In this document: one piece after another, positions 1-64,000 of the stretch
How positions within the stretch are numbered: the stretch's first letter is position 1
Layout of the letters: every line of letters starts with the position of its first letter
Assembly (NCBI RefSeq): GCF_900176595.1
Contig: NZ_LT838813.1
Location: forward strand, 1,894,501 to 1,958,500
DNA: 64,000 bases
Direction: 5' to 3'
From: Aquiflexum balticum DSM 16537
GTDB lineage: Bacteria; Bacteroidota; Bacteroidia; Cytophagales; Cyclobacteriaceae
Notes under the pieces: model-generated
Databases searched by the model: none
What the model was told of the DNA's origin: nothing
The model's input: the letters and a program-made list of their open reading frames with translations, nothing else
Made by a program: the position numbers and the translations under genes

Positions 1-261
1 TATGGCGGTGTGATTGCCTTTACAGGGGGATTAATAGGGGAGAAACTGAATAAGGGCAAATACAAAGGGGATTTTGAAGGAACAAAAGTTTTTATTGGGT
101 CCAGTCATAAAGACATGCATGTGCCTTTAAGCAGGATCGAGGAATCAGCCGAATTGATAAAGCAAATGGGCGGGGAATTAAAAACTCTGGTCTTTAAAGA
201 TCAAAATCATACCATCCGGCAAGAAGAGGTGGATTGGGTAAATGAGAATATCTTGAAATAA
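1..261 (+). CDS. Phospholipase/carboxylesterase family hydrolase, C-terminal part
   Basis: The reading frame is open from base 1, so the gene begins outside the window and only its last 86 residues are seen. The visible part starts just after where the nucleophile elbow of an alpha/beta hydrolase would lie (YGGVIAFTGGLIG). It carries the family's catalytic Asp in SSHKDMHVP, with the typical HVP(L) and R after it, and the catalytic His in KDQNHTI. This pattern matches the small phospholipase/carboxylesterase (YpfH/EstB-like) group, which hydrolyses short acyl or thio esters in the cytoplasm. The substrate cannot be told from the fragment. A strong hairpin terminator follows 25 bases after the stop. 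Confidence 0.75.
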   Translation, partial: YGGVIAFTGGLIGEKLNKGKYKGDFEGTKVFIGSSHKDMHVPLSRIEESAELIKQMGGELKTLVFKDQNHTIRQEEVDWVNENILK

Positions 262-285
262 ATATAGATTGCTAAACCAACTAGG

Positions 286-318
286 AACCTGATCGAATTA
301 TCGGTCAGGTTTTTTTTA
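286..318 (+). terminator. Rho-independent terminator after the hydrolase gene
   Basis: An 11-bp stem with one G-T wobble (AACCTGATCGA / TCGGTCAGGTT) closes a 4-base loop and is followed by eight T residues. It ends the hydrolase transcript and insulates the next gene. Confidence 0.85.
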
Positions 319-399
319 TACCAATCAGGTAATTGAATGGAAAAGAACTAATTTAGAATTGTTAAAACCATCTCCATATAAATAAGGTTTTGTTTTACC

Positions 400-1080
400 A
401 TGGACAATCAATATCTCAAATTCCTCGAAACACTTTCCCAAAACAACAACAAAACCTGGATGGATGCCAATAGGGACTGGTATTTGAAAATCAGGGAGAG
501 TTTGTTGGCAGATGTGGAAATCATTTTACAAGGTATTTCCCAATGGGAACCTGAACTTTCAAGTTTTAAGGCTAAAGACTGCGTTTTTAGACAAAATAGG
601 GATGTTAGATTTTCGACTAACAAAGATCCATACAAAACCAACTTGGCAGCCTATTTTTCGGTGGGGGGGAAGAAATCATCAGGTCCTGGATATTACCTTC
701 ATATTCAGCCGGGCCAAAGTTTTATAGCGGGTGGTATATGGATGCCTCCTGCGGATGTTTTGAAGAAAATAAGGCAAGAGATTGATTATTCCGGCAAAGA
801 ATTACAAGCTATCCTTAATGGGTCTGAGTTTAAAAAGACTTTCGGCGGTATGGAGGGAGAGACCCTCAAGACCAGTCCCAAAGGTTATGAATCAGACCAT
901 CCGTATATTGATCTTTTGAGATTTAAGTCTTTCATTGTATCTACTCCATTGGAGGACAGCAAAATTTCCGATGGTTCGTTCAGGAACCATACCGTTGAAA
1001 TTTTCAGGCAAATGAAACCCTTCCATGACTTTTTGAAAAAAGCCGCGGAAGATGTAGAAGATGGTGAGGGACTTTTATAA
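400..1080 (+). CDS. DUF2461 domain protein (TIGR02453 family)
   Basis: A 226-aa soluble protein without a signal peptide. The start (FLETLSQNNNKTWMDANR, where others have NNxxWFxxNR), the central block with KDCVFRQNRDVRFS and KDPYKTN, and YYLHIQPGQSFIAGGIW with W.P are the hallmarks of the DUF2461/TIGR02453 family. The length matches the usual ~220-230 aa. Family function is unknown; members are widespread in Bacteroidota and Proteobacteria. It stands alone between a terminator upstream and a convergent minus-strand operon downstream, ending only 7 bases before the next gene's stop. Confidence 0.85.
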   Translation: MDNQYLKFLETLSQNNNKTWMDANRDWYLKIRESLLADVEIILQGISQWEPELSSFKAKDCVFRQNRDVRFSTNKDPYKTNLAAYFSVGGKKSSGPGYYLHIQPGQSFIAGGIWMPPADVLKKIRQEIDYSGKELQAILNGSEFKKTFGGMEGETLKTSPKGYESDHPYIDLLRFKSFIVSTPLEDSKISDGSFRNHTVEIFRQMKPFHDFLKKAAEDVEDGEGLL

Positions 1081-1087
1081 CCCGGGA

Positions 1088-1357
1088 TTAAAAATCATCC
1101 CAAGGTATATTTTCAAAGATTCCGGTTACGGCACCAAAGCCCACCAGCATTAAAACCATAATGGCAATACCAATTCCTGCAGCATACCAAATGAGTTTGG
1201 CTTTTGCCCAATTTGCCTTATTGGGGTTTCCCTGCTTGTCAAAGGCCCATACTACAAGCATAATGAAGCCTATTAAAGGTATGTTTGTAATCAAAATGGT
1301 CAAAAACCACTCACCTGTATTGATCGGAGGATGTTTGAATTGTTCATTGAAATCCAT
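1088..1357 (-). CDS. Small two-span inner membrane protein
   Basis: An 89-aa protein with two hydrophobic segments (about residues 17-39 and 56-77) joined by a short polar loop, WAFDKQGNPNKANWAK, that should be cytoplasmic or periplasmic. The pattern, with WFLTILITNIPLIGFIMLVVWAF then N..NWAKA, is common among small uncharacterised membrane proteins in Bacteroidota. Its start overlaps the stop of the preceding lipoprotein gene by 14 bases, so it is the last gene of the RidA operon. No function can be assigned. Confidence 0.7.
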   Translation of the reverse strand: MDFNEQFKHPPINTGEWFLTILITNIPLIGFIMLVVWAFDKQGNPNKANWAKAKLIWYAAGIGIAIMVLMLVGFGAVTGIFENIPWDDF

Positions 1358-1799
1358 AGTTTTCTGGGGTTGGGTTGTTCAATAAATCCTTCACTTCAAA
1401 ACTATATTCACTCACTGCAAAATTTTCTGAATTGAAGGGGTCGGTTTGTATAAATGAGATTTTGATGGTTTTGTAATCATCGATTTTTGAATAGCCCAAG
1501 GCGTAAAGTTCAGCACATTTTCTTGCTGTGTTTTCCTCGCTATACCTAAGAGAAGGACTTTTTCCATTATGGAATTTCAATTCGATGGTGCTTTCATTTT
1601 CCCCGTTTTCGATGATGTTCGAAACCATTACTTCTGCACCTTCAAATTCTCCAAGGGCGAGAATTTCAGGAGATGGGAAATATCCTTCTCCAGCCATTTT
1701 GTTGAACCCCCATAGCATGGCTTTCATGACTTTTTCTCCATCACAAGAAGTCAAAGAAAAAGAAAGGAAAAGGATGGTTATTAATGCCAAGTTTTTCAT
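1344..1799 (-). CDS. Hypothetical lipoprotein
   Basis: A 151-aa protein beginning with a lipoprotein signal peptide: positive MKN, a hydrophobic core and a lipobox ending LTSC at about residue 19. The mature part is soluble and mixed alpha/beta with no domain I recognise; it has a conserved-looking stretch ENESTIELKFHNGKS. It sits between an exported RidA-like protein (ATGA overlap of 4 bases) and a small membrane protein (14-base overlap), so all three are translated from one message. Probably anchored in the outer or inner membrane. Confidence 0.75.
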   Translation of the reverse strand: MKNLALITILFLSFSLTSCDGEKVMKAMLWGFNKMAGEGYFPSPEILALGEFEGAEVMVSNIIENGENESTIELKFHNGKSPSLRYSEENTARKCAELYALGYSKIDDYKTIKISFIQTDPFNSENFAVSEYSFEVKDLLNNPTPENYGFQ

Positions 1800-2308
1800 T
1801 TTGCAGCTACAGCTTCTATCTCAATCAATAAATCAGGGTTGGCCAATGCATATACTGCAATGGTAGATCTTGCAACCTTATTTGGATTTTCTTCATTATT
1901 GAAATATTCCCCATAAGCTTTGAACCAAGCATCCCAATCAATATTTCCCTCTTTGTCAGGTGCCAGATAAACTCTCAGAAAGAAAATGTCCTCCATCTTA
2001 AATCCTGCTTCAGCAATTGTTTCTTTAATCCTTTCCAAAGTACCTAGGCTTTGTTCATAGGTATCACCATACCGCTCTGGCGAACCAATCGGGGCGCTCT
2101 CGTCTTTTATTGGGGCCACAAGTCCTGAAGTGTAAAAATATTCTTTTCCTTTTGGAATATAAACTCCTTTGAGAATACTGGCTTCAGGGCGATCATATCT
2201 GACTATAAATTCTTCTTTGGTATTTTCCTGCTCTTTTTTTTCGGTACTGACTACACAGCCGGAAACAATCAAAAATAATCCCAATATCAAGTTGATCTTA
2301 TTTTTCAT
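1796..2308 (-). CDS. RidA/YjgF/UK114 family protein with lipoprotein signal
   Basis: The start at 2308 (MKNKINLILGLF) is preferred to an upstream ATG at 2332 because it opens directly into a lipoprotein signal peptide with lipobox VSGC. The mature domain is a complete RidA fold. It has GKEYFYTSGLVAP near the start and, at the end, the family signature VARSTIAVYALANPDLLIEIEAVA, with the Arg that binds the substrate carboxylate in RidA enamine/imine deaminases. Cytosolic RidA removes reactive 2-aminoacrylate; a lipid-anchored, extracytoplasmic version must have another substrate or role. It is first in a three-gene operon with a lipoprotein and a membrane protein. Confidence 0.85.
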   Translation of the reverse strand: MKNKINLILGLFLIVSGCVVSTEKKEQENTKEEFIVRYDRPEASILKGVYIPKGKEYFYTSGLVAPIKDESAPIGSPERYGDTYEQSLGTLERIKETIAEAGFKMEDIFFLRVYLAPDKEGNIDWDAWFKAYGEYFNNEENPNKVARSTIAVYALANPDLLIEIEAVAAK

Positions 2309-2330
2309 TTTTTGTTTTTTTAAAGTGAAC

Positions 2331-2358
2331 AAAAAAGGCTTGTCAAAGCAAGCCCTTT
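2331..2358 (-). terminator. Terminator of the glucan operon
   Basis: On the minus strand, GGGCTTG, a six-base loop and CAAGCC are followed by TTTTTT, 31 bases after the stop of the GH57 gene. It separates the glucan operon from the RidA operon, whose promoter must lie between this hairpin and 2308. Confidence 0.75.
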
Positions 2359-2388
2359 ATTTAATTATATACACAAGCCTTTCCTTGA

Positions 2389-3603
2389 TCAATCAGATAT
2401 TACAGTCGTTTCTTCTTCTTTTCTTTTTACCCTAAGGATAAAATCACTCAACACATTCATATAATTGATAAAAGCATCATAAGGGGTATCATAATGGCTA
2501 AAATATGAATGTACTGCACCATCCGAAAAGAATTTGGTACACATATAGTAGAAATGATCTGATGTCTGTAAGTAGTTCCAATCCCTTTGAATATCAGGAT
2601 CTTCAATCTTAGCAACTCTTGATTCCATTTCATAAAGCTTGGTAAAAGCTTCGTTTTGTAAATCATTACCAAGCCAGGCAGTAAGATCTCTTTCTTCATC
2701 TGCCCAAGAAATCGGAATAGGGACATTTATTTTGGCAACCGGAGTGCCCTCCCTCACTACACCAGTTGGGGTAGAAAAACCAAAATCGGTGTATTTGAAA
2801 ACGGCATTTGGCAATGCTTTCATGAATTCGAAAATCCCTGTTTCTGCCCATTGATGTTCTCCAAATGTTTCATAATCCATAAAAAGATTCAAAACTTGTT
2901 GTTCTTTTGGAAAAGCATTTATCCAGGTTACGAATTTTTCAGTGGTCAGTGGATAATCCGACCAAGTTCTATTGCTAAATCGGAATGCGATGTCATCACT
3001 CAGCTGAAAGTTTCTCAGCAATATTTTCAGTTTGGGATCGATCGAGTTTTCGTAGACAAAATTCGGACTCTTCCAGCCCAGAATATGTTTGGCGCCTTCA
3101 GTCAACATTCCTTCAAAACCCATTTCAGCAATCATTGCGCCTATTTTATCTGAATAGATCAGTTCAGTATTTCTGAAGACTTTGGGTTCGTATCCGTTGA
3201 AGTGTTTTTTGATTTTATCTCTATGGAGATTTACCATTCTTTGAAACTCAGTCTTACTGATCAAAGAACTCAGAGAATGCGCATCTGTTTCATTCAAAAG
3301 TTCCACATGACCTGTATCCACCAACCTTTTGAAGCTTTCCAATACATCCGGTGCGTAAGATTCAAACTGATCAAGACAAACACCGGAAATTGAAAAAGCA
3401 ACTTTGAATTTACCATTATAATGATGGATGAGATCCAACAAGAGCGCATTCATCGGCAAGTAGCATTTTTGGGCAACTTTTCTAATGATACTTTTATTGC
3501 TATAATCATCCCAATAATAATGGTCAGCACCAATATCAAAAAATCTGTATGGCTTTATTCTTAATGGTTGATGCACCTGAAAGTAAAAACAAATAGTTCT
3601 CAT
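2389..3603 (-). CDS. Glycoside hydrolase family 57 protein
   Basis: A 404-aa cytoplasmic protein. GH57 motifs are visible in order: the HQPLR motif near residue 12, RNTELIY around residue 145 (likely the catalytic nucleophile Glu) and FMDYETFGEHQW around 240 (acid/base Asp and the conserved YETFGEHQ block). GH57 enzymes act on alpha-glucans by a retaining mechanism (alpha-amylase, 4-alpha-glucanotransferase or branching activity). This short single-domain form is typical of the Bacteroidota alpha-amylase group. Its ATG overlaps the stop of the upstream glycosyltransferase gene by 4 bases, so it is the last gene of a debranching-enzyme/GT4/GH57 operon for glycogen-like storage polymer. Confidence 0.88.
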   Translation of the reverse strand: MRTICFYFQVHQPLRIKPYRFFDIGADHYYWDDYSNKSIIRKVAQKCYLPMNALLLDLIHHYNGKFKVAFSISGVCLDQFESYAPDVLESFKRLVDTGHVELLNETDAHSLSSLISKTEFQRMVNLHRDKIKKHFNGYEPKVFRNTELIYSDKIGAMIAEMGFEGMLTEGAKHILGWKSPNFVYENSIDPKLKILLRNFQLSDDIAFRFSNRTWSDYPLTTEKFVTWINAFPKEQQVLNLFMDYETFGEHQWAETGIFEFMKALPNAVFKYTDFGFSTPTGVVREGTPVAKINVPIPISWADEERDLTAWLGNDLQNEAFTKLYEMESRVAKIEDPDIQRDWNYLQTSDHFYYMCTKFFSDGAVHSYFSHYDTPYDAFINYMNVLSDFILRVKRKEEETTVISD

Positions 3604-4886
3604 GGCTGTTCTTTGTGTAGTTTATCGTAAACGGTTACTAGTTTGGCAGCAACATGCTCCCACTTCAATTTTTTGAGTTCTTCGCTTCCCAATTCTCTGA
3701 ACATCTTGGAGATACTGTCATAATGCAACAGACCAAAAATGGCATCCGCCATAGCATCTACATCCCAAAAATCAATTTTGATAGCGTTTCTCAAAACTTC
3801 AGATACTCCGGATTGCTTTGAAATAATTACCGGCGTATTATGTCTGACTGCTTCCAGCGGGGCAATACCAAAAGGTTCTGAAACAGAAGGCATTACATAT
3901 ACATCACTGATGGCATACATGTCGTCCACATCTTTGCCCTTCAAAAATCCTGTAAAATGGAATTTTGTACCCATGCCAAGTTCGGCCACCCTTTCAATCA
4001 TTCTATTCAGCAAATCTCCGTTTCCTGCCATCACAAAGCGCACATTAGGATCTCTGTCAATGACTTTTTTGGCGGCTTCTACAAAATATTCAGGACCTTT
4101 TTGAAAAGTAATCCTTCCAAGAAAAGTCACAATTTTTTCAGGAACATTTTTCATTGTGGAAGACTTGATAATGCTTGCATCCAAGACCGCATTATGCAGG
4201 ACACTCACTTTATCAGGATGAATTCCATATTTTTCAATGACTACTTTCCGGGTAAGGTGACTGACGGCAACCACATGGTCTGCAGCCTGCATCCCTGCAC
4301 GTTCAATATCATATACCGGTTTGTTGACGGATTCCCCGGAACGGTCAAATTCTGTGGCATGTATATGGGCCACAAGAGGCTTACCGCTGATTTCTTTTGC
4401 TGCAATTCCTGCCGGATAAGCCAGCCAATCATGTGCATGAATGATATCGTGCTCTTTAGATTTGGCGATTTGGGCAGCAACCAAGGCATATCTTGATACT
4501 TCCATCATCAAGTCTTTACCGTATTTTCCGCTGAATTCAAATTTATTGGAAAAGACACTCTCATCGACGTCTAACCGGTCATGTACGGTATAATCAGTAT
4601 ATTTTTTGAATTCTTCAGGGCCTAAATATGGAACCAAAAAACTGCTGACTTCAAGGTAAGTCATGTTCTTCCATATTTTTTTGAATTTCTTTTCCCTGTA
4701 ATCTATGGTTACATCACTCGCATTTACAAAATCCGCAAGAGGTTCTTCATCCCCCCACAATTTTGGAACAACGAAGATGATGTCTTGATTGTGATGGACC
4801 AGTCCTTTGACCAATCCATAACAGGCAGTACCCAATCCTCCTGAAATATGTGGCGGGAATTCCCACCCGAACATTAGAACTTTCAT
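3600..4886 (-). CDS. GT4-family glycosyltransferase, glycogen-synthase-like
   Basis: A 428-aa GT-B glycosyltransferase. The N-terminal MFGWEFPPHISGGLG is the nucleotide-sugar/acceptor loop typical of starch and glycogen synthase relatives. The C-terminal domain has LGRITFQKGPEYFVEA, then PSVSEPFGIAPLEAVRHNTPVI with the EX7E donor-binding motif. It lies 9 bases after the debranching enzyme and overlaps the GH57 gene by 4 bases. This gene order is usual in Bacteroidota, and the GT is inferred to extend or transfer alpha-glucan chains. It is shorter than GlgA (about 470-480 aa), and donor specificity (UDP- or ADP-glucose) cannot be read from the sequence. Confidence 0.85.
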   Translation of the reverse strand: MKVLMFGWEFPPHISGGLGTACYGLVKGLVHHNQDIIFVVPKLWGDEEPLADFVNASDVTIDYREKKFKKIWKNMTYLEVSSFLVPYLGPEEFKKYTDYTVHDRLDVDESVFSNKFEFSGKYGKDLMMEVSRYALVAAQIAKSKEHDIIHAHDWLAYPAGIAAKEISGKPLVAHIHATEFDRSGESVNKPVYDIERAGMQAADHVVAVSHLTRKVVIEKYGIHPDKVSVLHNAVLDASIIKSSTMKNVPEKIVTFLGRITFQKGPEYFVEAAKKVIDRDPNVRFVMAGNGDLLNRMIERVAELGMGTKFHFTGFLKGKDVDDMYAISDVYVMPSVSEPFGIAPLEAVRHNTPVIISKQSGVSEVLRNAIKIDFWDVDAMADAIFGLLHYDSISKMFRELGSEELKKLKWEHVAAKLVTVYDKLHKEQP

Positions 4887-4895
4887 AAAAATAAA

Positions 4896-6812
4896 TTAAA
4901 TCTTTTCCAATAAATACATCATTCTCAATAATTCCCCTACGCTCCAAGCTTGAGAAACGGATCCTTTGGGCCTATGTGGAGGGTCTCCATCATAAATCTC
5001 AGCAACCGTACCTATACCATATTGTGTCATCACACCATCAAAACCCTGAATTATTTTTTCTACAAAGTGCTTTCCGGATTTGCCGTGAAGCCTTAGATAT
5101 CCTTCCACAAAATGCCCGAGGAGCCAAGCCCAAACGGTACCATTATGGTATGCAATATCTCTTGTATATTGGTTACCGTGATAATACCCTTTATATCCGG
5201 GATCATCAGGAGAGAGGGATCTTAATCCCCTTGTAGTCAATAATTTTGATCTTACAATTTCCAATATACTGTCCATCTGACTCTCTTCCAATGGAGAATA
5301 TTTAAGAGAGGTAGCAAAGATCATATTTGGCCTGATAGACCAGTCCTTAAAAGTCCCTGAAACATAATCTGCCAAATATCCTCTTTTTTCATCCCAAAAT
5401 GTCTCGTTAAATGACTTTTTGACCAATTCTGAGAGCGTTTCCACTTCTTTGTCTCCAGAAAGTTCCACATAGAAACATAAAGCATTATACCATAATGCAT
5501 TTATTTCAACCGGGCAGCCAATCCTTGGTGTAACCGGTCCGTCAGTATTGACTGCGTCCATCCAGGTTAAAGCAACCCCGTCCATCCCTCCGTACATCAA
5601 GCCGTTTTCCAACATGTGAATATTGAAATCAGTGCCATGTCTAAACCCATCAATGATACCTTTCATTTTGTCCAGGTATTTCTTTTTAATGGTTTTGGTA
5701 TCTCCTGTGAATTCTATGAACTGTTGTAAAGACCAAAAAAACCATAAAGGCGCATCCATGGAGGTGGAATTTCTCATGACACCGCTTCCAACATTCGGGA
5801 ATAGTGGGCCACTCAGGTCCTCGACCATGGTATCAATGATTTCCAAAAATGTTTCTTTATTGCCTTGGGTCAACGTGAGTCCCGGAGAAGCTATAAATGT
5901 ATCCCTGCCCCACCATCCAAACCATGGATAGCCGGCAATTACGTGGGTTTTGCCATCCCTTTTTTGGATGAATTGTCCAGCTGAATTTTTGAGACAGTTT
6001 ACAAAATTATTTCTTGGGATTCTTCTGGCAAGTTCTTTTTCAAAGGCTTTTTGTCTTGTACTTGGGTCTGCTTCTATTAATCCTGCAGAGAAAATGACCG
6101 ATTCACCTTTTGCAATATCAAATTCAAAATATCCTGGAACAAACAAATCTTCTTGGTATTCATAACCCCTTTCCCTTTCCATGATATATTCAATATTGTA
6201 ATACCAGTCGGGTTTGGAAACGTATTCATTCTTTTTAGAAAGCTGCAGGTATAGGGGTGTGTATTCCGGGTATAATTGGAATTTTACTCCATTGGGAACC
6301 TTTTTGAATTCTTTATTTATTCTCTCGTTTTCTTTTGAAAGGTTATGATATCCTCTAAAACCCAAAAAAGGGCTTATCCTGATTTTGGTAGGAGAATGGG
6401 CTTCCAATAGGGTATAGCGAATCATTACCCTGTCCCTATTGGTGTCAAGAATCAGTTCTTTCTGAAGCAAAACACCCCCAACTCTATAAGTAAGCTTAGG
6501 AATAGGTTCCGAATCAAAATCTTCCAAATATTTATGGCCTCTTGGAGAATAATTACCCGGGAATTTGCTGATTCCTAAATTGAAACTTGCGCCTCTTTGA
6601 ATTACAGTCTCATGGACAGTGGATAACATCACATGCAGCTGTTCATCAATTTGAGGTTGTGGGGCCACCAAAAGTCCGTGATATTTTCTTGTATTACATC
6701 CAATAATGGTCGTGCTTGTGTAACATCCACCTCGATTGGTTCTGATTATTTCCCTGTCAAGGGAGTAATTAAGGTTTACTAATTGGGTTTTGTCAAAATG
6801 AATATAACTCAT
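4896..6812 (-). CDS. Glycogen debranching enzyme (amylo-alpha-1,6-glucosidase, GH133-like)
   Basis: A 638-aa protein of the bacterial GDE family. The N-terminal domain (about 1-250) contains the family's NRGGCYTSTTIIGCNTRKYHGLLV. The C-terminal catalytic (alpha/alpha)6 barrel shows GYPWFGWWGRDTFIASPGLT, MYGGMDGVALTWMDAV and YTRDIAYHNGTVWAWLLGHFVEGYLR. It hydrolyses alpha-1,6 branch points of glycogen-like polymer. First gene of the glucan operon, with the GT4 gene starting 9 bases downstream. A terminator for a small upstream ORF lies about 70 bases before its start, so it has its own promoter in that gap. Confidence 0.9.
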   Translation of the reverse strand: MSYIHFDKTQLVNLNYSLDREIIRTNRGGCYTSTTIIGCNTRKYHGLLVAPQPQIDEQLHVMLSTVHETVIQRGASFNLGISKFPGNYSPRGHKYLEDFDSEPIPKLTYRVGGVLLQKELILDTNRDRVMIRYTLLEAHSPTKIRISPFLGFRGYHNLSKENERINKEFKKVPNGVKFQLYPEYTPLYLQLSKKNEYVSKPDWYYNIEYIMERERGYEYQEDLFVPGYFEFDIAKGESVIFSAGLIEADPSTRQKAFEKELARRIPRNNFVNCLKNSAGQFIQKRDGKTHVIAGYPWFGWWGRDTFIASPGLTLTQGNKETFLEIIDTMVEDLSGPLFPNVGSGVMRNSTSMDAPLWFFWSLQQFIEFTGDTKTIKKKYLDKMKGIIDGFRHGTDFNIHMLENGLMYGGMDGVALTWMDAVNTDGPVTPRIGCPVEINALWYNALCFYVELSGDKEVETLSELVKKSFNETFWDEKRGYLADYVSGTFKDWSIRPNMIFATSLKYSPLEESQMDSILEIVRSKLLTTRGLRSLSPDDPGYKGYYHGNQYTRDIAYHNGTVWAWLLGHFVEGYLRLHGKSGKHFVEKIIQGFDGVMTQYGIGTVAEIYDGDPPHRPKGSVSQAWSVGELLRMMYLLEKI

Positions 6813-6880
6813 TTGGTTAAAAGTTTTGAGATTTTCATAAAAATACTTTTTTGATACCGAAAGAAAAACTTTATGCCATA

Positions 6881-6908
6881 AAAAAAAAGGTTATTATAAC
6901 ATAACCTT
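6881..6908 (-). terminator. Terminator behind the 46-aa ORF
   Basis: On the minus strand, AAGGTTAT, a 6-base loop and ATAACCTT are followed by a run of eight or nine T. It lies 15 bases after the stop of the small ORF at 6924-7064, supporting that ORF being a transcribed unit. Confidence 0.75.
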
Positions 6909-6923
6909 AAATTTGTCTCAAAA

Positions 6924-7064
6924 TTAGTAGCGTATGCTTTCTTTTTGCAGTTCCTCAAAGTTTTTAAGTGACTCCTCAAATTTGGTCATATATAGCTGAA
7001 CAAACCTTAAATTAACTGGATTTACTTTTGGAAATTTTTGCGAAGCTTTGAATAATGTAAACAT
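6924..7064 (-). CDS. 46-aa small protein, unknown
   Basis: An open frame of 46 codons on the minus strand, starting MFTLFKASQKF and ending LQKESIRY. The second half (residues 25-46, TKFEESLKNFEELQKE) should form an amphipathic helix; there is no signal peptide or membrane span. Support comes from context: it fills most of the gap between tRNA-His and the debranching enzyme, and a clear rho-independent terminator follows its stop by 15 bases. Codon use looks ordinary. No family is recognised. It could be a short regulatory or structural protein, or the region could be a non-coding RNA. Confidence 0.45.
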   Translation of the reverse strand: MFTLFKASQKFPKVNPVNLRFVQLYMTKFEESLKNFEELQKESIRY

Positions 7065-7132
7065 TGCCTTTCAATTTTATTTTTAAACCATTCACACAAT
7101 AATTATGCCATTTAAGTTCATTATTGACTGTT

Positions 7133-7165
7133 AAAAAAGAAAACCCTTCTTTTAGAGAAGGGTTT
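7133..7165 (-). terminator. Terminator of the tRNA-His transcript
   Basis: A perfect 10-bp stem AAACCCTTCT / AGAAGGGTTT with a 5-base loop; on the minus strand it is followed by TCTTTTTT. It begins 2 bases after the tRNA 3' end. Confidence 0.85.
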
Positions 7166-7167
7166 TA

Positions 7168-7243
7168 GGGTGGAAGACCGGGTTCGAACCGGCGACCTCT
7201 GGTGCCACAAACCAGCGCTCTAACCAGCTGAGCTACAACCACC
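7168..7243 (-). tRNA. tRNA-His (anticodon GTG)
   Basis: The reverse complement gives a tRNA: GGTGGTTGTAGCTC start, D-loop with AGCTGGTTAGAGC, anticodon arm CTGGT-TTGTGGC-ACCAG (anticodon GTG), variable AGGTC, and T arm GCCGG-TTCGAAC-CCGGT. It has the extra 5' G(-1) opposite C73 that marks tRNA-His. CCA is not encoded. It lies between dihydroorotase and the 46-aa ORF and is followed at once by a terminator. Confidence 0.95.
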
Positions 7244-7319
7244 GTATGATTTCAACAATCCGAACGATTTCAGAATGGACTGCAAAGGTAATGTTTCGCT
7301 TTTTTGAAAGCAATACTCC

Positions 7320-8666
7320 TTAAAGTAATTTTCTTGAAAATTTCAACCGCTGTCCTTTTTGCTCCTCATGGAATGTTCCGTTTTCGTACGCTAAATGTCC
7401 TGAAACGATTGTATGGGTTACTTTTGACTTAAAGGTGTGCCCTTCAAAAGGTGACCAACCACATTTGGAAAGTATGTTTTCTTTCTCAACTTTCCATGGA
7501 TTATCCAAATCCACAATCACCAAATCAGCGTGATAGCCAGGTCTGATGTAGCCTCTTTTGTCAATTTCAAATAGAATGGCGGGATTATGGCACATTTTTT
7601 CTGTAATTTGGTCAAGCCTTATTTTGCCTTGATGGTAAAGATCCAGCATGGCCACCAAACTGTGTTGCACCAAAGGGCCACCGGAGGGAGCTGCGGAATA
7701 AGGTCGGCTTTTTTCTTCAATGGTATGCGGGGCATGGTCTGTAGCTATCACATCAATATTTCCATCCAAAACTCCTTTTAATATACTGTCGCGGTCATGG
7801 GCAGTTTTTACAGCTGGGTTCCACTTTATAAAATTTCCTTTTTCAGCATAATCTTCCTCAGAAAACCACAGGTGATGGATACATGCCTCAGCAGTTATCC
7901 TTTTTTCTTCAAGTGGAAGTCTGTTGTCGAATAAGCCAACTTCTTTAGCTGTGCTGATATGCAACACATGTAGTCTGCTGCCATATTTCCTTGCCATATC
8001 AACCACTTTTTTGGAAGCGTCATAACAGGCCTCTGCTGATCTGATTTTTGGATGGTATTTTACAGGAATATCTTCTCCAAACTCCGATTTATACTTTTCC
8101 AAGTTGGCCTTGATAATATTATCGTTTTCACTGTGGGTGGCGATAATCAACTTACATTCCGAAAAAATTCTATCCAAACTCTTAGGATTATCTACAAGCA
8201 TATTACCGGTGGAAGAACCTTGAAATACCTTGATGCCACAAACATTCTCGGGGTCGACTTTTAGGATCTCCTCAATATTATCATTGGTAGCCCCAAAGAA
8301 AAAAGAATAATTGACCAGAGATTTTTCAGATGCTATTTTGAATTTATCTTCCAATAATTCCAAGGTAACCGCCTGGGGAACAGTATTTGGCATTTCCATG
8401 TAAGAAGTAATTCCCCCTGCAACTGCGGCCTTGCTTTCGGTGTAAATGTCTGCCTTATGAGTCAATCCCGGCTCTCTAAAGTGCACCTGATCATCGATTA
8501 ATCCCGGGAAAATATACTTGCCATTGGCATCAATTTTGAGATCTGCATCGAAATTGGACAAATCAGGTCCAACATTATAGAATACCCCATCCTGGATTAA
8601 AATATCCAAACGGGTTATCTTACCTTCATTTACTATATTTGCACCGGTGATTAAAATACTTTTCAT
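7320..8666 (-). CDS. pyrC: Dihydroorotase
   Basis: A 448-aa amidohydrolase. It shows the zinc site DDQVHFREPG at residues ~58-67, the carboxylated-Lys region CGIKVFQGSSTG, metal/substrate His in ATHSEN and LHVLHIS, and catalytic Asp in IATDHAPH. It interconverts carbamoyl-aspartate and dihydroorotate in pyrimidine synthesis. Length and the HFREPG motif place it with the longer class I enzymes rather than the short E. coli-type PyrC. It is monocistronic and divergent from the DEAD-box helicase gene across a 134-base gap; tRNA-His follows on the same strand. Confidence 0.93.
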   Translation of the reverse strand: MKSILITGANIVNEGKITRLDILIQDGVFYNVGPDLSNFDADLKIDANGKYIFPGLIDDQVHFREPGLTHKADIYTESKAAVAGGITSYMEMPNTVPQAVTLELLEDKFKIASEKSLVNYSFFFGATNDNIEEILKVDPENVCGIKVFQGSSTGNMLVDNPKSLDRIFSECKLIIATHSENDNIIKANLEKYKSEFGEDIPVKYHPKIRSAEACYDASKKVVDMARKYGSRLHVLHISTAKEVGLFDNRLPLEEKRITAEACIHHLWFSEEDYAEKGNFIKWNPAVKTAHDRDSILKGVLDGNIDVIATDHAPHTIEEKSRPYSAAPSGGPLVQHSLVAMLDLYHQGKIRLDQITEKMCHNPAILFEIDKRGYIRPGYHADLVIVDLDNPWKVEKENILSKCGWSPFEGHTFKSKVTHTIVSGHLAYENGTFHEEQKGQRLKFSRKLL

Positions 8667-8800
8667 TTAGTTGTTTATTTGAGAAGAGAATTGACATTTT
8701 ATTCAAATGCTACTTAAATGGAAGTTTACAGGATTTAACCTTTGATTTCTATAATAGGTTTATTTCATCCACTATACTTCTTACTCAAAAATACTAAAAC

Positions 8801-10159
8801 ATGTCTGATACCCTTCAACCTTTCGAGAATTTTAAACTCAATAAGCAACTTTTGGAAGCGGTCAGAGATGCAGGATATACCAAACCCACGCCAATTCAGG
8901 AACAAGCCATTCCACTTGCTTTGGCAGGGCATGATATTTTGGGAATAGCACAAACAGGTACAGGAAAGACAGCAGCGTATGTTTTGCCCTTGCTGATGAA
9001 AGTAAAATATGCCCAAGGTCAGCACCCAAGGGCTTTGATTTTGGCACCGACCAGAGAATTGGTCATGCAGATAGCTGAAGCTGTAGTTGCTTTCGGTAAA
9101 TATACTGATCTGAGGTTTGTCAGCCTTTATGGCGGAATAGGACCAAAAACACAAATTGAAAAAGTACAGGCAGGAGTAGATATTATCATTTCTACGCCCG
9201 GCAGGTTTCTGGACTTATATAAAAAAGGTGAGATTTTTACGCGCGAGATCAAAACCATGGTCATGGATGAGGCGGACAAAATGTTGGATATGGGTTTTTT
9301 GGGACAGATCAAGGGAATATTGGAAGTGATTCCTGTCAAAAGACAGAACTTGCTATTCTCTGCAACATTCAGCGGCAAAATCGAAAAGCTTTCCTATGAT
9401 TTCCTGGAGTTTCCGGAGCGGGTGGAAATAGCCGTTCAGGCAACCACTGCAGAAACCATCCAACAAGTGAAATACTTGGTGCCCAATATCAAGACGAAGA
9501 TCAATCTATTGGTCCATTTGTTGGAAAGTCAGAATTTCAATAGGGTAATTATCTTTACCAAATCCAGGAAAAACGCAGAGTCAGTTTTCAGTTATCTGGA
9601 GAGAAAGCATTTGGGTTCTATCCGGGTCATCCATGCCAACAAAGGTCAGAATACCCGGATCAACTCCATGGAAGATTTCAAAGCAGGGGAGGTCAGGATT
9701 TTAGTAGCCACTGATGTGGCAGCAAGAGGTTTGGATGTCAGTATGGTCAGTCACGTGGTCAACTTTGACGTGCCTTTGATCTATGAAGATTATGTGCACC
9801 GAATCGGTCGTACAGGAAGGGCCGAACAGGAAGGTGCGGCCATTACTTTTGTCAATCCAGCAGAGGAATACCATTTTGAAAAGATTGAGGAGATAATCAG
9901 GATGGAAGTGCCAACGGTGCAAATTCCCGAAGAGGTCACTGTAACCCCAACTCCTTTTGAAGAACAACAAGGCTATGCCAGGGAAATAGATGGGCAAAAG
10001 AAAAAAGAGAACCCTGACTTCAAAGGTGGATTCCATGAAAAGAGAACCCGGCCAAAACCCAACCCAAACAAAGTGGAAAAGAAACGCGGCAACAAAAATT
10101 CCAATGCCAAAAGGAATAGAAATCAGATGAAGACGAAGGGGAAGTGGAAGAAGGGTTGA
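8801..10159 (+). CDS. DEAD-box RNA helicase (RhlE-like)
   Basis: A 452-aa helicase with all core motifs: Q motif (TKPTPIQEQAIPLAL), motif I AQTGTGKT, Ia PTRELVMQ, DEAD in MDEADKMLD, SAT, VATDVAARGLDV and HRIGRTGRA. After about residue 380 there is a low-complexity, Lys/Arg/Asn-rich tail that should bind RNA. Such RhlE-type proteins remodel rRNA or mRNA and often help growth in the cold. It marks the left border of the accessory region: core-like genes lie to its left and the restriction/toxin genes begin 0.5 kb to its right. Confidence 0.92.
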   Translation: MSDTLQPFENFKLNKQLLEAVRDAGYTKPTPIQEQAIPLALAGHDILGIAQTGTGKTAAYVLPLLMKVKYAQGQHPRALILAPTRELVMQIAEAVVAFGKYTDLRFVSLYGGIGPKTQIEKVQAGVDIIISTPGRFLDLYKKGEIFTREIKTMVMDEADKMLDMGFLGQIKGILEVIPVKRQNLLFSATFSGKIEKLSYDFLEFPERVEIAVQATTAETIQQVKYLVPNIKTKINLLVHLLESQNFNRVIIFTKSRKNAESVFSYLERKHLGSIRVIHANKGQNTRINSMEDFKAGEVRILVATDVAARGLDVSMVSHVVNFDVPLIYEDYVHRIGRTGRAEQEGAAITFVNPAEEYHFEKIEEIIRMEVPTVQIPEEVTVTPTPFEEQQGYAREIDGQKKKENPDFKGGFHEKRTRPKPNPNKVEKKRGNKNSNAKRNRNQMKTKGKWKKG

Positions 10160-10231
10160 GAGGGTGGATTTTAGGTTTTAGAAAATGGTTCTGCTTTTAT
10201 GTAAGTAACCCTATATTCCTTTACAAACAGG

Positions 10232-10268
10232 TTGGAAGTCCGAAGTCGGAAGTCCGATGTACCGGACA
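10232..10268. repeat. Interspersed AGTCCGA repeat
   Basis: GGAAGTCCGA occurs twice 15 bases apart, and the second copy continues into the hairpin GTCCG-ATGTAC-CGGAC. Elements of this wording are frequent between genes in Bacteroidota genomes (from memory). Only one cluster is present in this window. Confidence 0.5.
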
Positions 10269-10605
10269 TTTCAGTTTCCTGATGAGAATTAAATTGAATT
10301 AAAATTTTACTGGCTTCATCGCACTAACACATATTTTAAAATTAAGATTTTAGATTTGAAACATTAGGTTATGATCTCATGAATTAAGTTTTTTGGTTTA
10401 AAGTAGGGCGAGATAAAGATGTGCAAGCTAGTATGTTAAATTTTCAGTCCTTATTAATTTTTAAGCATTCTTTTAGGATAAGAGGAGTTCTATCAGGTCG
10501 AGTTTATTTTTAATTACTTATCTGAGTAGAGGGATTTTGGGTCCTATCACACAAGTACTAAGAAGTGAAAATGCGGAGGTTTAAAAGCTATTAGACTACA
10601 AATTT

Positions 10606-10634
10606 ACGGAGATAATACGGGGTAAATACGGAGT
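10606..10634 (+). repeat. Three TACGGRG repeats spaced 11 bases apart
   Basis: TACGGAG, TACGGGG and TACGGAG begin at 10606, 10617 and 10628, an exact 11-base period that puts them on one face of the helix. They end 57 bases before the ATG of the 248-aa protein. The layout suggests a cooperative protein-binding site or iterons. Confidence 0.7.
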
Positions 10635-10691
10635 AGTATTGACTTTGAGTCCAATTTGCTCTAAATTTAATACCAATCAATCTTAAAGGAA

Positions 10692-11438
10692 ATGGCAAGG
10701 CAAAGCGGACCTATTAAGTTTGAAGGGAGTATGGGGAATGTTACTTTCTACAAACACAAAAACGGGAATTACTATGCAAGACAGAAAAGTCAGATCAGCA
10801 AAAAGAGATTCAAGAATGCGCCTGAATTTGAAGGTTCGAGGTGTGCAGGCTATGAGTTTGGAAGGGCCTCCCATATCAGCAGGTTAATTAGGCATGGTCT
10901 GGTTTCCAATCTCAATGGCATTGAAAAGCTGGGACATTCCAAGTTGACCGGCATTATACGAAAGGTGATTCAATCCGATCCTATCAGTGGTAGAGGTAAA
11001 AGGAAATTTTATCTTGGAAATTATCGGATAATGGATGGGCTTGAATTGGGAAAGGATTCCGTTCTAAGCATTCTTGGTGGTAAACCACTTATAAGTCTTC
11101 TTGATTCTGGGAAAAAGGTGAATTTCGATTTCAGTCATTTGGGATTGATCCAAGTGCCAAAAATGGATTCCCCGATCACCCATTATTCCATCAGTATATT
11201 TGTAGTAAAGATTGGGGAGGATTCGGAGATTACCGGAGAGAAATTAGAGTATGCTTTTCCTTTGGCAAATGTCAATCAACCAATTTCAGGTATTGGTTCC
11301 CAAATGCTTGAATATATTGAAGTTAAAGACGAAAATCAGGTGATTTTGACGGCCATAGGAATAAGGTTTTATCAAGAGGTTAACGGAAGGTATTTTATTT
11401 TACAGGAAAATGGAGGAGTAGTCATTTCTGGTGTTTAG
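10692..11438 (+). CDS. Bacteroidota-specific protein of unknown function (MARQ-type N-terminus)
   Basis: A 248-aa basic soluble protein. Its first ~85 residues (MARQSGPIKFEGSMGNVTFYK, ARQKS, FEFGRASHISRLIR-like block) match a family I recall as common and often multicopy in Bacteroidota, always annotated hypothetical; the C-terminal half is more variable. It is preceded by the three 11-bp-phased repeats. It converges with the 89-aa gene, the two stops overlapping by 4 bases. A DNA-binding or mobile-element role would fit the basic N-terminus and island position, but nothing in the sequence proves one. Confidence 0.7.
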   Translation: MARQSGPIKFEGSMGNVTFYKHKNGNYYARQKSQISKKRFKNAPEFEGSRCAGYEFGRASHISRLIRHGLVSNLNGIEKLGHSKLTGIIRKVIQSDPISGRGKRKFYLGNYRIMDGLELGKDSVLSILGGKPLISLLDSGKKVNFDFSHLGLIQVPKMDSPITHYSISIFVVKIGEDSEITGEKLEYAFPLANVNQPISGIGSQMLEYIEVKDENQVILTAIGIRFYQEVNGRYFILQENGGVVISGV

Positions 11439-11704
11439 TTCTGGTTGCCACCGGGAAGAAGTTTGATGATCTTACCTTGCAAATCTTCTGATTCCTGTTT
11501 TAATTTTAACAGTTCCGATACTTGAGCTTCATCATCTTCCCATTCTTCCTCCAAAATTGAGAAAATCCTGGCATTATTGGCTGACCATTTTTGAAGAATA
11601 GGTAACAGGTCGGAAAAGTTACTACCATAATTTGAATGGCTGTTCCCATTGATAGTGATGCTGGAATTAAATATGTTTGAAATGAATAGTATATTGTTGC
11701 TCAT
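11435..11704 (-). CDS. 89-aa hypothetical protein
   Basis: A small acidic soluble protein. The first half is Asn/Ser-rich (NIFNSSITINGNSHSNYGSN), and the second half (about residues 50-85) is a charged helix, likely coiled coil (LEEEWEDDEAQVSELLKLKQESEDLQ). Not recognised. It is convergent and overlapping by 4 bases with the 248-aa gene, and divergent from the HTH regulator across 167 bases of very AT-rich DNA, so it may be controlled by that regulator. ORF length, start and AT-rich promoter gap make it plausible rather than certain. Confidence 0.6.
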   Translation of the reverse strand: MSNNILFISNIFNSSITINGNSHSNYGSNFSDLLPILQKWSANNARIFSILEEEWEDDEAQVSELLKLKQESEDLQGKIIKLLPGGNQN

Positions 11705-11871
11705 AGCTTGTTTTTTTGAAGGGTTTGGGATTTTATTGAAATGTTGGTTCAGTATTGTTTTTTATATGATGGAAGCTGGAGAATTGCATGTTTTGTCTAT
11801 ATTTATTGATAGTGGAATAAAAATATAGATAAAAACCTATATAAAAAAATTTTTGTAGATTAAAATATCTT

Positions 11872-12285
11872 ATGTCGAATATTATTGACAGAATTGGAGA
11901 ATTTGCCCATCGCCAAAAATTGAGCATCAGGAAGATTGAAAATAAAATCGGGGCAAGTAATGGAACAATTTCCAAAGCCATTGGTAAGGATAAAGACATT
12001 CAAACCAAGTGGATTGCCCTATTTGTTGAACAATTCCCTGAAGTAAATCCAGTATGGCTCCTAACTGGAATCGGATCAATGTTATTGTATAAGGAAGAGA
12101 AAGATAACATAGAATCCAAGCTTGCATCCGATCCTCAAGGTGAATATGAAACGAGGGCTTCAAAGCAAAACCAGGAAATTATCGCTTCCCTCAAACAAGT
12201 CATTGCGGCCTTGGAAGGACAACTCAAAGAAAAAGAGCGGATTATAGAACTAAAAGATAGAATTATCAGGGAGTTGGAGAAATAG
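11872..12285 (+). CDS. Phage-repressor-like HTH protein with C-terminal coiled coil
   Basis: A 137-aa protein. Residues 1-70 form an XRE-type helix-turn-helix domain (RIGEFAHRQKLSIRKIENKIGASNGTISKAI, then WIALFVEQFPEVNPVWLLTGIGSML), a pattern seen in many Bacteroidota prophage and island regulators. Residues ~95-137 are a continuous charged coiled coil (SLKQVIAALEGQLKEKERIIELKDRIIRELE), probably a dimerisation stalk; there is no LexA-type peptidase domain. It lies 34 bases upstream of hsdR and probably controls the restriction operon and/or the divergent 89-aa gene. Confidence 0.8.
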   Translation: MSNIIDRIGEFAHRQKLSIRKIENKIGASNGTISKAIGKDKDIQTKWIALFVEQFPEVNPVWLLTGIGSMLLYKEEKDNIESKLASDPQGEYETRASKQNQEIIASLKQVIAALEGQLKEKERIIELKDRIIRELEK

Positions 12286-12319
12286 AATAACTTAAATGAT
12301 CAATTGCTAAAAAATATTG

Positions 12320-15300
12320 ATGGACCACTCTAATTTTTCATATCTGGAAACTGAATTTCCCATTCTTTTCAATATCGGTCTAGCGGCGGAGTTCAACTTG
12401 CATCAGGATCCCATTACCTGCATGTTCAAATTGCGTCAGTTCGGGGAAAGGGTCAGTGAATTGCTTTTTGAGCTGCACCACTTGGATTTTCCTTATGATA
12501 ACTCCTTTCACAACCGACTGAAAATCCTGGAATTCGAAAATGTACTTCCCAATCAGGTAAAAGACCTGCTTCATGCCATTAAGCAAAAGGGAAACGTTGC
12601 CGTACACCAAAACAAAGGTTCTTTGGAAGATGCCAAAGGACTGCTTTTTTCTACTTTCAAAATTGCCAAGTGGTTTTATCAGACTTACTCGGAGGAAAAC
12701 GATGACCTGAGTACAGTCAAATTCCACCTTCCCGGGAAGCTTGATGCCAGGCATGCCCTTTATGAACTTGAAAAGGAATACGCAAATCTGCAGGAGAAAT
12801 TTGATGCGCTCTTAGATGAAAGAAGTACTGCCAAACTCCCAGAAGAAAAGCTGATAGAAATACAGGACCGTTCCCAAAAAGCCGCCAGAAAGATAGAAAT
12901 GTCCGAAGCGGAAACACGCTTGCTGATTGACGAACAATTGAGAACTGCGGGCTGGGAGGTAGATACACAAACCATTAATTTCCGAAAGCATCGAATCCAA
13001 CCCAAGAGAGGAATGAATTTGGCCATTGCCGAATGGCCATGTGGAAGTAAATGGGCTGATTATGCGCTATTTGTCGGTACGCAACTCTATGGGATTGTAG
13101 AAGCAAAGAAATATGCTTCCGATATTTCGACAGACCTATCTCAGTCAAAAGTATATGCAGCATGTATCGAAGTCGGGCATGAAGCCGAACTTTTGGGAGA
13201 GTGGCAGGGATATAAAGTTCCATTCCTTTTCTCTACCAATGGCCGGGCTTATCTTGAACAGATCAAAACCAAAAGTGGGGTTTGGTTTTTGGATGTCAGG
13301 ATAAAGCACAACAGCTCGAAAGCTTTACAAGGATGGTACAGCCCCGAAGGGTTGATCAAACTTCTGGAAAAAGATCTCAAAGCCTCTGAGGACAAACTGA
13401 AATCAGAACCGGTAGATTTTTTGGAAAGCAATTCAGGATTGGGTCTGAGAAAATACCAAATAGAGGCTATCCAAGAATTAGAAAAGGTATTGCTCAACAA
13501 CCCTGACCGCTCAAGAGCGCTGGTGACCATGGCTACCGGAACAGGAAAAACACGAACCATCATCGGACTTTGCTACCGTTTGATCCAATCCAATAGATTC
13601 AAAAGAATTCTTTTTCTTGTCGATCGAACGCTTTTGGCTACACAAGCTATCAATTCCTTTAAAGACAATAAAATCATCGGGCTCAATACTTTTTCGGAAA
13701 TTTATGGCATCAAGGAGTTACAGGATAAAGTTCCTGAACTGGATACAAGACTGCATTTTGCTACTGTGCAGGGAATGGTCAAACGGCTGTTTTATAGCCA
13801 AGATCTAGATGTTCCTCCGGTAGATCAGTACGATTGCATCATCATTGATGAAGCGCACAGGGGCTATTTGATAGACAGGGAAATGGATGATGAGGAATTG
13901 AACTTCAAGGACCAACGGGATTATGTGAGCAAATACCGCATGGTACTGGATTACTTTGATGCTTATGCCATTGGGCTAACGGCTACCCCGGCCCTGCACA
14001 CTACCGAGATTTTTGGGACTGCTGTTTATACCTATTCCTACAGGGAAGCGGTCATTGATGGATATTTGATCGACCATGAACCGCCTTATATTATCAAGAC
14101 CAAGTTGTCCGAAGAGGGGATTACTTGGGAAAAAGGTGCCCAACCGAAGGCACTTGACAGGGAAAGTAATACCATCATCGAACTGGAAAAGCTCGAAGAC
14201 GAGTTGAAGATTGACATAGCAGGATTTAATAAACAAGTAATAACCCCCAGTTTCAACAGGACAGTGATCCAACAACTGGTCAAGGAACTGGATCCGGATG
14301 GAGAAGAAAAATCCCTGTTCTTTGCTGCCACAGACGAACATGCTGATATGGTAGTGGCTTATCTGAAAGAGGAATTTGCCGCAATCGGAGTGGATGTTGC
14401 GGACAATGCCATTCAGAAAATCACGGGCAAATCCTACAATCCCAAAGACCAATTCCTGCGCTTCAAAAATGAAAAACATCCCAATATAGCCGTTACCGTG
14501 GATTTGCTGACCACGGGGATTGATGTTCCTGCTATCTGTAACCTGGTCTTTATGCGTCGGGTCAAATCCAGGATTTTGTATGAACAGATGCTCGGAAGGG
14601 CCACCCGTAGATGTGATGAAATCGGGAAGGAAGTATTTAGGATTTATGATGCGGTAAAGATTTACGAGACCTTGGAAGACTTTACCCAAATGAAACCTGT
14701 GGTGGCCAATCCCAAAGTGAGCTTTCGGCAATTGGTGGAAGAATTCAAAGATATAGATCAGGGAGAACGTGCCAAAAGGCAGGTGGAGCAGTTGGTTGCC
14801 AAGCTACAGCGGAAAAAGAAATACCTGGAAGGCGATCAGGAAGATAAATTTATCTACAATGCCAAAGGTGCCAAGCCAGATGAATTTCTGGAACAATTGA
14901 AAAATCTGGATACCCCGGCTGCAGTATCCCAAATCTTACAGCTTTCGGGACTTTGGAAATTCCTCGATGAACTCAGGCCTGAGGTGGCTTTGCCTTTGAT
15001 GTCTGACCATGAAGACAAATACCTGGGAACTGAAAGGGGCTATGGCAAGGCCGAAAAGCCTGAAGACTATCTGGATAATTTTACCCAATTTATACAGGAA
15101 AACCAAAATAAGATCGAAGCCCTCAAAATCGTCTGTAGTCGACCTACCGAACTGGACCGCAAGTCCTTGCGGGAATTGATGCTGGCATTGGATCAGGAAG
15201 GCTACAATGCCCATACTCTCAATGCTGCATGGAAAGCATACAAAAATGAAGATATTGCAGCAGATATCATTTCCTATATCCGAACCCTTTCTTTGGGGAG

Positions 15301-15553
15301 TTCTCTGGTAAGTCATGAAGAAAAGGTGAGGAAAGCAGTTGAAAGTATCCGTCAGATGAAAGACTGGAACAAAACCCAACTGAAGTGGATAGACCGTTTT
15401 GAGAAACAGTTGCTCAAAGAAACTGTGCTCAGGAAGGAAGACCTGGATCAGGATCCATTTGATGAGGCAGGAGGTTTTGACAGGCTGAACAGGATTTTTG
15501 AGGAGCAGTTGGAAGAAGTGATTGCCGAAATGAACAGAAATTTATACGCTTAA
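12320..15553 (+). CDS. hsdR: Type I restriction enzyme, R subunit
   Basis: A 1,077-aa translocase/nuclease. The ATG at 12320 is chosen over the TTG just before it. Residues ~1-150 form a DUF4145-like helical domain; the nuclease domain has the PD-ExK-type core with YGIVEAKK near residue 260. A superfamily 2 helicase follows, with Walker A TMATGTGKT (~405), DEAH box IIIDEAHRGY (~510), GLTATPALHT, and LGRATRRCDEIGKE. The C-terminal region resembles the EcoEI R C-terminal domain. It cleaves unmodified DNA after translocation with HsdM and HsdS. hsdM starts 9 bases downstream, giving one operon hsdR-hsdM-hsdS. Confidence 0.95.
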   Translation: MDHSNFSYLETEFPILFNIGLAAEFNLHQDPITCMFKLRQFGERVSELLFELHHLDFPYDNSFHNRLKILEFENVLPNQVKDLLHAIKQKGNVAVHQNKGSLEDAKGLLFSTFKIAKWFYQTYSEENDDLSTVKFHLPGKLDARHALYELEKEYANLQEKFDALLDERSTAKLPEEKLIEIQDRSQKAARKIEMSEAETRLLIDEQLRTAGWEVDTQTINFRKHRIQPKRGMNLAIAEWPCGSKWADYALFVGTQLYGIVEAKKYASDISTDLSQSKVYAACIEVGHEAELLGEWQGYKVPFLFSTNGRAYLEQIKTKSGVWFLDVRIKHNSSKALQGWYSPEGLIKLLEKDLKASEDKLKSEPVDFLESNSGLGLRKYQIEAIQELEKVLLNNPDRSRALVTMATGTGKTRTIIGLCYRLIQSNRFKRILFLVDRTLLATQAINSFKDNKIIGLNTFSEIYGIKELQDKVPELDTRLHFATVQGMVKRLFYSQDLDVPPVDQYDCIIIDEAHRGYLIDREMDDEELNFKDQRDYVSKYRMVLDYFDAYAIGLTATPALHTTEIFGTAVYTYSYREAVIDGYLIDHEPPYIIKTKLSEEGITWEKGAQPKALDRESNTIIELEKLEDELKIDIAGFNKQVITPSFNRTVIQQLVKELDPDGEEKSLFFAATDEHADMVVAYLKEEFAAIGVDVADNAIQKITGKSYNPKDQFLRFKNEKHPNIAVTVDLLTTGIDVPAICNLVFMRRVKSRILYEQMLGRATRRCDEIGKEVFRIYDAVKIYETLEDFTQMKPVVANPKVSFRQLVEEFKDIDQGERAKRQVEQLVAKLQRKKKYLEGDQEDKFIYNAKGAKPDEFLEQLKNLDTPAAVSQILQLSGLWKFLDELRPEVALPLMSDHEDKYLGTERGYGKAEKPEDYLDNFTQFIQENQNKIEALKIVCSRPTELDRKSLRELMLALDQEGYNAHTLNAAWKAYKNEDIAADIISYIRTLSLGSSLVSHEEKVRKAVESIRQMKDWNKTQLKWIDRFEKQLLKETVLRKEDLDQDPFDEAGGFDRLNRIFEEQLEEVIAEMNRNLYA

Positions 15554-15562
15554 TTATATAGC

Positions 15563-17026
15563 ATGAGTGCAGAACAGATTGCAAAGAAATTGTGGGAACT
15601 GTGTAATGTTCTCCGTGACGATGGGGTGACCTATCACCAATATTTGAATGAACTGACATTTATTCTTTTTTTGAGGTTGTCTGAGGTGAAGAAGTTTGAT
15701 CAGGATATTCCTGAGAAATACCGCTGGAGCAACCTGAAGGGAATTAAAGACAACAAAGAGCTTTTTGATACTTACCGGGACCTGCTTGCGAACCTTGGTA
15801 CGATGTCCACCAATGAGACCATTACAGAAATCTACACCAATGCCTCTACTACCCTGAGGAAACCTGTCAACCTGCGTACCTTGATCACCAATATCGATCA
15901 GATCGATTGGTTTGAGGATGAAGAGCAGGATAAAATCGCCAGCATCTATGAAGAACTATTGGAAAAGAATGCCGGGGAGAAAAAGAGTGGGGCAGGGCAG
16001 TATTTTACCCCAAGACCACTGATCAATGTGATGGTGGAACTGCTTTCACCCAAAATCGGAGAAAGGTGGAGTGACCCGGCAGCGGGAACTTTTGGTTTTA
16101 TGATCGCTGCGGATGAATACCTGAAGCGCAAGTTTGACGATTACTATTCCCTGAGTCAGGAAGAAAGAAGTTTTCAGATCAATAAAGCTTTTTCAGGATG
16201 CGAACTCGTACAGGATGCACACAGACTGGCATTGATGAATGCCAAGCTGCATGCCTTGGAAAGCAGGATTGTGATGGGAGATACCCTGACTGAACTGGGA
16301 AAGAGTTTCAAAAACTATGACGGTGTTTTGGCCAATCCGCCATTTGGAACCAAGCAGGGAGGAGAGCGGCCTACCCGTGATGACTTTACCATCAAGACCT
16401 CCAACAAGCAGCTGAATTTCCTGATGCATATTTACCGCTCCCTGAGAAGGGATACCGGTACTGCGAGGGCTGCGGTGGTGCTACCTGATAACGTGCTTTT
16501 TGAGGACAATGACGGACAGAAAATCCGTCGGGATTTGATGGATAAATGCGACCTGCATACCGTGCTGCGATTACCGACAGGGATTTTCTATGCGGCAGGA
16601 GTTAAAACCAATGTACTGTTCTTTACCCGAGGGAAAAAGGAAACAGGCAATACCAAGCGGGTATGGTTTTATGATATGCGGACCAATGCACCGAGTTATG
16701 GGAAGCGGACTCCCTTTGCCCGTGAGGCTTTTGCGGATTTTGTAAAAGCTTATACGGGAGGCTTGGGCTTAGAGGAAGTGAAGGAAAGCTACGATGGAAT
16801 GGTGGATGATGCCAAGCGTCAAGGCATCCAAGATCCCCGATGGCAAATATTCACTCGGGTGCAGATTGCTGCCAAGAACGATTCATTGGATATCGGTCTG
16901 ATCGAAGATGAGAACATCAGCAAAAATGCCGACTTGGGCGATCCTTTGGATATTGCAAGGTTGGCATCTAAGGAGTTGGATGGCATTAAAAAAGAGTTGG
17001 ACCAGATTATTGCTTTGTTGGGATAA
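15563..17026 (+). CDS. hsdM: Type I DNA methyltransferase, M subunit
   Basis: A 487-aa N6-adenine methyltransferase. The N-terminal helical domain (about 1-125) is followed by the catalytic domain with SAM motif I SDPAAGTFGF (~170) and catalytic motif IV LANPPFG (~257). GAGQYFTPRPLI, typical of HsdM, precedes motif I. It methylates the HsdS-specified target to protect host DNA. Spacing is 9 bases from hsdR and 3 from hsdS, so it is tightly cotranscribed. Length is close to the family norm (~490-530 aa); all key residues are intact. Confidence 0.95.
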   Translation: MSAEQIAKKLWELCNVLRDDGVTYHQYLNELTFILFLRLSEVKKFDQDIPEKYRWSNLKGIKDNKELFDTYRDLLANLGTMSTNETITEIYTNASTTLRKPVNLRTLITNIDQIDWFEDEEQDKIASIYEELLEKNAGEKKSGAGQYFTPRPLINVMVELLSPKIGERWSDPAAGTFGFMIAADEYLKRKFDDYYSLSQEERSFQINKAFSGCELVQDAHRLALMNAKLHALESRIVMGDTLTELGKSFKNYDGVLANPPFGTKQGGERPTRDDFTIKTSNKQLNFLMHIYRSLRRDTGTARAAVVLPDNVLFEDNDGQKIRRDLMDKCDLHTVLRLPTGIFYAAGVKTNVLFFTRGKKETGNTKRVWFYDMRTNAPSYGKRTPFAREAFADFVKAYTGGLGLEEVKESYDGMVDDAKRQGIQDPRWQIFTRVQIAAKNDSLDIGLIEDENISKNADLGDPLDIARLASKELDGIKKELDQIIALLG

Positions 17027-17029
17027 ACT

Positions 17030-18334
17030 ATGGCAAATAAAGGTGACATAAGAAAGGAAGAAATTCAACCCAATTTCCCTAAAAGGTGGGATATAATCCC
17101 ATTTAAGAATGGCTTAATGAAATCTGGAAAGTTTACAAAACTTAAATCTTCCCAATATCTAGAAACTGGTATTTATCCTATTATTGATCAAGGAGAGAAA
17201 TTCATTTCAGGTTATATTGATGATAAGAATTTAATTTATGACGGTATACTTCCAATTGTGATTTTTGGTGATCATACGCGAAACATAAAATTCATAGATT
17301 TTCCTTTTGCAGCAGGCGCTGATGGAACAAAAATTCTTGCGCCAGTAGAAGACATCAATCCACACTTTTTCTACTATTATCTTAAGACATTAAAAATACC
17401 TTCTTTTGGTTATAGTAGGCACTATAAGGTATTCGATTTTTTAGACTTGCCAATTCCTCCCCTTCCCGAGCAGCAGCGCATAGTAGCCAAATTAGATGCT
17501 TTGTTTAGGCATTTGGATAGTTTGCGGGAGAAGCTGGATCTGATTCCTGAGTTGCTGAAAAACTTCCGTCAGCAGGTTTTGACCCAGGCGGTGACGGGGG
17601 AGTTGACGAAGGAGTGGAGAGAGGGGAAGGGATTGGGGGAGTGGGAATACATAGGTTTACAAGAAGTTGCTGATGTCGTTGATCCCCACCCAAGCCATAG
17701 AACTCCTCCTTCAGTATTGGACGGTGTTCCATACATAAGTATAAAAGATGTTGACTCCAAAGGCAGAATTGATTTTAAAAACTCAAATCTTGTTTCGCCA
17801 AAAGTGCTGGAAGAGCACATTAAAAGATATGAATTAAAAGATGGAGATTTAGGATTTGGTAAAATTGGAACTCTGGGAAAACCCTTTCGATTACCAATTT
17901 TTAATGAAAGAAACTATACGTTATCAGCAAACATTATTTTGATTCAACCTAAGTCAAATTGTAATCCCAAATTCTTGTTTTATTATTTAGATAGTCCTAT
18001 AATAAACAAACTTCTAAAGGAGGGAGCAAAGGCTACTTCACAACCTGCGTTTGGAATCAAAAAGGCCAGAGTTTTTCCAACTCCAAGTCCATCACAGGAA
18101 GAACAAAAAGAAATCGTGACTCAGATAGATGCCCTTTTCTCCCTAGCCGACAAAATCGAATCCCGGTATGGTTCCTTAAAAGTCAAGATTGATCAAATGC
18201 CTCAGGCGATATTGGCGAAGGCTTTTCGGGGGGAGCTGGTGGAGCGGGAGGTGAAGGAGTATGTGGTGGAGGAAGGAGAGGGGTTGATGGCGGCGGAGGA
18301 ACAGTTGCGTTATCGGTTGAAAACAAAAACATAA
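17030..18334 (+). CDS. hsdS: Type I restriction specificity subunit
   Basis: A 434-aa protein with the two-repeat architecture of HsdS: target-recognition domain 1 (about 1-145), conserved spacer helix (LPEQQRIVAKLDALFRHLDS..., ~147-200), target-recognition domain 2 (~205-350), and a second conserved helix (SQEEQKEIVTQIDALFSLAD..., ~358-430). The two domains bind the two halves of a split DNA target. They look more AT-rich than the conserved helices, as expected when recognition domains are exchanged between strains. It starts 3 bases after hsdM. No adjacent recombinase or second hsdS is present, so no sign of phase-variable inversion. Confidence 0.93.
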   Translation: MANKGDIRKEEIQPNFPKRWDIIPFKNGLMKSGKFTKLKSSQYLETGIYPIIDQGEKFISGYIDDKNLIYDGILPIVIFGDHTRNIKFIDFPFAAGADGTKILAPVEDINPHFFYYYLKTLKIPSFGYSRHYKVFDFLDLPIPPLPEQQRIVAKLDALFRHLDSLREKLDLIPELLKNFRQQVLTQAVTGELTKEWREGKGLGEWEYIGLQEVADVVDPHPSHRTPPSVLDGVPYISIKDVDSKGRIDFKNSNLVSPKVLEEHIKRYELKDGDLGFGKIGTLGKPFRLPIFNERNYTLSANIILIQPKSNCNPKFLFYYLDSPIINKLLKEGAKATSQPAFGIKKARVFPTPSPSQEEQKEIVTQIDALFSLADKIESRYGSLKVKIDQMPQAILAKAFRGELVEREVKEYVVEEGEGLMAAEEQLRYRLKTKT

Positions 18335-18351
18335 ACCTACAGGTTGATAAT

Positions 18352-18906
18352 ATGAAAATTGTCAGTATCTTTGAATTCTCTAAGGAAAGCCTCTTTGCCG
18401 TGAAGTATGAAGGAGAGGACTTAGATTCGCTTGAGATACTACAAGAGCAATGGTCAGATGTAGCGTTTCTTAGGGAGTTCTTCAAGAAGTATAAGAAAGA
18501 TTATGAGAGCTACTATCCTAAAGCCAAACTTAGCAAAATCGTACTGCAGACAATCGAAGACGCAGATGCCTTATTCGAATTGCTTTATAAGATGGCAGAG
18601 GATAGGACTGGAAAATCCCTAGCTGATTACTTTAAGCCTCTGGAAAACAGAGAGAAAGAGAAAATTTATCCACTACAAGCATTAAAAGCCTATGGCCCCC
18701 AAAGCAATTCATTTTTACGCATATATGCCATCCGGTACGGTTCCTCTTTCGTTATTACTGGAGGAGCCATCAAACTAACCCACCAAATGGCTGATAGGCC
18801 TCACACCAAATTGGAGTTACATAAATTGGAATGGGTTAAAAAATATCTCCAAGAAGATGGTGAAACTCCTGAATTTGTTTACCTAGACCTTGACAACGAT
18901 GAATAA
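18352..18906 (+). CDS. Probable HigB/RelE-like toxin of a toxin-antitoxin-chaperone operon
   Basis: A 184-aa protein. The core FLRIYAIRYGSSFVITGGAIKLT (residues 121-143) followed by the basic helix HTKLELHKLEWVKKYL resembles the beta-sheet and final helix of RelE/HigB-type mRNA interferases, where an Arg/Lys-bearing strand and helix contact ribosomal RNA or mRNA. It is larger than canonical HigB (~90-125 aa) because of a helical N-terminal region. It overlaps the downstream HTH gene by 8 bases, and a SecB-like gene follows, the gene order of the Mycobacterium tuberculosis HigB1-HigA1-Rv1957 TAC system. It starts 17 bases after hsdS. The toxin role is inferred from fold-like similarity and context. 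Confidence 0.7.
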   Translation: MKIVSIFEFSKESLFAVKYEGEDLDSLEILQEQWSDVAFLREFFKKYKKDYESYYPKAKLSKIVLQTIEDADALFELLYKMAEDRTGKSLADYFKPLENREKEKIYPLQALKAYGPQSNSFLRIYAIRYGSSFVITGGAIKLTHQMADRPHTKLELHKLEWVKKYLQEDGETPEFVYLDLDNDE

Positions 18907-19381
18907 GACCGAAGAAAAAATCAAAGCACTAGCTTCCGAAACCCCTGCTTCTAGTTGGAGGGAAAAAGTAGAATTTCGGAAAGCCAACAAAGCAACTCTT
19001 AGACAAGCTGCTAAAGTTGCTTTAAGGCTTTTGGATGCATTAGAAGACAAGGGATGGAGTCAAGCACAGCTTGCCAGAGAACTGGAAGTCACGCCTCAGC
19101 AGGTCAGCAAATGGATCAAGGGTCAAGGTGACTTTAAGTTTTCGACCATAGATAAGCTTGAAAAGGTTCTGGGAATAAAAATCCATGCTGTTCTGACCGA
19201 GGATGAGTTTGTTACTACAGAGGAAGCTTTTGAAGCAAGTCTAAAAGAAGAAATGATCGCCTATCATCAGCGCTGGACTAATACCCAAGAATACTTCAAA
19301 TTAAAAAATCAAATCACCAATCCTCAAATAGTAATGGCAGTAAGTCATGCTGATCAGGATGTAATTGCCATGGCAGGATGA
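18899..19381 (+). CDS. Probable HTH antitoxin (HigA-like) with C-terminal extension
   Basis: 160 aa from the ATG at 18899, preferred to a TTG at 18890; the ATG overlaps the toxin's stop. An N-terminal helical segment (1-45) is followed by a clear XRE helix-turn-helix (WSQAQLARELEVTPQQVSKWIKG, ~53-75). After residue ~100 there is a 60-residue tail (TEDEF...VIAMAG) outside the DNA-binding domain. In TAC systems the antitoxin's C-terminal extension is the chaperone-addiction region recognised by the SecB-like partner, so this tail is the natural candidate. It probably represses its own operon. The next gene's ATG overlaps its stop by 4 bases. Confidence 0.78.
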   Translation: MNKTEEKIKALASETPASSWREKVEFRKANKATLRQAAKVALRLLDALEDKGWSQAQLARELEVTPQQVSKWIKGQGDFKFSTIDKLEKVLGIKIHAVLTEDEFVTTEEAFEASLKEEMIAYHQRWTNTQEYFKLKNQITNPQIVMAVSHADQDVIAMAG

Positions 19382-19830
19382 AAGCGAAATTTTCCCCATT
19401 ACAATTGTTGGATTTCAAGTTATTGGAATCGCATGTTGAGTTTGTTGTTCCAGAAGAAGTAGAACTTGATGTCAAGGAGTTGTTTCAATCCTATTCAGTG
19501 GATATTGATTTTGGTCTTCGAAACAATGAAGACGAACAGGAGATCCAGTTATTCACAATAATTCAAGTCAATTCTGGAGAAGATGATACATTATCTGGGT
19601 ACAAAATCATGGTAGAAGGCGGAGGTACCTTCCGTATTCAAAATCCGGAAGAACTCGAAGAGAATCTTAAAAACAACTTGACCCAGTTTTCTACGCTGAA
19701 CATGATGATCAACAATCTCCGAAACATCATCTACCAAATCACCAACTTGGGCCCTATGGGTGGGTATCTGTTACCACCGATTGATATTACTCAGTTGTTG
19801 AGGGATAAGGCTGGGAGTAAAATTGATTAA
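19378..19830 (+). CDS. SecB-like chaperone of the TAC operon
   Basis: A 150-aa acidic protein. The ending (NLRNIIYQITNLGPMGGYLLPPIDITQLL) has the SecB family's final helices and the GxxPP(I/V)(D/N)(I/F)xxL-type tail; the middle is predicted beta-rich with repeated Ile/Val strands (EIQLFTIIQVN, GYKIMVEGGGTFRI), as in SecB. SecB-like proteins linked to toxin-antitoxin pairs hold the antitoxin folded and protect it from proteolysis. Here it is translationally coupled (ATGA overlap) to the HTH antitoxin. Bacteroidota usually lack housekeeping SecB of the E. coli type, so a dedicated role with this operon is likely. Confidence 0.78.
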   Translation: MKAKFSPLQLLDFKLLESHVEFVVPEEVELDVKELFQSYSVDIDFGLRNNEDEQEIQLFTIIQVNSGEDDTLSGYKIMVEGGGTFRIQNPEELEENLKNNLTQFSTLNMMINNLRNIIYQITNLGPMGGYLLPPIDITQLLRDKAGSKID

Positions 19831-19860
19831 TCTTATAATATCAAAATGTAGTTCAGAATA

Positions 19861-20031
19861 ATGGGCAAAAAGAGAAGGGCAGATCAGGAATGGATAGAAT
19901 ATAGACAATCCGTTCTTGAACAAAAGTCAAAGAGTGATGATGATTTTGAAAAGTATATTACTTATATTTCTTCTGGAGCATTGATAATTACATTGACTTT
20001 TGTGGAAAAAATCAGCCCTTTGGAGCAATAA
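19861..20031 (+). pseudogene. Truncated small membrane protein
   Basis: A 56-codon ORF (MGKKRRADQEW..., then YITYISSGALIITLTFVEKI) that stops just after what looks like the first membrane segment. Proteins starting with a short polar region and an ISSGALxxxxxFVEKI-type first span are usually over 100 aa with two spans in Bacteroidota (from memory). The sequence after the stop does not continue the protein in any frame I checked, so I read it as a 5' gene fragment left by recombination. Confidence 0.4.
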
Positions 20032-20267
20032 CTGCCTGGTAATTTGTTGGCAATACTATCGTCGCTATAATCAATTTTAAAAGTGTGATAATCATTTTCA
20101 CTTTTACATTTAAGCTTTAATCCTAAACCTTTTAAAGAATCTGGACGAAGTAGATTGAAATGGTAGTGGCTGACTTCAATTTTTTGATGAAGGGGAGAGG
20201 AGGATAAAAACTGTTTTAGTTCAGCATCAGGACTCAAAAGCGTATTATAATCAATGTGAATGTAACA
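19962..20267 (-). pseudogene. Open frame without a start codon, possible gene fragment
   Basis: On the minus strand a frame is open from about 20267 to the stop at 19962, reading CYIHIDYNTLLSPDAELKQFL... and LKCKSENDYHTFKIDYSDDS. It looks protein-like but has no ATG; only a TTG at 20237 could start it. It overlaps the truncated plus-strand ORF, so both cannot be intact genes. Most likely debris, but a TTG-started 91-aa protein is possible. Confidence 0.3.
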
Positions 20268-20273
20268 ATATGA

Positions 20274-20435
20274 TTAGGTAATATCAACCCCCACCTTCAA
20301 TTCATTCAAAATCGGTGCAGGATATCTTCTGAGGCTGTTTCAATGCTGAGGATTAAGCTATATCGGCCGGATTGCTCGTAGCGCTTGTGGAAGGGTCTGG
20401 TTTTCCACCAGCTTTCTGAGAGGGTAAGGGCAAAT
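20274..20435 (-). pseudogene. Frameshifted C-terminal gene remnant
   Basis: Directly behind the PIN gene, one minus-strand frame reads NKFALTLSESWWKTRPFHKRY and GRYSLILSIET, then a stop; a second frame continues with RRYPAPILNELKVGVDIT and a proper stop at 20274. Together they look like the last ~55 residues of a larger protein broken by a frameshift. I do not recognise the family with confidence. It shows that a bigger gene once occupied this spot. Confidence 0.45.
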
Positions 20436-21020
20436 TTATTTTTTAAAGTTAAATCCAAGGTCCAATTCAGAAAACTTGCTCAAAAGTTCAGGTAGGTCAA
20501 GTACCGAGATTTCTAAAGTTTGACAGATCGCAGGGATTTTTTTGAATAGCTTAAGATCATTTTCTGAATTGCTTTCCTCTGTTACAATAAAAACATCTTC
20601 ATCAGGAAAATCCTTCATCATGTACTGACAATGCATGATCATTTTTGCATCGGCTGATTCCAAAAACCTAGACTTTTGAACTTCGAACTCTGCATCGGTT
20701 AATCGTTTCAACTGACCAGGAATCGCGAATTGGTTTTTCAACATATTCAAAAACCTTTGTGGAGCTAGGGGAATTAGCTCATCTGTCTTTACAGGTACTT
20801 GAAAAGTCTTCTGAAACTCTTTGTCAATCAAATAGGTGAGATTATTGACCACAATCTTTTTAGAAACAAATCTACATTCTTGCAAAACCGCATCTAGTAT
20901 TACTATTTCCCCTATTTCAATTTTTTTCCTGATTAGATTAAAAAGTATGCCATGATTGTCAAAAGGCAGGTAATACCGAACCAAACTCAAAAGGGAACTG
21001 GTATCGATTATTGCCTTCAT
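20436..21020 (-). CDS. PIN-like (DUF4411-type) protein paired with an ImmA/IrrE peptidase
   Basis: A 194-aa protein. MKAIIDTSSLLSLVRYY supplies the first PIN-fold Asp (D6). Later blocks LDAVLQEC (Glu), ESADAKMIMHC (Asp) and VFIVTEES followed by KIPAICQTLEISVLDLPELL resemble the acidic core and the C-terminal xxIPxxCxxLxI pattern of DUF4411 PIN-like nucleases. Such genes usually follow an ImmA/IrrE-family gene, as here: its ATG overlaps that gene's stop by 4 bases. Predicted to be a ribonuclease toxin-like effector. Confidence 0.75.
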   Translation of the reverse strand: MKAIIDTSSLLSLVRYYLPFDNHGILFNLIRKKIEIGEIVILDAVLQECRFVSKKIVVNNLTYLIDKEFQKTFQVPVKTDELIPLAPQRFLNMLKNQFAIPGQLKRLTDAEFEVQKSRFLESADAKMIMHCQYMMKDFPDEDVFIVTEESNSENDLKLFKKIPAICQTLEISVLDLPELLSKFSELDLGFNFKK

Positions 21021-22225
21021 CTAAGGTATTTTTCAAGTTGGTTTGGCTTGAGGTTTAGTGTTTTGCACAACTCATACTCATTAATTACCCCATCAAAAAA
21101 CGCAGACTGTATGGTGGAAACAAATAATGGGGATTTAATGGGTTTAGCCAAACTTGCGATGGAGGCTTTACCCATTTCCTTTTCCAGTTCCCGCTTCTTT
21201 TTGTCTTCTTCTTTTCTCTTCCGGAGTTCTTCCTCCTGATCGCTTCTCATTTTGGCATAAATGGCTCCACTGACTTTACCTTTTTTAACCAGATAAGTCA
21301 GGATGGCTGTAAAGCACAAATGGGTTTGATCCGAAATGGTTTTGATTTCATTAAAATTGTAATCGTTTCGCAGAGTAACATTGGGCAATTTATCCAAAAC
21401 AGGAAGCTGAGGGCCTGCTAAAAAGGCAAAAGCAAAATTATTACACCATGCCTCTACCTTATTAATTTTCCCAAAAGCCATTTGATCGTAATCCATGGAT
21501 TCTATCTCTTCTTGATTCAGAAGATAATGACCAAGTTCGTGTGCAAGGGTAAAAATTTCTCTTTTGAAATAATCCTGATTTCTCCTCAATACAATGACAT
21601 TAGGCTGTAAAAAGAATCCGTCAATATTGGTTTTTTCCTTTAAAGAGGGATGCTCTACATATTCAAAGACCAAAATATTGTACTCAGCAAATTTATCAAT
21701 TAAGGCATTGAGAAATTTCTTTGGGTCTTTTTTGGAGCGGGGCATCAATTGTTCACGTATCTTATTTGCTACCAAAGCTGGATTATCCTGATTGCTTAAA
21801 ACAGGGAGTTTTCTTTCTAAATTGATATCAGAGAGCTTAGCTAATCCAGAAAGAGAAATCTTGAGCTCTTCAAACTGATTCACAATTTTCTTTGCGGCGA
21901 GATTTAGATTTGTTCCGAATTTTTCTTTTCGAAAAAAAATACTTGACTCCTTACTCGTTATCGGTGGAGTTGGATCTAGGTAATAAGAGAGCCCTTTCCT
22001 GAAAATCTTATCTATCCGCTTAAGATGATTGATCTGTATTTCTTCCTTGAAAACAGCTTCCCAAGTCAACGAATGTTTTAATCCCTCACTTATTAAAGTC
22101 AAAAACTCTTCCTTGCCCAACTGGTATTGTTGGATCAGGTGATTTATTCTTTCAATATTGTAGGTTGTTGTCTTCAAGAGTAGAAAAATAATATGACTTG
22201 TATTCTGAAACGTAAAATAATACAA
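21017..22225 (-). CDS. ImmA/IrrE (M78) metallopeptidase-like protein
   Basis: 402 aa from the ATG at 22225; a TTG at residue 17 (LKTTTYNIERINHL) is an alternative, since the first 16 residues look like translated leader. The N-terminal ~70 residues are helical and HTH-like. The peptidase core has the zinc motif LAHELGHYLLNQEE followed by VEAWCNNFAFAFL, the usual ImmA/IrrE pattern. After residue ~340 a very charged helix (EEELRKRKEEDKKKRELEKE) leads to a small C-terminal domain. ImmA-like peptidases cleave repressors or act as antitoxin-like partners. It is coupled to the downstream PIN gene and divergent from a second ImmA-PIN pair. Confidence 0.8.
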   Translation of the reverse strand: MYYFTFQNTSHIIFLLLKTTTYNIERINHLIQQYQLGKEEFLTLISEGLKHSLTWEAVFKEEIQINHLKRIDKIFRKGLSYYLDPTPPITSKESSIFFRKEKFGTNLNLAAKKIVNQFEELKISLSGLAKLSDINLERKLPVLSNQDNPALVANKIREQLMPRSKKDPKKFLNALIDKFAEYNILVFEYVEHPSLKEKTNIDGFFLQPNVIVLRRNQDYFKREIFTLAHELGHYLLNQEEIESMDYDQMAFGKINKVEAWCNNFAFAFLAGPQLPVLDKLPNVTLRNDYNFNEIKTISDQTHLCFTAILTYLVKKGKVSGAIYAKMRSDQEEELRKRKEEDKKKRELEKEMGKASIASLAKPIKSPLFVSTIQSAFFDGVINEYELCKTLNLKPNQLEKYLR

Positions 22226-22359
22226 TATGCCTCAACAAGCCATGAAATATCTTACTTTCTTTTTTTCAATCCAGAATACTGGTTGACAAGTTTTGATAAA
22301 AAATATATTTTGTCAACCAAAATACATATTTTTACAAAAGATCAAACTGCTTATAACCA
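22226..22359. promoter_or_regulatory. Shared divergent promoter with an inverted repeat
   Basis: The 134-base gap separates the two ImmA-PIN modules and must hold both promoters. It contains a perfect 9-bp inverted repeat, GGTTGACAA at 22281-22289 and TTGTCAACC at 22310-22318, separated by 20 AT-rich bases. This is a candidate operator for the HTH domain of the plus-strand ImmA protein, placed 42 bases before its ATG. Confidence 0.6.
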
Positions 22360-23415
22360 ATGAAATACCTCGCCTCCCGTCTCAAATCAGCCCGTTTGAT
22401 GAATGGCTTATCTTTGCAAGGTCTGGCAGACCGGATAGAGAATCGTATAACCAAACAAGCACTCAGCAAGTATGAGCAGGGGCAGGTAATTCCTGACTCA
22501 GAAATGATCGGTCTATTGGCAGAAGCCCTGCATGTCAGGCCGGACTATTTTCATGCCGATACTGTCATAGAATTTGGGGAAATAGAGTTTAAGAAACTGG
22601 ATTCCTACCCAGTCAAAGAGAAAAATAGGATTGTAGAAATAGCCAAAAATGAACTGAGCCGCTACATCGAGTTAGAGGAAATATTGGGCATAGAAACCAA
22701 GTTCCACAACCCGCTTGATGGAATGGCAATTAATTCTCTAGAGGATATTGAAAAAGCTACTGAAACCTTAAGATATGCTTGGGGCCTGGGAATCGATGCC
22801 ATTTCCAATGTGATCGAGCTTTTGGAAGATCATCATGTCAAAGTGATAGAAATTGATTCTGAGGAGTCATTTGATGGTTTTGCAACTTGGGTGAATGGAA
22901 AAGATATTCCCTTAATCGTACTCAATAAAGCCAAGTTTGAGCATAAGCTTGACCGGAAGCGCTTCACTGCCTTACATGAACTAGGACACTTGCTTCTTGA
23001 TGTCAATGGATACAAAGAAAAGCAAAAGGAAAAGTTCTGCCATGCTTTTGCAGCTGCGATGTTGATCCCCGAGGATACCTTAAGAGAAGAACTGGGAGGA
23101 AAAAGAAGCAAATTGTCCATGAATGAGTTGGGAGCCATCAAGCAGCAATATGGTATTTCTATGCAGGCATTAGTTTATCGGGCTAAAAAACTCGGGCTGA
23201 TCTCTGAAAATTACCTCAAGCAATTCTACATAGTTTTCAATCAGCTGGGATTTCGGGTAACTGAACCGGTGGATTATGAAGGAATGGAGCATTCTAATCG
23301 TTTTTCTCAGCTTTTGTTCAGGGCTTTAGCGGAGGAGTATATCAGCATCAGTAAGGCAGCCGCTTTGAAAAATCAGAAATTGGCTGAGTTTAGGAAGGAA
23401 AATATGGTCATCTGA
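22360..23415 (+). CDS. XRE HTH - ImmA/IrrE metallopeptidase fusion protein
   Basis: A 351-aa protein. Residues 1-65 form an XRE helix-turn-helix (LASRLKSARLMNGLSLQGLADRI... ALSKYEQGQVIPDSEMI). The M78 domain follows with FTALHELGHLLLDVNG around residue 207 and FCHAFAAAMLIPEDTL, the conserved pattern of ImmA/IrrE; the C-terminal third has another helical domain. Proteins of this layout repress their own operon and serve as antitoxin for the PIN-type toxin encoded next. Its TGA overlaps the ATG of the PIN gene by one base. Confidence 0.85.
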   Translation: MKYLASRLKSARLMNGLSLQGLADRIENRITKQALSKYEQGQVIPDSEMIGLLAEALHVRPDYFHADTVIEFGEIEFKKLDSYPVKEKNRIVEIAKNELSRYIELEEILGIETKFHNPLDGMAINSLEDIEKATETLRYAWGLGIDAISNVIELLEDHHVKVIEIDSEESFDGFATWVNGKDIPLIVLNKAKFEHKLDRKRFTALHELGHLLLDVNGYKEKQKEKFCHAFAAAMLIPEDTLREELGGKRSKLSMNELGAIKQQYGISMQALVYRAKKLGLISENYLKQFYIVFNQLGFRVTEPVDYEGMEHSNRFSQLLFRALAEEYISISKAAALKNQKLAEFRKENMVI

Positions 23416-23714
23416 TGAGGATTGCTGTCACAGATGCCGGTATTTTTATAGATCTGATTGATTTGGATTTGATATCTGACTTTTTTCAATTGGACTTGGA
23501 GCTTCATACAACAGTTGAGGTTATGAATGAATTATTCCAAGAGCAAAAACAGGTGTTGGCAGCATACCAAGATGGGAGAAAGCTTATCGTACGTAACCTT
23601 GATGACCAGGATTTTTCAAAAATGGAAAAAATTGCCTTCCCCAGAGGTCTATCTCCCGAGGATAGATCCGTCATTTACATCGCCTTGGAATTGGGAAATG
23701 CTATTGTGTTGAGC

Positions 23715-23791
23715 AGTGATAAACTTGTAAGAAAATGTGCAGAAAGTCATGCTTTAGAATATCATGGACTTTTGTGGATATTTGACTTATT
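23715..23791 (+). repeat. 77-bp target-site duplication, left copy
   Basis: Identical in every base I compared to 25440-25516. The two copies directly abut the inverted repeats of the insertion sequence, and the sequence around them reads continuously in the PIN gene. Confidence 0.9.
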
Positions 23792-23804
23792 CCTGACTTC
23801 CGCA
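23792..23804. repeat. Terminal inverted repeat of the insertion sequence, left
   Basis: CCTGACTTCCGCA, the exact reverse complement of 25427-25439. Confidence 0.85.
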
Positions 23805-23818
23805 CTGGGACACCCTGA

Positions 23819-24586
23819 TTAAAATCCGAATATTTCTTGTACTGATTTCTGTTCTTCGGTAAGGATTATTGTTTTCTTGATGACTTCCTTGTTTGGGGTG
23901 ACCAAACCTATTTCATGGATGTTCTGTATGATCTCGATTACATTTTCGGGGCTTAATCCGGCCTTTTTGGATTTGAGTATCCTGTCAAGTTCTTTGTACA
24001 CTTTGTATGCCGTAAAATTCAGGCATATATGGGCCTCTATTCTTTCCCTTTTATGGTGGAAAACAGGCCTTATTTTCAATTCGTTTTTTGCAACCCGGAA
24101 TGCTTTCTCTATCTGCCAAAGGTGGCGGTAGTTTTCCAGAACTTCCTCTTTGGTCATAGTTGAGTTGGTCAAGTATCCCTTGAGCCCATCCCATTTTGCG
24201 TCCATATCCACTTTTTCCTGGTCAAGTGCCAACGCCACTTCACCTTCCATTCTAAGAAATTTGTTGTAGCCTTTGTTATTGATACTCGACTTGGTAAGTT
24301 TCCCCGATTTCAACTGCATTTCTAGCCTTTTGACACCTCTTTCCCTATTGTACCGATCCTTTTTTGCCCGGTCTTGCGAATAGGTAACGACCAAGGTCAT
24401 ACCTTCTTTCTTAATTGCCCTGCTCTGGTCTTTTTCGAAGTCAAGCCCCAGGATTTCTTTTTTGACAGATTCTTTTTCATTTTTTAATCCTTGCTCCCAA
24501 AATAAACTCGTAGCCTTTTTCGACAAGTTCCTGCACATTTTTGTTTGAAAGAAGGCCTGCATCTGCAACAACTGTGAGCTTTTCAA
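23819..24586 (-). CDS. IS1634-type transposase, C-terminal frame
   Basis: This frame holds the second half of a DDE transposase of the IS4/IS1634 superfamily: LVVTYSQDRAKKDRYNRERGVKRL, then NYRHLWQIEKAFRVAKNELKIRPVFHHKRERIEAHICLNFTAY, with the catalytic Glu in the Y-(2)-R-(3)-E(-6)-K-like block IEKAFRVAKNEL. It continues the N-terminal frame after the A6 run at 24480-24485. From that point about 220 residues follow, so the fused protein would be near 500 aa, the usual range for the family. The part upstream of 24486 is out-of-frame overlap and is probably not translated. Confidence 0.8.
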   Translation of the reverse strand: MKSSQLLQMQAFFQTKMCRNLSKKATSLFWEQGLKNEKESVKKEILGLDFEKDQSRAIKKEGMTLVVTYSQDRAKKDRYNRERGVKRLEMQLKSGKLTKSSINNKGYNKFLRMEGEVALALDQEKVDMDAKWDGLKGYLTNSTMTKEEVLENYRHLWQIEKAFRVAKNELKIRPVFHHKRERIEAHICLNFTAYKVYKELDRILKSKKAGLSPENVIEIIQNIHEIGLVTPNKEVIKKTIILTEEQKSVQEIFGF

Positions 24587-25325
24587 AATTGTATTTCATG
24601 CGGAAGCCCTCCAGAATGGGAAGGAATGTATCCCCCTCGTATTTGTTTCCCTCAAAAATATCATAAGCCAATGGATATGCGTCTTTGCTCACCAGCAAAC
24701 CCAGTACAATCTGGGGATGTTTGTGCTTCCCGTCTTTTGAAAACCCGGGCTTTCTGATATCATCCTCTTTTTCTATTTCAAAGTAGATGGTTGTAACATC
24801 ATAAAAAACCGCGTGGATGCCACCGTCCAAAACTTGCAGGGTATGTTCAAAGCTGATCTTTTGGACCAGATCCTTATACCTGGAATGCAGCCTATCCATA
24901 AAGCGGTAAATGTCGTCTTCGGAGTAAGACTTCTGTTCGTAACGGTAAAGATATTCTGTTGTTTTAAGCTTGCTTTTAGGGTAAACCAGACGGTATAACA
25001 CAAGATCTTTGAAAAGCTCCTCATTGATCTGAGTAAAACCAATATCATCAAATATCTTCCCCAAAACATACTGTATGCCCACAAGCTTATGCGAACTGAT
25101 TGAAGACAGCACATCAGTAAATATCCTCCTGTGATCGGTAAAGTCGATCTCCTGAAGCCCCATTTGTTTTTGAGCATAACTTTTACCTTCGGCAACCAGA
25201 CGCTCAATTTCTAAGGTATCTTTACTTGAGCCAATGGTCTTTAGAACCTTATATTTCCCTTGGCTTTTATCTATTACCTGTACACTGACAAGTCCACTTT
25301 TATTTGGCTTTTTGCGAACAAACAT
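24477..25325 (-). CDS. IS1634-type transposase, N-terminal frame
   Basis: 282 aa from ATG to a TGA at 24477-24479. It shows the N-terminal part of an IS1634 transposase (FVRKKPNKSGLVSVQVID... ), the first catalytic Asp in FYDVTTIYFEIE, and the second in LTVVADAGLLSNKN. The stop comes directly after six A residues (AAAAAATGA on the coding strand); a -1 shift there joins the protein to the C-terminal frame. This could be programmed slippage or an inactivating indel. A functional transposase needs both halves. Confidence 0.8.
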   Translation of the reverse strand: MFVRKKPNKSGLVSVQVIDKSQGKYKVLKTIGSSKDTLEIERLVAEGKSYAQKQMGLQEIDFTDHRRIFTDVLSSISSHKLVGIQYVLGKIFDDIGFTQINEELFKDLVLYRLVYPKSKLKTTEYLYRYEQKSYSEDDIYRFMDRLHSRYKDLVQKISFEHTLQVLDGGIHAVFYDVTTIYFEIEKEDDIRKPGFSKDGKHKHPQIVLGLLVSKDAYPLAYDIFEGNKYEGDTFLPILEGFRMKYNFEKLTVVADAGLLSNKNVQELVEKGYEFILGARIKK

Positions 25326-25426
25326 GGACTAATTTAATAAAATCATGCTCTGGGACACCCAAAACCAAAATATAAAAATTCTTAAACATTGAAAATCAAT
25401 AACTTAAAAAATTACCGTGAATTACC

Positions 25427-25439
25427 TGCGGAAGTCAGG
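25427..25439. repeat. Terminal inverted repeat of the insertion sequence, right
   Basis: TGCGGAAGTCAGG, pairing with the left terminal repeat at 23792-23804. Confidence 0.85.
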
Positions 25440-25516
25440 AGTGATAAACTTGTAAGAAAATGTGCAGAAAGTCATGCTTTAGAATATCATGGACTTTTGT
25501 GGATATTTGACTTATT
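25440..25516 (+). repeat. 77-bp target-site duplication, right copy
   Basis: Matches 23715-23791 and continues directly into the remaining 3' part of the PIN gene. Confidence 0.9.
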
Positions 25517-25765
25517 GGTTGATAATGGTGTTTGTTCTAAAGCCAGAGCACTTTCTACGATTAAAAAGCTTTTTACTATGAATACCATGTATGCGGGTGC
25601 AAAGACTAGAAAGGAGATAGAAAACCAGATTAAGAAATGGGGTTAAAATTGGTTAATCCCATTTACTCCCCTAGATTTCCATCCCTAAATTGAATAAGTT
25701 TACCATCATTATTTCTCAGCAAAGCTTTTAAATATTATTACCACTTTTAACCCAAGTTAAATCAA

Positions 25766-26905
25766 ATGCCCAATCGATTCTTACTCCCCATTCTACTGAT
25801 TGCAAGTTTTTCCTGCGGAAAGCCGGGAGAAGACATCACGGTTGATACATTCAGTTATAGCGTTGATACCGTGACTGTGGACGCCAAAGGGGAAATTTTG
25901 TATTTAGAGTATGAACTCAGAGTGGCAGACTACAGTGAAGTTGACGGGTTTTTGTACAATTTCAATAAACATTCGCACAGTATCGAAAAAATTGATCTGG
26001 ACCAATTAGAATGGGTAGGGACTTTCCCATTGCAACAGGAAGGACCGGACGGAACAGGGTTTTGGATTTCGGATATCAAAGGTGTCCGGGAGGGGCAGTT
26101 GTTCCTGTCTGGAGAAAAGGCCGGTATCTTTAACTTGGAAGGTGAACTGCTCAAAAAGATTGACTGGTCCAATGTCTCTCCCGAAGAAGGAGGGATATTG
26201 GATGAAGAAAAATTTTATATACAAGTGATCAACCCTAATTTCCCCGAGTCGGCTTTTTCCTTATTTGTCAATTACACCAAAAATTCTGTGATTTTAAAAA
26301 AATTGGACGCATCCCAAAATAGGATAGCTATAATTGATATAGATCCCAATGATAATTATAAAACATACACCTTAGGAGACCTTTCTACTTATAATCATTG
26401 GGCACCCAGAGTCAACATCAACAGCCAAAAGGATAAAATCATTGTATCCCATGAGTTTGCCAATGATTTTTATGTGTTTTCTCCACACGGTGATTCCCTT
26501 CAAGCCGTCAATTATACTGCTGCATATACACCTAGCAAGGTAACGCTTACCACTGAAGGGGATTTGGTCAATTCCACCGATGATAGGAAGAATGCCCTTC
26601 AGTACTACCTTGGGCAGGTAAGTTTTGGAAGGTTGGTCTGGGACGCAAAGCATCAACGATATTACCGGTTTTCTTCCTCTACGCAATATGGGGAAGAAGA
26701 ACGTATGGGATGGCTTTTACCTGAAATCAGCAACAGCGAGGTGTACCTTAGTGTCTTTGATGCCGACTTCAAGCTTCTTGATGAAATGCCAATACCGGAA
26801 CTCAACGGGCTCCCATTGTCCAAATATTTTGTCAAGGACGGGATGTTGTGGGTATTTGTAAACTTAGATGATGAGATGGGGTTTATCAGGGTAAGTTTTG
26901 AATAA
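25766..26905 (+). CDS. DUF4221 family lipoprotein
   Basis: A 379-aa protein with a lipoprotein signal (LLPILLIASFSCGK, Cys at ~17). The mature part reads like a beta-propeller-type DUF4221 protein: FLYNFNKHSHSIEKIDLDQLE, GPDGTGFWISDIKG, NHWAPRVNINSQKDKIIVSHEF, and a late WDAKHQRYYRFSSS block. These are abundant in Cyclobacteriaceae, usually singly or in small clusters, with unknown function and probable outer-membrane location. It marks the right border of the accessory region. Confidence 0.85.
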   Translation: MPNRFLLPILLIASFSCGKPGEDITVDTFSYSVDTVTVDAKGEILYLEYELRVADYSEVDGFLYNFNKHSHSIEKIDLDQLEWVGTFPLQQEGPDGTGFWISDIKGVREGQLFLSGEKAGIFNLEGELLKKIDWSNVSPEEGGILDEEKFYIQVINPNFPESAFSLFVNYTKNSVILKKLDASQNRIAIIDIDPNDNYKTYTLGDLSTYNHWAPRVNINSQKDKIIVSHEFANDFYVFSPHGDSLQAVNYTAAYTPSKVTLTTEGDLVNSTDDRKNALQYYLGQVSFGRLVWDAKHQRYYRFSSSTQYGEEERMGWLLPEISNSEVYLSVFDADFKLLDEMPIPELNGLPLSKYFVKDGMLWVFVNLDDEMGFIRVSFE

Positions 26906-26945
26906 TCATTTTCAACCCAAGATAAAACTAGAAATTCTCACCCCT

Positions 26946-27533
26946 TTAATCCCTCGGCGGATTGATCATAATATGAGCCCTATGGGTACCCGGGTCCATT
27001 ATCCAGGGCATAGCCGGGCCTGATGGTTTCAGGGGCAGGCCAGTGCTTGCTTCAGTGGCCCAAGGGATATAGACCACGTAGCGGAGATAAGAATCTTTGA
27101 CTTCTCCGGTCTTGAGGTCGTAATTTTCAGCATCAGCGGAAAGTACAAAAAGTGTTGCACCGTCTTTGGGCATTTTGAGTTTACCGCTTTTGACTTCTTC
27201 CTCGCGGATATCAAATATCTCTTTGAAATTTTTACCTTCTTTTTTCAATTCTCTACCTCTTTCCATAAATGGTTCCAATCCCACATGGTAGCAAGAGGCA
27301 TTGAAGCCCGGGCTGTTCGGGTCATCAGTCAGACAGACCAATTCATTGGTCCCTTTTCTCAACACTATGAATTCTCCTTTTTCATTATAACCGTAGACCA
27401 TTGCGCCTTCTCTTTTATCCTCAGGTGCCGCCATAAGGGCAGTTTTGATCTGGATATCTTTGCTGGGAATGGTTTGGGAAAATGCAGGAAATGCTATTAA
27501 AACAATCAGGAAAAATAAGACAGAGGCTTTCAT
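26946..27533 (-). CDS. Conserved periplasmic protein, unknown function
   Basis: A 195-aa protein with a Sec signal peptide (cleavage after AFSQ, about residue 20). The mature part contains EGAMVYGYNEKGEFIVLRKGTNELVCL, one SCYH motif, and a C-terminal PSGPAMPWIMDPGTHRAHIMINP. I recall similar secreted proteins of this length in Bacteroidota and Acidobacteria annotated as hypothetical. Monocistronic, with the AlkD-like gene 57 bases upstream on the same strand. Confidence 0.75.
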   Translation of the reverse strand: MKASVLFFLIVLIAFPAFSQTIPSKDIQIKTALMAAPEDKREGAMVYGYNEKGEFIVLRKGTNELVCLTDDPNSPGFNASCYHVGLEPFMERGRELKKEGKNFKEIFDIREEEVKSGKLKMPKDGATLFVLSADAENYDLKTGEVKDSYLRYVVYIPWATEASTGLPLKPSGPAMPWIMDPGTHRAHIMINPPRD

Positions 27534-27589
27534 GAGATTCTGGATTTTGGTGAATTCACTAATTTAGAAAAATTATCAAGAAGGAATGG

Positions 27590-28309
27590 CTATTTGGCCA
27601 AAAACATTTCTCTGACCTGAGGCTCAAATTTCTCTATGGCATATCTGAGCATTGTTCTGGGCATTTTTTTATAGTGCTTCTCCAAAAAACCATATTCGGT
27701 TTCAAAGTCCCTTTTGCCAACTTCTCTCAGCATCCATCCTACAGCCTTGTGAATCAGGTCATGGGGGTGGAATAGTAATATTTCAGCTATTTTGAGCGTG
27801 TCTTCAAAATCATTTTTGCGGATAAAATAGTAGGTACTGATAATGGCCATACGCTGATCCCAGAGATTATTTGAATTGGCAAGTTCGTAAAGCGGTGTTC
27901 TGTCTTTGTCGTAAAGCCATGAACCCAAAATCTGATGGGCCGAACTGTCTACCAAATCCCAGTTATTGACAAAGCTTCTATTGTTTAAATAAAAATCCAC
28001 CCACAACCTTTTTTCCTCCCCGGATTTTGATTTTTCAAATTTTGCGACGAGCATAAAAAGGGCTGTTAATCTTACCTCATGAAACGGAGAGGCAATCAAT
28101 GTTTTCAGGTCCTTTTCCTCGATTGCCGGTAAGAATTTTTTGGCGATTATTCTTTGCTGAGGAACTTGAATACCCAAAAAATGATCGCCTTCACCGTATT
28201 CACCTTTTCCGGTTTTGAAAAAACGTGGGAGGAATAATGCTTTCTCCTTATCCGAGACCGATTTAAGTTCTGAAATAACTTTTTCAGGGAGATTATTTTC
28301 AGGATTCAT
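27590..28309 (-). CDS. DNA alkylation repair protein (AlkD-like)
   Basis: A HEAT-repeat protein of 239 aa from the ATG at 28309 (MNPENNLPEKVI); an upstream ATG at 28330 would add seven residues. AlkD hallmarks are present: RFFKTGKGEYGEGDHFLGIQVPQQR near the start, WVDFYLNNRSFVNNWDLVDSSAHQILG in the middle (with the conserved NNWDLVD), and HPHDLIHKAVGWMLREVGKRD near the end. AlkC/AlkD glycosylases remove N3/N7-alkylated purines without base flipping. It stands alone on the minus strand. Confidence 0.9.
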   Translation of the reverse strand: MNPENNLPEKVISELKSVSDKEKALFLPRFFKTGKGEYGEGDHFLGIQVPQQRIIAKKFLPAIEEKDLKTLIASPFHEVRLTALFMLVAKFEKSKSGEEKRLWVDFYLNNRSFVNNWDLVDSSAHQILGSWLYDKDRTPLYELANSNNLWDQRMAIISTYYFIRKNDFEDTLKIAEILLFHPHDLIHKAVGWMLREVGKRDFETEYGFLEKHYKKMPRTMLRYAIEKFEPQVREMFLAK

Positions 28310-28381
28310 TTGTATGTGATTGATGGCCAAAAAAATGAATTGGTTTAAGGTAAGTTCAATAGATTTTTGATTGAAGCCTAA

Positions 28382-28421
28382 AAATAAAAAAACCTCCAGA
28401 TATATAGTTAACTGGAGGTTT
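28382..28421 (-). terminator. Terminator of the TonB-type receptor gene
   Basis: A perfect 10-bp stem AAACCTCCAG / CTGGAGGTTT with a 12-base loop; on the minus strand it is followed by TTTTATTTTTA. It lies 26 bases after the receptor's stop codon. Confidence 0.85.
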
Positions 28422-28446
28422 GAATTCTGATTTTGAGGATTGAAAT

Positions 28447-30879
28447 TTAAAAATCCATATCTTCCATATCTTCCCTTCCGCCTTCTCTTTTACCGTTTTT
28501 ATCCCGGAATCCTCCAAATCTATAGGTGAATCCAAGTGTTCCTATTCTTGTTTCCCTGTTGAAGGCCCTGTTATATACAAAACGGGAGTCGACAGTTTTG
28601 ATTCTAAAGATCTGGGTATTGAAAACATCACTTACATTGAGGCTAATCGTTGCTTTTTTGTTCAGAATGTCCTTTCTCAATCCGATATTCAGCCCCCAAT
28701 AGGGTTCAATCTCACCTTGTGGGAATACAATTGGACCTCTGTAGCTTCCCTGTACCTGTACAGAAAATAAGTTGGGAATAGCCATAGTGGACAATAAATT
28801 CATGGTCCAGCTGAAATTAGAATTGTTGAATCCTTCTCCCAGATTATCTCCGAAAATCTCTGAGTAAAAGAAGTTACCCGTTAAAGCCAAATCAAACCAG
28901 TCAGTTACTTGGATCTGATTTACCAATTCCAAACCTGTACTTTTTCGGATATTGGCATTTTCTCTGCTTTGTACCGTGATATTATCATCGAGCAGCGTAA
29001 TGATTCTTGTTTGGACATTGGTGGAATACCTATGGTAGACTGTTGCGTTCAACAGGTACTTTGACCAACCCTTCATATAGCCGATTTCATAGCTATCCGT
29101 CAATTCAGGTTGCAGGTTGGGATTTCCCACCGAAAAATTCAGCTGGTCTCTTAGATTGTATATGGGTGAAAGTGACCAGATATTTGGTCTTGAAATTCTC
29201 CTGCTGTAATTGACTGATATTTCCTGTTCTTCACCCAGATTATAGGTGGTATATACACTTGGAAAAAGATTGAAATAATTATTGACAAATTCTTCACCGG
29301 AACTTTCCAATAAACCCAATGTCCGCGTGTACTCTCCTCTCAGACCGATCTGATATCCAAACTTGTTGATCCTGTTTCGATAAATCATGTAAGAAGCATA
29401 AACATCCTCATCGAATGTATAGGTATCGCTCAATGTGTCAATTGGAACGGGCAGAAAATCATCAGAAGCGATTCCCTGAGAAAAGGACTGATCCCTTTTC
29501 CATTGGCCGAATGTACCCTTTAATCCAGCTTCTATTTTGCCGTTGTCTCCAAGAGATTTTTCATAATCCATTTGAATTATAGCAAAATTGCTTTCCCTTA
29601 GACTTTCGTCCAATTGAACCAAACTGTTTTCAGGAACAAATTCATTCAAGGAGTTGTAGAAAGATTGTTCGGTGAACTGAGATTGATCTCTGTTGTCGAA
29701 GGCGTAAGAAAAAGAAGTATATAACCTTTGGCCTGAGGAATCAAGATCTAAAGTATAATTGATTCCAGTTTCGAAATTTAACCTGTCACTGCTTTCAAAT
29801 CGATCTCTACTGAAAACACTGTCCAATTCATTGTTAATATTCAGGTTTCTTTGTATCGTGATTTCATCTTCTGTTTCGCTCCCAAAATTTGCCTGAGCAT
29901 AAACACCCAGAACGGAATTTTCTGTAAAGTTGTAGTCCATTCCTGTCCGGAATAGGGAGCCCCTTCTATTTTCAATTTCATCACCTTCTTCATCCAGATA
30001 TCTGGAAATACCAGGGACAAAATTCTCTCTTCTTCCTTCGGCTATCCTGTATCTTCTTCTGTCCTGAAAGTCAAATGCCGTATAGTAATTGACCTTATCG
30101 GTTCTGTAGTTAAGATTGATTCCGGCTTGATATTTATCTCTTGTTCCTACCGAGGCATTGACCTGACCGTTAAATCCCAGGTCCTGATTCTTTTTCAAAA
30201 TAATATTAATGATACCGCCCACGCCTGCTGCATCATATCTCGAAGATGGGTTGGTGATCAATTCTACCGATTTTATACTGTTTGCAGGAAATTGGGAAAG
30301 AATGTTATCCGTATCCGAGGAGGACAAGTTTGAAGGCCTGCCATTGATATAAATCAAAACTTCCCCACTTCCTCTCATAGAAATCCCCCCTTCCTCATCT
30401 ACCTGTATGGAGGGTAAGGTTCCTAAAAGTTCAGCAGCTGTAGCCCCTTCTGCTACAATACTGTTTTCCACATTGTAAGTTCTTTTATCAATATCACTCG
30501 TAAAAATTGAAGATACTCCCTCGACTACGACTTCCTGAAGGTTGGTAGCATCTTTTCCAATGATCAAATCGCCAAGGTTCAGGACGTTTTTTTCACCGAC
30601 TGCTATTTCTTTGATTAAACTTTCGTAGCCAATAAATCCGGCCCGAAGCAAGTAGGTTCCTTTCTCTGCATTCATAAGGAATGTGCCGTCAAGGTCACTT
30701 ATACTTCCCGTTACCAAAGAGGAATCATTTGGCATAAGCAAAGCGATATTTGCAAATTCTAAAGCCTGATTGGAATCTCTATCTAAAATTTTCCCTTTGA
30801 TGGTAAAGGATTGCGAGATGGCATCTGTGAATGTGAAAAGGAAAAAAGCTGACAATAAATAAGGTAAAAGAGGTTTCAT
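28447..30879 (-). CDS. TonB-dependent receptor-like outer-membrane beta-barrel protein
   Basis: An 810-aa outer-membrane protein. A signal peptide (to about residue 22) is followed by a carboxypeptidase-regulatory-like domain (FTIKGKILDRDSNQALEFANIAL..., ~24-105), a plug domain (~125-230, with GGISMRGSGEVLIYINGRPSN and GGIINIILKKN), and an OMP_b-brl_3-type barrel to the end. The C-terminus ends in a Gly/Arg/Glu/Asp-rich tail (KREGGREDMEDMDF) rather than an aromatic residue. This subgroup takes up unknown ligands or metal chelates and does not pair with SusD. An inverted repeat lies upstream at 30911-30944. Confidence 0.9.
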   Translation of the reverse strand: MKPLLPYLLSAFFLFTFTDAISQSFTIKGKILDRDSNQALEFANIALLMPNDSSLVTGSISDLDGTFLMNAEKGTYLLRAGFIGYESLIKEIAVGEKNVLNLGDLIIGKDATNLQEVVVEGVSSIFTSDIDKRTYNVENSIVAEGATAAELLGTLPSIQVDEEGGISMRGSGEVLIYINGRPSNLSSSDTDNILSQFPANSIKSVELITNPSSRYDAAGVGGIINIILKKNQDLGFNGQVNASVGTRDKYQAGINLNYRTDKVNYYTAFDFQDRRRYRIAEGRRENFVPGISRYLDEEGDEIENRRGSLFRTGMDYNFTENSVLGVYAQANFGSETEDEITIQRNLNINNELDSVFSRDRFESSDRLNFETGINYTLDLDSSGQRLYTSFSYAFDNRDQSQFTEQSFYNSLNEFVPENSLVQLDESLRESNFAIIQMDYEKSLGDNGKIEAGLKGTFGQWKRDQSFSQGIASDDFLPVPIDTLSDTYTFDEDVYASYMIYRNRINKFGYQIGLRGEYTRTLGLLESSGEEFVNNYFNLFPSVYTTYNLGEEQEISVNYSRRISRPNIWSLSPIYNLRDQLNFSVGNPNLQPELTDSYEIGYMKGWSKYLLNATVYHRYSTNVQTRIITLLDDNITVQSRENANIRKSTGLELVNQIQVTDWFDLALTGNFFYSEIFGDNLGEGFNNSNFSWTMNLLSTMAIPNLFSVQVQGSYRGPIVFPQGEIEPYWGLNIGLRKDILNKKATISLNVSDVFNTQIFRIKTVDSRFVYNRAFNRETRIGTLGFTYRFGGFRDKNGKREGGREDMEDMDF

Positions 30880-31246
30880 TTTAAATGGTTTTATTTCAAT
30901 AATGCTAATAATGGGTAGAATATTTTATTTATATTCTATACCCATGCTCCATATGGGGAACGACCGTGAACCTGTTTGGTTTGGAATTTATATGTATATA
31001 CAATTAATTTTTTTGTAGGCTGTGAATAGGATACATGAGTGGTATCAGGAAACTTGACAAATCGGTAAAAGACAGAATTTTTGACTTTTGTAAAAAAAAT
31101 AGGGGGGCTGACAAAAAAATAAAAACAAGGCAAAATCCATTAATTTTTTAAATATTTCAATAATAAGATTTTTTAGTGTAATTAAATGGTTGTGGTTTTG
31201 TTATTTAAATATTGTATTTTTGATTTTGTATGTAAATCTTTTAGCC
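30880..31246. other. Divergent AT-rich gap with an inverted repeat
   Basis: 367 bases between the TonB-type receptor and the 91-aa gene. The imperfect inverted repeat ATGGGTA-GAATAT / ATATTC-TATACCCAT (30911-30944) lies 32-65 bases before the receptor start and could be an operator. The rest is AT-rich without coding potential. Confidence 0.55.
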
Positions 31247-31522
31247 ATGAATATTGAATGTACTTTTGGGAAATTCAAAATAATTAAAACCCTCGCCGAC
31301 AAAGATGAACTTTTGATTTTATCACAATGGGATTGTTTGGTAAAGGTTTTTGAGAACAGCAGGATATTTCTAGTGAATAAAAAGGACGCCATTTTTGGAG
31401 TGTATACCCAACAAAATGAATTTTTGGAAACTCTCAGCAAATTGATCCAACAGATTGATTACAGGGATTGGGATCACTTACATTTAGGTGCCGACCAATT
31501 TTTTGAAAAGCACAATTCCTGA
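31247..31522 (+). CDS. 91-aa hypothetical protein
   Basis: The ATG at 31247 (MNIECTFGKFKI) is preferred to an in-frame ATG at 31190, because the extra 19 residues are hydrophobic leader-like sequence that overlaps a probable promoter (TTGTATTTTTGATTTTG). The product is a soluble alpha/beta protein with no motif I know; LLILSQWDCLVKVFENSRIF and the final DQFFEKHNS are notable. It converges with the nucleoside phosphorylase gene, the two stops being only 5 bases apart. Confidence 0.65.
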   Translation: MNIECTFGKFKIIKTLADKDELLILSQWDCLVKVFENSRIFLVNKKDAIFGVYTQQNEFLETLSKLIQQIDYRDWDHLHLGADQFFEKHNS

Positions 31523-31527
31523 TCGGA

Positions 31528-32397
31528 TCACTTTTCTGCTAATTTCTCTAATGTTTGGACAATCAGTTGGTCCACTATGTTATAAGAGTCTTTGGCAAAT
31601 TCTTGGGTGATTCTGTTGGCAACGATGGCATTCAAACTAAGCATTTCATGACCAAGCATTCTCCCCATGGCATAATATCCTGCAGTTTCCATTTCAAAAT
31701 TTGTCAGTCTGAAACCATCAAGATTGATGGCGGAGAGTTGTTCAATGATATTTGGAATAGCAGGTTTTAGCCGGACTTCCCGGCCCTGAGGCCCAAAAAA
31801 TCCAGGGCAGGTTACTGTATTTCCTTTGATGAGATCATTACCCAATAGGTTCAATAATTTTTGTGAGCCTTCTACACAATAGGGCGTAAATGGAAGATTC
31901 AGTTTTTCCCGGATTTCTCTGCTGACACTTCTCTCAAAATCAGAAAAATCAGTGATATAATAAGTCATTAAAGTATCGAGACCAATTCCAAAAACAGAAG
32001 CCAAAAGAGATCCGTAAGGTATTTCTGCCTGCATGCTTCCTGAAGTACCTATCCGGATGATATCCAGACTGGTGTGATTATTTTTGGGGATACGGGTTGT
32101 CAGATCAATATTGACTAGGGCATCTATTTCAGTCATGAAAATCTCGATATTGTCGGTTCCCATACCGGTACTGATGACTGTCAACCTTTTTCCTTTGTAA
32201 ATACCGGTGTGGGTAACAAACTCTCTTTTCGAAATTGAAAATTCAATCTCATCAAAATATTGGGACACTTTCTGAACCCTGTCAGGATCACCTACAGCAA
32301 TAATAGTTGAAGCCAGGTGTTCTGGCTTCAAATTCAAATGATAAATGCTTCCATCAGGATTGATGATCAGTTCTGACTCCGGTATCCTTTTGCTCAT
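31528..32397 (-). CDS. Nucleoside phosphorylase (uridine-phosphorylase-like)
   Basis: A 289-aa member of the PNP_UDP_1 family. Visible signatures are IIAVGDPDRVQKV (phosphate-binding GDP.R), TGMGTDNIEIF, RIGTSGSMQ and FEMETAGYYAMG, where Glu-Met-Glu contacts the ribose. The enzyme splits a nucleoside (probably uridine) with phosphate to base and ribose 1-phosphate for pyrimidine salvage. Its ATG lies 44 bases inside the end of the preceding trhO gene, implying translational coupling. Base specificity (uridine or a purine) is not certain. Confidence 0.87.
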   Translation of the reverse strand: MSKRIPESELIINPDGSIYHLNLKPEHLASTIIAVGDPDRVQKVSQYFDEIEFSISKREFVTHTGIYKGKRLTVISTGMGTDNIEIFMTEIDALVNIDLTTRIPKNNHTSLDIIRIGTSGSMQAEIPYGSLLASVFGIGLDTLMTYYITDFSDFERSVSREIREKLNLPFTPYCVEGSQKLLNLLGNDLIKGNTVTCPGFFGPQGREVRLKPAIPNIIEQLSAINLDGFRLTNFEMETAGYYAMGRMLGHEMLSLNAIVANRITQEFAKDSYNIVDQLIVQTLEKLAEK

Positions 32398-33373
32398 GAA
32401 TCGATTGTTTTACTTTATCCTTATCCTGCCTTCTCAGCAATCCTTTAAATGGGTTATAACCATTGGTGTTTTTCTGATAATAGCCAGTTCCGTTGTAAGG
32501 CCTTTTTTCAGGATGCTCTTTGCATGCGACAGAACAGGCACCATCCATTTCCCAGCCGCATTTTTCGCAGATGGGCAAATGTTCGTTACAGCTCGGGTTG
32601 GCGCAATTGACCATGCGGTCACTTTCTGTGCCGCAAATATGACATGTGGAAATAATCTTGGGATTGACCTTGTTGACCTCTACAGCAATTCTGTTGTCAA
32701 AAACGTAGCATTTTCCTTCAAAATCCTCTCCACCGGCCTCCAGGCCATACTTGATGATTCCGCCATGAAGCTGATATACATCTTTAAAGCCTTGTTCAAG
32801 CAGGAAGGCTGAGGCTTTTTCGCATTTGATCCCACCTGTACAATAAGTCAATACTTTTTTGTTTTTGAGGTGTTCCAATTCTTTCACCTTTTCCGGGAAA
32901 TCGCGGAAATTCTCAATATCCAAAGTAAGGGCATTTTTGAATCTGCCCAATTCGTGTTCATAATTTGATCTCACATCCAAAATCACCACATCATCCTGAT
33001 CTTTCAAGGCTTTGAATTCCTCAGGTTCTAGGTGTTTTCCGGTCTTGATATTTGGATCGAGGTGCCTAAGACTACTGTGTACAATCTCCGGCTTTACACG
33101 CACATGTATTTTTGCAAATGCGTGGCTGTCATGGGTATCGATTTTAAATTCTGTTTTTGCAAAGCGGGGATCCGAATGAATATAGGCCATGTATTTTTCG
33201 CAATCTTCTTTCAGACCGGAAACGGTACCGTTCAGCCCTTCAGGAGAAATGATGATTCGGCCCATGATGTTGTTTTCAATGCAGAACAGGTGGTGTTCTT
33301 CACGGTATGCCTCGGTATCTTCAATCTCGGCATAGCAATAATAGAGTAGGATTTTGTATTGTTTGTTTTCCAT
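32354..33373 (-). CDS. trhO: tRNA uridine-34 hydroxylase (rhodanese family)
   Basis: A 339-aa protein of the TrhO/YceA family. The N-terminal domain (RIIISPEGLNGTVSG, ~35-50) is followed by a rhodanese domain with the active-site loop LTYCTGGIKCEKAS and by a Cys-rich zinc-like tail (CHICG, CANPSC, CEKCG, CSVACKEHP). It hydroxylates U34 of certain tRNAs to ho5U using O2. The tail past the Cys-rich region is long and polar. The gene overlaps the nucleoside phosphorylase start by 44 bases. Confidence 0.9.
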   Translation of the reverse strand: MENKQYKILLYYCYAEIEDTEAYREEHHLFCIENNIMGRIIISPEGLNGTVSGLKEDCEKYMAYIHSDPRFAKTEFKIDTHDSHAFAKIHVRVKPEIVHSSLRHLDPNIKTGKHLEPEEFKALKDQDDVVILDVRSNYEHELGRFKNALTLDIENFRDFPEKVKELEHLKNKKVLTYCTGGIKCEKASAFLLEQGFKDVYQLHGGIIKYGLEAGGEDFEGKCYVFDNRIAVEVNKVNPKIISTCHICGTESDRMVNCANPSCNEHLPICEKCGWEMDGACSVACKEHPEKRPYNGTGYYQKNTNGYNPFKGLLRRQDKDKVKQSIHEQKDTGVRTDHQS

Positions 33374-33427
33374 AACTGAAGCCCTGTTTCAAGCAGGGTG
33401 TTTTGGTGGGAATTATTTTAGATTTTA

Positions 33428-33448
33428 GTCCCGATAGCTATCGGGATT
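33428..33448. repeat. Palindromic TAGTCCCGATAGCTATCGGGA repeat
   Basis: A near-perfect palindrome between trhO and the DUF2851-NeuD gene. Palindromes of this wording are common between genes in Bacteroidota (from memory). No T run follows, so it is not a convincing terminator. Confidence 0.6.
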
Positions 33449-33550
33449 AGAATATAGATATTAGATTGGGGGGGATAGATGCCCTTGATTCTTTCTTTTG
33501 AGTGTAATTTCTTTTTGGACGTTGAATCCGGTTTTATGAATTCGATGCTT

Positions 33551-35530
33551 TTATTTGATTTTTACAGCAGGGTTTCCGAAGACGGTTTCTCCGTCTTTGA
33601 CGTCTGAGATGACTACCGAACCGGCGCCGACTCTAGCGTTTTTGCCCAAGGTAACGCCGGATACAATGATCACCCCGGATCCGATAAATGCCCCCTCTTT
33701 GATCGTAGTGTTAGAGTTGACGATAGCGCCTGCACCTATTTGAACAAAGTCTTCTATGGCAGCACCGTGATCCACAATGGCACCGGAATTGAAAATGCAA
33801 TGACTTCCGATTTTGGCACCCGCCCCGATATTGACTTGGGCATTGATGAAATTCCCGTGGCCCAATTCAGCGTCAGTGGAAATATAAGACGTTTGATGGA
33901 TGGCATTGATGGGTTGAACTTTCCGCTTATCAATCAGCATTTTGACCAGAAACTGACGATATTTGTTATCATCTACGGCTACAAATGCTTCGGTTTTTTT
34001 GCCTATCAATTTTAGGAATCCATCATCCTCAGGGTTCCCAAGCACAGGGACAACATTGATTTCTGTGCCGTGCAATTTCTCATCTTCATCCAAAAAACCA
34101 TAAACGATCACCTGATTGCTATTGAATATTTCCAATGCAGGGTGGGCTATGCCTTTTGCTCCAAGTATGATTACGGGTTTTTCCATGGTCTTTTGTATTC
34201 GGATGGCAAAAGTACGGTATATCGGACTTTTAACCAAAAACCAATTCCTTCCCGGCTTAAGGAGATTTTGTCCGATTTTACATTCGAGACATTTTTTTGG
34301 TTTGCAATAATCATGGTAAAGTCCCAGCATTCCCTGTGAATCAAAAGCATTTTGCGCCTTCCAGGAGTGAAATGAAAATTTTCTTATGATAAAATTATCT
34401 TCGGCAGCCAGATCCTGAAGTACATCAAAGCATTTTTCTTTCCATTCGCTATCCTGAAGATATTGCCCGTAGGTATACCAAAGCGGTACGGTGAAATTGA
34501 TCGTTAAAAGGGCTAAAGTGTTGTTGCTTAGTTTTTTGGATAGTCTTTTCTGGGAAAGACCTCCGATTCTGAAATGTTGCTGCCAGTAGTCCGGTACTTG
34601 GATTTCAAATACTTTTTTGAATGCGGCAGCATCATTGACCGATGAAAAAAGGTTTGGATTATTGGAAAGAATTTGGGCAAGTTGGGCAATACGGACAGCA
34701 GGGAAATTATGGGGTCTTACTCCCATCATTTTCCATTCCTGATGATGGATTGTTTTTTTCAAACTGTACTTTTTCTGATAAAAATCATATTCTTTTTTTA
34801 GGTGCTTTCCATATTCATCATTGGTATCTTCCGGAATCAAGTCAGCCTGACCCAACAAGATGGCTTCTATGACTACAGACTGCTTTCCATGTTTTTGCAA
34901 TGTCCGGTAGGGGATACTTTCGGCAAGTCTGAGCATTGCCTCTGAATTGGTTTTGAATCCGAAGCATTGGAAAAGCCATCGGTAGGTGCCTTCTTCCCAA
35001 TCATTTTTGATTTCTTCCAAAATCTTGATCAATTGGGTGGATTTCTTTTCCAACCTCTCCACCAGGGCTTTTTCCAACATGGAGAATTTGATGATCGGAA
35101 GGAAATCCTTTAGCTCTGATCCACAGAGAATTTCATCCTTACTGCTCACCAATCGTTCATAGTTGCGCAGTACGTCAAGCCAGATTTTCCCTTTCAGTTC
35201 CAAGGTGGGGATATGACTTCCATCATTGCGTAGAATCGGTTTGTCATCTTCCCATACCACATGTAATATTACAGCATCATACCTTTGATCGGAGTCGTGA
35301 GCATGATTTTTCCAATCGGAAGATTTCCTATGGACTTCCACATGTCCGAAATGCTCCAAATTTCCGATTTTAATAAGGGCTTCCAAAAAATCAGGACCTT
35401 CATAAAAATTGTGGTAGCCGATTTTTTTCACTTCCAAGGATAAACCATCAGTTGTAGTCAATTGCCTTTTTTCAAAATACTGGTACTTCCATACCATCTG
35501 TAATAAGTCTTCTTTAAAGTCCATCATCAA
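33551..35530 (-). CDS. DUF2851 protein fused to a NeuD-like acetyltransferase
   Basis: One 659-aa frame. Residues 1 to ~427 are a complete DUF2851 protein (HNFYEGPDFLEALIKIG, HFGHVEVHRKSSDWKNHAHD, VILHVVWEDD; ending CKPKKCLECKIGQNLLKPG). From residue 449 (MEKPVIILGAKGIAH, ATG at 34186) it is a complete NeuD-type left-handed beta-helix acetyltransferase, with a Rossmann-like N-terminus and hexapeptide repeats NAQVNIGAGAKIGSHCIFNSGAIVDHG to IGSGVIIVSGVTLG. The 21 joining residues look like translated intergenic DNA: they include a TACTTTTG promoter-like box 26 bases before the second ATG. So two genes seem joined by loss of a stop, or by a sequence error. The NeuD part could also be made separately from 34186. 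Confidence 0.8.
   Translation of the reverse strand: MMMDFKEDLLQMVWKYQYFEKRQLTTTDGLSLEVKKIGYHNFYEGPDFLEALIKIGNLEHFGHVEVHRKSSDWKNHAHDSDQRYDAVILHVVWEDDKPILRNDGSHIPTLELKGKIWLDVLRNYERLVSSKDEILCGSELKDFLPIIKFSMLEKALVERLEKKSTQLIKILEEIKNDWEEGTYRWLFQCFGFKTNSEAMLRLAESIPYRTLQKHGKQSVVIEAILLGQADLIPEDTNDEYGKHLKKEYDFYQKKYSLKKTIHHQEWKMMGVRPHNFPAVRIAQLAQILSNNPNLFSSVNDAAAFKKVFEIQVPDYWQQHFRIGGLSQKRLSKKLSNNTLALLTINFTVPLWYTYGQYLQDSEWKEKCFDVLQDLAAEDNFIIRKFSFHSWKAQNAFDSQGMLGLYHDYCKPKKCLECKIGQNLLKPGRNWFLVKSPIYRTFAIRIQKTMEKPVIILGAKGIAHPALEIFNSNQVIVYGFLDEDEKLHGTEINVVPVLGNPEDDGFLKLIGKKTEAFVAVDDNKYRQFLVKMLIDKRKVQPINAIHQTSYISTDAELGHGNFINAQVNIGAGAKIGSHCIFNSGAIVDHGAAIEDFVQIGAGAIVNSNTTIKEGAFIGSGVIIVSGVTLGKNARVGAGSVVISDVKDGETVFGNPAVKIK
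34197..34230 (-). promoter_or_regulatory. Promoter-like sequence inside the fusion, before the NeuD part
   Basis: On the minus strand TTGG, about 19 bases and TACTTTTG resemble the Bacteroidota -33 TTG and -7 TAnnTTTG elements; the ATG at 34186 follows. It suggests the NeuD half has, or once had, its own transcript. Confidence 0.5.
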
Positions 35531-35733
35531 AAATTGGGTTAAAAATTACTGAACCGCTCAAATTAAATATCCCATTAATTTAATAGAATTTCATTCGAAA
35601 AAAAACATTTTAGGTGTAATAATCTGTCTGATAAATGGTTAATCATTCAACTTGATTTTTGGTATGGTGCTTTGGGTGATTGAGCCAGTTTAAAAAAATC
35701 CTTTCTTTTCTCTTCATATTGAACAAAGGTCCT

Positions 35734-35741
35734 AATTTTGC
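35734..35741 (+). promoter_or_regulatory. -7 promoter element TAATTTTG
   Basis: Fits the Bacteroidota TAnnTTTG consensus and lies 38 bases before the start of the outer-membrane protein gene at 35780. Confidence 0.55.
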
Positions 35742-35779
35742 AGCTTGAAATTTCCAGATCAAATTAAACCAACTATACA

Positions 35780-36361
35780 TTGAAAAAAATTATCCTTTTT
35801 GTATTGACATTGATTCCCTTATATGCTGCTGCCCAAGAACAAGGTATAGGATTGCGTTTTGGAGAACCGTTTTCAGTTACCTTCAAGACATTTCTGGACG
35901 ATCAGATTTCATTGGAAGGAATGATTGGGAGTGCGGGTCCCAACAGTGCACAATATTATCAAAGGGCTTTTGACAGGAATAGGCCCAGTACAAATGCCTT
36001 TTATGTAAGTCATAGTACTTCAAGTTCCATTTCCGTCAATTTCAGGAGTGCCTATCACGAGGATTTCACCAGTGAATTGGGGATTGAGCAGGGATATATT
36101 TTGGGTTATGCAGGCGCAGGTCTTCAGCTTAGATCGGTAAATGTTGACTATACGTATACCGATACTTCGATTTCTCAGGATTTACTCAGAGAGTCAAGAA
36201 CCAATGTGGATTTTGGGGCGGATTTATTTGGAGGGGCTGAATACTATTTTGACAGCTCACCTATCAGTGTATTTGCTGAAGTTGGCTTATTTTTGGAATT
36301 ATTGGATAGTTTTGGACATATCAAATTCCAAGGAGGAATAGGGGTAAGGTATTTGTTTTAA
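35780..36361 (+). CDS. Outer-membrane beta-barrel protein
   Basis: A 193-aa protein started at a TTG (MKKIILFVLTLIPLYAAAQ), chosen because it gives a complete Sec signal peptide with cleavage after AAA. The mature part has alternating hydrophobic strands typical of a small barrel (FGEPFSVTFKTF, ISLEGMIGSAG, YFDSSPISVFAEVGLFLEL, FQGGIGVRYLF), ending in an aromatic Phe as many porin-like proteins do. No specific ligand can be named. It is followed after 5 bases by a membrane-anchored protein, so probably cotranscribed. Confidence 0.7.
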   Translation: MKKIILFVLTLIPLYAAAQEQGIGLRFGEPFSVTFKTFLDDQISLEGMIGSAGPNSAQYYQRAFDRNRPSTNAFYVSHSTSSSISVNFRSAYHEDFTSELGIEQGYILGYAGAGLQLRSVNVDYTYTDTSISQDLLRESRTNVDFGADLFGGAEYYFDSSPISVFAEVGLFLELLDSFGHIKFQGGIGVRYLF

Positions 36362-36366
36362 AAGGG

Positions 36367-36882
36367 ATGAAAAAAATCTTAATTGGAATTGCCGTAGTAT
36401 TCTTTTTTGGATTTGGATTCTTTTTATTCCAGATTATGGGCGGTTTCAATGATATCAAAGTTGAATTGGTGGATCTTGGAACGCTTGAATTATCAGGCAT
36501 CAGGTTCAGGGGTAAACCGCAAGATGAAGCTTTGAGAGATGCCTTTGTCAGAATAGAAGCAATTCAGAAAGAAAATCAGGAATCCCAAATACACACGATT
36601 TATTATATTGAACCGGCGGGGAGAATGGATACCATGGAGGTTTTTGTCGGTTTGGAAAAAAAATGGGTCAGCAAGGAGGAAGCGTTGGAGGAGTTGACAT
36701 TTGCTGCCGAACAATCTATTGTTGCGCGAATAAAGGCCCATCGCTTTGTTATGCCCGGCCCGGTAAAGGTTAAGTCCAAAATTCTTGATTTTGCCAGGGA
36801 AAATAATTTGCCCGAACCCAGGATTTTTATAGATCGTATTCTAGGTCCTGATGAAGTTATGGTCATAGCGGTGAAAGAATAG
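36367..36882 (+). CDS. Membrane-anchored protein with GyrI-like features
   Basis: A 171-aa protein. One N-terminal hydrophobic segment (residues ~4-25) anchors it, then a soluble alpha/beta domain follows with LELSGIRFRGKPQDEALRDAFVRIE, IHTIYYIEPAGRMDTMEVFVGLE and VARIKAHRFVMPGPVKV. The alternation YYIEPAGR...MEVFVG resembles GyrI/AraC effector-binding domains, but the match is not strong enough to name a ligand. It begins 5 bases after the outer-membrane protein gene. Confidence 0.6.
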   Translation: MKKILIGIAVVFFFGFGFFLFQIMGGFNDIKVELVDLGTLELSGIRFRGKPQDEALRDAFVRIEAIQKENQESQIHTIYYIEPAGRMDTMEVFVGLEKKWVSKEEALEELTFAAEQSIVARIKAHRFVMPGPVKVKSKILDFARENNLPEPRIFIDRILGPDEVMVIAVKE

Positions 36883-36985
36883 CGTAAATAGTACAAAGAA
36901 TAAAATTTGCCCAGCAAAACTAAAAAGAACCAAAAAATTCAATCCTACGTCTAAATAATAAATCAAACCCACTAAAATAAATGTT

Positions 36986-37513
36986 ATGAAAAAATTATCG
37001 ATGATAATACTCTTTGGAGGCTTGGCCTTCATTCATGCTTGTGTCGGCCCTACAGGACCTCCGGGACCTCCAGGAGTACCGGGTGCAGATGGTCAGGTAC
37101 TTTTGGGAGAAGCCTTTGAAGTCGATGTTAATTTTACAGAGGCCAATGGTTTTTTAGAGGAATTCAGTTTTGATCCTCCGATTTTTTCCAGTGATGTGGT
37201 GTTGATTTACATCAGATGGGAGACGCTAAACGGAAATACTCTTTGGAGGATGATTCCTCAAACGGTGTTTTTTGAAGAAGGCGCTTTGGTATATAACTTT
37301 GATTTCAGCAGTGCTGATTTTGCCATTTTTCTGGAAACAACTTTTGATCCCACTGTTTTGGATAATTCATGGACAAGGAATCAGCGATTCAGAGTTGTGG
37401 TAGTTCCGGCTGAACTGGGTAGTGCCAGAATTGATTACAGTGACTATAATGCTGTCATAGACATGCTAGGTTTGACAGAAGAGAGTTTCGTCAAACTCGA
37501 ACCCAAAAATTAA
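36986..37513 (+). CDS. Lipoprotein with a short collagen-like repeat
   Basis: A 175-aa protein. A lipoprotein signal peptide ends at the Cys in FIHACVGP; directly after the Cys come five G-X-Y triplets (GPTGPPGPPGVPGADG). The rest is a beta-rich domain (EFSFDPPIFSSDVVLIYIRWE) ending EESFVKLEPKN. Collagen-like stalks next to the lipid anchor are known in a number of Bacteroidota surface lipoproteins; they presumably hold the C-terminal domain away from the membrane. Monocistronic, with an inverted repeat downstream. Confidence 0.75.
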   Translation: MKKLSMIILFGGLAFIHACVGPTGPPGPPGVPGADGQVLLGEAFEVDVNFTEANGFLEEFSFDPPIFSSDVVLIYIRWETLNGNTLWRMIPQTVFFEEGALVYNFDFSSADFAIFLETTFDPTVLDNSWTRNQRFRVVVVPAELGSARIDYSDYNAVIDMLGLTEESFVKLEPKN

Positions 37514-37568
37514 ATCCAATCGGATCAAAAATGGTTTTTTAAAGATTTGAAAATTAAAAATCATCAGT

Positions 37569-37615
37569 CTCCCACAGGTATTCTAAATCCCAAGATTTGG
37601 TAATGTCTGTGGGAG
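37569..37615. repeat. Inverted repeat CTCCCACAG / CTGTGGGAG with inner hairpin
   Basis: A perfect 9-bp outer stem encloses an inner AAATC-CCAA-GATTT hairpin between the collagen-like lipoprotein gene and hemE. No T run follows on either strand, so termination is possible but weak. Confidence 0.55.
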
Positions 37616-37672
37616 GATTCGTTTTAAGCAGTTTCTTTTATAATTTCCTCCTCTGAATAATTACTAAAATTC

Positions 37673-37680
37673 TATCTTTG
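37673..37680 (+). promoter_or_regulatory. -7 element TATCTTTG four bases before hemE
   Basis: A good match to TAnnTTTG ends only 4 bases before the hemE ATG, so transcription would start at or next to the start codon (a leaderless or nearly leaderless mRNA). Confidence 0.6.
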
Positions 37681-37684
37681 CCCC

Positions 37685-38710
37685 ATGCAATTGAAAAATG
37701 ACTTATTGATAAGAGCCGCCATAGGACAGCCTGTGGAAAGGACTCCTGTTTGGTTGATGCGACAGGCAGGGAGGATTTTGCCGGAATATAGAGCGGTAAG
37801 GGAAAGTGTCAGTGGTTTTATTGAACTGGCCAAAACTCCCGAATTGGCCTCGGAAGTCACCATACAGCCGGTTGACATCCTTGGTGTGGATGCTGCCATC
37901 ATATTTTCTGACATACTTGTGATTCCGGAAGCTATGGGACTTCCCTATGAAATGGTGGAAAAAAGAGGTCCATGGTTTCCAGAAACTGTCAAATCATATT
38001 CAGATATCAAAAAGTTGAGGATTGCAGACGGAAAAGACGACCTCAATTATGTCATTGAAGCCATAAAAATCACCAAAAGAGCCCTCAACGGAAGGGTTCC
38101 ATTAATTGGTTTTGCCGGAGCGCCCTGGACTATTTTTGCCTACATGATCGAAGGATCAGGGAGTAAGACTTTTTCAAAGGCAAGAGCTATGCTTTATACC
38201 GAGCCTAAATTGTCTCATAAGCTTCTTCAAATGATTACGGATAGTACGATCAACTATCTCAAATCCCAAATTGAAGCCGGGGTAAACCTCGTTCAGGTAT
38301 TTGACAGCTGGGCTGGGATATTGCCTCCGGATCATTACAGCGCGTTTTCTCTGCCCTATATTTCCCAGATATGCGAAGCTATCCAGGAAGTACCAAAGAC
38401 AGTTTTTGCAAAAGGGGCGTTTTTTGCAAGAGAAGAAATGGCCCTTCTTGACTGTGAAACCATCGGTCTGGACTGGAATATGGGAATAGCCGAATCCAGA
38501 AAATTGATCGGGCCGGATAAAACCCTTCAGGGAAACCTGGATCCAGCCGCCTTGTATGGAAGCGCCAAGCAAGTAGAAGAAGCTACAATATCCATGATGG
38601 ATCAGTTTAAAGGAAGCAGACATATTGCTAATTTGGGACATGGCGTTTATCCTGATATAGATCCGGAAATGGTAAAAGTCTTTGTTCAGACAGTCAAAAA
38701 TTATCGTTAA
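37685..38710 (+). CDS. hemE: Uroporphyrinogen decarboxylase
   Basis: A 341-aa enzyme beginning [36 protein letters not shown], in line with the known start of the family and carrying the RQAGR motif that binds the substrate carboxylates. Further signatures are [17 protein letters not shown] and [16 protein letters not shown], both strictly conserved blocks. It decarboxylates uroporphyrinogen III to coproporphyrinogen III in haem biosynthesis. A clear hairpin terminator follows. Confidence 0.95.
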
Positions 38711-38733
38711 CAAAAAATTTCCAATGATAAATC

Positions 38734-38765
38734 AAAAAAGGAAGGCCAAACAGCCTTCCTTTTTT
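38734..38765 (+). terminator. Terminator of hemE
   Basis: A perfect 13-bp stem AAAAAAGGAAGGC / GCCTTCCTTTTTT with a 6-base loop, 23 bases after the hemE stop. Confidence 0.9.
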
Positions 38766-38967
38766 GATTTACTAAATATTGAGATGGTTTGTTGATTAAC
38801 TTTCAATTTTTTATCAATATGGTTGTTTTTTTAACTATAAAAGTCAATAAAAATTGTATTTAACAAAATTATTGTTAATTTTCAAACTTTAAATCAGTAT
38901 ATCAACATAAAATATGTTTAAGCTGGTTTAAAAACAAACCTATTTATTTACAAAACCTATTAAACCT

Positions 38968-39714
38968 ATGAAAAACAACTTTACAACCTTTTCAAAAAAG
39001 GGTGCCTTGCTGAGCCTTATGGTTTTTGCAATCGCAACGTTTGGTGCTAATGCACAAGAAGAAGAAGAAAAATTCAGTTTTGATGTTTCGCTGAATTCGG
39101 ATCAGTTCTTTGGATTTTATCCATTTTTCCAGGGAGCCTACAGTATCAATGAAAAGATGGATTTTACTTTTTACGGGATCCTTTGGTCGGGTGGAACCGG
39201 CGGAGGTTGGGGCAATTGGACTGAGTTTGGCGTGGGACTCAATTTTGAAGTCTCCGAAGGATTGAGCATCAATCCTCAGATCGGAGTCTTAGGAGGTAAT
39301 CTACTTTCTTCGGGCACAGCAGGAAGCGCTGTCTTTGGAGATGGTATTGTGCCTAACCTGACCATCAACTTGGATAAGGAAAAAATCGAAGGGCAAATTT
39401 ATGGTGGATTCTATGCGCCATTGAGAAATGAGGCCCCTACATCCGGCACCACACTTTCCTACCTGCACTATTGGGCCAATCTAGGATATAAAGTTTCTCC
39501 TTTATTCTCATTTGGGGCACATTTTGAGCATTTGATCAATACCGGAGGTTCTAATGTCGCGGAGTCCTCAGATGTTTATCAATGGTTTGGACCCTACATC
39601 CAATTTTCCAAACCTGGAGGAGGACCTTTTGCCAGATTTTCAGCAGGTGCAGATTTGTATGATGGTGGAGGCAATGATTCTTTCTTTAAACTGACTACAG
39701 GTTTTAGCTTCTAG
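38968..39714 (+). CDS. Outer-membrane protein of the DUF6733 type
   Basis: A 248-aa secreted protein. After a signal peptide ending GANA-Q it has alternating strands and short turns: FSFDVSLNSDQFFGFYPFFQGAYSI, MDFTFYGILWSGGTGGGWGNWTEFGVGLNFE, and a final FFKLTTGFSF ending in Phe. The FYPFFQGAYSI and WSGGTGGGWGNWTEFG blocks match DUF6733 as I recall it. No ligand or function is known. The gene is monocistronic, preceded by ~200 bases of AT-rich DNA and followed by a two-way hairpin. Confidence 0.75.
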   Translation: MKNNFTTFSKKGALLSLMVFAIATFGANAQEEEEKFSFDVSLNSDQFFGFYPFFQGAYSINEKMDFTFYGILWSGGTGGGWGNWTEFGVGLNFEVSEGLSINPQIGVLGGNLLSSGTAGSAVFGDGIVPNLTINLDKEKIEGQIYGGFYAPLRNEAPTSGTTLSYLHYWANLGYKVSPLFSFGAHFEHLINTGGSNVAESSDVYQWFGPYIQFSKPGGGPFARFSAGADLYDGGGNDSFFKLTTGFSF

Positions 39715-39800
39715 AAACTGTAAATACTCAAAAATTCAAGGATAATCCAAAACTTAAATAAAGTACCAGATTATTTAAAAATTGACTTCAGCCAAATAAG

Positions 39801-39830
39801 AAAAGGCCGGATTATATTTCCGGTCTTTTT
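39801..39830. terminator. Bidirectional terminator
   Basis: AAAAGGCCGG and CCGGTCTTTTT pair around a 9-base loop (with a G-T wobble). It lies between two convergent genes, with T runs on both strands, so it can end both. Confidence 0.8.
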
Positions 39831-40624
39831 TATTGGGGTGAAACAGTATCCCCAAGCCGGATGGTCAGACCTTCCAAAAGTGACATGTTTTGCCCAAACA
39901 TGACTTTGTTTGATACCGTTCTGTATTTTGCCAAAGTTTTGAGCGGTTCTTTTCCTTTGATCCCTGTTTTTTGGTCAATGGTGGTCATCACGCACCTGGC
40001 ACAGGGTTTGGTGATTTTAAAAAGTGATTTTCCGATTTTTACCTTATCCCACTCATCTTCTTCAAAAGCTTTTCCCCCGGAAAACACCAAATTTGGTCTG
40101 AACCTATCCATAGGGACCGGATTTTGAAGTTTTGTATTCAAGTCGTCCAAAGAAGCCTGTCCGATCAGCAGATAAGGCATGCCATCTGCAAAACTGACTG
40201 ATTCATTGTTCACAGCATATTTGGGATTCAGCTTTCTTTGAGTGGATTCCGGCATGACCACCAAGTCGCAGTCTATATTCAGTTGATTTGTAAACCATTT
40301 GCTTACAGAATTATCCACCAACTGTCCGATTACTGTGTCATCCCATACAGCTACGGGAATCAATTTTTTGGTTTTGGGTTCAAAAGGAATGAGGATATTG
40401 GTTTCGGGATCATCTTTTCTAAATACATTTAGGCCACCTGCCATCAATTCCACCTGTATTAAAGCCATTTGGTGGAGTGTTCTTTGCGTTAAAAAAATCC
40501 CGTTCTTGTCTACAAGCATCCATCTGCGGTCATATTTTAGACCACGTTCTTCGAGTACTGATTCATTCAGGCGGATTCCGCCAAGAGATTTGATCGGGTA
40601 TATGTAAATATCTGTTAAGTACAT
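39830..40624 (-). CDS. MOSC domain protein (YcbX-like)
   Basis: A 264-aa protein with the MOSC N-terminal beta-barrel domain (TDIYIYPIKSLGGI, ~1-15, then LKYDRRWMLVDKNG) and the MOSC core containing the conserved Cys block KPCARCVMTTIDQKTG, followed by a final G-rich segment. MOSC proteins bind molybdenum cofactor through this Cys and reduce N-hydroxylated compounds or carry MoCo/sulfur. Monocistronic. Confidence 0.88.
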   Translation of the reverse strand: MYLTDIYIYPIKSLGGIRLNESVLEERGLKYDRRWMLVDKNGIFLTQRTLHQMALIQVELMAGGLNVFRKDDPETNILIPFEPKTKKLIPVAVWDDTVIGQLVDNSVSKWFTNQLNIDCDLVVMPESTQRKLNPKYAVNNESVSFADGMPYLLIGQASLDDLNTKLQNPVPMDRFRPNLVFSGGKAFEEDEWDKVKIGKSLFKITKPCARCVMTTIDQKTGIKGKEPLKTLAKYRTVSNKVMFGQNMSLLEGLTIRLGDTVSPQ

Positions 40625-40706
40625 CTTCCTAATAGTAATGTTGTGAAGTTGAAAGGCAATCTTTGAACAAAAAGTTTTCTAAATTCCTGAAAAAAAAATC
40701 ATGAGT

Positions 40707-40943
40707 TTACCTCCATTCCCTAAATCTTTCCGGAATTTCAGGTGAAAAAAATTTGGTAAACAATAAACGTATAGGATTTTCTTGTTCCAATTTTAAAATA
40801 GAAATGGGATTGAGAAAGTGTTTTGTCAGAGAATTTTTGGTAAAATCCTGAGAAAAAACAGAAACCATCAAAAAACAAAGGAGGAAAATGGCGGCCCATT
40901 TTTTCCTTTCTTTTTGCAATCTGGTTTTTCTATTTGGATTCAT
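40707..40943 (-). CDS. Small membrane-associated protein, unknown
   Basis: 78 aa from the ATG at 40943 (MNPNRKTRLQ), chosen over an upstream ATG at 41204 because upstream codons overlap low-complexity AT-rich DNA and this start follows a promoter-like CATTTTGTATCTTAG. A basic N-terminus, a single hydrophobic span (about residues 17-31, FLLCFLMVSVF) that could be a signal peptide, and a basic C-terminus follow. Not recognised. Its opposite strand carries nothing else. Confidence 0.5.
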   Translation of the reverse strand: MNPNRKTRLQKERKKWAAIFLLCFLMVSVFSQDFTKNSLTKHFLNPISILKLEQENPIRLLFTKFFSPEIPERFREWR

Positions 40944-41471
40944 ATTGCTAAGATACAAAATGATAGGATTTAGTTGCACGGTAGAAATAGGATTTTTTAG
41001 AAAATTAGAAATGCTATAAAAAATAACGGTAAAATATATTTTTGAATTAATTTTTAACAGATAAATGTAATTCTCTAAAACAATTTTGGAAAGGTGAATC
41101 GTAGGGATTTTTTTCGGAAGAAACAGAGGGTGATTCACTGCAATCTTTTCTGCCTTCACCATGCGATATTTTGGAAGACTGTTGTTCTCTCTCAAAGAAA
41201 TCAATATAAATGCCCCCCAATTTTCACTTTTTTAATGAAATTGAAAAATTTTAACTATTTGAAAAATTCAATCGTTTTCGGTTGCAAATTCAGTAGTAAA
41301 AATTCGATTTTATTAACGATTGGTGAAAAATACTATTATTCTGTTAACATGGCAGTTGCCAAAAGCCAACTTAGCCAATTGTTAAAAATTGCAAAATTAA
41401 TTTTAATGAATCAATTTAGACTTGAAAATAACTGTATAAACTATTTTGTTTTTTTCAAAACAACAAACCCT
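40944..41471. other. Regulatory gap before the SusC gene
   Basis: 528 very AT-rich bases. No credible coding region: the frame stays open upstream of SusC but without gene-like composition. A TATTTTG box about 30 bases before the ATG is the likely -7 element, though imperfect. No anti-sigma/sigma gene pair is nearby to regulate it. Confidence 0.5.
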
Positions 41472-44462
41472 ATGAGAAATTATTTACAAAAAATGAAAGC
41501 ATTTATGATGGTGGTGATGCTGACTTTCGTCAGTATTGCTGCGGCAAATGCACAAGGAAGGGAGGTATCCGGAACTGTCCTTGATGCAACGCTTAAAGAT
41601 CCGCTTCCGGGCGTGACAGTACTGATCAAGGGTACCACACGAGGTACCACTACAGATTTGGATGGTAGGTTTGCTCTCAGCGTTCAGCCGGGAGATGAAA
41701 CCTTGGTTTTTTCCTTTGTAGGCTTTACTCCTATAGAGATGATGATAGGAAACCAATCAGTTTTTAATATAGAATTGGAAGAAGATATCCAAAGTCTCCA
41801 GGAAGCTGTAGTAATCGGTTATGGCACTCAGGATAAGAAAGAGATTACTTCCTCCGTAGCGAGTGTAGGGGTTGAAGGATTTAACAGGGGTAACTTTACA
41901 AATCCGCAGAATCTCCTCCAAGGAAAAGTAGCAGGATTAAATATTTCCACTCCCGGTGGGTCTCCAAATGCCCAACCTACAGTTAGGTTGAGAGGTATTT
42001 CTTCTTTTGGTGCCAATTCATCACCTCTTATTGTATTGGATGGAGTAATTGGTGCCTCCATTGATGCAGTCGATCCAAATGATATTGAATCTATTGATGT
42101 TTTGAAAGATGCATCAGCGGCAGCAATTTATGGTACTAGAGGAGCTGCGGGTGTGATCTTAATTACTACTAAAAAAGGAAGTTCAAAGCAAGGATATTCT
42201 AATGTTACTATAAATACCTTTGGATCAGCAGAGTATGCTACTGGATTGATTCCTGTATTGGATCGAGAAGAATTTCTTTCCAGAAGACCTGCAACCTCTG
42301 ACTTCGGTTCAAATACCAACTGGAGAGATGAAATTCTTCAAACTGCATTGAACGGAACCGTTAATGCATCGTTGTCCGGAGGGTTTGAAAACACTTCTTA
42401 TTTGGCCTCTGTTAACTATAGAAATAATGATGGTGTAGTAAAAGGAACCAATAGGGAGACATTGAATACGAGAATTAATTTTTCTCAAGGTGCATTAAAT
42501 AACAGGTTGCGCATGAATGTGAACCTTGCCTTCACTAACACTGATGCTACTGATGTTCCGGGCGATGCATTGTTATATGCAACAATCCTTAATCCGACTA
42601 TGCCGATTTATGATGACTCCGAAGCAGGAATTAGAAATGGAGGTTTTTTCCAGCCTCCCGGTTTTGATAACAATAACCCAGTTGCATTGATTAACACAAG
42701 GAAAAATAATGTCAAAGTAAGAAATGCACTATTTTCCTATAGAGCAGAATTCGACATTACAGACAACTTGATTGTTTCCGGACAATTTTCCCAGGATGTG
42801 CTAAACAATCTTTCAGGGAGATTTCAATCGAGATTTGATGGTGCTCCCGGAGGTGGAGGAGCCAACAACGGAACTGCCGGTCAGAATACTTTTGATAGAG
42901 TCAATACGGTAGTTTCAGGTAACTTGAGATATGAAAAGGAAATTTTTGATGGCATGGAAATGACTTTTTTGGTTGGAGGTGAAAGCCAAATTTTCAAAGA
43001 AAGAGGATTTGATGTAGGCGTTAGACAATTTCTTTTTGACCAAGGTTGGGACAATCTTGGAGCTGGCGGAATCCGATTCGGAAATAACACCAATGTTTCT
43101 TCTTTTGCTACCAATTCAGTACTGAACTCTATATTTGGAAGGGCAAATTTCAATTTCAGGAATACCTATTTCTTTTCTGCTACTTTGAGGGCTGAGACAT
43201 TTTCAGGGTTTGGTAAAGAAAACCAAACAGGATATTTTCCTGCTTTCTCAGCAGGTGCTGACTTGACCCAGGTATTTGATATGGGGCCTTTCAGTCAATT
43301 CAAGCCAAGAGCCTCATTTGGTGTGGTGGGTCAGCTACCTCCATCTCCAACATTGGCTTTGGGTATTTTTCAGAATGGAAACAGGATTCCTTTAGATCCT
43401 GAAGATCTCAACTCTGTTTGGGTTGCTCCAAGACAGCTTTCCAATCCCAATCCTCAGCTTAAGTGGGAAACTACCAGTGAATTTACAGTGGGTTTGGATT
43501 ATGCTTTGTTCAACGGTAAAATTACCGGTAGCATGGATTATTATACCAGAACTATATCCGATCTTCTTTTTGAAGTTGGTGTAGGTCGAGGTAATCCCAA
43601 TCCATTTGATCCGGGAAATTTCTTTACCGCCAATACAGTGTGGGCAAACATCGCAGATCTTAGCAGTGCAGGATTTGAATTTCTAGCCAGTGCCAACCAG
43701 ATAAGTCTAGGTAGCAAATTAAAATGGACTCCAACTGCCATGTTCACTATCTACAAAAGAGCAACAATTGGAAATATAGGCGTAGGTGACATTGGCCTTC
43801 CTGAGATCAGAAGAGGTGTTCCAGGAGCTCCTGGGGTGAATAACGCACCCATAATCTGGAACAAGGAGGGTGAAAGAGTAGGTGACATCTACGGGCCAAG
43901 ACTGGTAGGAATACTTGAGGATGGTACAACAGTTCTTTCTGCCGATGACCCATCCGGCTTTGAAAAATTGGGTAATGCATTACCTTCTGGTGATTTTGGT
44001 TTTACCAATCAGTTTTTCTACGGTAACTGGGATTTGAATTTCTTATTGAGAGGCTCATGGGGCCATCAATTGTTGAATTCTTATAGGTTATTTTATGAAG
44101 GAGATGGTAATAGTACCTGGAACAGCGTTATAACCAAAAACACTCCAACTGACCCGGTGATTTCCAATGCTCCAAATCAGATTTCAGACTTTTACATAGA
44201 AAGAGGAGATTTCATCAGGTTGGATAACCTTCAGATTGGTTATGTGTTACCTACTAAATCCCCAAACATTTCTAACTTAAGGTTTTATGGAGGTGTCCAG
44301 AATCTCTTTACAATTTCTCAGTTTTCGGGGGTTGATCCTGAAGTGAGATGGGGTGACCCAACAGATAACGGGTTGGATCAATTAGCCCCTGGAATCGAAA
44401 GAAGAAACACGTATTTTATCCCAAGAATATGGACCATGGGATTAACCTTGACATTTAAATAA
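41472..44462 (+). CDS. SusC/RagA-family TonB-linked outer-membrane protein
   Basis: 996 aa from the ATG at 41472 (MRNYLQKMKAFMMVVMLTF), preferred to an in-frame GTG/ATG further upstream because it gives a Sec signal peptide cleaved after NAQG. A CarboxypepD_reg-like domain (GTVLDATLKDPLPGVTVLIKGT, ~28-115), plug domain (~125-235, GYGTQDKKEITSSVASV... IDVLKDASAAAIYGTRGAAGVILITTKKG) and a 22-strand barrel follow, ending in TLTFK. It forms the channel of a SusCD nutrient importer. SusD follows after 19 bases. No polysaccharide-degrading enzyme is nearby, so the ligand is unknown. Confidence 0.95.
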   Translation: MRNYLQKMKAFMMVVMLTFVSIAAANAQGREVSGTVLDATLKDPLPGVTVLIKGTTRGTTTDLDGRFALSVQPGDETLVFSFVGFTPIEMMIGNQSVFNIELEEDIQSLQEAVVIGYGTQDKKEITSSVASVGVEGFNRGNFTNPQNLLQGKVAGLNISTPGGSPNAQPTVRLRGISSFGANSSPLIVLDGVIGASIDAVDPNDIESIDVLKDASAAAIYGTRGAAGVILITTKKGSSKQGYSNVTINTFGSAEYATGLIPVLDREEFLSRRPATSDFGSNTNWRDEILQTALNGTVNASLSGGFENTSYLASVNYRNNDGVVKGTNRETLNTRINFSQGALNNRLRMNVNLAFTNTDATDVPGDALLYATILNPTMPIYDDSEAGIRNGGFFQPPGFDNNNPVALINTRKNNVKVRNALFSYRAEFDITDNLIVSGQFSQDVLNNLSGRFQSRFDGAPGGGGANNGTAGQNTFDRVNTVVSGNLRYEKEIFDGMEMTFLVGGESQIFKERGFDVGVRQFLFDQGWDNLGAGGIRFGNNTNVSSFATNSVLNSIFGRANFNFRNTYFFSATLRAETFSGFGKENQTGYFPAFSAGADLTQVFDMGPFSQFKPRASFGVVGQLPPSPTLALGIFQNGNRIPLDPEDLNSVWVAPRQLSNPNPQLKWETTSEFTVGLDYALFNGKITGSMDYYTRTISDLLFEVGVGRGNPNPFDPGNFFTANTVWANIADLSSAGFEFLASANQISLGSKLKWTPTAMFTIYKRATIGNIGVGDIGLPEIRRGVPGAPGVNNAPIIWNKEGERVGDIYGPRLVGILEDGTTVLSADDPSGFEKLGNALPSGDFGFTNQFFYGNWDLNFLLRGSWGHQLLNSYRLFYEGDGNSTWNSVITKNTPTDPVISNAPNQISDFYIERGDFIRLDNLQIGYVLPTKSPNISNLRFYGGVQNLFTISQFSGVDPEVRWGDPTDNGLDQLAPGIERRNTYFIPRIWTMGLTLTFK

Positions 44463-44481
44463 CATAAACTCAATTATAAAT

Positions 44482-45978
44482 ATGTTACGATCAATAAAAA
44501 TAATGGGATTGGGAGTGCTTTTGGCATGCACTTTTGGAGCTTGTGAATTAGAACAAGAGGTATTGACAGGAATTACCAGTGAACAACTGGCAAATAATCC
44601 TCCTGCTGAGCTTGCCGCAGTATTAAAGCAATCTGCCTATTCTGTACTGATGGGAGATGGATCCTATGGGGGACATGGTGGCTTTTATAGTTACCAAGAA
44701 GTAACCTCAGATGAAATGGCCATACCCCAAAAAGGTGGTGACTGGGCAGATGGAGGAACATGGATCCGAGCCCACCGACACCTATGGAATGTGGATGATG
44801 GCGAATTGAATGGTGTTTGGAACTTTGGATACAGAGTGATTGCAGAATGTAACGTTCTGATAGGCCAATATCCTACTGTAGAGGAATTGGTAGCTGAAAT
44901 GACGGTTTTGAGAGCTTTGGGTTACTTGTGGTTATTGGACAACTTTGGTAATGTACCTATTGTTACCGAATTGACGACTAATCCTGCCCCACCTAACAAT
45001 ACCAAACAAGAAGTCTTCGATTTTATAGAGAGGAGTATTTTGGAAAACGCAGAAAAACTTTCCAAAGCTAATAATAGGATAAATCTGAATTATTGGACAG
45101 CTCACATGATTTTGGCGAAGTTATACTTGAATGCTGAAGTTTATACTGGTCAAGCAAAATGGGCCGAAGCGGAAGCTGCATTGGATGTGATTATCAATGA
45201 AGGACCATATAGTCTTGCTCCAAGCTTTTTTTCAAATTTTGCCCAGGCAAATGCAAACTCAGTGGAGAACATGTTCACCCTTCCGTATGATGCGAACAAT
45301 GGACAAGGATTTAACCTTGCTCAAATGACACTTCATTATGAGTCTCAAAAAACTTTCAATCTTGTTGATCAACCTTGGAATGGTTACACTGTATTAGAGG
45401 AATTTTATAACAGTTATGAGGATGAAGATCTGAGAAAACAAGGCTTCTTAGAAGGACTACAATTTGCTTTGGATGGTACCCCATTGTCGGATGAAGTAGG
45501 ATTTGACGGAGATCCTGATGGACCTCAAGTAATATTTACTCCCGAAATAAATATGTTGGAACCTGGTGCATTTAGGCAGGCTGGAGTCAGAGTAAATAAA
45601 TTTGAGTATGCAATTGGCGCGCAGCAACATTTGAATAACGATTTTCCCATTTTCAGATACGCTGATGTCCTTTTGATGAAAGCAGAAGCGATGCTGAGAA
45701 GAGGAAACGCAGCAGGTGGACTTGAATATGTAAACCAAGTAAGAGAAAGAGCAAGAATTGAACCTTTCACAGAACTTACTTTGGACAACCTGCTTGACGA
45801 AAGAGGACGGGAGATGTTTGGGGAAGGCTGGAGAAGATCTGATTTGATCAGGTTTGGAAGATTTAATGCCCCTTGGTGGGAAAAACCCACATCAGACCCA
45901 ATAAGAGCCCTATTCCCCATTCCATTGAACCAATTGCAATCAAATCCAAGTTTGAATCAGAATCCTGGATATAATTGA
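44482..45978 (+). CDS. SusD/RagB-family surface lipoprotein
   Basis: A 498-aa lipoprotein with lipobox LLACTFGAC. It shows SusD features: ELAAVLKQSAYSVLMGD, RALGYLWLLDNFGNVPIV (typical R-x-x-Y-x-x-L-x-x-x-F-G-x-V-P), the TPR-like helices, and the C-terminal NQVRERARI...LLDERGREMFGEGWRRSDLIRFG. It caps the SusC channel outside the cell and selects the ligand. Cotranscribed with SusC; a terminator follows. Confidence 0.95.
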   Translation: MLRSIKIMGLGVLLACTFGACELEQEVLTGITSEQLANNPPAELAAVLKQSAYSVLMGDGSYGGHGGFYSYQEVTSDEMAIPQKGGDWADGGTWIRAHRHLWNVDDGELNGVWNFGYRVIAECNVLIGQYPTVEELVAEMTVLRALGYLWLLDNFGNVPIVTELTTNPAPPNNTKQEVFDFIERSILENAEKLSKANNRINLNYWTAHMILAKLYLNAEVYTGQAKWAEAEAALDVIINEGPYSLAPSFFSNFAQANANSVENMFTLPYDANNGQGFNLAQMTLHYESQKTFNLVDQPWNGYTVLEEFYNSYEDEDLRKQGFLEGLQFALDGTPLSDEVGFDGDPDGPQVIFTPEINMLEPGAFRQAGVRVNKFEYAIGAQQHLNNDFPIFRYADVLLMKAEAMLRRGNAAGGLEYVNQVRERARIEPFTELTLDNLLDERGREMFGEGWRRSDLIRFGRFNAPWWEKPTSDPIRALFPIPLNQLQSNPSLNQNPGYN

Positions 45979-46003
45979 TTTTTGATTCCAAAGTTGCTAT
46001 ATC

Positions 46004-46036
46004 AAAAGAAGTGCACAATAGTGCGCTTCTTTTTGA
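46004..46036 (+). terminator. Terminator between SusD and the first VCBS gene
   Basis: AAAAGAAGTGCAC and GTGCGCTTCTTTT pair around AATA, followed by GATTTT. Only partial read-through would couple SusCD to the downstream lipoproteins. Confidence 0.8.
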
Positions 46037-46093
46037 TTTTATAGATAACTTCATGGTTGGAAACTTATTGAATACCCCAATTAATCTATCTAA

Positions 46094-49000
46094 ATGTCAT
46101 TGCTGACACGTTTATCTTTACTCACTGTATTTTACGGGTTTTTATTGCTTGGATGTGCCAAAAAATCGGGACAAGAGAGATTGCTTTTTGAGTTGATGGA
46201 CAAATCATGGACGGGAGTGGATTTCAGGAATGACCTGGATTATAATGAAAAATTCAATCCATATATTTTTAGAAATTTTTACAATGGCGCCGGAGTAGCC
46301 TTAGGTGATATCAATAATGATGGATTGGTTGATATTTTTTTGGCAGGAAATCAGGTAGAAAACAAACTTTACCTGAACAAAGGAGATTTCCGTTTTGAAG
46401 ATATTACCGAAAAATCCGGGGTGGCAATTCCCGGTATTTGGTCTACAGGCGTGAGCATGGCAGATGTCAATGGAGATGGTTTTTTGGATATTTATGTGTG
46501 TAAGTCAGGCCCTTTTGGAGGAGACCGTAGATACAATGAACTTTTCATCAATAATGGTAATCTGACCTTTACAGAAAGGGCCAAAGAATTTGGAATTGCT
46601 GATGAGGGACTTTCCCAACATGCAGTCTTTTTTGATTTTGATAGAGACGGGGATTTGGATATGTATCTGCTCAATAACTCTGCCCGATCCATCGGAATCA
46701 ATGACCTAAGAGAAGGCCAAAGAGAAGTAAGAGATCCTTTCGGTGGGAATAAGCTGTATAGAAATGACAAGGGTAAATTCAATGATATCAGTGAAGCAGC
46801 AGGTATTTATGGATCCGCCATTGGGTATGGTTTGGGCGTAACTGTATCAGATATAAATAAAGATGGTTGGCCGGATCTGTATGTTTCCAATGATTTTTTT
46901 GAGAAAGATTACCTATATATCAATAATGGTGACGGTACTTTTTCAGAATCCCTGGAAGAGATGATGAACGAAATCAGTATGGGTTCTATGGGTGCCGATA
47001 TCGCAGATCTCAACAACAATGGATGGCCTGATATATTTGTAACCGAGATGCTTCCTGGAAGTCTGGAAAGAGTCAAAACCAAAACACCTTTTGAGGAATG
47101 GGATAAATATCAGGCAAATGTAAAAGCTGGCTATTTCCATCAGTTTACCCGAAATACCCTACAAAGGAATATGGGTTATAAACCGGATTCTGATCAGGTC
47201 CATTTTGTGGAAATCGCCCGTCAGGCAGGTGTGCATGCTACAGATTGGAGTTGGGGAGCGTTGATTTTTGATATGGACAATGATGGTTTAAAGGATATTT
47301 TTGTTGCAAATGGTATAGTTAAAGATTTGACAGATTTCGATTATGTGGACTATTATGTCAACAATCAGAATCTGATTGCCCAATTCCGAAAGGACAGTGT
47401 TTTGTTGACCAAAATGATTGATGAATTTCCCTCTGTCCCCCAGCAGAATTTTCTCTTTAAAAATTCAGGAGATTTTCAATTTGCAAATATTGCCGCCTAT
47501 TCAGGGATGGATCAATTGACTTTTTCAACCGGTGCCGCGTATGCTGATCTGGATAATGACGGGGATTTGGACTTGGTGGTCAATAATCTAAACGGGGAGG
47601 TTTTTATTTTCAAAAACAACAGCAGAGAAATCAACGGTCATCACTATTTACAACTCAAATTACAAGAAAAGTTCGGAACGCAGGTTACTGTATATGCCGG
47701 TGATCAGCTTTTTTTTGCAGAATATAATCCTGTCAAAGGGTATATGTCATCCGTAGACCATAGGTTGCATTTTGGATTGGGAACAATCACCAAATTGGAT
47801 TCCATATTTATTTCTTGGCCAGATGGGAAAGCCGATATGTGGAGAGATATCGACGTAGATCAAATGTTGGAGTTTTTTCCAGGCTCATCCCCAGTGGCAG
47901 CTGATACAGATTTAGACTATTCCAAGACCTATTTTAATACAATTTCTCCTCAAATACCCTGGCAACATATAGAGAGTGATTTCATTGATTTTGACAGAGA
48001 CAGATTACGTTTCATGATGGCATCCAACGAAGGACCGGTAATTGAGGTGGGTGATGTGAATAATGACGGACTGGATGACTTGTTTTTGCCCGGAGCAAGA
48101 GGTCAGGCATCAGGAGTCTGGATTCAGCAAAACGATGGACAATTTCAGAATTCTCAAAATTTCGAAGCTGAAAGTCTTTCTGAGGATATTGGAGGCTTGT
48201 TTTTTGATGCAGATGGGGATGGTAATTTGGATTTATATGTGCTCAGTGGAAGTCTTGAGTTTGGAAATAAAAACACCAATTACCAGGACAGGCTTTACCT
48301 GAATGATGGAAAGGGCATTTTTGTCAAATCAGAAAATAAATTGCCTTTGAGATTTGAGAGCTCCTCATTTGTAAAGGCTTTTGACCATAATGGTGATGGA
48401 AAGGCCGATTTACTGGTCGGCACCAGAACAGTTCCATTTGCTTATGGGATACCTGGAGATGTTTTATTGTTGGAAAATCAGGGGGATGGGGTATTTATGG
48501 ATAAATCAGATCTTTTAGGGCCGGAACTTAAAAATCTGGGTATGACTAGGGATGCCTGGATTGGGGATTTGGACGGAGATGGAAATGATGAATTCGTTAT
48601 AGTTGGAGAATGGATGGGGATTAAAATCTTTAAAAAAGGGCCAAAGGGATATGCCGAAGTTTCATCTGATTTCGGTTTTGACCATACAGGAGGCTTATGG
48701 AATTCAGTTCATGTATTTGATGCCAATGGAGACGGAAAACTTGACATTTTAGCAGGCAATATGGGATTGAATTCCCGGCTTTTGGCATCAGCTGAAAAAC
48801 CACTTCAACTGCATGTCAATGACTTTGATCAAAATGGCAGTATTGAACAGATTATGACTATCTATGAAGGAGATCAATCTTTCCCTTTGGTACTGAAATC
48901 CACACTTCTGAAACAACTGCCGGGATTGAGAAAGCAGTTGCTGACCTATGATTCCTATAAGGATAAGAAGATGTCAGATTTATTTTCAGATGAAATATTG

Positions 49001-49396
49001 AAAAGAAATATCGTATTGGACGTACACACTTTAGAGACAAGCTTATTTATCAATCAAGGAAATGGTACCTTTGCCAAGGCAGCATTACCCGCTGAAATTC
49101 AATACAGCCATGTATTTGCCACTCATTCATTTAGCGATGAATCAGGTCAACTTCATGTCTTGCTTGGGGGAAACCAAAGTAGAATAAAGCCGGAATTGGG
49201 GATCAATATGGGAAGTTTCGGCTGGCATTTGGTATCCAATTCTGAAGGTGGATTTGTTGTAATTCCCACAAAAAAATCAGGTTTTTTTGTCAAAGGGGAA
49301 ATCAGAAGCATCAAAAATGTAAAAACGAATAAAGGAAGTCATATTGTCGTAGGAAGGAATAACCATGAACCTGTCTACTTTGTAATTAATGAATAG
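46094..49396 (+). CDS. VCBS/FG-GAP and ASPIC-UnbV lipoprotein, first of three
   Basis: A 1,100-aa lipoprotein (lipobox LLLGC). The N-terminal half has a row of Ca-binding FG-GAP/VCBS repeats with DxDxDGxxD cores (GDINNDGLVDIFLAGN, VNGDGFLDIYV, DRDGDLDMYLL, INKDGWPDLYVSND). An ASPIC/UnbV module follows (QVTVYAGDQLFFAEYNPVKGYMSSVDHRLHFGLG ... SWPDGKAD, ~530-600), then a second run of repeats to the end. This CRTAC1-like family is exported to the surface in Bacteroidota. Two homologues of nearly equal length follow in the same direction. The role is unknown; binding or processing of the SusCD substrate is possible. Confidence 0.9.
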   Translation: MSLLTRLSLLTVFYGFLLLGCAKKSGQERLLFELMDKSWTGVDFRNDLDYNEKFNPYIFRNFYNGAGVALGDINNDGLVDIFLAGNQVENKLYLNKGDFRFEDITEKSGVAIPGIWSTGVSMADVNGDGFLDIYVCKSGPFGGDRRYNELFINNGNLTFTERAKEFGIADEGLSQHAVFFDFDRDGDLDMYLLNNSARSIGINDLREGQREVRDPFGGNKLYRNDKGKFNDISEAAGIYGSAIGYGLGVTVSDINKDGWPDLYVSNDFFEKDYLYINNGDGTFSESLEEMMNEISMGSMGADIADLNNNGWPDIFVTEMLPGSLERVKTKTPFEEWDKYQANVKAGYFHQFTRNTLQRNMGYKPDSDQVHFVEIARQAGVHATDWSWGALIFDMDNDGLKDIFVANGIVKDLTDFDYVDYYVNNQNLIAQFRKDSVLLTKMIDEFPSVPQQNFLFKNSGDFQFANIAAYSGMDQLTFSTGAAYADLDNDGDLDLVVNNLNGEVFIFKNNSREINGHHYLQLKLQEKFGTQVTVYAGDQLFFAEYNPVKGYMSSVDHRLHFGLGTITKLDSIFISWPDGKADMWRDIDVDQMLEFFPGSSPVAADTDLDYSKTYFNTISPQIPWQHIESDFIDFDRDRLRFMMASNEGPVIEVGDVNNDGLDDLFLPGARGQASGVWIQQNDGQFQNSQNFEAESLSEDIGGLFFDADGDGNLDLYVLSGSLEFGNKNTNYQDRLYLNDGKGIFVKSENKLPLRFESSSFVKAFDHNGDGKADLLVGTRTVPFAYGIPGDVLLLENQGDGVFMDKSDLLGPELKNLGMTRDAWIGDLDGDGNDEFVIVGEWMGIKIFKKGPKGYAEVSSDFGFDHTGGLWNSVHVFDANGDGKLDILAGNMGLNSRLLASAEKPLQLHVNDFDQNGSIEQIMTIYEGDQSFPLVLKSTLLKQLPGLRKQLLTYDSYKDKKMSDLFSDEILKRNIVLDVHTLETSLFINQGNGTFAKAALPAEIQYSHVFATHSFSDESGQLHVLLGGNQSRIKPELGINMGSFGWHLVSNSEGGFVVIPTKKSGFFVKGEIRSIKNVKTNKGSHIVVGRNNHEPVYFVINE

Positions 49397-49503
49397 AAAT
49401 GAAGTTAAGTTAAAAATGAGTCCATGCTCTTTGACTTCTAATCTATTTAGATTTAAAATACAAAGAATTGGCTAACTCTTAAATCTTAAATCTTAAATTA
49501 ATA

Positions 49504-50076
49504 ATGCTAAGAATACTTTACTTAATAATATTCCTCAATATGGTAATGGCCTGTCAGCCAAAAACCGAATATGAAAGAGTGAAAGAACAAGAATTGGCTT
49601 CGGGAAGGATAGTAGAAAATTTATTTCTTGATTTGAAATTTGGAATGGCGAGAAAGGATTTTTTTACTACATGCTGGGAATGGAATAAGAAAGGTGTATT
49701 GACCAATGGATCTCATGTCCTTCAGGTAAAATATTCTCCTGAAATGCCATCGGGAAAGGAGACGGAAATGTTTTTTTATCCGGAATTTGAAAATGATAAG
49801 CTTTATTTTATGCCTATAGAATTACGCTATCCAGGATGGTCTCCCACCTCCCCTGAAACCACCAATGAAAAGTTACTCAGCGATGTTGTAGACCTCATGG
49901 AAGATTGGTATGGTCCTGGCTTTTTTGAAGTCAAGGACAAAAGCGGCCAAATCAGAGTTTGGGTAAAAATTGATGGAAACCGACTGATTAGAATTTTCAT
50001 TAAAAATAGGACAACTGTAAGGGTAGAAATGCTTGACATGAGAGTAAAAGGTATTTCAGAAATTAATAATGGATAA
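49504..50076 (+). CDS. Hypothetical lipoprotein between two VCBS genes
   Basis: A 190-aa protein with a lipoprotein signal (MVMACQPK, Cys at ~17). The mature part begins KTEYERVKEQELASGRIVENLFLDLKFGMARKDFF, then a globular domain with several Trp/Tyr (CWEWNKKG, MFFYPEF, YPGWSPTSPE, EDWYGPGFFEV). No family is recognised. Its stop overlaps the ATG of the next gene (ATGGATAA), so it is translationally coupled to the second VCBS lipoprotein and presumably works with it. Confidence 0.75.
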   Translation: MLRILYLIIFLNMVMACQPKTEYERVKEQELASGRIVENLFLDLKFGMARKDFFTTCWEWNKKGVLTNGSHVLQVKYSPEMPSGKETEMFFYPEFENDKLYFMPIELRYPGWSPTSPETTNEKLLSDVVDLMEDWYGPGFFEVKDKSGQIRVWVKIDGNRLIRIFIKNRTTVRVEMLDMRVKGISEINNG

Positions 50077-53000
50077 AATGGAGTTTAATAGAAATATCTT
50101 TTTTATAGTAGTTTTAACCAATTTGATTTGGGGATGTAAACCTGCGGAAATAGAGAAAAAGGACACACTTTTTCAGAAAGTACCCTCTTCCGAATCAGGA
50201 GTGACATTCAGAAACGACCTTCAATTTGATGAAAGCTTCAATATTTTCACTTATAGGAATTACTATAATGGTGGAGGTGTAGCATTGGGGGATGTCAACA
50301 ATGACGGACTTTTGGATATTTACCTCACTGCCAATCTTGGGCAAAACAGGTTGTATCTCAATGAGGGAGATTTCAAATTCAGGGATGTGACCGAAGTGGC
50401 AGGAGTAGCCGGAACCTGTGCTTGGAGTACCGGAGTAGCCATGGCAGATGTCAATGGAGATGGATTGTTGGATATATATGTGTGCAATTCCGGTGATATA
50501 CAGGGAGACAACAAGCAGAATGAACTTTTTATTAATAATGGCAACGGGACATTTACCGAAATGGCTGAAGCTTATGGGCTAGCAGATGAAGGATATTCCA
50601 CACACGCTGTTTTTTTTGATTTTGACAATGATGGGGACTTGGACGTATATCTGCTCAACAACAGTTATCAATCCATTGGCAGCTTCAACAAAATGCAGAA
50701 TGAAAGGCCCAAAAGAGATCCTGTTGGCGGTGACAAGTTTTTTAGAAATGATGGAGATAAGTTTACCGATATTTCTGAAGAAGCAGGGATTTATGGAAGT
50801 GTCATTGGTTTTGGACTTGGGATTACAGTAGGCGATGTCAATCGGGACGGATGGATGGATATTTTCATTTCCAATGATTTTTTCGAAAGAGATTATCTAT
50901 ACATCAATAATCAAAACGGAACATTTACCGAAAGCCTGACTGATTTTATGAGATCCACCTCAGCAGCGTCCATGGGTGCAGACATAGCAGACATCAACAA
51001 CAATGGGCACTTGGATATTTTTGTAACTGAAATGCTACCTGAACCTTCAGAAAGGCTCAAACAGATCACCACTTTTGAAAGTTGGGATAAATTTCAGTTC
51101 AATGTGGAACATGATTATCACTACCAATACACCCGAAACATGCTTCATGTGAACAACGGAGATGGTACTTTCAGTGACATGGGCCGTTTGGCCAATGTAG
51201 AGGCGACAGATTGGAGTTGGGCGGCATTGATGTTTGATATGGACAATGATGGGCTGAAAGATATCTTTGTGGCCAATGGTATTTACCAGGACCTCACTGA
51301 TCTGGATTATCTGAATTTCATTGACAATGATGAGACCAAAAAGAAGATTATTTCCCAAAGTGGCGTCAACTACAAGGCATTGATTGATCCGATGCCGATC
51401 AACCCGGTTTCCAATTATGCTTTTAAAAACAAGGGAGACTTGGTATTTGAAAACGTAGTCCATGAATGGGGAATGGGGGAACCCATTCATTCCAATGGGT
51501 CATCTTATGGAGACCTCAACAATGACGGAGCTATGGATCTCGTCGTCAACAATGTCAACAATGAGGTGCTGATTTTCAAAAACAGGAGCAGGGAGTTTTT
51601 TCCAGAAAATCGTTTCTTGAAGATCGAATTGAAGGGAAAGGGGGCCAATACTGCGGCTATAGGCACCCAAGTGAGATTGTTGGCAGGCGACCAGATTTTT
51701 TATCAGGAAAATATGCCCAATAGGGGCTTTCAATCTTCTGTTGATTCCAGGCTTAATTTCGGGTTGGGAAATATTGAAAAAATCGATCTGGTTCAGGTAA
51801 GGTGGCCTAATGGGCAGATCAGCATCGTCAAGGATGTTCTGCCGGATCAGATTTTGACATTAAATTGGGCAGAGGCAGCAGAAACCCAAGGGGATTTCGA
51901 ATTTTTTCCGGCATTACCTGCACCTACATTCACAAAAATCAAACCACTGTTGGACTATAGTCATCAGGAAAATACCATGGTGGATTTTGACAGGGATAGG
52001 TTGACTTACCATATGCTGTCTACTGAAGGACCAAAAGCTGCTTTTGGAGATGTCAACGGAGATGGATTGGAAGATGTATATATTGGAGGGGCAAAAGGTT
52101 TTGCAGGCCAACTGTTTATTCAGAGTAGAAACGGAAGTTACCAAGCCTCTTCCCAAAGTGTATTTGAGTCCGACCGCGTTTCAGAAGATACTGATGCAGT
52201 ATTTTTTGATGCCAATGGAGATGGTCATTTGGACCTTTTTGTCACTTCAGGTGGAAATGAATCCGGATTTGGAGCTTTGGACTTGGCTGACAGACTCTAC
52301 CTCAACAATGGTAAAGGCCATTTTACGAAAGCCCAGAATTCAGGTTTGGCAAATTTCCGTAACAGTACAGCTGTGGTGAAAATATTGGATATCAACGGAG
52401 ACGGAGCTATGGATCTTTTTGTGGGTTCCAGAGTGGTTCCGTTTTTATATGGCGTCAATCCAAACAGCTTTATTTTGATAAACGATGGCAAAGGGAACTT
52501 TACGGATGGTACTACTCAATTTGCCCCGGATTTTAAAGAAATTGGATTGGTAACGGATGCTGCAGTGGCGGATTATGATGGAGATGGAAAAGAAGACCTT
52601 GTTTTAATAGGTGAATGGATGGCACCGACTTTTTTTAGAAATACAGGAGGGAAACTTGAAAAAATTGCCATGCCTGAAATGGAGAGCCTTAAAGGCTGGT
52701 ATCAGTCTATTGCTGTTGGTGATTTCAATGGGGATGGGAAACCTGATTTTGTACTGGGCAATCATGGTTTGAATACCCGATTTAAAGCATCTGTGGAAAA
52801 GTCAATTAAAATGTTTGTCAATGATTTTGATCAAAATGGTTCGGTTGAGCATGTCTTTGTTCAAAAGGTGGGAGATAAGCATGTTCCCTTTACTTTGAAA
52901 CATCAATTGGAAGGACAGTTACCGTCAATCAAGAAACGCTATTTGAAATACAGTGCTTACAATAATCAAACCATGGAGGATATTTTCAAGCCTGAAGAGC

Positions 53001-53401
53001 TTGAGAAAGCAGTTGTTCAGGAAGTGAACAATTTGGCTTCAATTGTCCTGATAAATGAAGGCAATGGTAGGTTCAACCCTATCGAATTACCTAGAATGTC
53101 ACAAAGGTCTTGGATGTACAGTATTGCGATTACTGATCTTAACGGTGATGACATTGAAGACCTGATTATGGGCGGTAATCTCAAAGGAGCAAAGCCGGAA
53201 GTGGGACAATATGATGGTTCTTATGGGGAGGTGCTTTTGGGAAAAGGGGATGGAACATTCGAATATTGGCACAACAGAGACCATGGTCTAAAACTGAATG
53301 GTGATATCAGGGATCTCCATATCATTGATAGAGATGGGCAAAAGGTGCTGATGGTAGTTAAAAATGGAGAAAATGTGGAGTTTTGGGAGATAAAGAAATG
53401 A
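50069..53401 (+). CDS. VCBS/FG-GAP and ASPIC-UnbV lipoprotein, second of three
   Basis: A 1,110-aa paralogue of the first VCBS protein, with the same order: lipoprotein signal (NLIWGC), VCBS repeats (GDVNNDGLLDIYLTAN, ADVNGDGLLDIYVCN, DFDNDGDLDVYLL, DVNRDGWMDIFISND), ASPIC/UnbV (QVRLLAGDQIFYQENMPNRGFQSSVDSRLNFGLG), and a C-terminal VCBS set. Its ATG overlaps the stop of the 190-aa lipoprotein by 8 bases, and its TGA overlaps the next gene's ATG. The near-constant length argues for tandem gene duplication with divergence. Confidence 0.9.
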   Translation: MDKMEFNRNIFFIVVLTNLIWGCKPAEIEKKDTLFQKVPSSESGVTFRNDLQFDESFNIFTYRNYYNGGGVALGDVNNDGLLDIYLTANLGQNRLYLNEGDFKFRDVTEVAGVAGTCAWSTGVAMADVNGDGLLDIYVCNSGDIQGDNKQNELFINNGNGTFTEMAEAYGLADEGYSTHAVFFDFDNDGDLDVYLLNNSYQSIGSFNKMQNERPKRDPVGGDKFFRNDGDKFTDISEEAGIYGSVIGFGLGITVGDVNRDGWMDIFISNDFFERDYLYINNQNGTFTESLTDFMRSTSAASMGADIADINNNGHLDIFVTEMLPEPSERLKQITTFESWDKFQFNVEHDYHYQYTRNMLHVNNGDGTFSDMGRLANVEATDWSWAALMFDMDNDGLKDIFVANGIYQDLTDLDYLNFIDNDETKKKIISQSGVNYKALIDPMPINPVSNYAFKNKGDLVFENVVHEWGMGEPIHSNGSSYGDLNNDGAMDLVVNNVNNEVLIFKNRSREFFPENRFLKIELKGKGANTAAIGTQVRLLAGDQIFYQENMPNRGFQSSVDSRLNFGLGNIEKIDLVQVRWPNGQISIVKDVLPDQILTLNWAEAAETQGDFEFFPALPAPTFTKIKPLLDYSHQENTMVDFDRDRLTYHMLSTEGPKAAFGDVNGDGLEDVYIGGAKGFAGQLFIQSRNGSYQASSQSVFESDRVSEDTDAVFFDANGDGHLDLFVTSGGNESGFGALDLADRLYLNNGKGHFTKAQNSGLANFRNSTAVVKILDINGDGAMDLFVGSRVVPFLYGVNPNSFILINDGKGNFTDGTTQFAPDFKEIGLVTDAAVADYDGDGKEDLVLIGEWMAPTFFRNTGGKLEKIAMPEMESLKGWYQSIAVGDFNGDGKPDFVLGNHGLNTRFKASVEKSIKMFVNDFDQNGSVEHVFVQKVGDKHVPFTLKHQLEGQLPSIKKRYLKYSAYNNQTMEDIFKPEELEKAVVQEVNNLASIVLINEGNGRFNPIELPRMSQRSWMYSIAITDLNGDDIEDLIMGGNLKGAKPEVGQYDGSYGEVLLGKGDGTFEYWHNRDHGLKLNGDIRDLHIIDRDGQKVLMVVKNGENVEFWEIKK

Positions 53402-56400
53402 AGAATTTTCCCACAAAGGCGCAAAGGCGTAAAGCTGAGTTAAATGAGAAACCCAATTACAGATTTTTGGAATTTGTTAGAATTGGACTGTTTTCATTCT
53501 TAATTTTTAATCTAATCTATTGCTCCAAACCCCAAGAAGAAACCCTTTTCACCCTTTTACCCTCCAATCAAACCGGTATTGATTTCAGAAATGACCTGAC
53601 TTCTACAGGAGAGATGAATATTCTCGAATACCTGTATTTTTATAATGGAGGTGGGGTAGCTGTTGGAGATATCAATAATGATGGATTGGTGGATATATAT
53701 TTCACCTCCAATCAGGGAGAAAACAAACTCTATTTGAACAAAGGGGATTTCCAGTTTGAAGACATTACCGTTGCTGCCAAAGTTACCGGTGATGGCGGTT
53801 GGTCCACAGGTGTCACGATGGCTGATGTCAATGGGGATGGTTTTTTGGATATCTATGTTTCCCAAGTAGGTGATTATAAAGGTATCTCCGGAAAGAACAA
53901 ATTATACATCAACAATGGTGACCTGACATTCAGTGAAAAGGCTGAGAAATACGGGATTGATTTTGTTGGTTTCTCCACCCATGCCGTGTTTTTTGACTAT
54001 GACCAAGATGGGGATCTGGACCTTTATCTCTTGAACCATTCGATCAAAAAACCCGAAGTCTTTTCTCATGCGGATACCAAATTCACCAATCAGGATGAAA
54101 AAGGCGGGGATAAATTGTTCAAAAACCTTATCACGGAAGGAGATGAAAGAATGGTAGAGGTCACCTCTGAAGCAGGGATTTTATCAAGTAGTTTGGGTTT
54201 TGGGCTTGGCGTTGGAGTAGCAGATGTCAATGGTGATGGTTGGCTGGATATTTATGTTTCCAATGATTTTACGGAAGACGATTACCTGTACATCAATCAG
54301 GCGGACGGTACATTTAAAGAATCCCTGAAGGAATTCATGGAAAACACCAGCCGATACAGTATGGGCAATGATATTGCGGATATCAATAATGATGGGTTAC
54401 CGGATATTTTCACCACAGACATGCTACCGGAAGACCCTGTAATTTGGATGAAATCACTCGGTGAAGACAAGCAGGAGGTTTATGATATCAAACAGAAATT
54501 GGGATATGGTGACCAATATGTGCGCAATCACCTCCAACTCAATAGAGGTGACGGGAGGTTCAGTGAAATCGGGTTGTTGACAGAAACCTTTGCTACAGAC
54601 TGGAGTTGGTCACCATTGATTTTTGACATGGACAATGATGGCAAAAAGGACATCCATGTAACCAATGGCATAGTCAAGAGGCCCAATGACCTGGACTTTG
54701 TGCAATACAGTCAGGAACCCACTCCAGGATTGACGGATAAAGAAAAAGAGAAGCAACAGATAGAGATGTTGCCCACTGTCAAGCTTTCGAACTTTGCATT
54801 CAAAAATGAAGGAGGCTTAAAGTTTAGCAATGCTTCCAAGATTTGGGGATTGGATCAGCTTTCGTATTCCAATGGTTCAGCTTATGAGGATTTGGATAAT
54901 GATGGGGATTTGGATTTGGTCGTAAATAATACCGACCACGAAGCATTTGTATACAGAAACAATTCCTCAGAATTGGCCACAAACCGATTTGTTCAAATTG
55001 ATCTCAGGTCAGATGATAAAAATATTTTTGGGATAGGTGCACAGGTTTGGGTTTTTTCAGAGGGGGAGACTTATTTTCAAACTTTAAGCACCTCTAGAGG
55101 CTTTCAGTCCGGAACTTCTACCACTTTGACATTTGGACTGGGAAATTCAGAAAAAATAGACTCAGTTCTGATTTCTTGGAATTCAAAGCAAATAGAGGTT
55201 TTTCAAAGTCCCGAACTTGACCAAAGACATTTGTTTGAAAAAGGTCAAGGAAATGAAGGAAGATTACCTACTCAAAAAATAGACTCTGTGTTGGAAATTG
55301 CTGATATTCTTTTGGATTGGAAGCATGAGGAAAAGTCCATTATAGATGAGTTTAGAAGGGAATACCTGATGCCAAGAAGGTATGGCACCGAAGGACCTGC
55401 TTTGGCGGTAGGAGACCTGAATGGGGATGGGTTGGATGACATCTTTTTGGGTGGGGCAAATGGTCAGCCAAGCGCTTTGTTTTTTCAGGATGTGAATAAA
55501 GGTTTTAATAAAGTTGAAAATCCCTTCTTTGAGCAATTGAAAACAGCGGAGGATGTGGTCGCAGTGATGGAAGACTTTAATCAGGATGGTCATTTGGATC
55601 TATATGTGGGCAGTGGGGGAAATGAATATGGACGCGGAGAGATTTACAATTTTGACAGGGTATTCTTGAATGATGGAAAAGGAAATCTTATTTTTTCCAT
55701 GAATTCACTTCCGCCAATTGGAGAAAACACATCCACGATTGCAGTACATGATGTGAATGGAGATGGGTATCCGGATATTTTTGTGGGTGCATCTGTTGTT
55801 ACTGGAAATTATGGCGCGGTCCCAAGAAGTTATTTACTGCTCAATGATGGGAGAGGCAAATTCCAAGATGTCACTCAAAGTTACTTCGGGGAGGAATTCA
55901 GACCTGGAATGATCCAAAATGCTCTTTGGACTGATATTACAGGTAACGGTAAAAAAGAACTGTTGCTGTCAGGAGAATGGATGCCTGTGATGGTTTATTC
56001 CTTGAATGACCGGCAACAATTTGAAATGTTGAACATTTCCGGTTTGGAACAACCTGGTTGGTATTTTGCAATGTCCATTATAGATGTTGAAGGCAATGGA
56101 CTTCAGGACTTTGTTTTGGGGAATTTGGGATTGAATTCCAAATTGAAAGCAAGTCAGGATCAACCGGTATGGTTGTACCACCATGACTTTGATGGAAACG
56201 GACAGACCGACCCCTTGATTTTTCATTATATGGACGGAAAATTGGTGCCCTTCGCAAGCAGGGATGACTTGATCAAACAGATTCCGGCACTTAAAAGGAA
56301 ACATGATTCCTATGTCTCATACTCCAAAGTAAAGTCCCCTAAAGATCTATTTGATGAAAATCAACTGGATCAGGCAAGTAAATACCAGGTGACCGAATCG

Positions 56401-56760
56401 AGATCAGGTGTTTTGAAGAATTTGGGAAATGGGAATTTTAAATTTGAACCTTTTCCGATAGAAGCCCAATTTGCTCCTATCAAAGATTTCAAATCATTCA
56501 AAGGCAAAGATGGTGGTCAGTATCTTTTGGGTGTAGGTAATTTTTATGGATTCAGAAATGATTTGGGCAAAAACGGGTCACAGCCCCTGACTTTATTGAA
56601 ATGGGCGAATGGAACTTGGAAAAATTTACCGATTGGTATTCCTGCAAATGACTATTGGGGGGAATTTAGAAAAGTGGAGGTCATCAATATTGGTGATACT
56701 CCTCATCTCGTAGCTGTGAGAAATAATGGTAAACCTGTTTTTCTGAAGATCAATCCTTAA
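53398..56760 (+). CDS. VCBS/FG-GAP and ASPIC-UnbV lipoprotein, third of three
   Basis: 1,120 aa from the ATG at 53398, which overlaps the previous TGA (ATGA). The N-terminal ~25 residues (NFPTKAQRRKAELNEKPN) are encoded by an intergenic-type repeat (53411-53434), so a start further in may be used. The lipobox is LIYC, then VCBS repeats (GDINNDGLVDIYFTSN, ADVNGDGFLDIYVS, DYDQDGDLDLYLL, DVNGDGWLDIYVSND), ASPIC/UnbV (QVWVFSEGETYFQTLSTSRGFQSGTSTTLTFGLG), and further repeats. It is the most diverged of the three. The haloperoxidase-like gene follows after 158 bases. Confidence 0.88.
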   Translation: MKNFPTKAQRRKAELNEKPNYRFLEFVRIGLFSFLIFNLIYCSKPQEETLFTLLPSNQTGIDFRNDLTSTGEMNILEYLYFYNGGGVAVGDINNDGLVDIYFTSNQGENKLYLNKGDFQFEDITVAAKVTGDGGWSTGVTMADVNGDGFLDIYVSQVGDYKGISGKNKLYINNGDLTFSEKAEKYGIDFVGFSTHAVFFDYDQDGDLDLYLLNHSIKKPEVFSHADTKFTNQDEKGGDKLFKNLITEGDERMVEVTSEAGILSSSLGFGLGVGVADVNGDGWLDIYVSNDFTEDDYLYINQADGTFKESLKEFMENTSRYSMGNDIADINNDGLPDIFTTDMLPEDPVIWMKSLGEDKQEVYDIKQKLGYGDQYVRNHLQLNRGDGRFSEIGLLTETFATDWSWSPLIFDMDNDGKKDIHVTNGIVKRPNDLDFVQYSQEPTPGLTDKEKEKQQIEMLPTVKLSNFAFKNEGGLKFSNASKIWGLDQLSYSNGSAYEDLDNDGDLDLVVNNTDHEAFVYRNNSSELATNRFVQIDLRSDDKNIFGIGAQVWVFSEGETYFQTLSTSRGFQSGTSTTLTFGLGNSEKIDSVLISWNSKQIEVFQSPELDQRHLFEKGQGNEGRLPTQKIDSVLEIADILLDWKHEEKSIIDEFRREYLMPRRYGTEGPALAVGDLNGDGLDDIFLGGANGQPSALFFQDVNKGFNKVENPFFEQLKTAEDVVAVMEDFNQDGHLDLYVGSGGNEYGRGEIYNFDRVFLNDGKGNLIFSMNSLPPIGENTSTIAVHDVNGDGYPDIFVGASVVTGNYGAVPRSYLLLNDGRGKFQDVTQSYFGEEFRPGMIQNALWTDITGNGKKELLLSGEWMPVMVYSLNDRQQFEMLNISGLEQPGWYFAMSIIDVEGNGLQDFVLGNLGLNSKLKASQDQPVWLYHHDFDGNGQTDPLIFHYMDGKLVPFASRDDLIKQIPALKRKHDSYVSYSKVKSPKDLFDENQLDQASKYQVTESRSGVLKNLGNGNFKFEPFPIEAQFAPIKDFKSFKGKDGGQYLLGVGNFYGFRNDLGKNGSQPLTLLKWANGTWKNLPIGIPANDYWGEFRKVEVINIGDTPHLVAVRNNGKPVFLKINP
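53411..53434 (+). repeat. CCACAAAGGCGCAAAGGCG repeat inside the third VCBS gene's start
   Basis: The 24 bases CCACAAAGGCGCAAAGGCGTAAAG resemble a repeat that I recall from spaces between genes in Bacteroidota. Here they are in frame within the region that codes for the signal-peptide N-region. Confidence 0.5.
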
Positions 56761-56918
56761 ACCTGCTAAAAATCAGCTTATTTGCCCGCACAAAAACTTT
56801 GGAATCGCGTATTAATAATTAGCTTTGATGTCCAAAACCCGCTCCAATAATTCCTTCTTTGACTTAAACAAAGGGAATTGTTAAATTTGAAGTCCAATTG
56901 CATTAGTATTGCCTCACA

Positions 56919-58274
56919 ATGAAAAACACCTTCCACAAATTTCTACTGACTTTGTTTGTCTTTGCCGGTTTGATAGCCTGTCATGACAACAGTGATTATC
57001 AGGAAATCATTACCGATGGTTCCTACCAGACTGCCGCTCAGATCAGATTGACCAATGTCATCATTCACGATATTTTTTCTCCGCCCGTGGCCAGTAGGAT
57101 TTATGCTTATCCATCAATCGCCGCATATGAGGTAGCAGTTTTGGCAGACCCCCAGTATAAAAGTTTGATGGGACAATTGAATGGTTTTGAACCTGTTGAT
57201 TTTAATACTGAAGGGGAAATTTATTTTCCTTTGGCGTCCTTGGCGGCATACTATAAAGTAGCTACTGCTTTGATTTTTTCTGAAGAAATGATGAATACGC
57301 ACAAAGAATCTGCATTCAAGGAAATAAGGTCAAAAGGAATTCCGAAGAAAGTATTCAATCGATCCCTTCAATTGGGTGAGGAGGTAGCAGACCATGTGAT
57401 TGCTTATTCCAAGAAAGACAATTACCACCAAAGCCGATCATTTGAAAAATATACCGTAAGCAATGCCCCAAATACCTGGCAGCCAACTCCGCCGGCTTAT
57501 ATGGAAGGAATAGAGCCTCATTGGAATAAAATCCGATCGTTTGTATTGGATTCTGCTTCCCAATACAAAACAGATCCACCCACTGAATTTTCAAGCGATA
57601 AAAACAGTCAGTTTTATAAAGAGGCTGAGGAAGTTTTTGTGACTACCCAAAATCTTTCCACTGAACAAAAAGACATTGCCATGTTTTGGGATTGCAATCC
57701 ATACAAAGTAAATGTCAAAGGCCATGTCATGTTTGCTGAAAAGAAAATCACTCCCGGTGGCCATTGGATGGGGATAGCGGCCATTTCAGCCAAAACAGCA
57801 GGACAGGATTGGAAAGGTACCGCCGAAACTTTGGCCATGACAGGAGTTGCCTTGTTTGACGGGTTTATAGCCTGTTGGGATGAGAAATACAGAAGTGTTT
57901 TGATCAGACCGGAGACTTATATCAATAAATATATTGATGAGGAATGGTTGCCGCTTTTGCAGACTCCTCCATTTCCGGAATATACCAGCGGGCATTCTGT
58001 AATTTCCAATGCAGCTGCTGAGACTTTGACCGAGCTTTTTGGTGAGCCCTTTCATTTTGTGGACTCAACGGAAGTTGCTTATGGGCTCCCTATTCGTGAA
58101 TTTGATTCATTCAGACAAGCTGCAGAAGAAGCCGCAATCAGTAGACTGTATGGAGGAATCCATTACATGCCTGCGATTGTCAATGGCGCAACTAAAGGTC
58201 AAAAGGTAGGCCATCACGTATTAGGCAGGGTTTCTACAAAAAATGAAAATCTTGCAAAAGTTGAAAAACAGTAG
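56919..58274 (+). CDS. Vanadium-haloperoxidase-like PAP2 lipoprotein
   Basis: A 451-aa lipoprotein (lipobox LIAC). The PAP2/vanadium-dependent haloperoxidase active-site motifs are visible: DEKYRSVLIRPETY (KxxxxxxRP), PPFPEYTSGHSVIS (PxxTSGHS, catalytic His) and SRLYGGIHYMPAI (SRxxxGxHxxxD-like; the D is replaced here). These form a phosphate/vanadate pocket and could support halide oxidation or phosphatase activity. Extra N-terminal helices match the bacterial haloperoxidase-like group. It lies at the end of the SusCD-VCBS row in the same direction, which suggests a joint function at the cell surface. Confidence 0.82.
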   Translation: MKNTFHKFLLTLFVFAGLIACHDNSDYQEIITDGSYQTAAQIRLTNVIIHDIFSPPVASRIYAYPSIAAYEVAVLADPQYKSLMGQLNGFEPVDFNTEGEIYFPLASLAAYYKVATALIFSEEMMNTHKESAFKEIRSKGIPKKVFNRSLQLGEEVADHVIAYSKKDNYHQSRSFEKYTVSNAPNTWQPTPPAYMEGIEPHWNKIRSFVLDSASQYKTDPPTEFSSDKNSQFYKEAEEVFVTTQNLSTEQKDIAMFWDCNPYKVNVKGHVMFAEKKITPGGHWMGIAAISAKTAGQDWKGTAETLAMTGVALFDGFIACWDEKYRSVLIRPETYINKYIDEEWLPLLQTPPFPEYTSGHSVISNAAAETLTELFGEPFHFVDSTEVAYGLPIREFDSFRQAAEEAAISRLYGGIHYMPAIVNGATKGQKVGHHVLGRVSTKNENLAKVEKQ

Positions 58275-58379
58275 TTGTATCTACGCAATTCTACTACTTT
58301 CTAAATTAAACTCAATTTAGGTGAGATCTGATATTTGTCTAATTCCTCAGGTCAGTCATCGAAATCCGTTAATATCCTT

Positions 58380-58387
58380 TAATTTTG
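58380..58387 (+). promoter_or_regulatory. -7 element TAATTTTG of rsmG
   Basis: Matches the TAnnTTTG consensus 22 bases before the rsmG start codon. Confidence 0.5.
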
Positions 58388-58409
58388 TGGATAAGAAAAA
58401 ATCAAATTC

Positions 58410-59042
58410 ATGGACATTATCCTCAAGTACTTTCCTGACCTCACTCCTGAGCAAAAAGAGAAATTTTCCAAACTCAAACCCATTTATGAGGAATGGAATG
58501 AGAAGATCAATGTGATCAGCAGGAAAGATATGGAGCATTTCTATGAAAAGCATGTTCTCCATTCTTTGGGGATTGCTAAAGTGATTGAATTTAAGCCAGG
58601 GACAAAAATATTGGATATCGGAACCGGAGGTGGTTTTCCTGGGATTCCGCTCGCTATTTTATTTCCCGATACCCATTTTCATTTGGTGGATTCCATCGGT
58701 AAAAAAATAACCGTAGTCAAAGATGTTGCAAGGCAACTCAAACTTACGAATGTAGAAGCCCAACAAACAAGAGCAGAGGATTTGGTAAGAAGGTATGATT
58801 TTATTGTCAGTAGGGCAGTTACCAGATTTGCCAATTTCCTTCCATGGGTCAAAGGAAAATTCAAAAGAGAAGATTTCAATGAATTCCAAAATGGCATGTT
58901 ATTGCTCAAAGGTGGGGACGTGGATGAGGAAATGGAAGAAAGAGACCTGAGTTACGTATCCTACCATTTGGATGATTACTTCGAAGAGGAATTTTTTGAG
59001 ACCAAAAAGGTGGTCTATGTTCCTTGGGAAGGGAAAAGGTGA
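58410..59042 (+). CDS. rsmG: 16S rRNA m7G527 methyltransferase
   Basis: A 210-aa SAM-dependent methyltransferase. Family blocks: EWNEKINVISRKD near the start, HSLGIAKVIEFKPGTKILDIGTGGGFPGIPLAI with the SAM-binding GTGGGFPGIPLA loop, and VSRAVTRFANFLPWV. It methylates G527 of 16S rRNA; loss gives low-level streptomycin resistance in other bacteria. Monocistronic, followed by interspersed repeats. Confidence 0.93.
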   Translation: MDIILKYFPDLTPEQKEKFSKLKPIYEEWNEKINVISRKDMEHFYEKHVLHSLGIAKVIEFKPGTKILDIGTGGGFPGIPLAILFPDTHFHLVDSIGKKITVVKDVARQLKLTNVEAQQTRAEDLVRRYDFIVSRAVTRFANFLPWVKGKFKREDFNEFQNGMLLLKGGDVDEEMEERDLSYVSYHLDDYFEEEFFETKKVVYVPWEGKR

Positions 59043-59181
59043 TGGGAAGGATGAGGGATGAAGGAAAAAGGATGAAGGGCAGAGAGCTAAGAGAAAAGAA
59101 GGGAGAACCAAGAAGCAAGAAACAACAAGCGAGAACAATGTCTTGAAAAAACAAGTAGATGTAATTTGAAAGAAAGATTGT

Positions 59182-59313
59182 CCTTGTCATTTCGCCTACC
59201 TGACCTGTTAGGAACGTAGAAGCTTGATTGCCGTGGTGGAAGAAATCTATTGCTCCGGTATGAAAGTTTCCAGACCTCTCTCCCTTACAGTTGTCGAGAT
59301 CGAGGTGACAAGG
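59182..59313. repeat. TTGTCATTTCG...TGACAAGG interspersed repeat, copy 1
   Basis: The ends CCTTGTCATTTCG and CGAGGTGACAAGG form an imperfect inverted pair. Repeats with TGTCATTTCGACGAAGGAGAAATCT are widespread between genes in Bacteroidota (from memory). Confidence 0.6.
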
Positions 59314-59373
59314 CAAAGCATTTTCAAAATAGTTGTCCTTATTTTGATGGATAGCTACAGTCATTTAACCTTT

Positions 59374-59463
59374 CCTTGTCATTTCGACGAAGGAGAAATC
59401 TATTTTCCCGATTTGGCCAAATAGACAGGGCTCCTCGAAAAACAGAGAGATTGAGATGACAAG
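59374..59463. repeat. TTGTCATTTCG...TGACAAG interspersed repeat, copy 2
   Basis: CCTTGTCATTTCGACGAAGG at its left end and GATTGAGATGACAAG at its right end; same orientation as copy 1 and 60 bases behind it. Confidence 0.6.
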
Positions 59464-59495
59464 AAAACATTTTTTGATACCCTTTAATACTCTTT

Positions 59496-60542
59496 TTAAG
59501 GCTCAATTTCATCAACCTTCATTTTCACAAACTTGATCCTTTCCCGGTTCCAGGTATAGCAAAATATCAAATGGCCATTTTCATAAATGATTGAAGGATA
59601 AGAAAACTCATTGTTACCTTCCCCGGATTCAATCACTTCTTTGATGGGCCAAGAATTACCATTGTCAAATGAAATGGCCAATTGCATGGGATAGCGCTTG
59701 CCCCAATTTTCAGCTACCGGATTATAGACCAAAGCGATGGTCTCATTTTGGATTTTGACCAAATCTATGCCGCTGTTGTTATTGGGAAGATCGGTCAATT
59801 CTACTGGTGACCATGTAAATGCATTGTCCTTGGAGTCACTTCTTCCTATTCTGCCAGCTGAGGTTCTCAGCAGCATGTGAATATTTCCAGGTTTGGATTC
59901 CCATAACGCAGGCTGAATAACTCCTTCTCCCGTAATTATTTTTCGGTCCAAAATCAGTGTTTCTGTATTCAGCCAGGTATTTCCTCCATCTTCGGAACGG
60001 TCAACAAAGGCATTCCATACCCTATTTTTTTCGATGGAAGCAGGTGCAAGCCATGTTCCGTCCGACAAAACCAGGATATGGTTTCTTACCGGACCTCTGC
60101 CACCCTTGTCACCTTCAACCAGCTCTTTGGCCTGAGACCATGTATGGCCCCGATCTTCAGAATACATCACCCAGGTTTCCCAATCATCGATTTCCTTTCC
60201 AACTTTGAAATACAGATGAAGCTTCCCATCAGGCGCATTGAACAGGACAGGATTCCAATGGGCATCTTCCCTTACTTTGACCAACATTTTTGGGGGAGAC
60301 CAACTGCCGGGACTGCCTTTGGAAAACCAAATCCCCACATCGTCATCCTTTTCCCTGGTACCTGCAAACCAAACGACCATATATTCCCCTTCCCCCAGAC
60401 TTTCGATGGAGGAAGCATGGCATTGGGCAAAAGGGCGGTCATCCCCAAAGATGAATTCGTCAGATTGGACCTGCAATTTGATGTTCTGGGCAAAAGTGCC
60501 AAAACAGAGGGAAAACAGAAGGACTAGAAGGAATTGTTTCAT
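59496..60542 (-). CDS. Sialidase-like (BNR-repeat) secreted protein
   Basis: 348 aa from the ATG at 60542 (MKQFLLVLLFSLCFGTFAQ), which gives a Sec signal peptide; an upstream ATG at 60647 would add 35 non-signal residues. It has a six-bladed-propeller pattern with Asp boxes SEDRGHTW, SEDGGNTW and SFDNGNSW. Typical blocks are RPFAQCHASSIESL and GGRGPVRNHILVLSDGTWLAP. Proteins of this type are annotated exo-alpha-sialidase, but the substrate is uncertain, as many family members act on other sugars. Standing alone, without other sialic-acid genes. Confidence 0.8.
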   Translation of the reverse strand: MKQFLLVLLFSLCFGTFAQNIKLQVQSDEFIFGDDRPFAQCHASSIESLGEGEYMVVWFAGTREKDDDVGIWFSKGSPGSWSPPKMLVKVREDAHWNPVLFNAPDGKLHLYFKVGKEIDDWETWVMYSEDRGHTWSQAKELVEGDKGGRGPVRNHILVLSDGTWLAPASIEKNRVWNAFVDRSEDGGNTWLNTETLILDRKIITGEGVIQPALWESKPGNIHMLLRTSAGRIGRSDSKDNAFTWSPVELTDLPNNNSGIDLVKIQNETIALVYNPVAENWGKRYPMQLAISFDNGNSWPIKEVIESGEGNNEFSYPSIIYENGHLIFCYTWNRERIKFVKMKVDEIEP

Positions 60543-60587
60543 CGGTTGTATAAATTGTATTTTTGAAGATACAATAAATGTATAAAT

Positions 60588-60809
60588 ATGTATTTTCAAA
60601 GATACGTTTTTGCAAAAAGTGGCAATTCCGTCACTTATCCCCAACAAGGTGATTTTTTGGTCAATGACAGGTATGTATTTGAGGTTGGCAGCAAAAATAA
60701 AGACTTCAGTCAGATCGCAAACCTCCCCGATTCATTCATTGCTGCAGATGATTTGGAATACGGATTGGGCAATAAAATTCCGTTGTTTCTTTTTGGGTTT
60801 TTGTATTGA
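60588..60809 (+). pseudogene. C-terminal fragment of a DUF4143-type AAA ATPase
   Basis: 73 codons. QGDFLVNDRYVFEVGSKNKDFSQIANLPDSFIAADDLEYGLGNKIPLFLFGFLY matches the last ~55 residues of the AAA+ ATPase/DUF4143 proteins (KGDFLVxxKYxFEVGGKxK, GNKIPLWLFGFLY) that are common in Bacteroidota. No ATPase domain precedes it: the sequence before it is the start region of the sialidase-like gene on the other strand. Read as a remnant after deletion. Confidence 0.75.
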
Positions 60810-60835
60810 GGAAATACGGAGCCCCCAACTCAATC

Positions 60836-62371
60836 CTAATTAAATATTCTCACAAACTCATTCTGAATAGTGATTACTTCCCCATCACTGAGCAATTTGA
60901 ATTCGTTTTCTCTGGCTCTTTTTGATAAAATGCCATTGTTCTGTTCCAGGAAATTCAGTAAAAGGGAGATCAGTTTGTCAGGCATTTCAAATTCGTCTTC
61001 CAAGAACCTCTTAAATTCATCGTATTTTGTCAGAAAGTCGACTTCTTCCGGAATGATATGACGGATAGTATCTTCTACACATTCATAAAGAAATTCAGCT
61101 TGCTTGGTAGCATCAAAATATCGGTAGTAATCAACAGTTTGGTTCAGTACATTGACATTGTGGTCTTTGGTTTCATCCCATTGGATAATATCCAATAATG
61201 GGATTGAGTATGATTCCAACACTTTCCTGTAGTCGTTGATTCTGTCCAATATGGCAGCAGATACAGGGAAAATAATTCCCTGCTGCGAAAAATTCATTTT
61301 ACATAGAATGTGATGAATCAAATACCTGTGGATACGACCGTTGCCATCTTCAAAAGGATGAATAAAGACAAACCCAAAAGAAATGGCAGTAGCCACCAAA
61401 ACTGGATCCATTTCACTTTTCACTAAATGGGCTTCTGTTTCCAAAAGTCCATTGATCAAGATTTCAATATCTTGCCATTTTGCCGAAATATGATCAGGGA
61501 TAGGTTCTCCGGTAATCCTGTCATGTTCTCCCACAAAACCTCCTTTTTTTCGAAATCCCAATTCCATGAAGCGTGGGTTTTCAATCACCAACTGCTGAAG
61601 TCTAAGTAATTCTTCTTTTGATAAATTGCGCATCCCGGCCTGACCGATTGCCTGTCCCCAACGTGCCGCCCTTTTGCTTTTCGGGCTTTCGCCCTCAATG
61701 GTAAAGGATGCCTTTGAATCTTTCAGAAGCAAAAATGAAGATGCCCTCTGCAATATATCCTTGCGGACTTTATTTAAATATATGGATTGCTCTTCGGCAA
61801 AATTGGCCTTGATATAACCCTCCAATTTTTCCGTCCTGAAAATCAAGGGGCAAAAATCAACCGTACCAGGAAGGTTATTGATGATCCTGTGGCGGGGAGA
61901 TTTTGGTCCATCCTTTATTCCGAATTGGAGATGATCTTCAATTATAGGGATGAAGTTTCCGGTACTTAAGTTTTCTACAGCCAAAGTTCCTCGCATCAAC
62001 CATTCATATATAAACCAAATTCTTCGGCTGTATTGGCCCAAGGGTTCTAATTGTATGATTTCAATCACCTCACTTTCACTTAGGTTATCAAACAGTTTTT
62101 TGAAAAACAGCAGATTGATTCCCTCATATTTCAAAGCAAATACAAGGTGCTTGTACAAGGTGTCATCTGGTTTATGTCTGGAGGTATAAACCGCCCAGTT
62201 TTCTGTTTGGTATTGCCTTTTTTTTGTGCTGATAAGTGTTAGTTTCTGAGGCATTGGCATTTCCAACTGCAAAGCCTCTATAATAGCCCCATAACCTACC
62301 AACCAGCTTTCCTCAGGTGCCGCTCTTCCGTGAAAAACATTTATAAAAAGTGAAAAACGTTTATTATTCAT
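60836..62371 (-). CDS. Fic-domain protein (AMP-transferase), self-inhibited class
   Basis: 511 aa from the ATG at 62371 (MNNKRFSLFINVFHG). The Fic motif FIHPFEDGNGRIHRYLIHHIL is complete (HPFxDGNGR, ~339). An inhibitory helix of type (S/T)xxxE(G/N) is visible N-terminally in SFTIEGE (~220), placing it in the class with an N-terminal intramolecular block. Such proteins transfer AMP to a target protein and are often toxin-like or regulatory. The N-terminal ~200 residues belong to the DUF4172/Fic_N-like type with GYGAIIEAL. The promoter region contains tandem GTGAAAAAC-type repeats. Confidence 0.88.
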   Translation of the reverse strand: MNNKRFSLFINVFHGRAAPEESWLVGYGAIIEALQLEMPMPQKLTLISTKKRQYQTENWAVYTSRHKPDDTLYKHLVFALKYEGINLLFFKKLFDNLSESEVIEIIQLEPLGQYSRRIWFIYEWLMRGTLAVENLSTGNFIPIIEDHLQFGIKDGPKSPRHRIINNLPGTVDFCPLIFRTEKLEGYIKANFAEEQSIYLNKVRKDILQRASSFLLLKDSKASFTIEGESPKSKRAARWGQAIGQAGMRNLSKEELLRLQQLVIENPRFMELGFRKKGGFVGEHDRITGEPIPDHISAKWQDIEILINGLLETEAHLVKSEMDPVLVATAISFGFVFIHPFEDGNGRIHRYLIHHILCKMNFSQQGIIFPVSAAILDRINDYRKVLESYSIPLLDIIQWDETKDHNVNVLNQTVDYYRYFDATKQAEFLYECVEDTIRHIIPEEVDFLTKYDEFKRFLEDEFEMPDKLISLLLNFLEQNNGILSKRARENEFKLLSDGEVITIQNEFVRIFN

Positions 62372-62438
62372 TTTTAAAGGTGAATTTTGATTTGTAAAAG
62401 TAGTGAAAAACAATTACTGTGGGTGAAAAATGCTTATT
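62350..62438. repeat. Three GTGAAAAA repeats at the fic promoter
   Basis: GTGAAAAACGTTTATT (62350), GTGAAAAACAATTACT (62403) and GTGAAAAATGCTTATT (62423) are in the same orientation, 53 and 20 bases apart (about five and two helix turns). A second repeat, AAAGGTGAATTTT, occurs at 62376 and 62448. The first copy lies just inside the coding start. Confidence 0.6.
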
Positions 62439-62870
62439 TATTTTAAAAAAGGTGAATTTTATTTTCTTTAGTTAGGAATTATCTAATCAAAGATTTGAAA
62501 TCAAGGGACTCTCATTTTAAGGCGAACGCAAAGAAAATTAAGGAGCGAAATACAATAAAAAGAAGCCCATATTAACAACCTATAAGAAAACAGGCGGATA
62601 AGAGCTTTAAACAAACGCCTTTTGCAAAATATCATCAGAATTTTCCCGATTCCTTTTCACTGATGGTTTTTGTCAATCGCTAACCTTCCAAGAAGGGTTG
62701 TAGGTATTGAAATATAGGATTTTGTGATTTATTCGGATTTCTCAATTCTTCTCTTGATAACTCATTGTTTTTTCAATTTCAAAAATTAATTCCCGACAAT
62801 TTCCGCCAATGACTTAGCACCTCCCGCTTATATGTGTTAATTTGGAAGACCTAAAATTGACAATTGAGCA
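62372..62870. other. Gap between fic and dnaE
   Basis: 499 bases. The left part holds the fic promoter repeats (to about 62465). The middle (62470-62850) shows no coding region or clear hairpin. A weak TAAAATTG box lies about 17 bases before the dnaE start. Confidence 0.5.
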
Positions 62871-64000
62871 TGTACATTATTTTTGATACCGAAACCACCG
62901 GATTACCAAGGAATTATAATGCCCCGATGACCGACCTGGACAATTGGCCGCGATTGGTGCAGATTGCCTGGCAGCTTCATGATGCCAAAGGCAAGTTACT
63001 TTCCAACAACAATTTCATCGTCCGACCGGAGGGCTTTACAATTCCTTATAATGCCGAAAAAGTACATGGGATTTCCACGGCAAGGGCCAAGAAAGAAGGG
63101 CATGAATTGGAAAAAGTGCTGGCCCTATTCCATGAAGATGTAGAAAAAGCCAATTACCTGGTTGGACACAATATCGGTTTTGATATCAATGTGGTGGGTT
63201 CTGAATTTTTGCGCAAAGGAGTTCCCATGAGACTTCCCGAGATGAAGGAATTGGATACCAAGGATATCTCTACGGATTTTTGTGCATTGCCCGGAGGAAA
63301 AGGTGGGAAATTCAAATGGCCAACCTTGACCGAACTGCACCATAAACTTTTTGGGAACGGATTCGCAGATGCCCACGATGCAGCATATGATGTGGATGCT
63401 ACTGCCAAATGTTTCTTTGGATTGATTACCCAGAAGGTATTGACACCTGAAAAAGGAGTGGAGGTATCTGAAGTCATTTACGAAGCACCAAAACTGGACA
63501 TTGCCAATTTTGCCAATGCTAAGGATGAACAGAAAATAGCTGCTAAAGATGTATTGAAAGCAGCGGGAACAGCAGATATATCCGATATGACGGATATGCC
63601 TTTTTCCCATTTGCATGTGCATACCCAATACTCCGTCTTGCAGGCCACTTCCGAAATTCCCGCCATGATAGCCCTGGCCAAGCAAATGAAAATGCCTGCC
63701 ATTGCCATGACAGATCATGGCAACATGATGGCAGCCTTTAATTTTGTGAAAACTGCTTTGGCTCAAGATATCAAACCTATCATCGGTTGCGAATTTAACC
63801 TGACCAATGACAGAAATAACAAAAACCAAAAAGATGATGGTTATCAAACAGTGCTTTTGGCCAAAAACAAAGCCGGTTATCATAATCTAGCCAAATTGTC
63901 CTCCTATGCCAATATTCAGGGTTATTATTACCTGCCTAGGATTGACAGAGAGCTTTTAATGCAGTACAAAGGTGATTTGATTGCGACAACTGGAGGCCTT
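62871..64000 (+). CDS. dnaE: DNA polymerase III alpha subunit with N-terminal exonuclease domain, 5' part
   Basis: The frame is open from the ATG at 62871 to the window end (376 codons seen). Residues 1-190 form a DEDDh exonuclease: FDTETTGLP (Exo I), GHNIGFDINVV (Exo II) and HDAAYDVDAT (Exo III), all acidic residues present. A short linker (190-240) leads into the PHP domain of DnaE, with FSHLHVHTQYSVLQATSEIPAM and MTDHGNMMAAFNF, then IKPIIGCEFN. The polymerase core lies beyond the window. Fusion of proofreading exonuclease and polymerase in one chain is the usual form in this part of Bacteroidota. Confidence 0.92.

Follow-up and report, generated by a model that had tools for sequence, protein, structure and literature searches.

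What are three small, overlapping genes doing at the end of a type I restriction operon, and are the two units connected in function or only in position? The question arises from the window, by which we mean the entire 64,000-nucleotide stretch of Aquiflexum balticum DSM 16537 that was analyzed (contig NZ_LT838813.1, positions 1,894,501–1,958,500). On its plus strand the window encodes the type I restriction subunit HsdR (12317..15553; 1078 aa from the listed TTG; Pfam EcoEI_R_C 3e-39 and ResIII 1.4e-30; NCBIfam NF008521, 1373 bits), the methyltransferase subunit HsdM (15563..17026; 487 aa; Pfam N6_Mtase 4.1e-62), and the specificity subunit HsdS (17030..18334; 434 aa; Pfam Methylase_S 8.4e-21). 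Three genes on the same strand, which we call T, A, and C, follow after 17 bases. T (18352..18906) encodes a predicted toxin of 184 aa, A (18899..19381) a predicted antitoxin of 160 aa with an XRE-type helix-turn-helix (HTH) head and a C-terminal tail, and C (19378..19830) a SecB-like chaperone of 150 aa. The overlaps are 8 bases between T and A and 4 bases between A and C. The original prediction described this locus as a toxin-antitoxin-chaperone (TAC) operon attached to a restriction operon, and both the three overlapping reading frames and the type I operon upstream, with all three Hsd subunits recognized by Pfam, were found where it placed them. Loci in relatives are designated by L numbers.

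For A, the ATG at 18899 is more likely to be the start codon than the listed TTG at 18890. Among close-relative pairs (window, L001, and L003, with L002 added for A and C), dN/dS was 0.08–0.12 for T, 0.12–0.28 for A, and 0.07–0.19 for C. Values in this range (0.07–0.28 across the three) identify T, A, and C as real genes rather than chance reading frames, and the comparison indicates that all three are under purifying selection.

The SecB-like character of C, which had been predicted, could be recovered by profile–profile comparison; Pfam alone places it below the cut-off. The Pfam SecB model matched the window C with an E value of 0.0065 (16.8 bits against a cut-off of 26), and it matched four of 16 C members (best E value 0.0034) and one of ten further proteins, in every case below the cut-off. 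Alignments of 16, 23, and the five closest C proteins were compared by hhalign with an alignment of 10 SecB-family proteins and gave probabilities of 71%, 89%, and 92%, respectively (scores of 36.0, 42.7, and 45.8; E values of 3.8e-5, 2.3e-6, and 5e-7). Column-shuffled versions of the latter two alignments (40 each) reached at most 15.6 and 20.4, and unrelated families scored no higher than 15.1. No signal was obtained when a single E. coli SecB served as the hhalign target, no credible relative emerged from solved-structure sequence searches with C and its alignment, and C had no PADLOC match at E values up to 1. TAC chaperones that the Pfam SecB model misses have already been reported (PMC4257090). 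Judged by the profile comparisons, C is a SecB relative.

The antitoxin assignment was borne out with one adjustment. The Pfam HTH_3 match (8.6e-13) spans residues 46–95 of A, as expected of an XRE-type protein, and leaves a tail of about 65 residues where 60 had been predicted. The PADLOC models PDC-M64C and PDC-M64B also matched A, with E values of 2.7e-15 and 1.5e-13, respectively. The final 65 residues (19184..19378, plus strand) look like a chaperone-addiction (ChAD) region, as the original prediction had proposed, and tail length follows the presence of C, with exceptions. In 36 of 37 antitoxins (the remaining one is cut by a contig end), the median tail was 63 residues with C (n = 18) and 37 residues without C (n = 18; one-sided p = 2.3e-5, kinship ignored), and tails of at least 45 residues occurred in 17/18 antitoxins with C versus 6/18 without. 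A pruned set of 26 of 36 antitoxins gave 60 residues (n = 14) versus 36 residues (n = 12), with p = 1.4e-4; five antitoxins without the motif were dropped from it together with five near-duplicate or broken ones, four of which were chaperone-free with tails of 44–65 residues. The chaperone-free set is dominated by genomes of one family (f18). Length alone fails to split the two groups, because L055 has C yet a tail of only 23 residues and six chaperone-free antitoxins have long tails. The contig of L044 stops about 300 bases past A, so the lack of C at that locus is unsure.

The strongest evidence that the tail and C of the window belong together comes from L109. This locus lies at the matching site in a genome of the same family, with the same gene pair downstream and about 120 bases of the hsdS 3′ end upstream. 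Between L109 and the window, 35 of 57 tail residues and 112 of 149 C residues are identical; the corresponding figure for the HTH head is 13 of 83, and the toxins share 39 of 126 residues with a global score of only 6. The comparison looks like a natural swap, in which tail and chaperone were moved together onto a different toxin and head. Divergence within the family bears on how the window acquired this unit. The mean identity of its C to 12 other C proteins is 21%, compared with 38% among those others; its T is no more distant than other T proteins (40% versus 39%), and its A head is somewhat more distant (41% versus 50%). Beyond the close clade, the T most similar to that of the window is found at L034 (64% identical), which has no C match and a 16-residue tail. 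A divergent C beside an ordinary T, together with the short-tailed L034, suggests that tail and chaperone were acquired jointly, and a joint gain by the clade of the window seems the simplest history. The L109 comparison, taken with L034, is likely to show a toxin-antitoxin module before and after it gained a chaperone, so that the origin of chaperone addiction can be tested with close relatives.

T proved harder to place. Its members share the conserved motif LRxYAIR...(F/Y)VITGGAIKLTxxMxxRxHTxxEL, and W34, K112, R123, T136–G138, I140, K141, and E155 are invariant in 24 T sequences. When viral members are included, R123 and T136–K141 remain invariant; W34 and K112 do not. None of the 24 members, the window's T included, had a credible match to a Pfam family, and solved-structure sequence searches with T and the T alignment found no credible relative. 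The PADLOC model PDC-M64B matched 20 of the 24 T proteins, with a best E value of 1.4e-7 and a value of 2.4e-4 for the window T (residues 69–168). The same model is matched by the toxins of L113 (8.6e-40) and L112 (3e-46), to which T is similar in profile comparisons (42% and 86% probability, respectively). L113 is a second TAC in the window's own genome, and L112 is a TAC located behind an HsdR-like gene. The PDC-M64B matches and the similarity to the L112 and L113 toxins place T, as far as profiles can tell, as diverged kin of PDC-M64, PADLOC's uncharacterized candidate defense toxin.

The claim that T is HigB/RelE-like finds weak support. Compared with a profile of 15 Gp49/HigB proteins (selected by eye from 20 extracted reading frames, after five plainly wrong frames or incomplete sequences had been dropped), the T profile gave an hhalign score of 30.5, with 34% probability and an E value of 4e-4, over its C-terminal region. 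This score lies above all controls: 100 column shuffles reached at most 19.3, the reversed profile scored 11, and ParE, A, C, and SecB scored at most 14. On the other side are the low probability, the want of a Pfam family, and a negative comparison of T with ParE, for which 15 extracted reading frames were used without the pruning by eye applied to the Gp49 set. The L112 toxin itself showed no similarity to Gp49 (score of 11.6). Remote kinship of T with the RelE/HigB proteins is weakly supported but likely, and one may ask whether the resemblance is superficial and T belongs to a toxin class with a target other than mRNA. The roughly 90 N-terminal residues of T have no assignment, which such a class would accommodate along with the Pfam and ParE results, and an ADP-ribosyltransferase is already among the published TAC toxins (PMC11618068). 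We regard this alternative as rather unlikely, given that the C-terminal pattern outscores the reversed control and every one of the 100 shuffles when aligned to Gp49/HigB and that R123 and T136–K141 stay invariant even in viral members.

A candidate operator precedes T. The near-palindrome AAACCTACAGGTTGAT (18333..18348, plus strand) overlaps the hsdS stop codon and ends 3 bases ahead of the T start codon, and a near-palindrome with the consensus AATMAACYTATARGTTGATT directly precedes the T start in all 24 upstream regions examined, in a set where T identities fall to 33%. The site at L046 is the weakest and most degenerate of the 24. A 16-base pattern derived from these same sites has 18 exact matches in the 28 genomes with T; by our reading, 16 of them precede T or what is left of it. 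Once a single mismatch is tolerated, many genomes contain the pattern about as often as its reversed control, and exact matches alone are therefore informative. We infer that A binds at this near-palindrome.

Among 395 genomes sampled from the phylum, unevenly and with many drafts, 28 contained T, with 29 matches in all; T was also detected in four named genomes from a close-relative search and in 3 of 72,556 plasmid records, 1 of 50,697 phage records, and 5 distinct viral contigs. Homologues separated from their partners would count against the module. This applies only to C: A adjoined T in 30/30 loci (with a broken or truncated T at L002, L004, and L058), and 13 of the 28 genomes have a C-like gene directly behind A. 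C-like genes also follow A in L001, L002, and L003, in the viral contig L077, and in the Persicobacter plasmid L187. Antitoxins of about 101 residues, with no C in evidence, are encoded on the Phocaeicola and Bacteroides plasmids and on the phage contigs L060 and L062. A search for C in viral contigs confirmed nothing, and the same was true of one T subset alignment. Contigs end at L044, L048, and L059, where neighbors may be missing.

Attachment to restriction genes extends well beyond the window. Neighborhoods were read for 27 of the 29 T matches (26 and the window; the fragmentary G157 and G177 were left out). In 11 of the 27, ten of them firm, restriction-modification (RM) genes lie directly beside T-A-(C) on the same strand and within about 260 bases, and they represent types I, IIG, III, and IV (McrBC). 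By Pfam and methylase matches, type I genes adjoin the module in the window, L037, L056, and L057, Eco57I-type methylases in L035 and L052, and type III-like Res and/or Mod genes in L038, L043, and L045 (the Res-like piece of L038 has no Pfam match and was assigned from its position and Mod). Pfam further identified McrC, preceded by an AAA_5 gene, in L055 and, less surely, a TaqI_C-domain fragment in L047. A stub of 30–39 codons of Res or Mod abuts the pair in five loci (L041, L050, L051, L053, and L059). In the other 11, neither an RM gene nor a stub was found by reading-frame inspection and tblastn with 10 RM proteins, supplemented by Pfam for some neighbors; some of the contigs stop close by. 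At one of these loci, L046, the pair follows DarT and a macrodomain protein; at another, L049, a helicase match that was weak and lay at a distance of 1.9 kb was left uncounted. Outside this sample, hsdRMS is present at L003, which comes from the culturable environmental relative Belliella kenyensis. There is also an hsdS 3′ stub at L001, L002, L004, and L109, hsdM, hsdS, and hsdR within some 4.3 kb at L187, and a Res gene 17 bases upstream in the viral contig L063.

At least 11 of the 28 genomes have T no more than 10 kb from a listed N6 or N6/N4 methylase; 2.2 were expected, and none of 200,000 simulations reached 11. For comparison, 30 listed Gp49/ParE matches in four genomes (G000, G033, G035, and G053) were checked by hand, and not one had a listed methylase within 10 kb, in a control that left out 11 methylase and two ParE matches; several of the counts were likewise taken by hand from the matches listed. 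Of the 13 loci with C, 9 have live RM neighbors, as do 2 of the 14 that lack C (p = 0.006, kinship ignored). The RM type switches between the close T relatives L035 and L037, which indicates that the partnerships arose more than once. From these gene neighborhoods, the link of the module to restriction is real and recurrent, and it is broader than the single type I operon for which it was claimed.

Recurrence does not by itself specify a functional tie. Toxin-antitoxin modules may gather beside RM genes in defense islands and travel on the same mobile elements, and the association might reflect no more than this shared residence. The exchange of partners between L035 (Eco57I-type) and L037 (type I) would be expected from such a process, as would the DarT and macrodomain genes adjoining L046, the plasmids L188 and L189 without an annotated RM gene within 6 kb of the pair, and the phage contigs L060 and L062, where no RM gene is evident around it. 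(On L188 and L189, T is annotated merely as a hypothetical protein.) Neutral co-residence is harder to reconcile with placement that is operon-like, rather than simply close, at 10 or more of the 27 loci and involves RM genes of four types, and with the failure of any of the 30 listed Gp49/ParE matches in the control to lie near a listed methylase. On balance we regard it as rather unlikely.

The opposite extreme, advanced in the original prediction, is that the module guards the restriction operon. If hsdRMS were lost or blocked, something that A needs for its stability would go, T would kill the cell, and the operon would thereby be retained. The 17-base spacing from hsdS has the tightness of an operon, the module sits between Res and Mod in L043, L045, and L038 or between hsdS and hsdR in L056 and L057, and T is broken in two of three close relatives that retain only an hsdS stub (by an in-frame stop in L002 and by truncation in L004), all of which a guard would explain. 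The broken T genes could reflect either a relaxation of selection or the toxin's cost. L001, however, has only the hsdS stub and still has open T, A, and C, with a dN/dS for T of 0.12, and full-length T and A lie next to RM stubs in L041, L050, L051, and L053; these loci speak against RM loss being poisonous. T is moreover preceded by its own operator-like site, and RM genes were found at neither side of the pair in the 11 loci noted above. With intact T and A also present at L034, where no RM gene was found, this comparative evidence does not support the guard claim, and we rejected a strict guard as the main reading because intact modules persist without RM; a guard is very unlikely. We abandoned the further idea that A uses the operator-like site to control the RM operon as well, since the sole exact match to the pattern in the 6.0-Mb genome is the site before T.

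The reading that we prefer is that T-A-C is probably a chaperone-addicted TAC module that has an operator-like site to itself and acts as a second-line abortive defense beside restriction. Sequence comparison supports its architecture, the constraint on its genes, the coupling of tail and chaperone, the conserved site, and the recurrent RM neighborhood, and the predicted TAC identity is upheld by a SecB-related C, a tailed antitoxin, and the occurrence of tail and C with another toxin in L109. The toxicity of T, its RNase activity, the dependence on the chaperone, and the phage trigger are what we infer from this framework. T would probably be an mRNA interferase of the RelE/HigB superfamily (BECR fold) with an extra N-terminal region. 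A would bind and neutralize T and, alone or with T, repress the promoter at the palindrome; its tail would render it unstable unless held by C. Diversion of C, most likely by freshly made phage structural proteins, would lead to degradation of A and release of T, and the ensuing halt in translation would abort the infection. Precedents for such a trigger have been described: TAC chaperones sense phage capsid or tail proteins (PMC11618068, PMC11980606), capsid protein in the case of CmdTAC (PMC11618068), and such sensing is reported for HigBAC as well. As a second layer beside restriction, the module would strike phages that escape cleavage.

It is possible, and we offer it tentatively, that these loci form a restriction-embedded TAC class. 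A T-A cassette with a conserved operator would have settled repeatedly at gene borders in type I, IIG, III, and IV operons and captured a sensor composed of chaperone and tail, so that escape from restriction would lead to abortive infection in one two-stage system. If the second-line reading is right, some Bacteroidota have restriction operons with a second stage built in, and two defenses that are usually studied separately are joined here. The conserved site and the T motif offer simple markers for spotting further modules. In the open-access literature, as far as the titles and abstract openings of the papers listed extend, we found no description of an RM-embedded TAC; a paper on PDC-M64 was not found in that literature either.

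Among known systems, PADLOC's PDC-M64 is matched strongly by A, and its PDC-M64B model is matched by most T proteins; the match to the window T is weak and covers part of the protein, and C is unmatched. HigB/Gp49 proteins (PF05973) resemble the C-terminal pattern of T by profile comparison and differ in that Pfam does not recognize T, which at 184 aa is longer than the 15 Gp49 proteins (82–173 aa, most of them 97–131 aa). CmdTAC is likewise a three-gene TAC with a SecB-related chaperone, and its toxin, CmdT, is described as an mRNA ADP-ribosyltransferase (PMC11618068). There is a further parallel in organization with HigB1-HigA1-Rv1957 of M. tuberculosis and HigBAC of E. coli, with which the window shares the order of toxin, antitoxin, and SecB-like chaperone and an antitoxin with a C-terminal extension. 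The tail and chaperone of the window also appear to act as a transferable unit, as has been achieved by engineering in the laboratory with a ChAD-type tail and its chaperone (PMC5105189). Unlike these TAC systems, the window has a 184-aa toxin outside any Pfam family, its kin occur recurrently in restriction operons, and the transfer of tail and chaperone seems, at L109, to have taken place in nature.

Two small ORFs border the restriction and TAC operons. The first, on the same strand as hsdR and 31 bases upstream of it, encodes a 137-aa protein (window 11872–12285) that, by visual reading, has an HTH-like start and a coiled-coil-like end. A Pfam search gave no credible match for this protein, which is a possible candidate for a regulator of the RM operon. 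The second, a 56-aa ORF downstream of the SecB-like chaperone gene (window 19861–20031), contains a hydrophobic stretch; family searches gave no credible match, and the ORF could be a truncated gene.

Beyond these, two candidate toxin-antitoxin pairs, each PIN-like plus ImmA/IrrE-like, were recognized by visual reading (window 20436–22225 and 22360–23822). In two relatives with an hsdS 3′ stub (L001 and L109), TAC is followed by DNA resembling the first pair. A transposase-like gene, also read visually, comprises overlapping ORFs on the minus strand (23819–24586 and 24477–25325). Within window positions 23415–25646, it has a PIN-like gene on one side and, on the other, a further, incomplete copy of the C-terminal segment of this PIN-like gene (25389–25646). 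The arrangement resembles the outcome of an insertion with partial duplication of the PIN-like gene.

The genome from which the window derives has a second TAC-like operon (L113, G000:C1:672500–682500, 4787–6144), with all three genes on the minus strand. These encode a 171-aa toxin that matches PDC-M64B, the PADLOC model of an uncharacterised phage defence candidate (8.6e-40), a 130-aa antitoxin with an HTH_3 domain, and a 148-aa SecB-like protein that matches the chaperone profile (1.9e-10).

SecB-like genes resembling the TAC chaperones also occur at a distance from the toxin gene in approximately 29 genomes of one family (f18, including loci L110, L111, and L115). In these three neighbourhoods, which were read, no toxin or antitoxin gene was seen adjoining the SecB-like gene. 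At another locus (L046, G090:C9), DarT and a macrodomain protein (DarG-like) are encoded approximately 200 bases upstream of TAC. Two related viral contigs (L060 and L062) contain the toxin-antitoxin pair, without the chaperone, amid phage structural-like genes; thus, phages seem to carry the pair as well.
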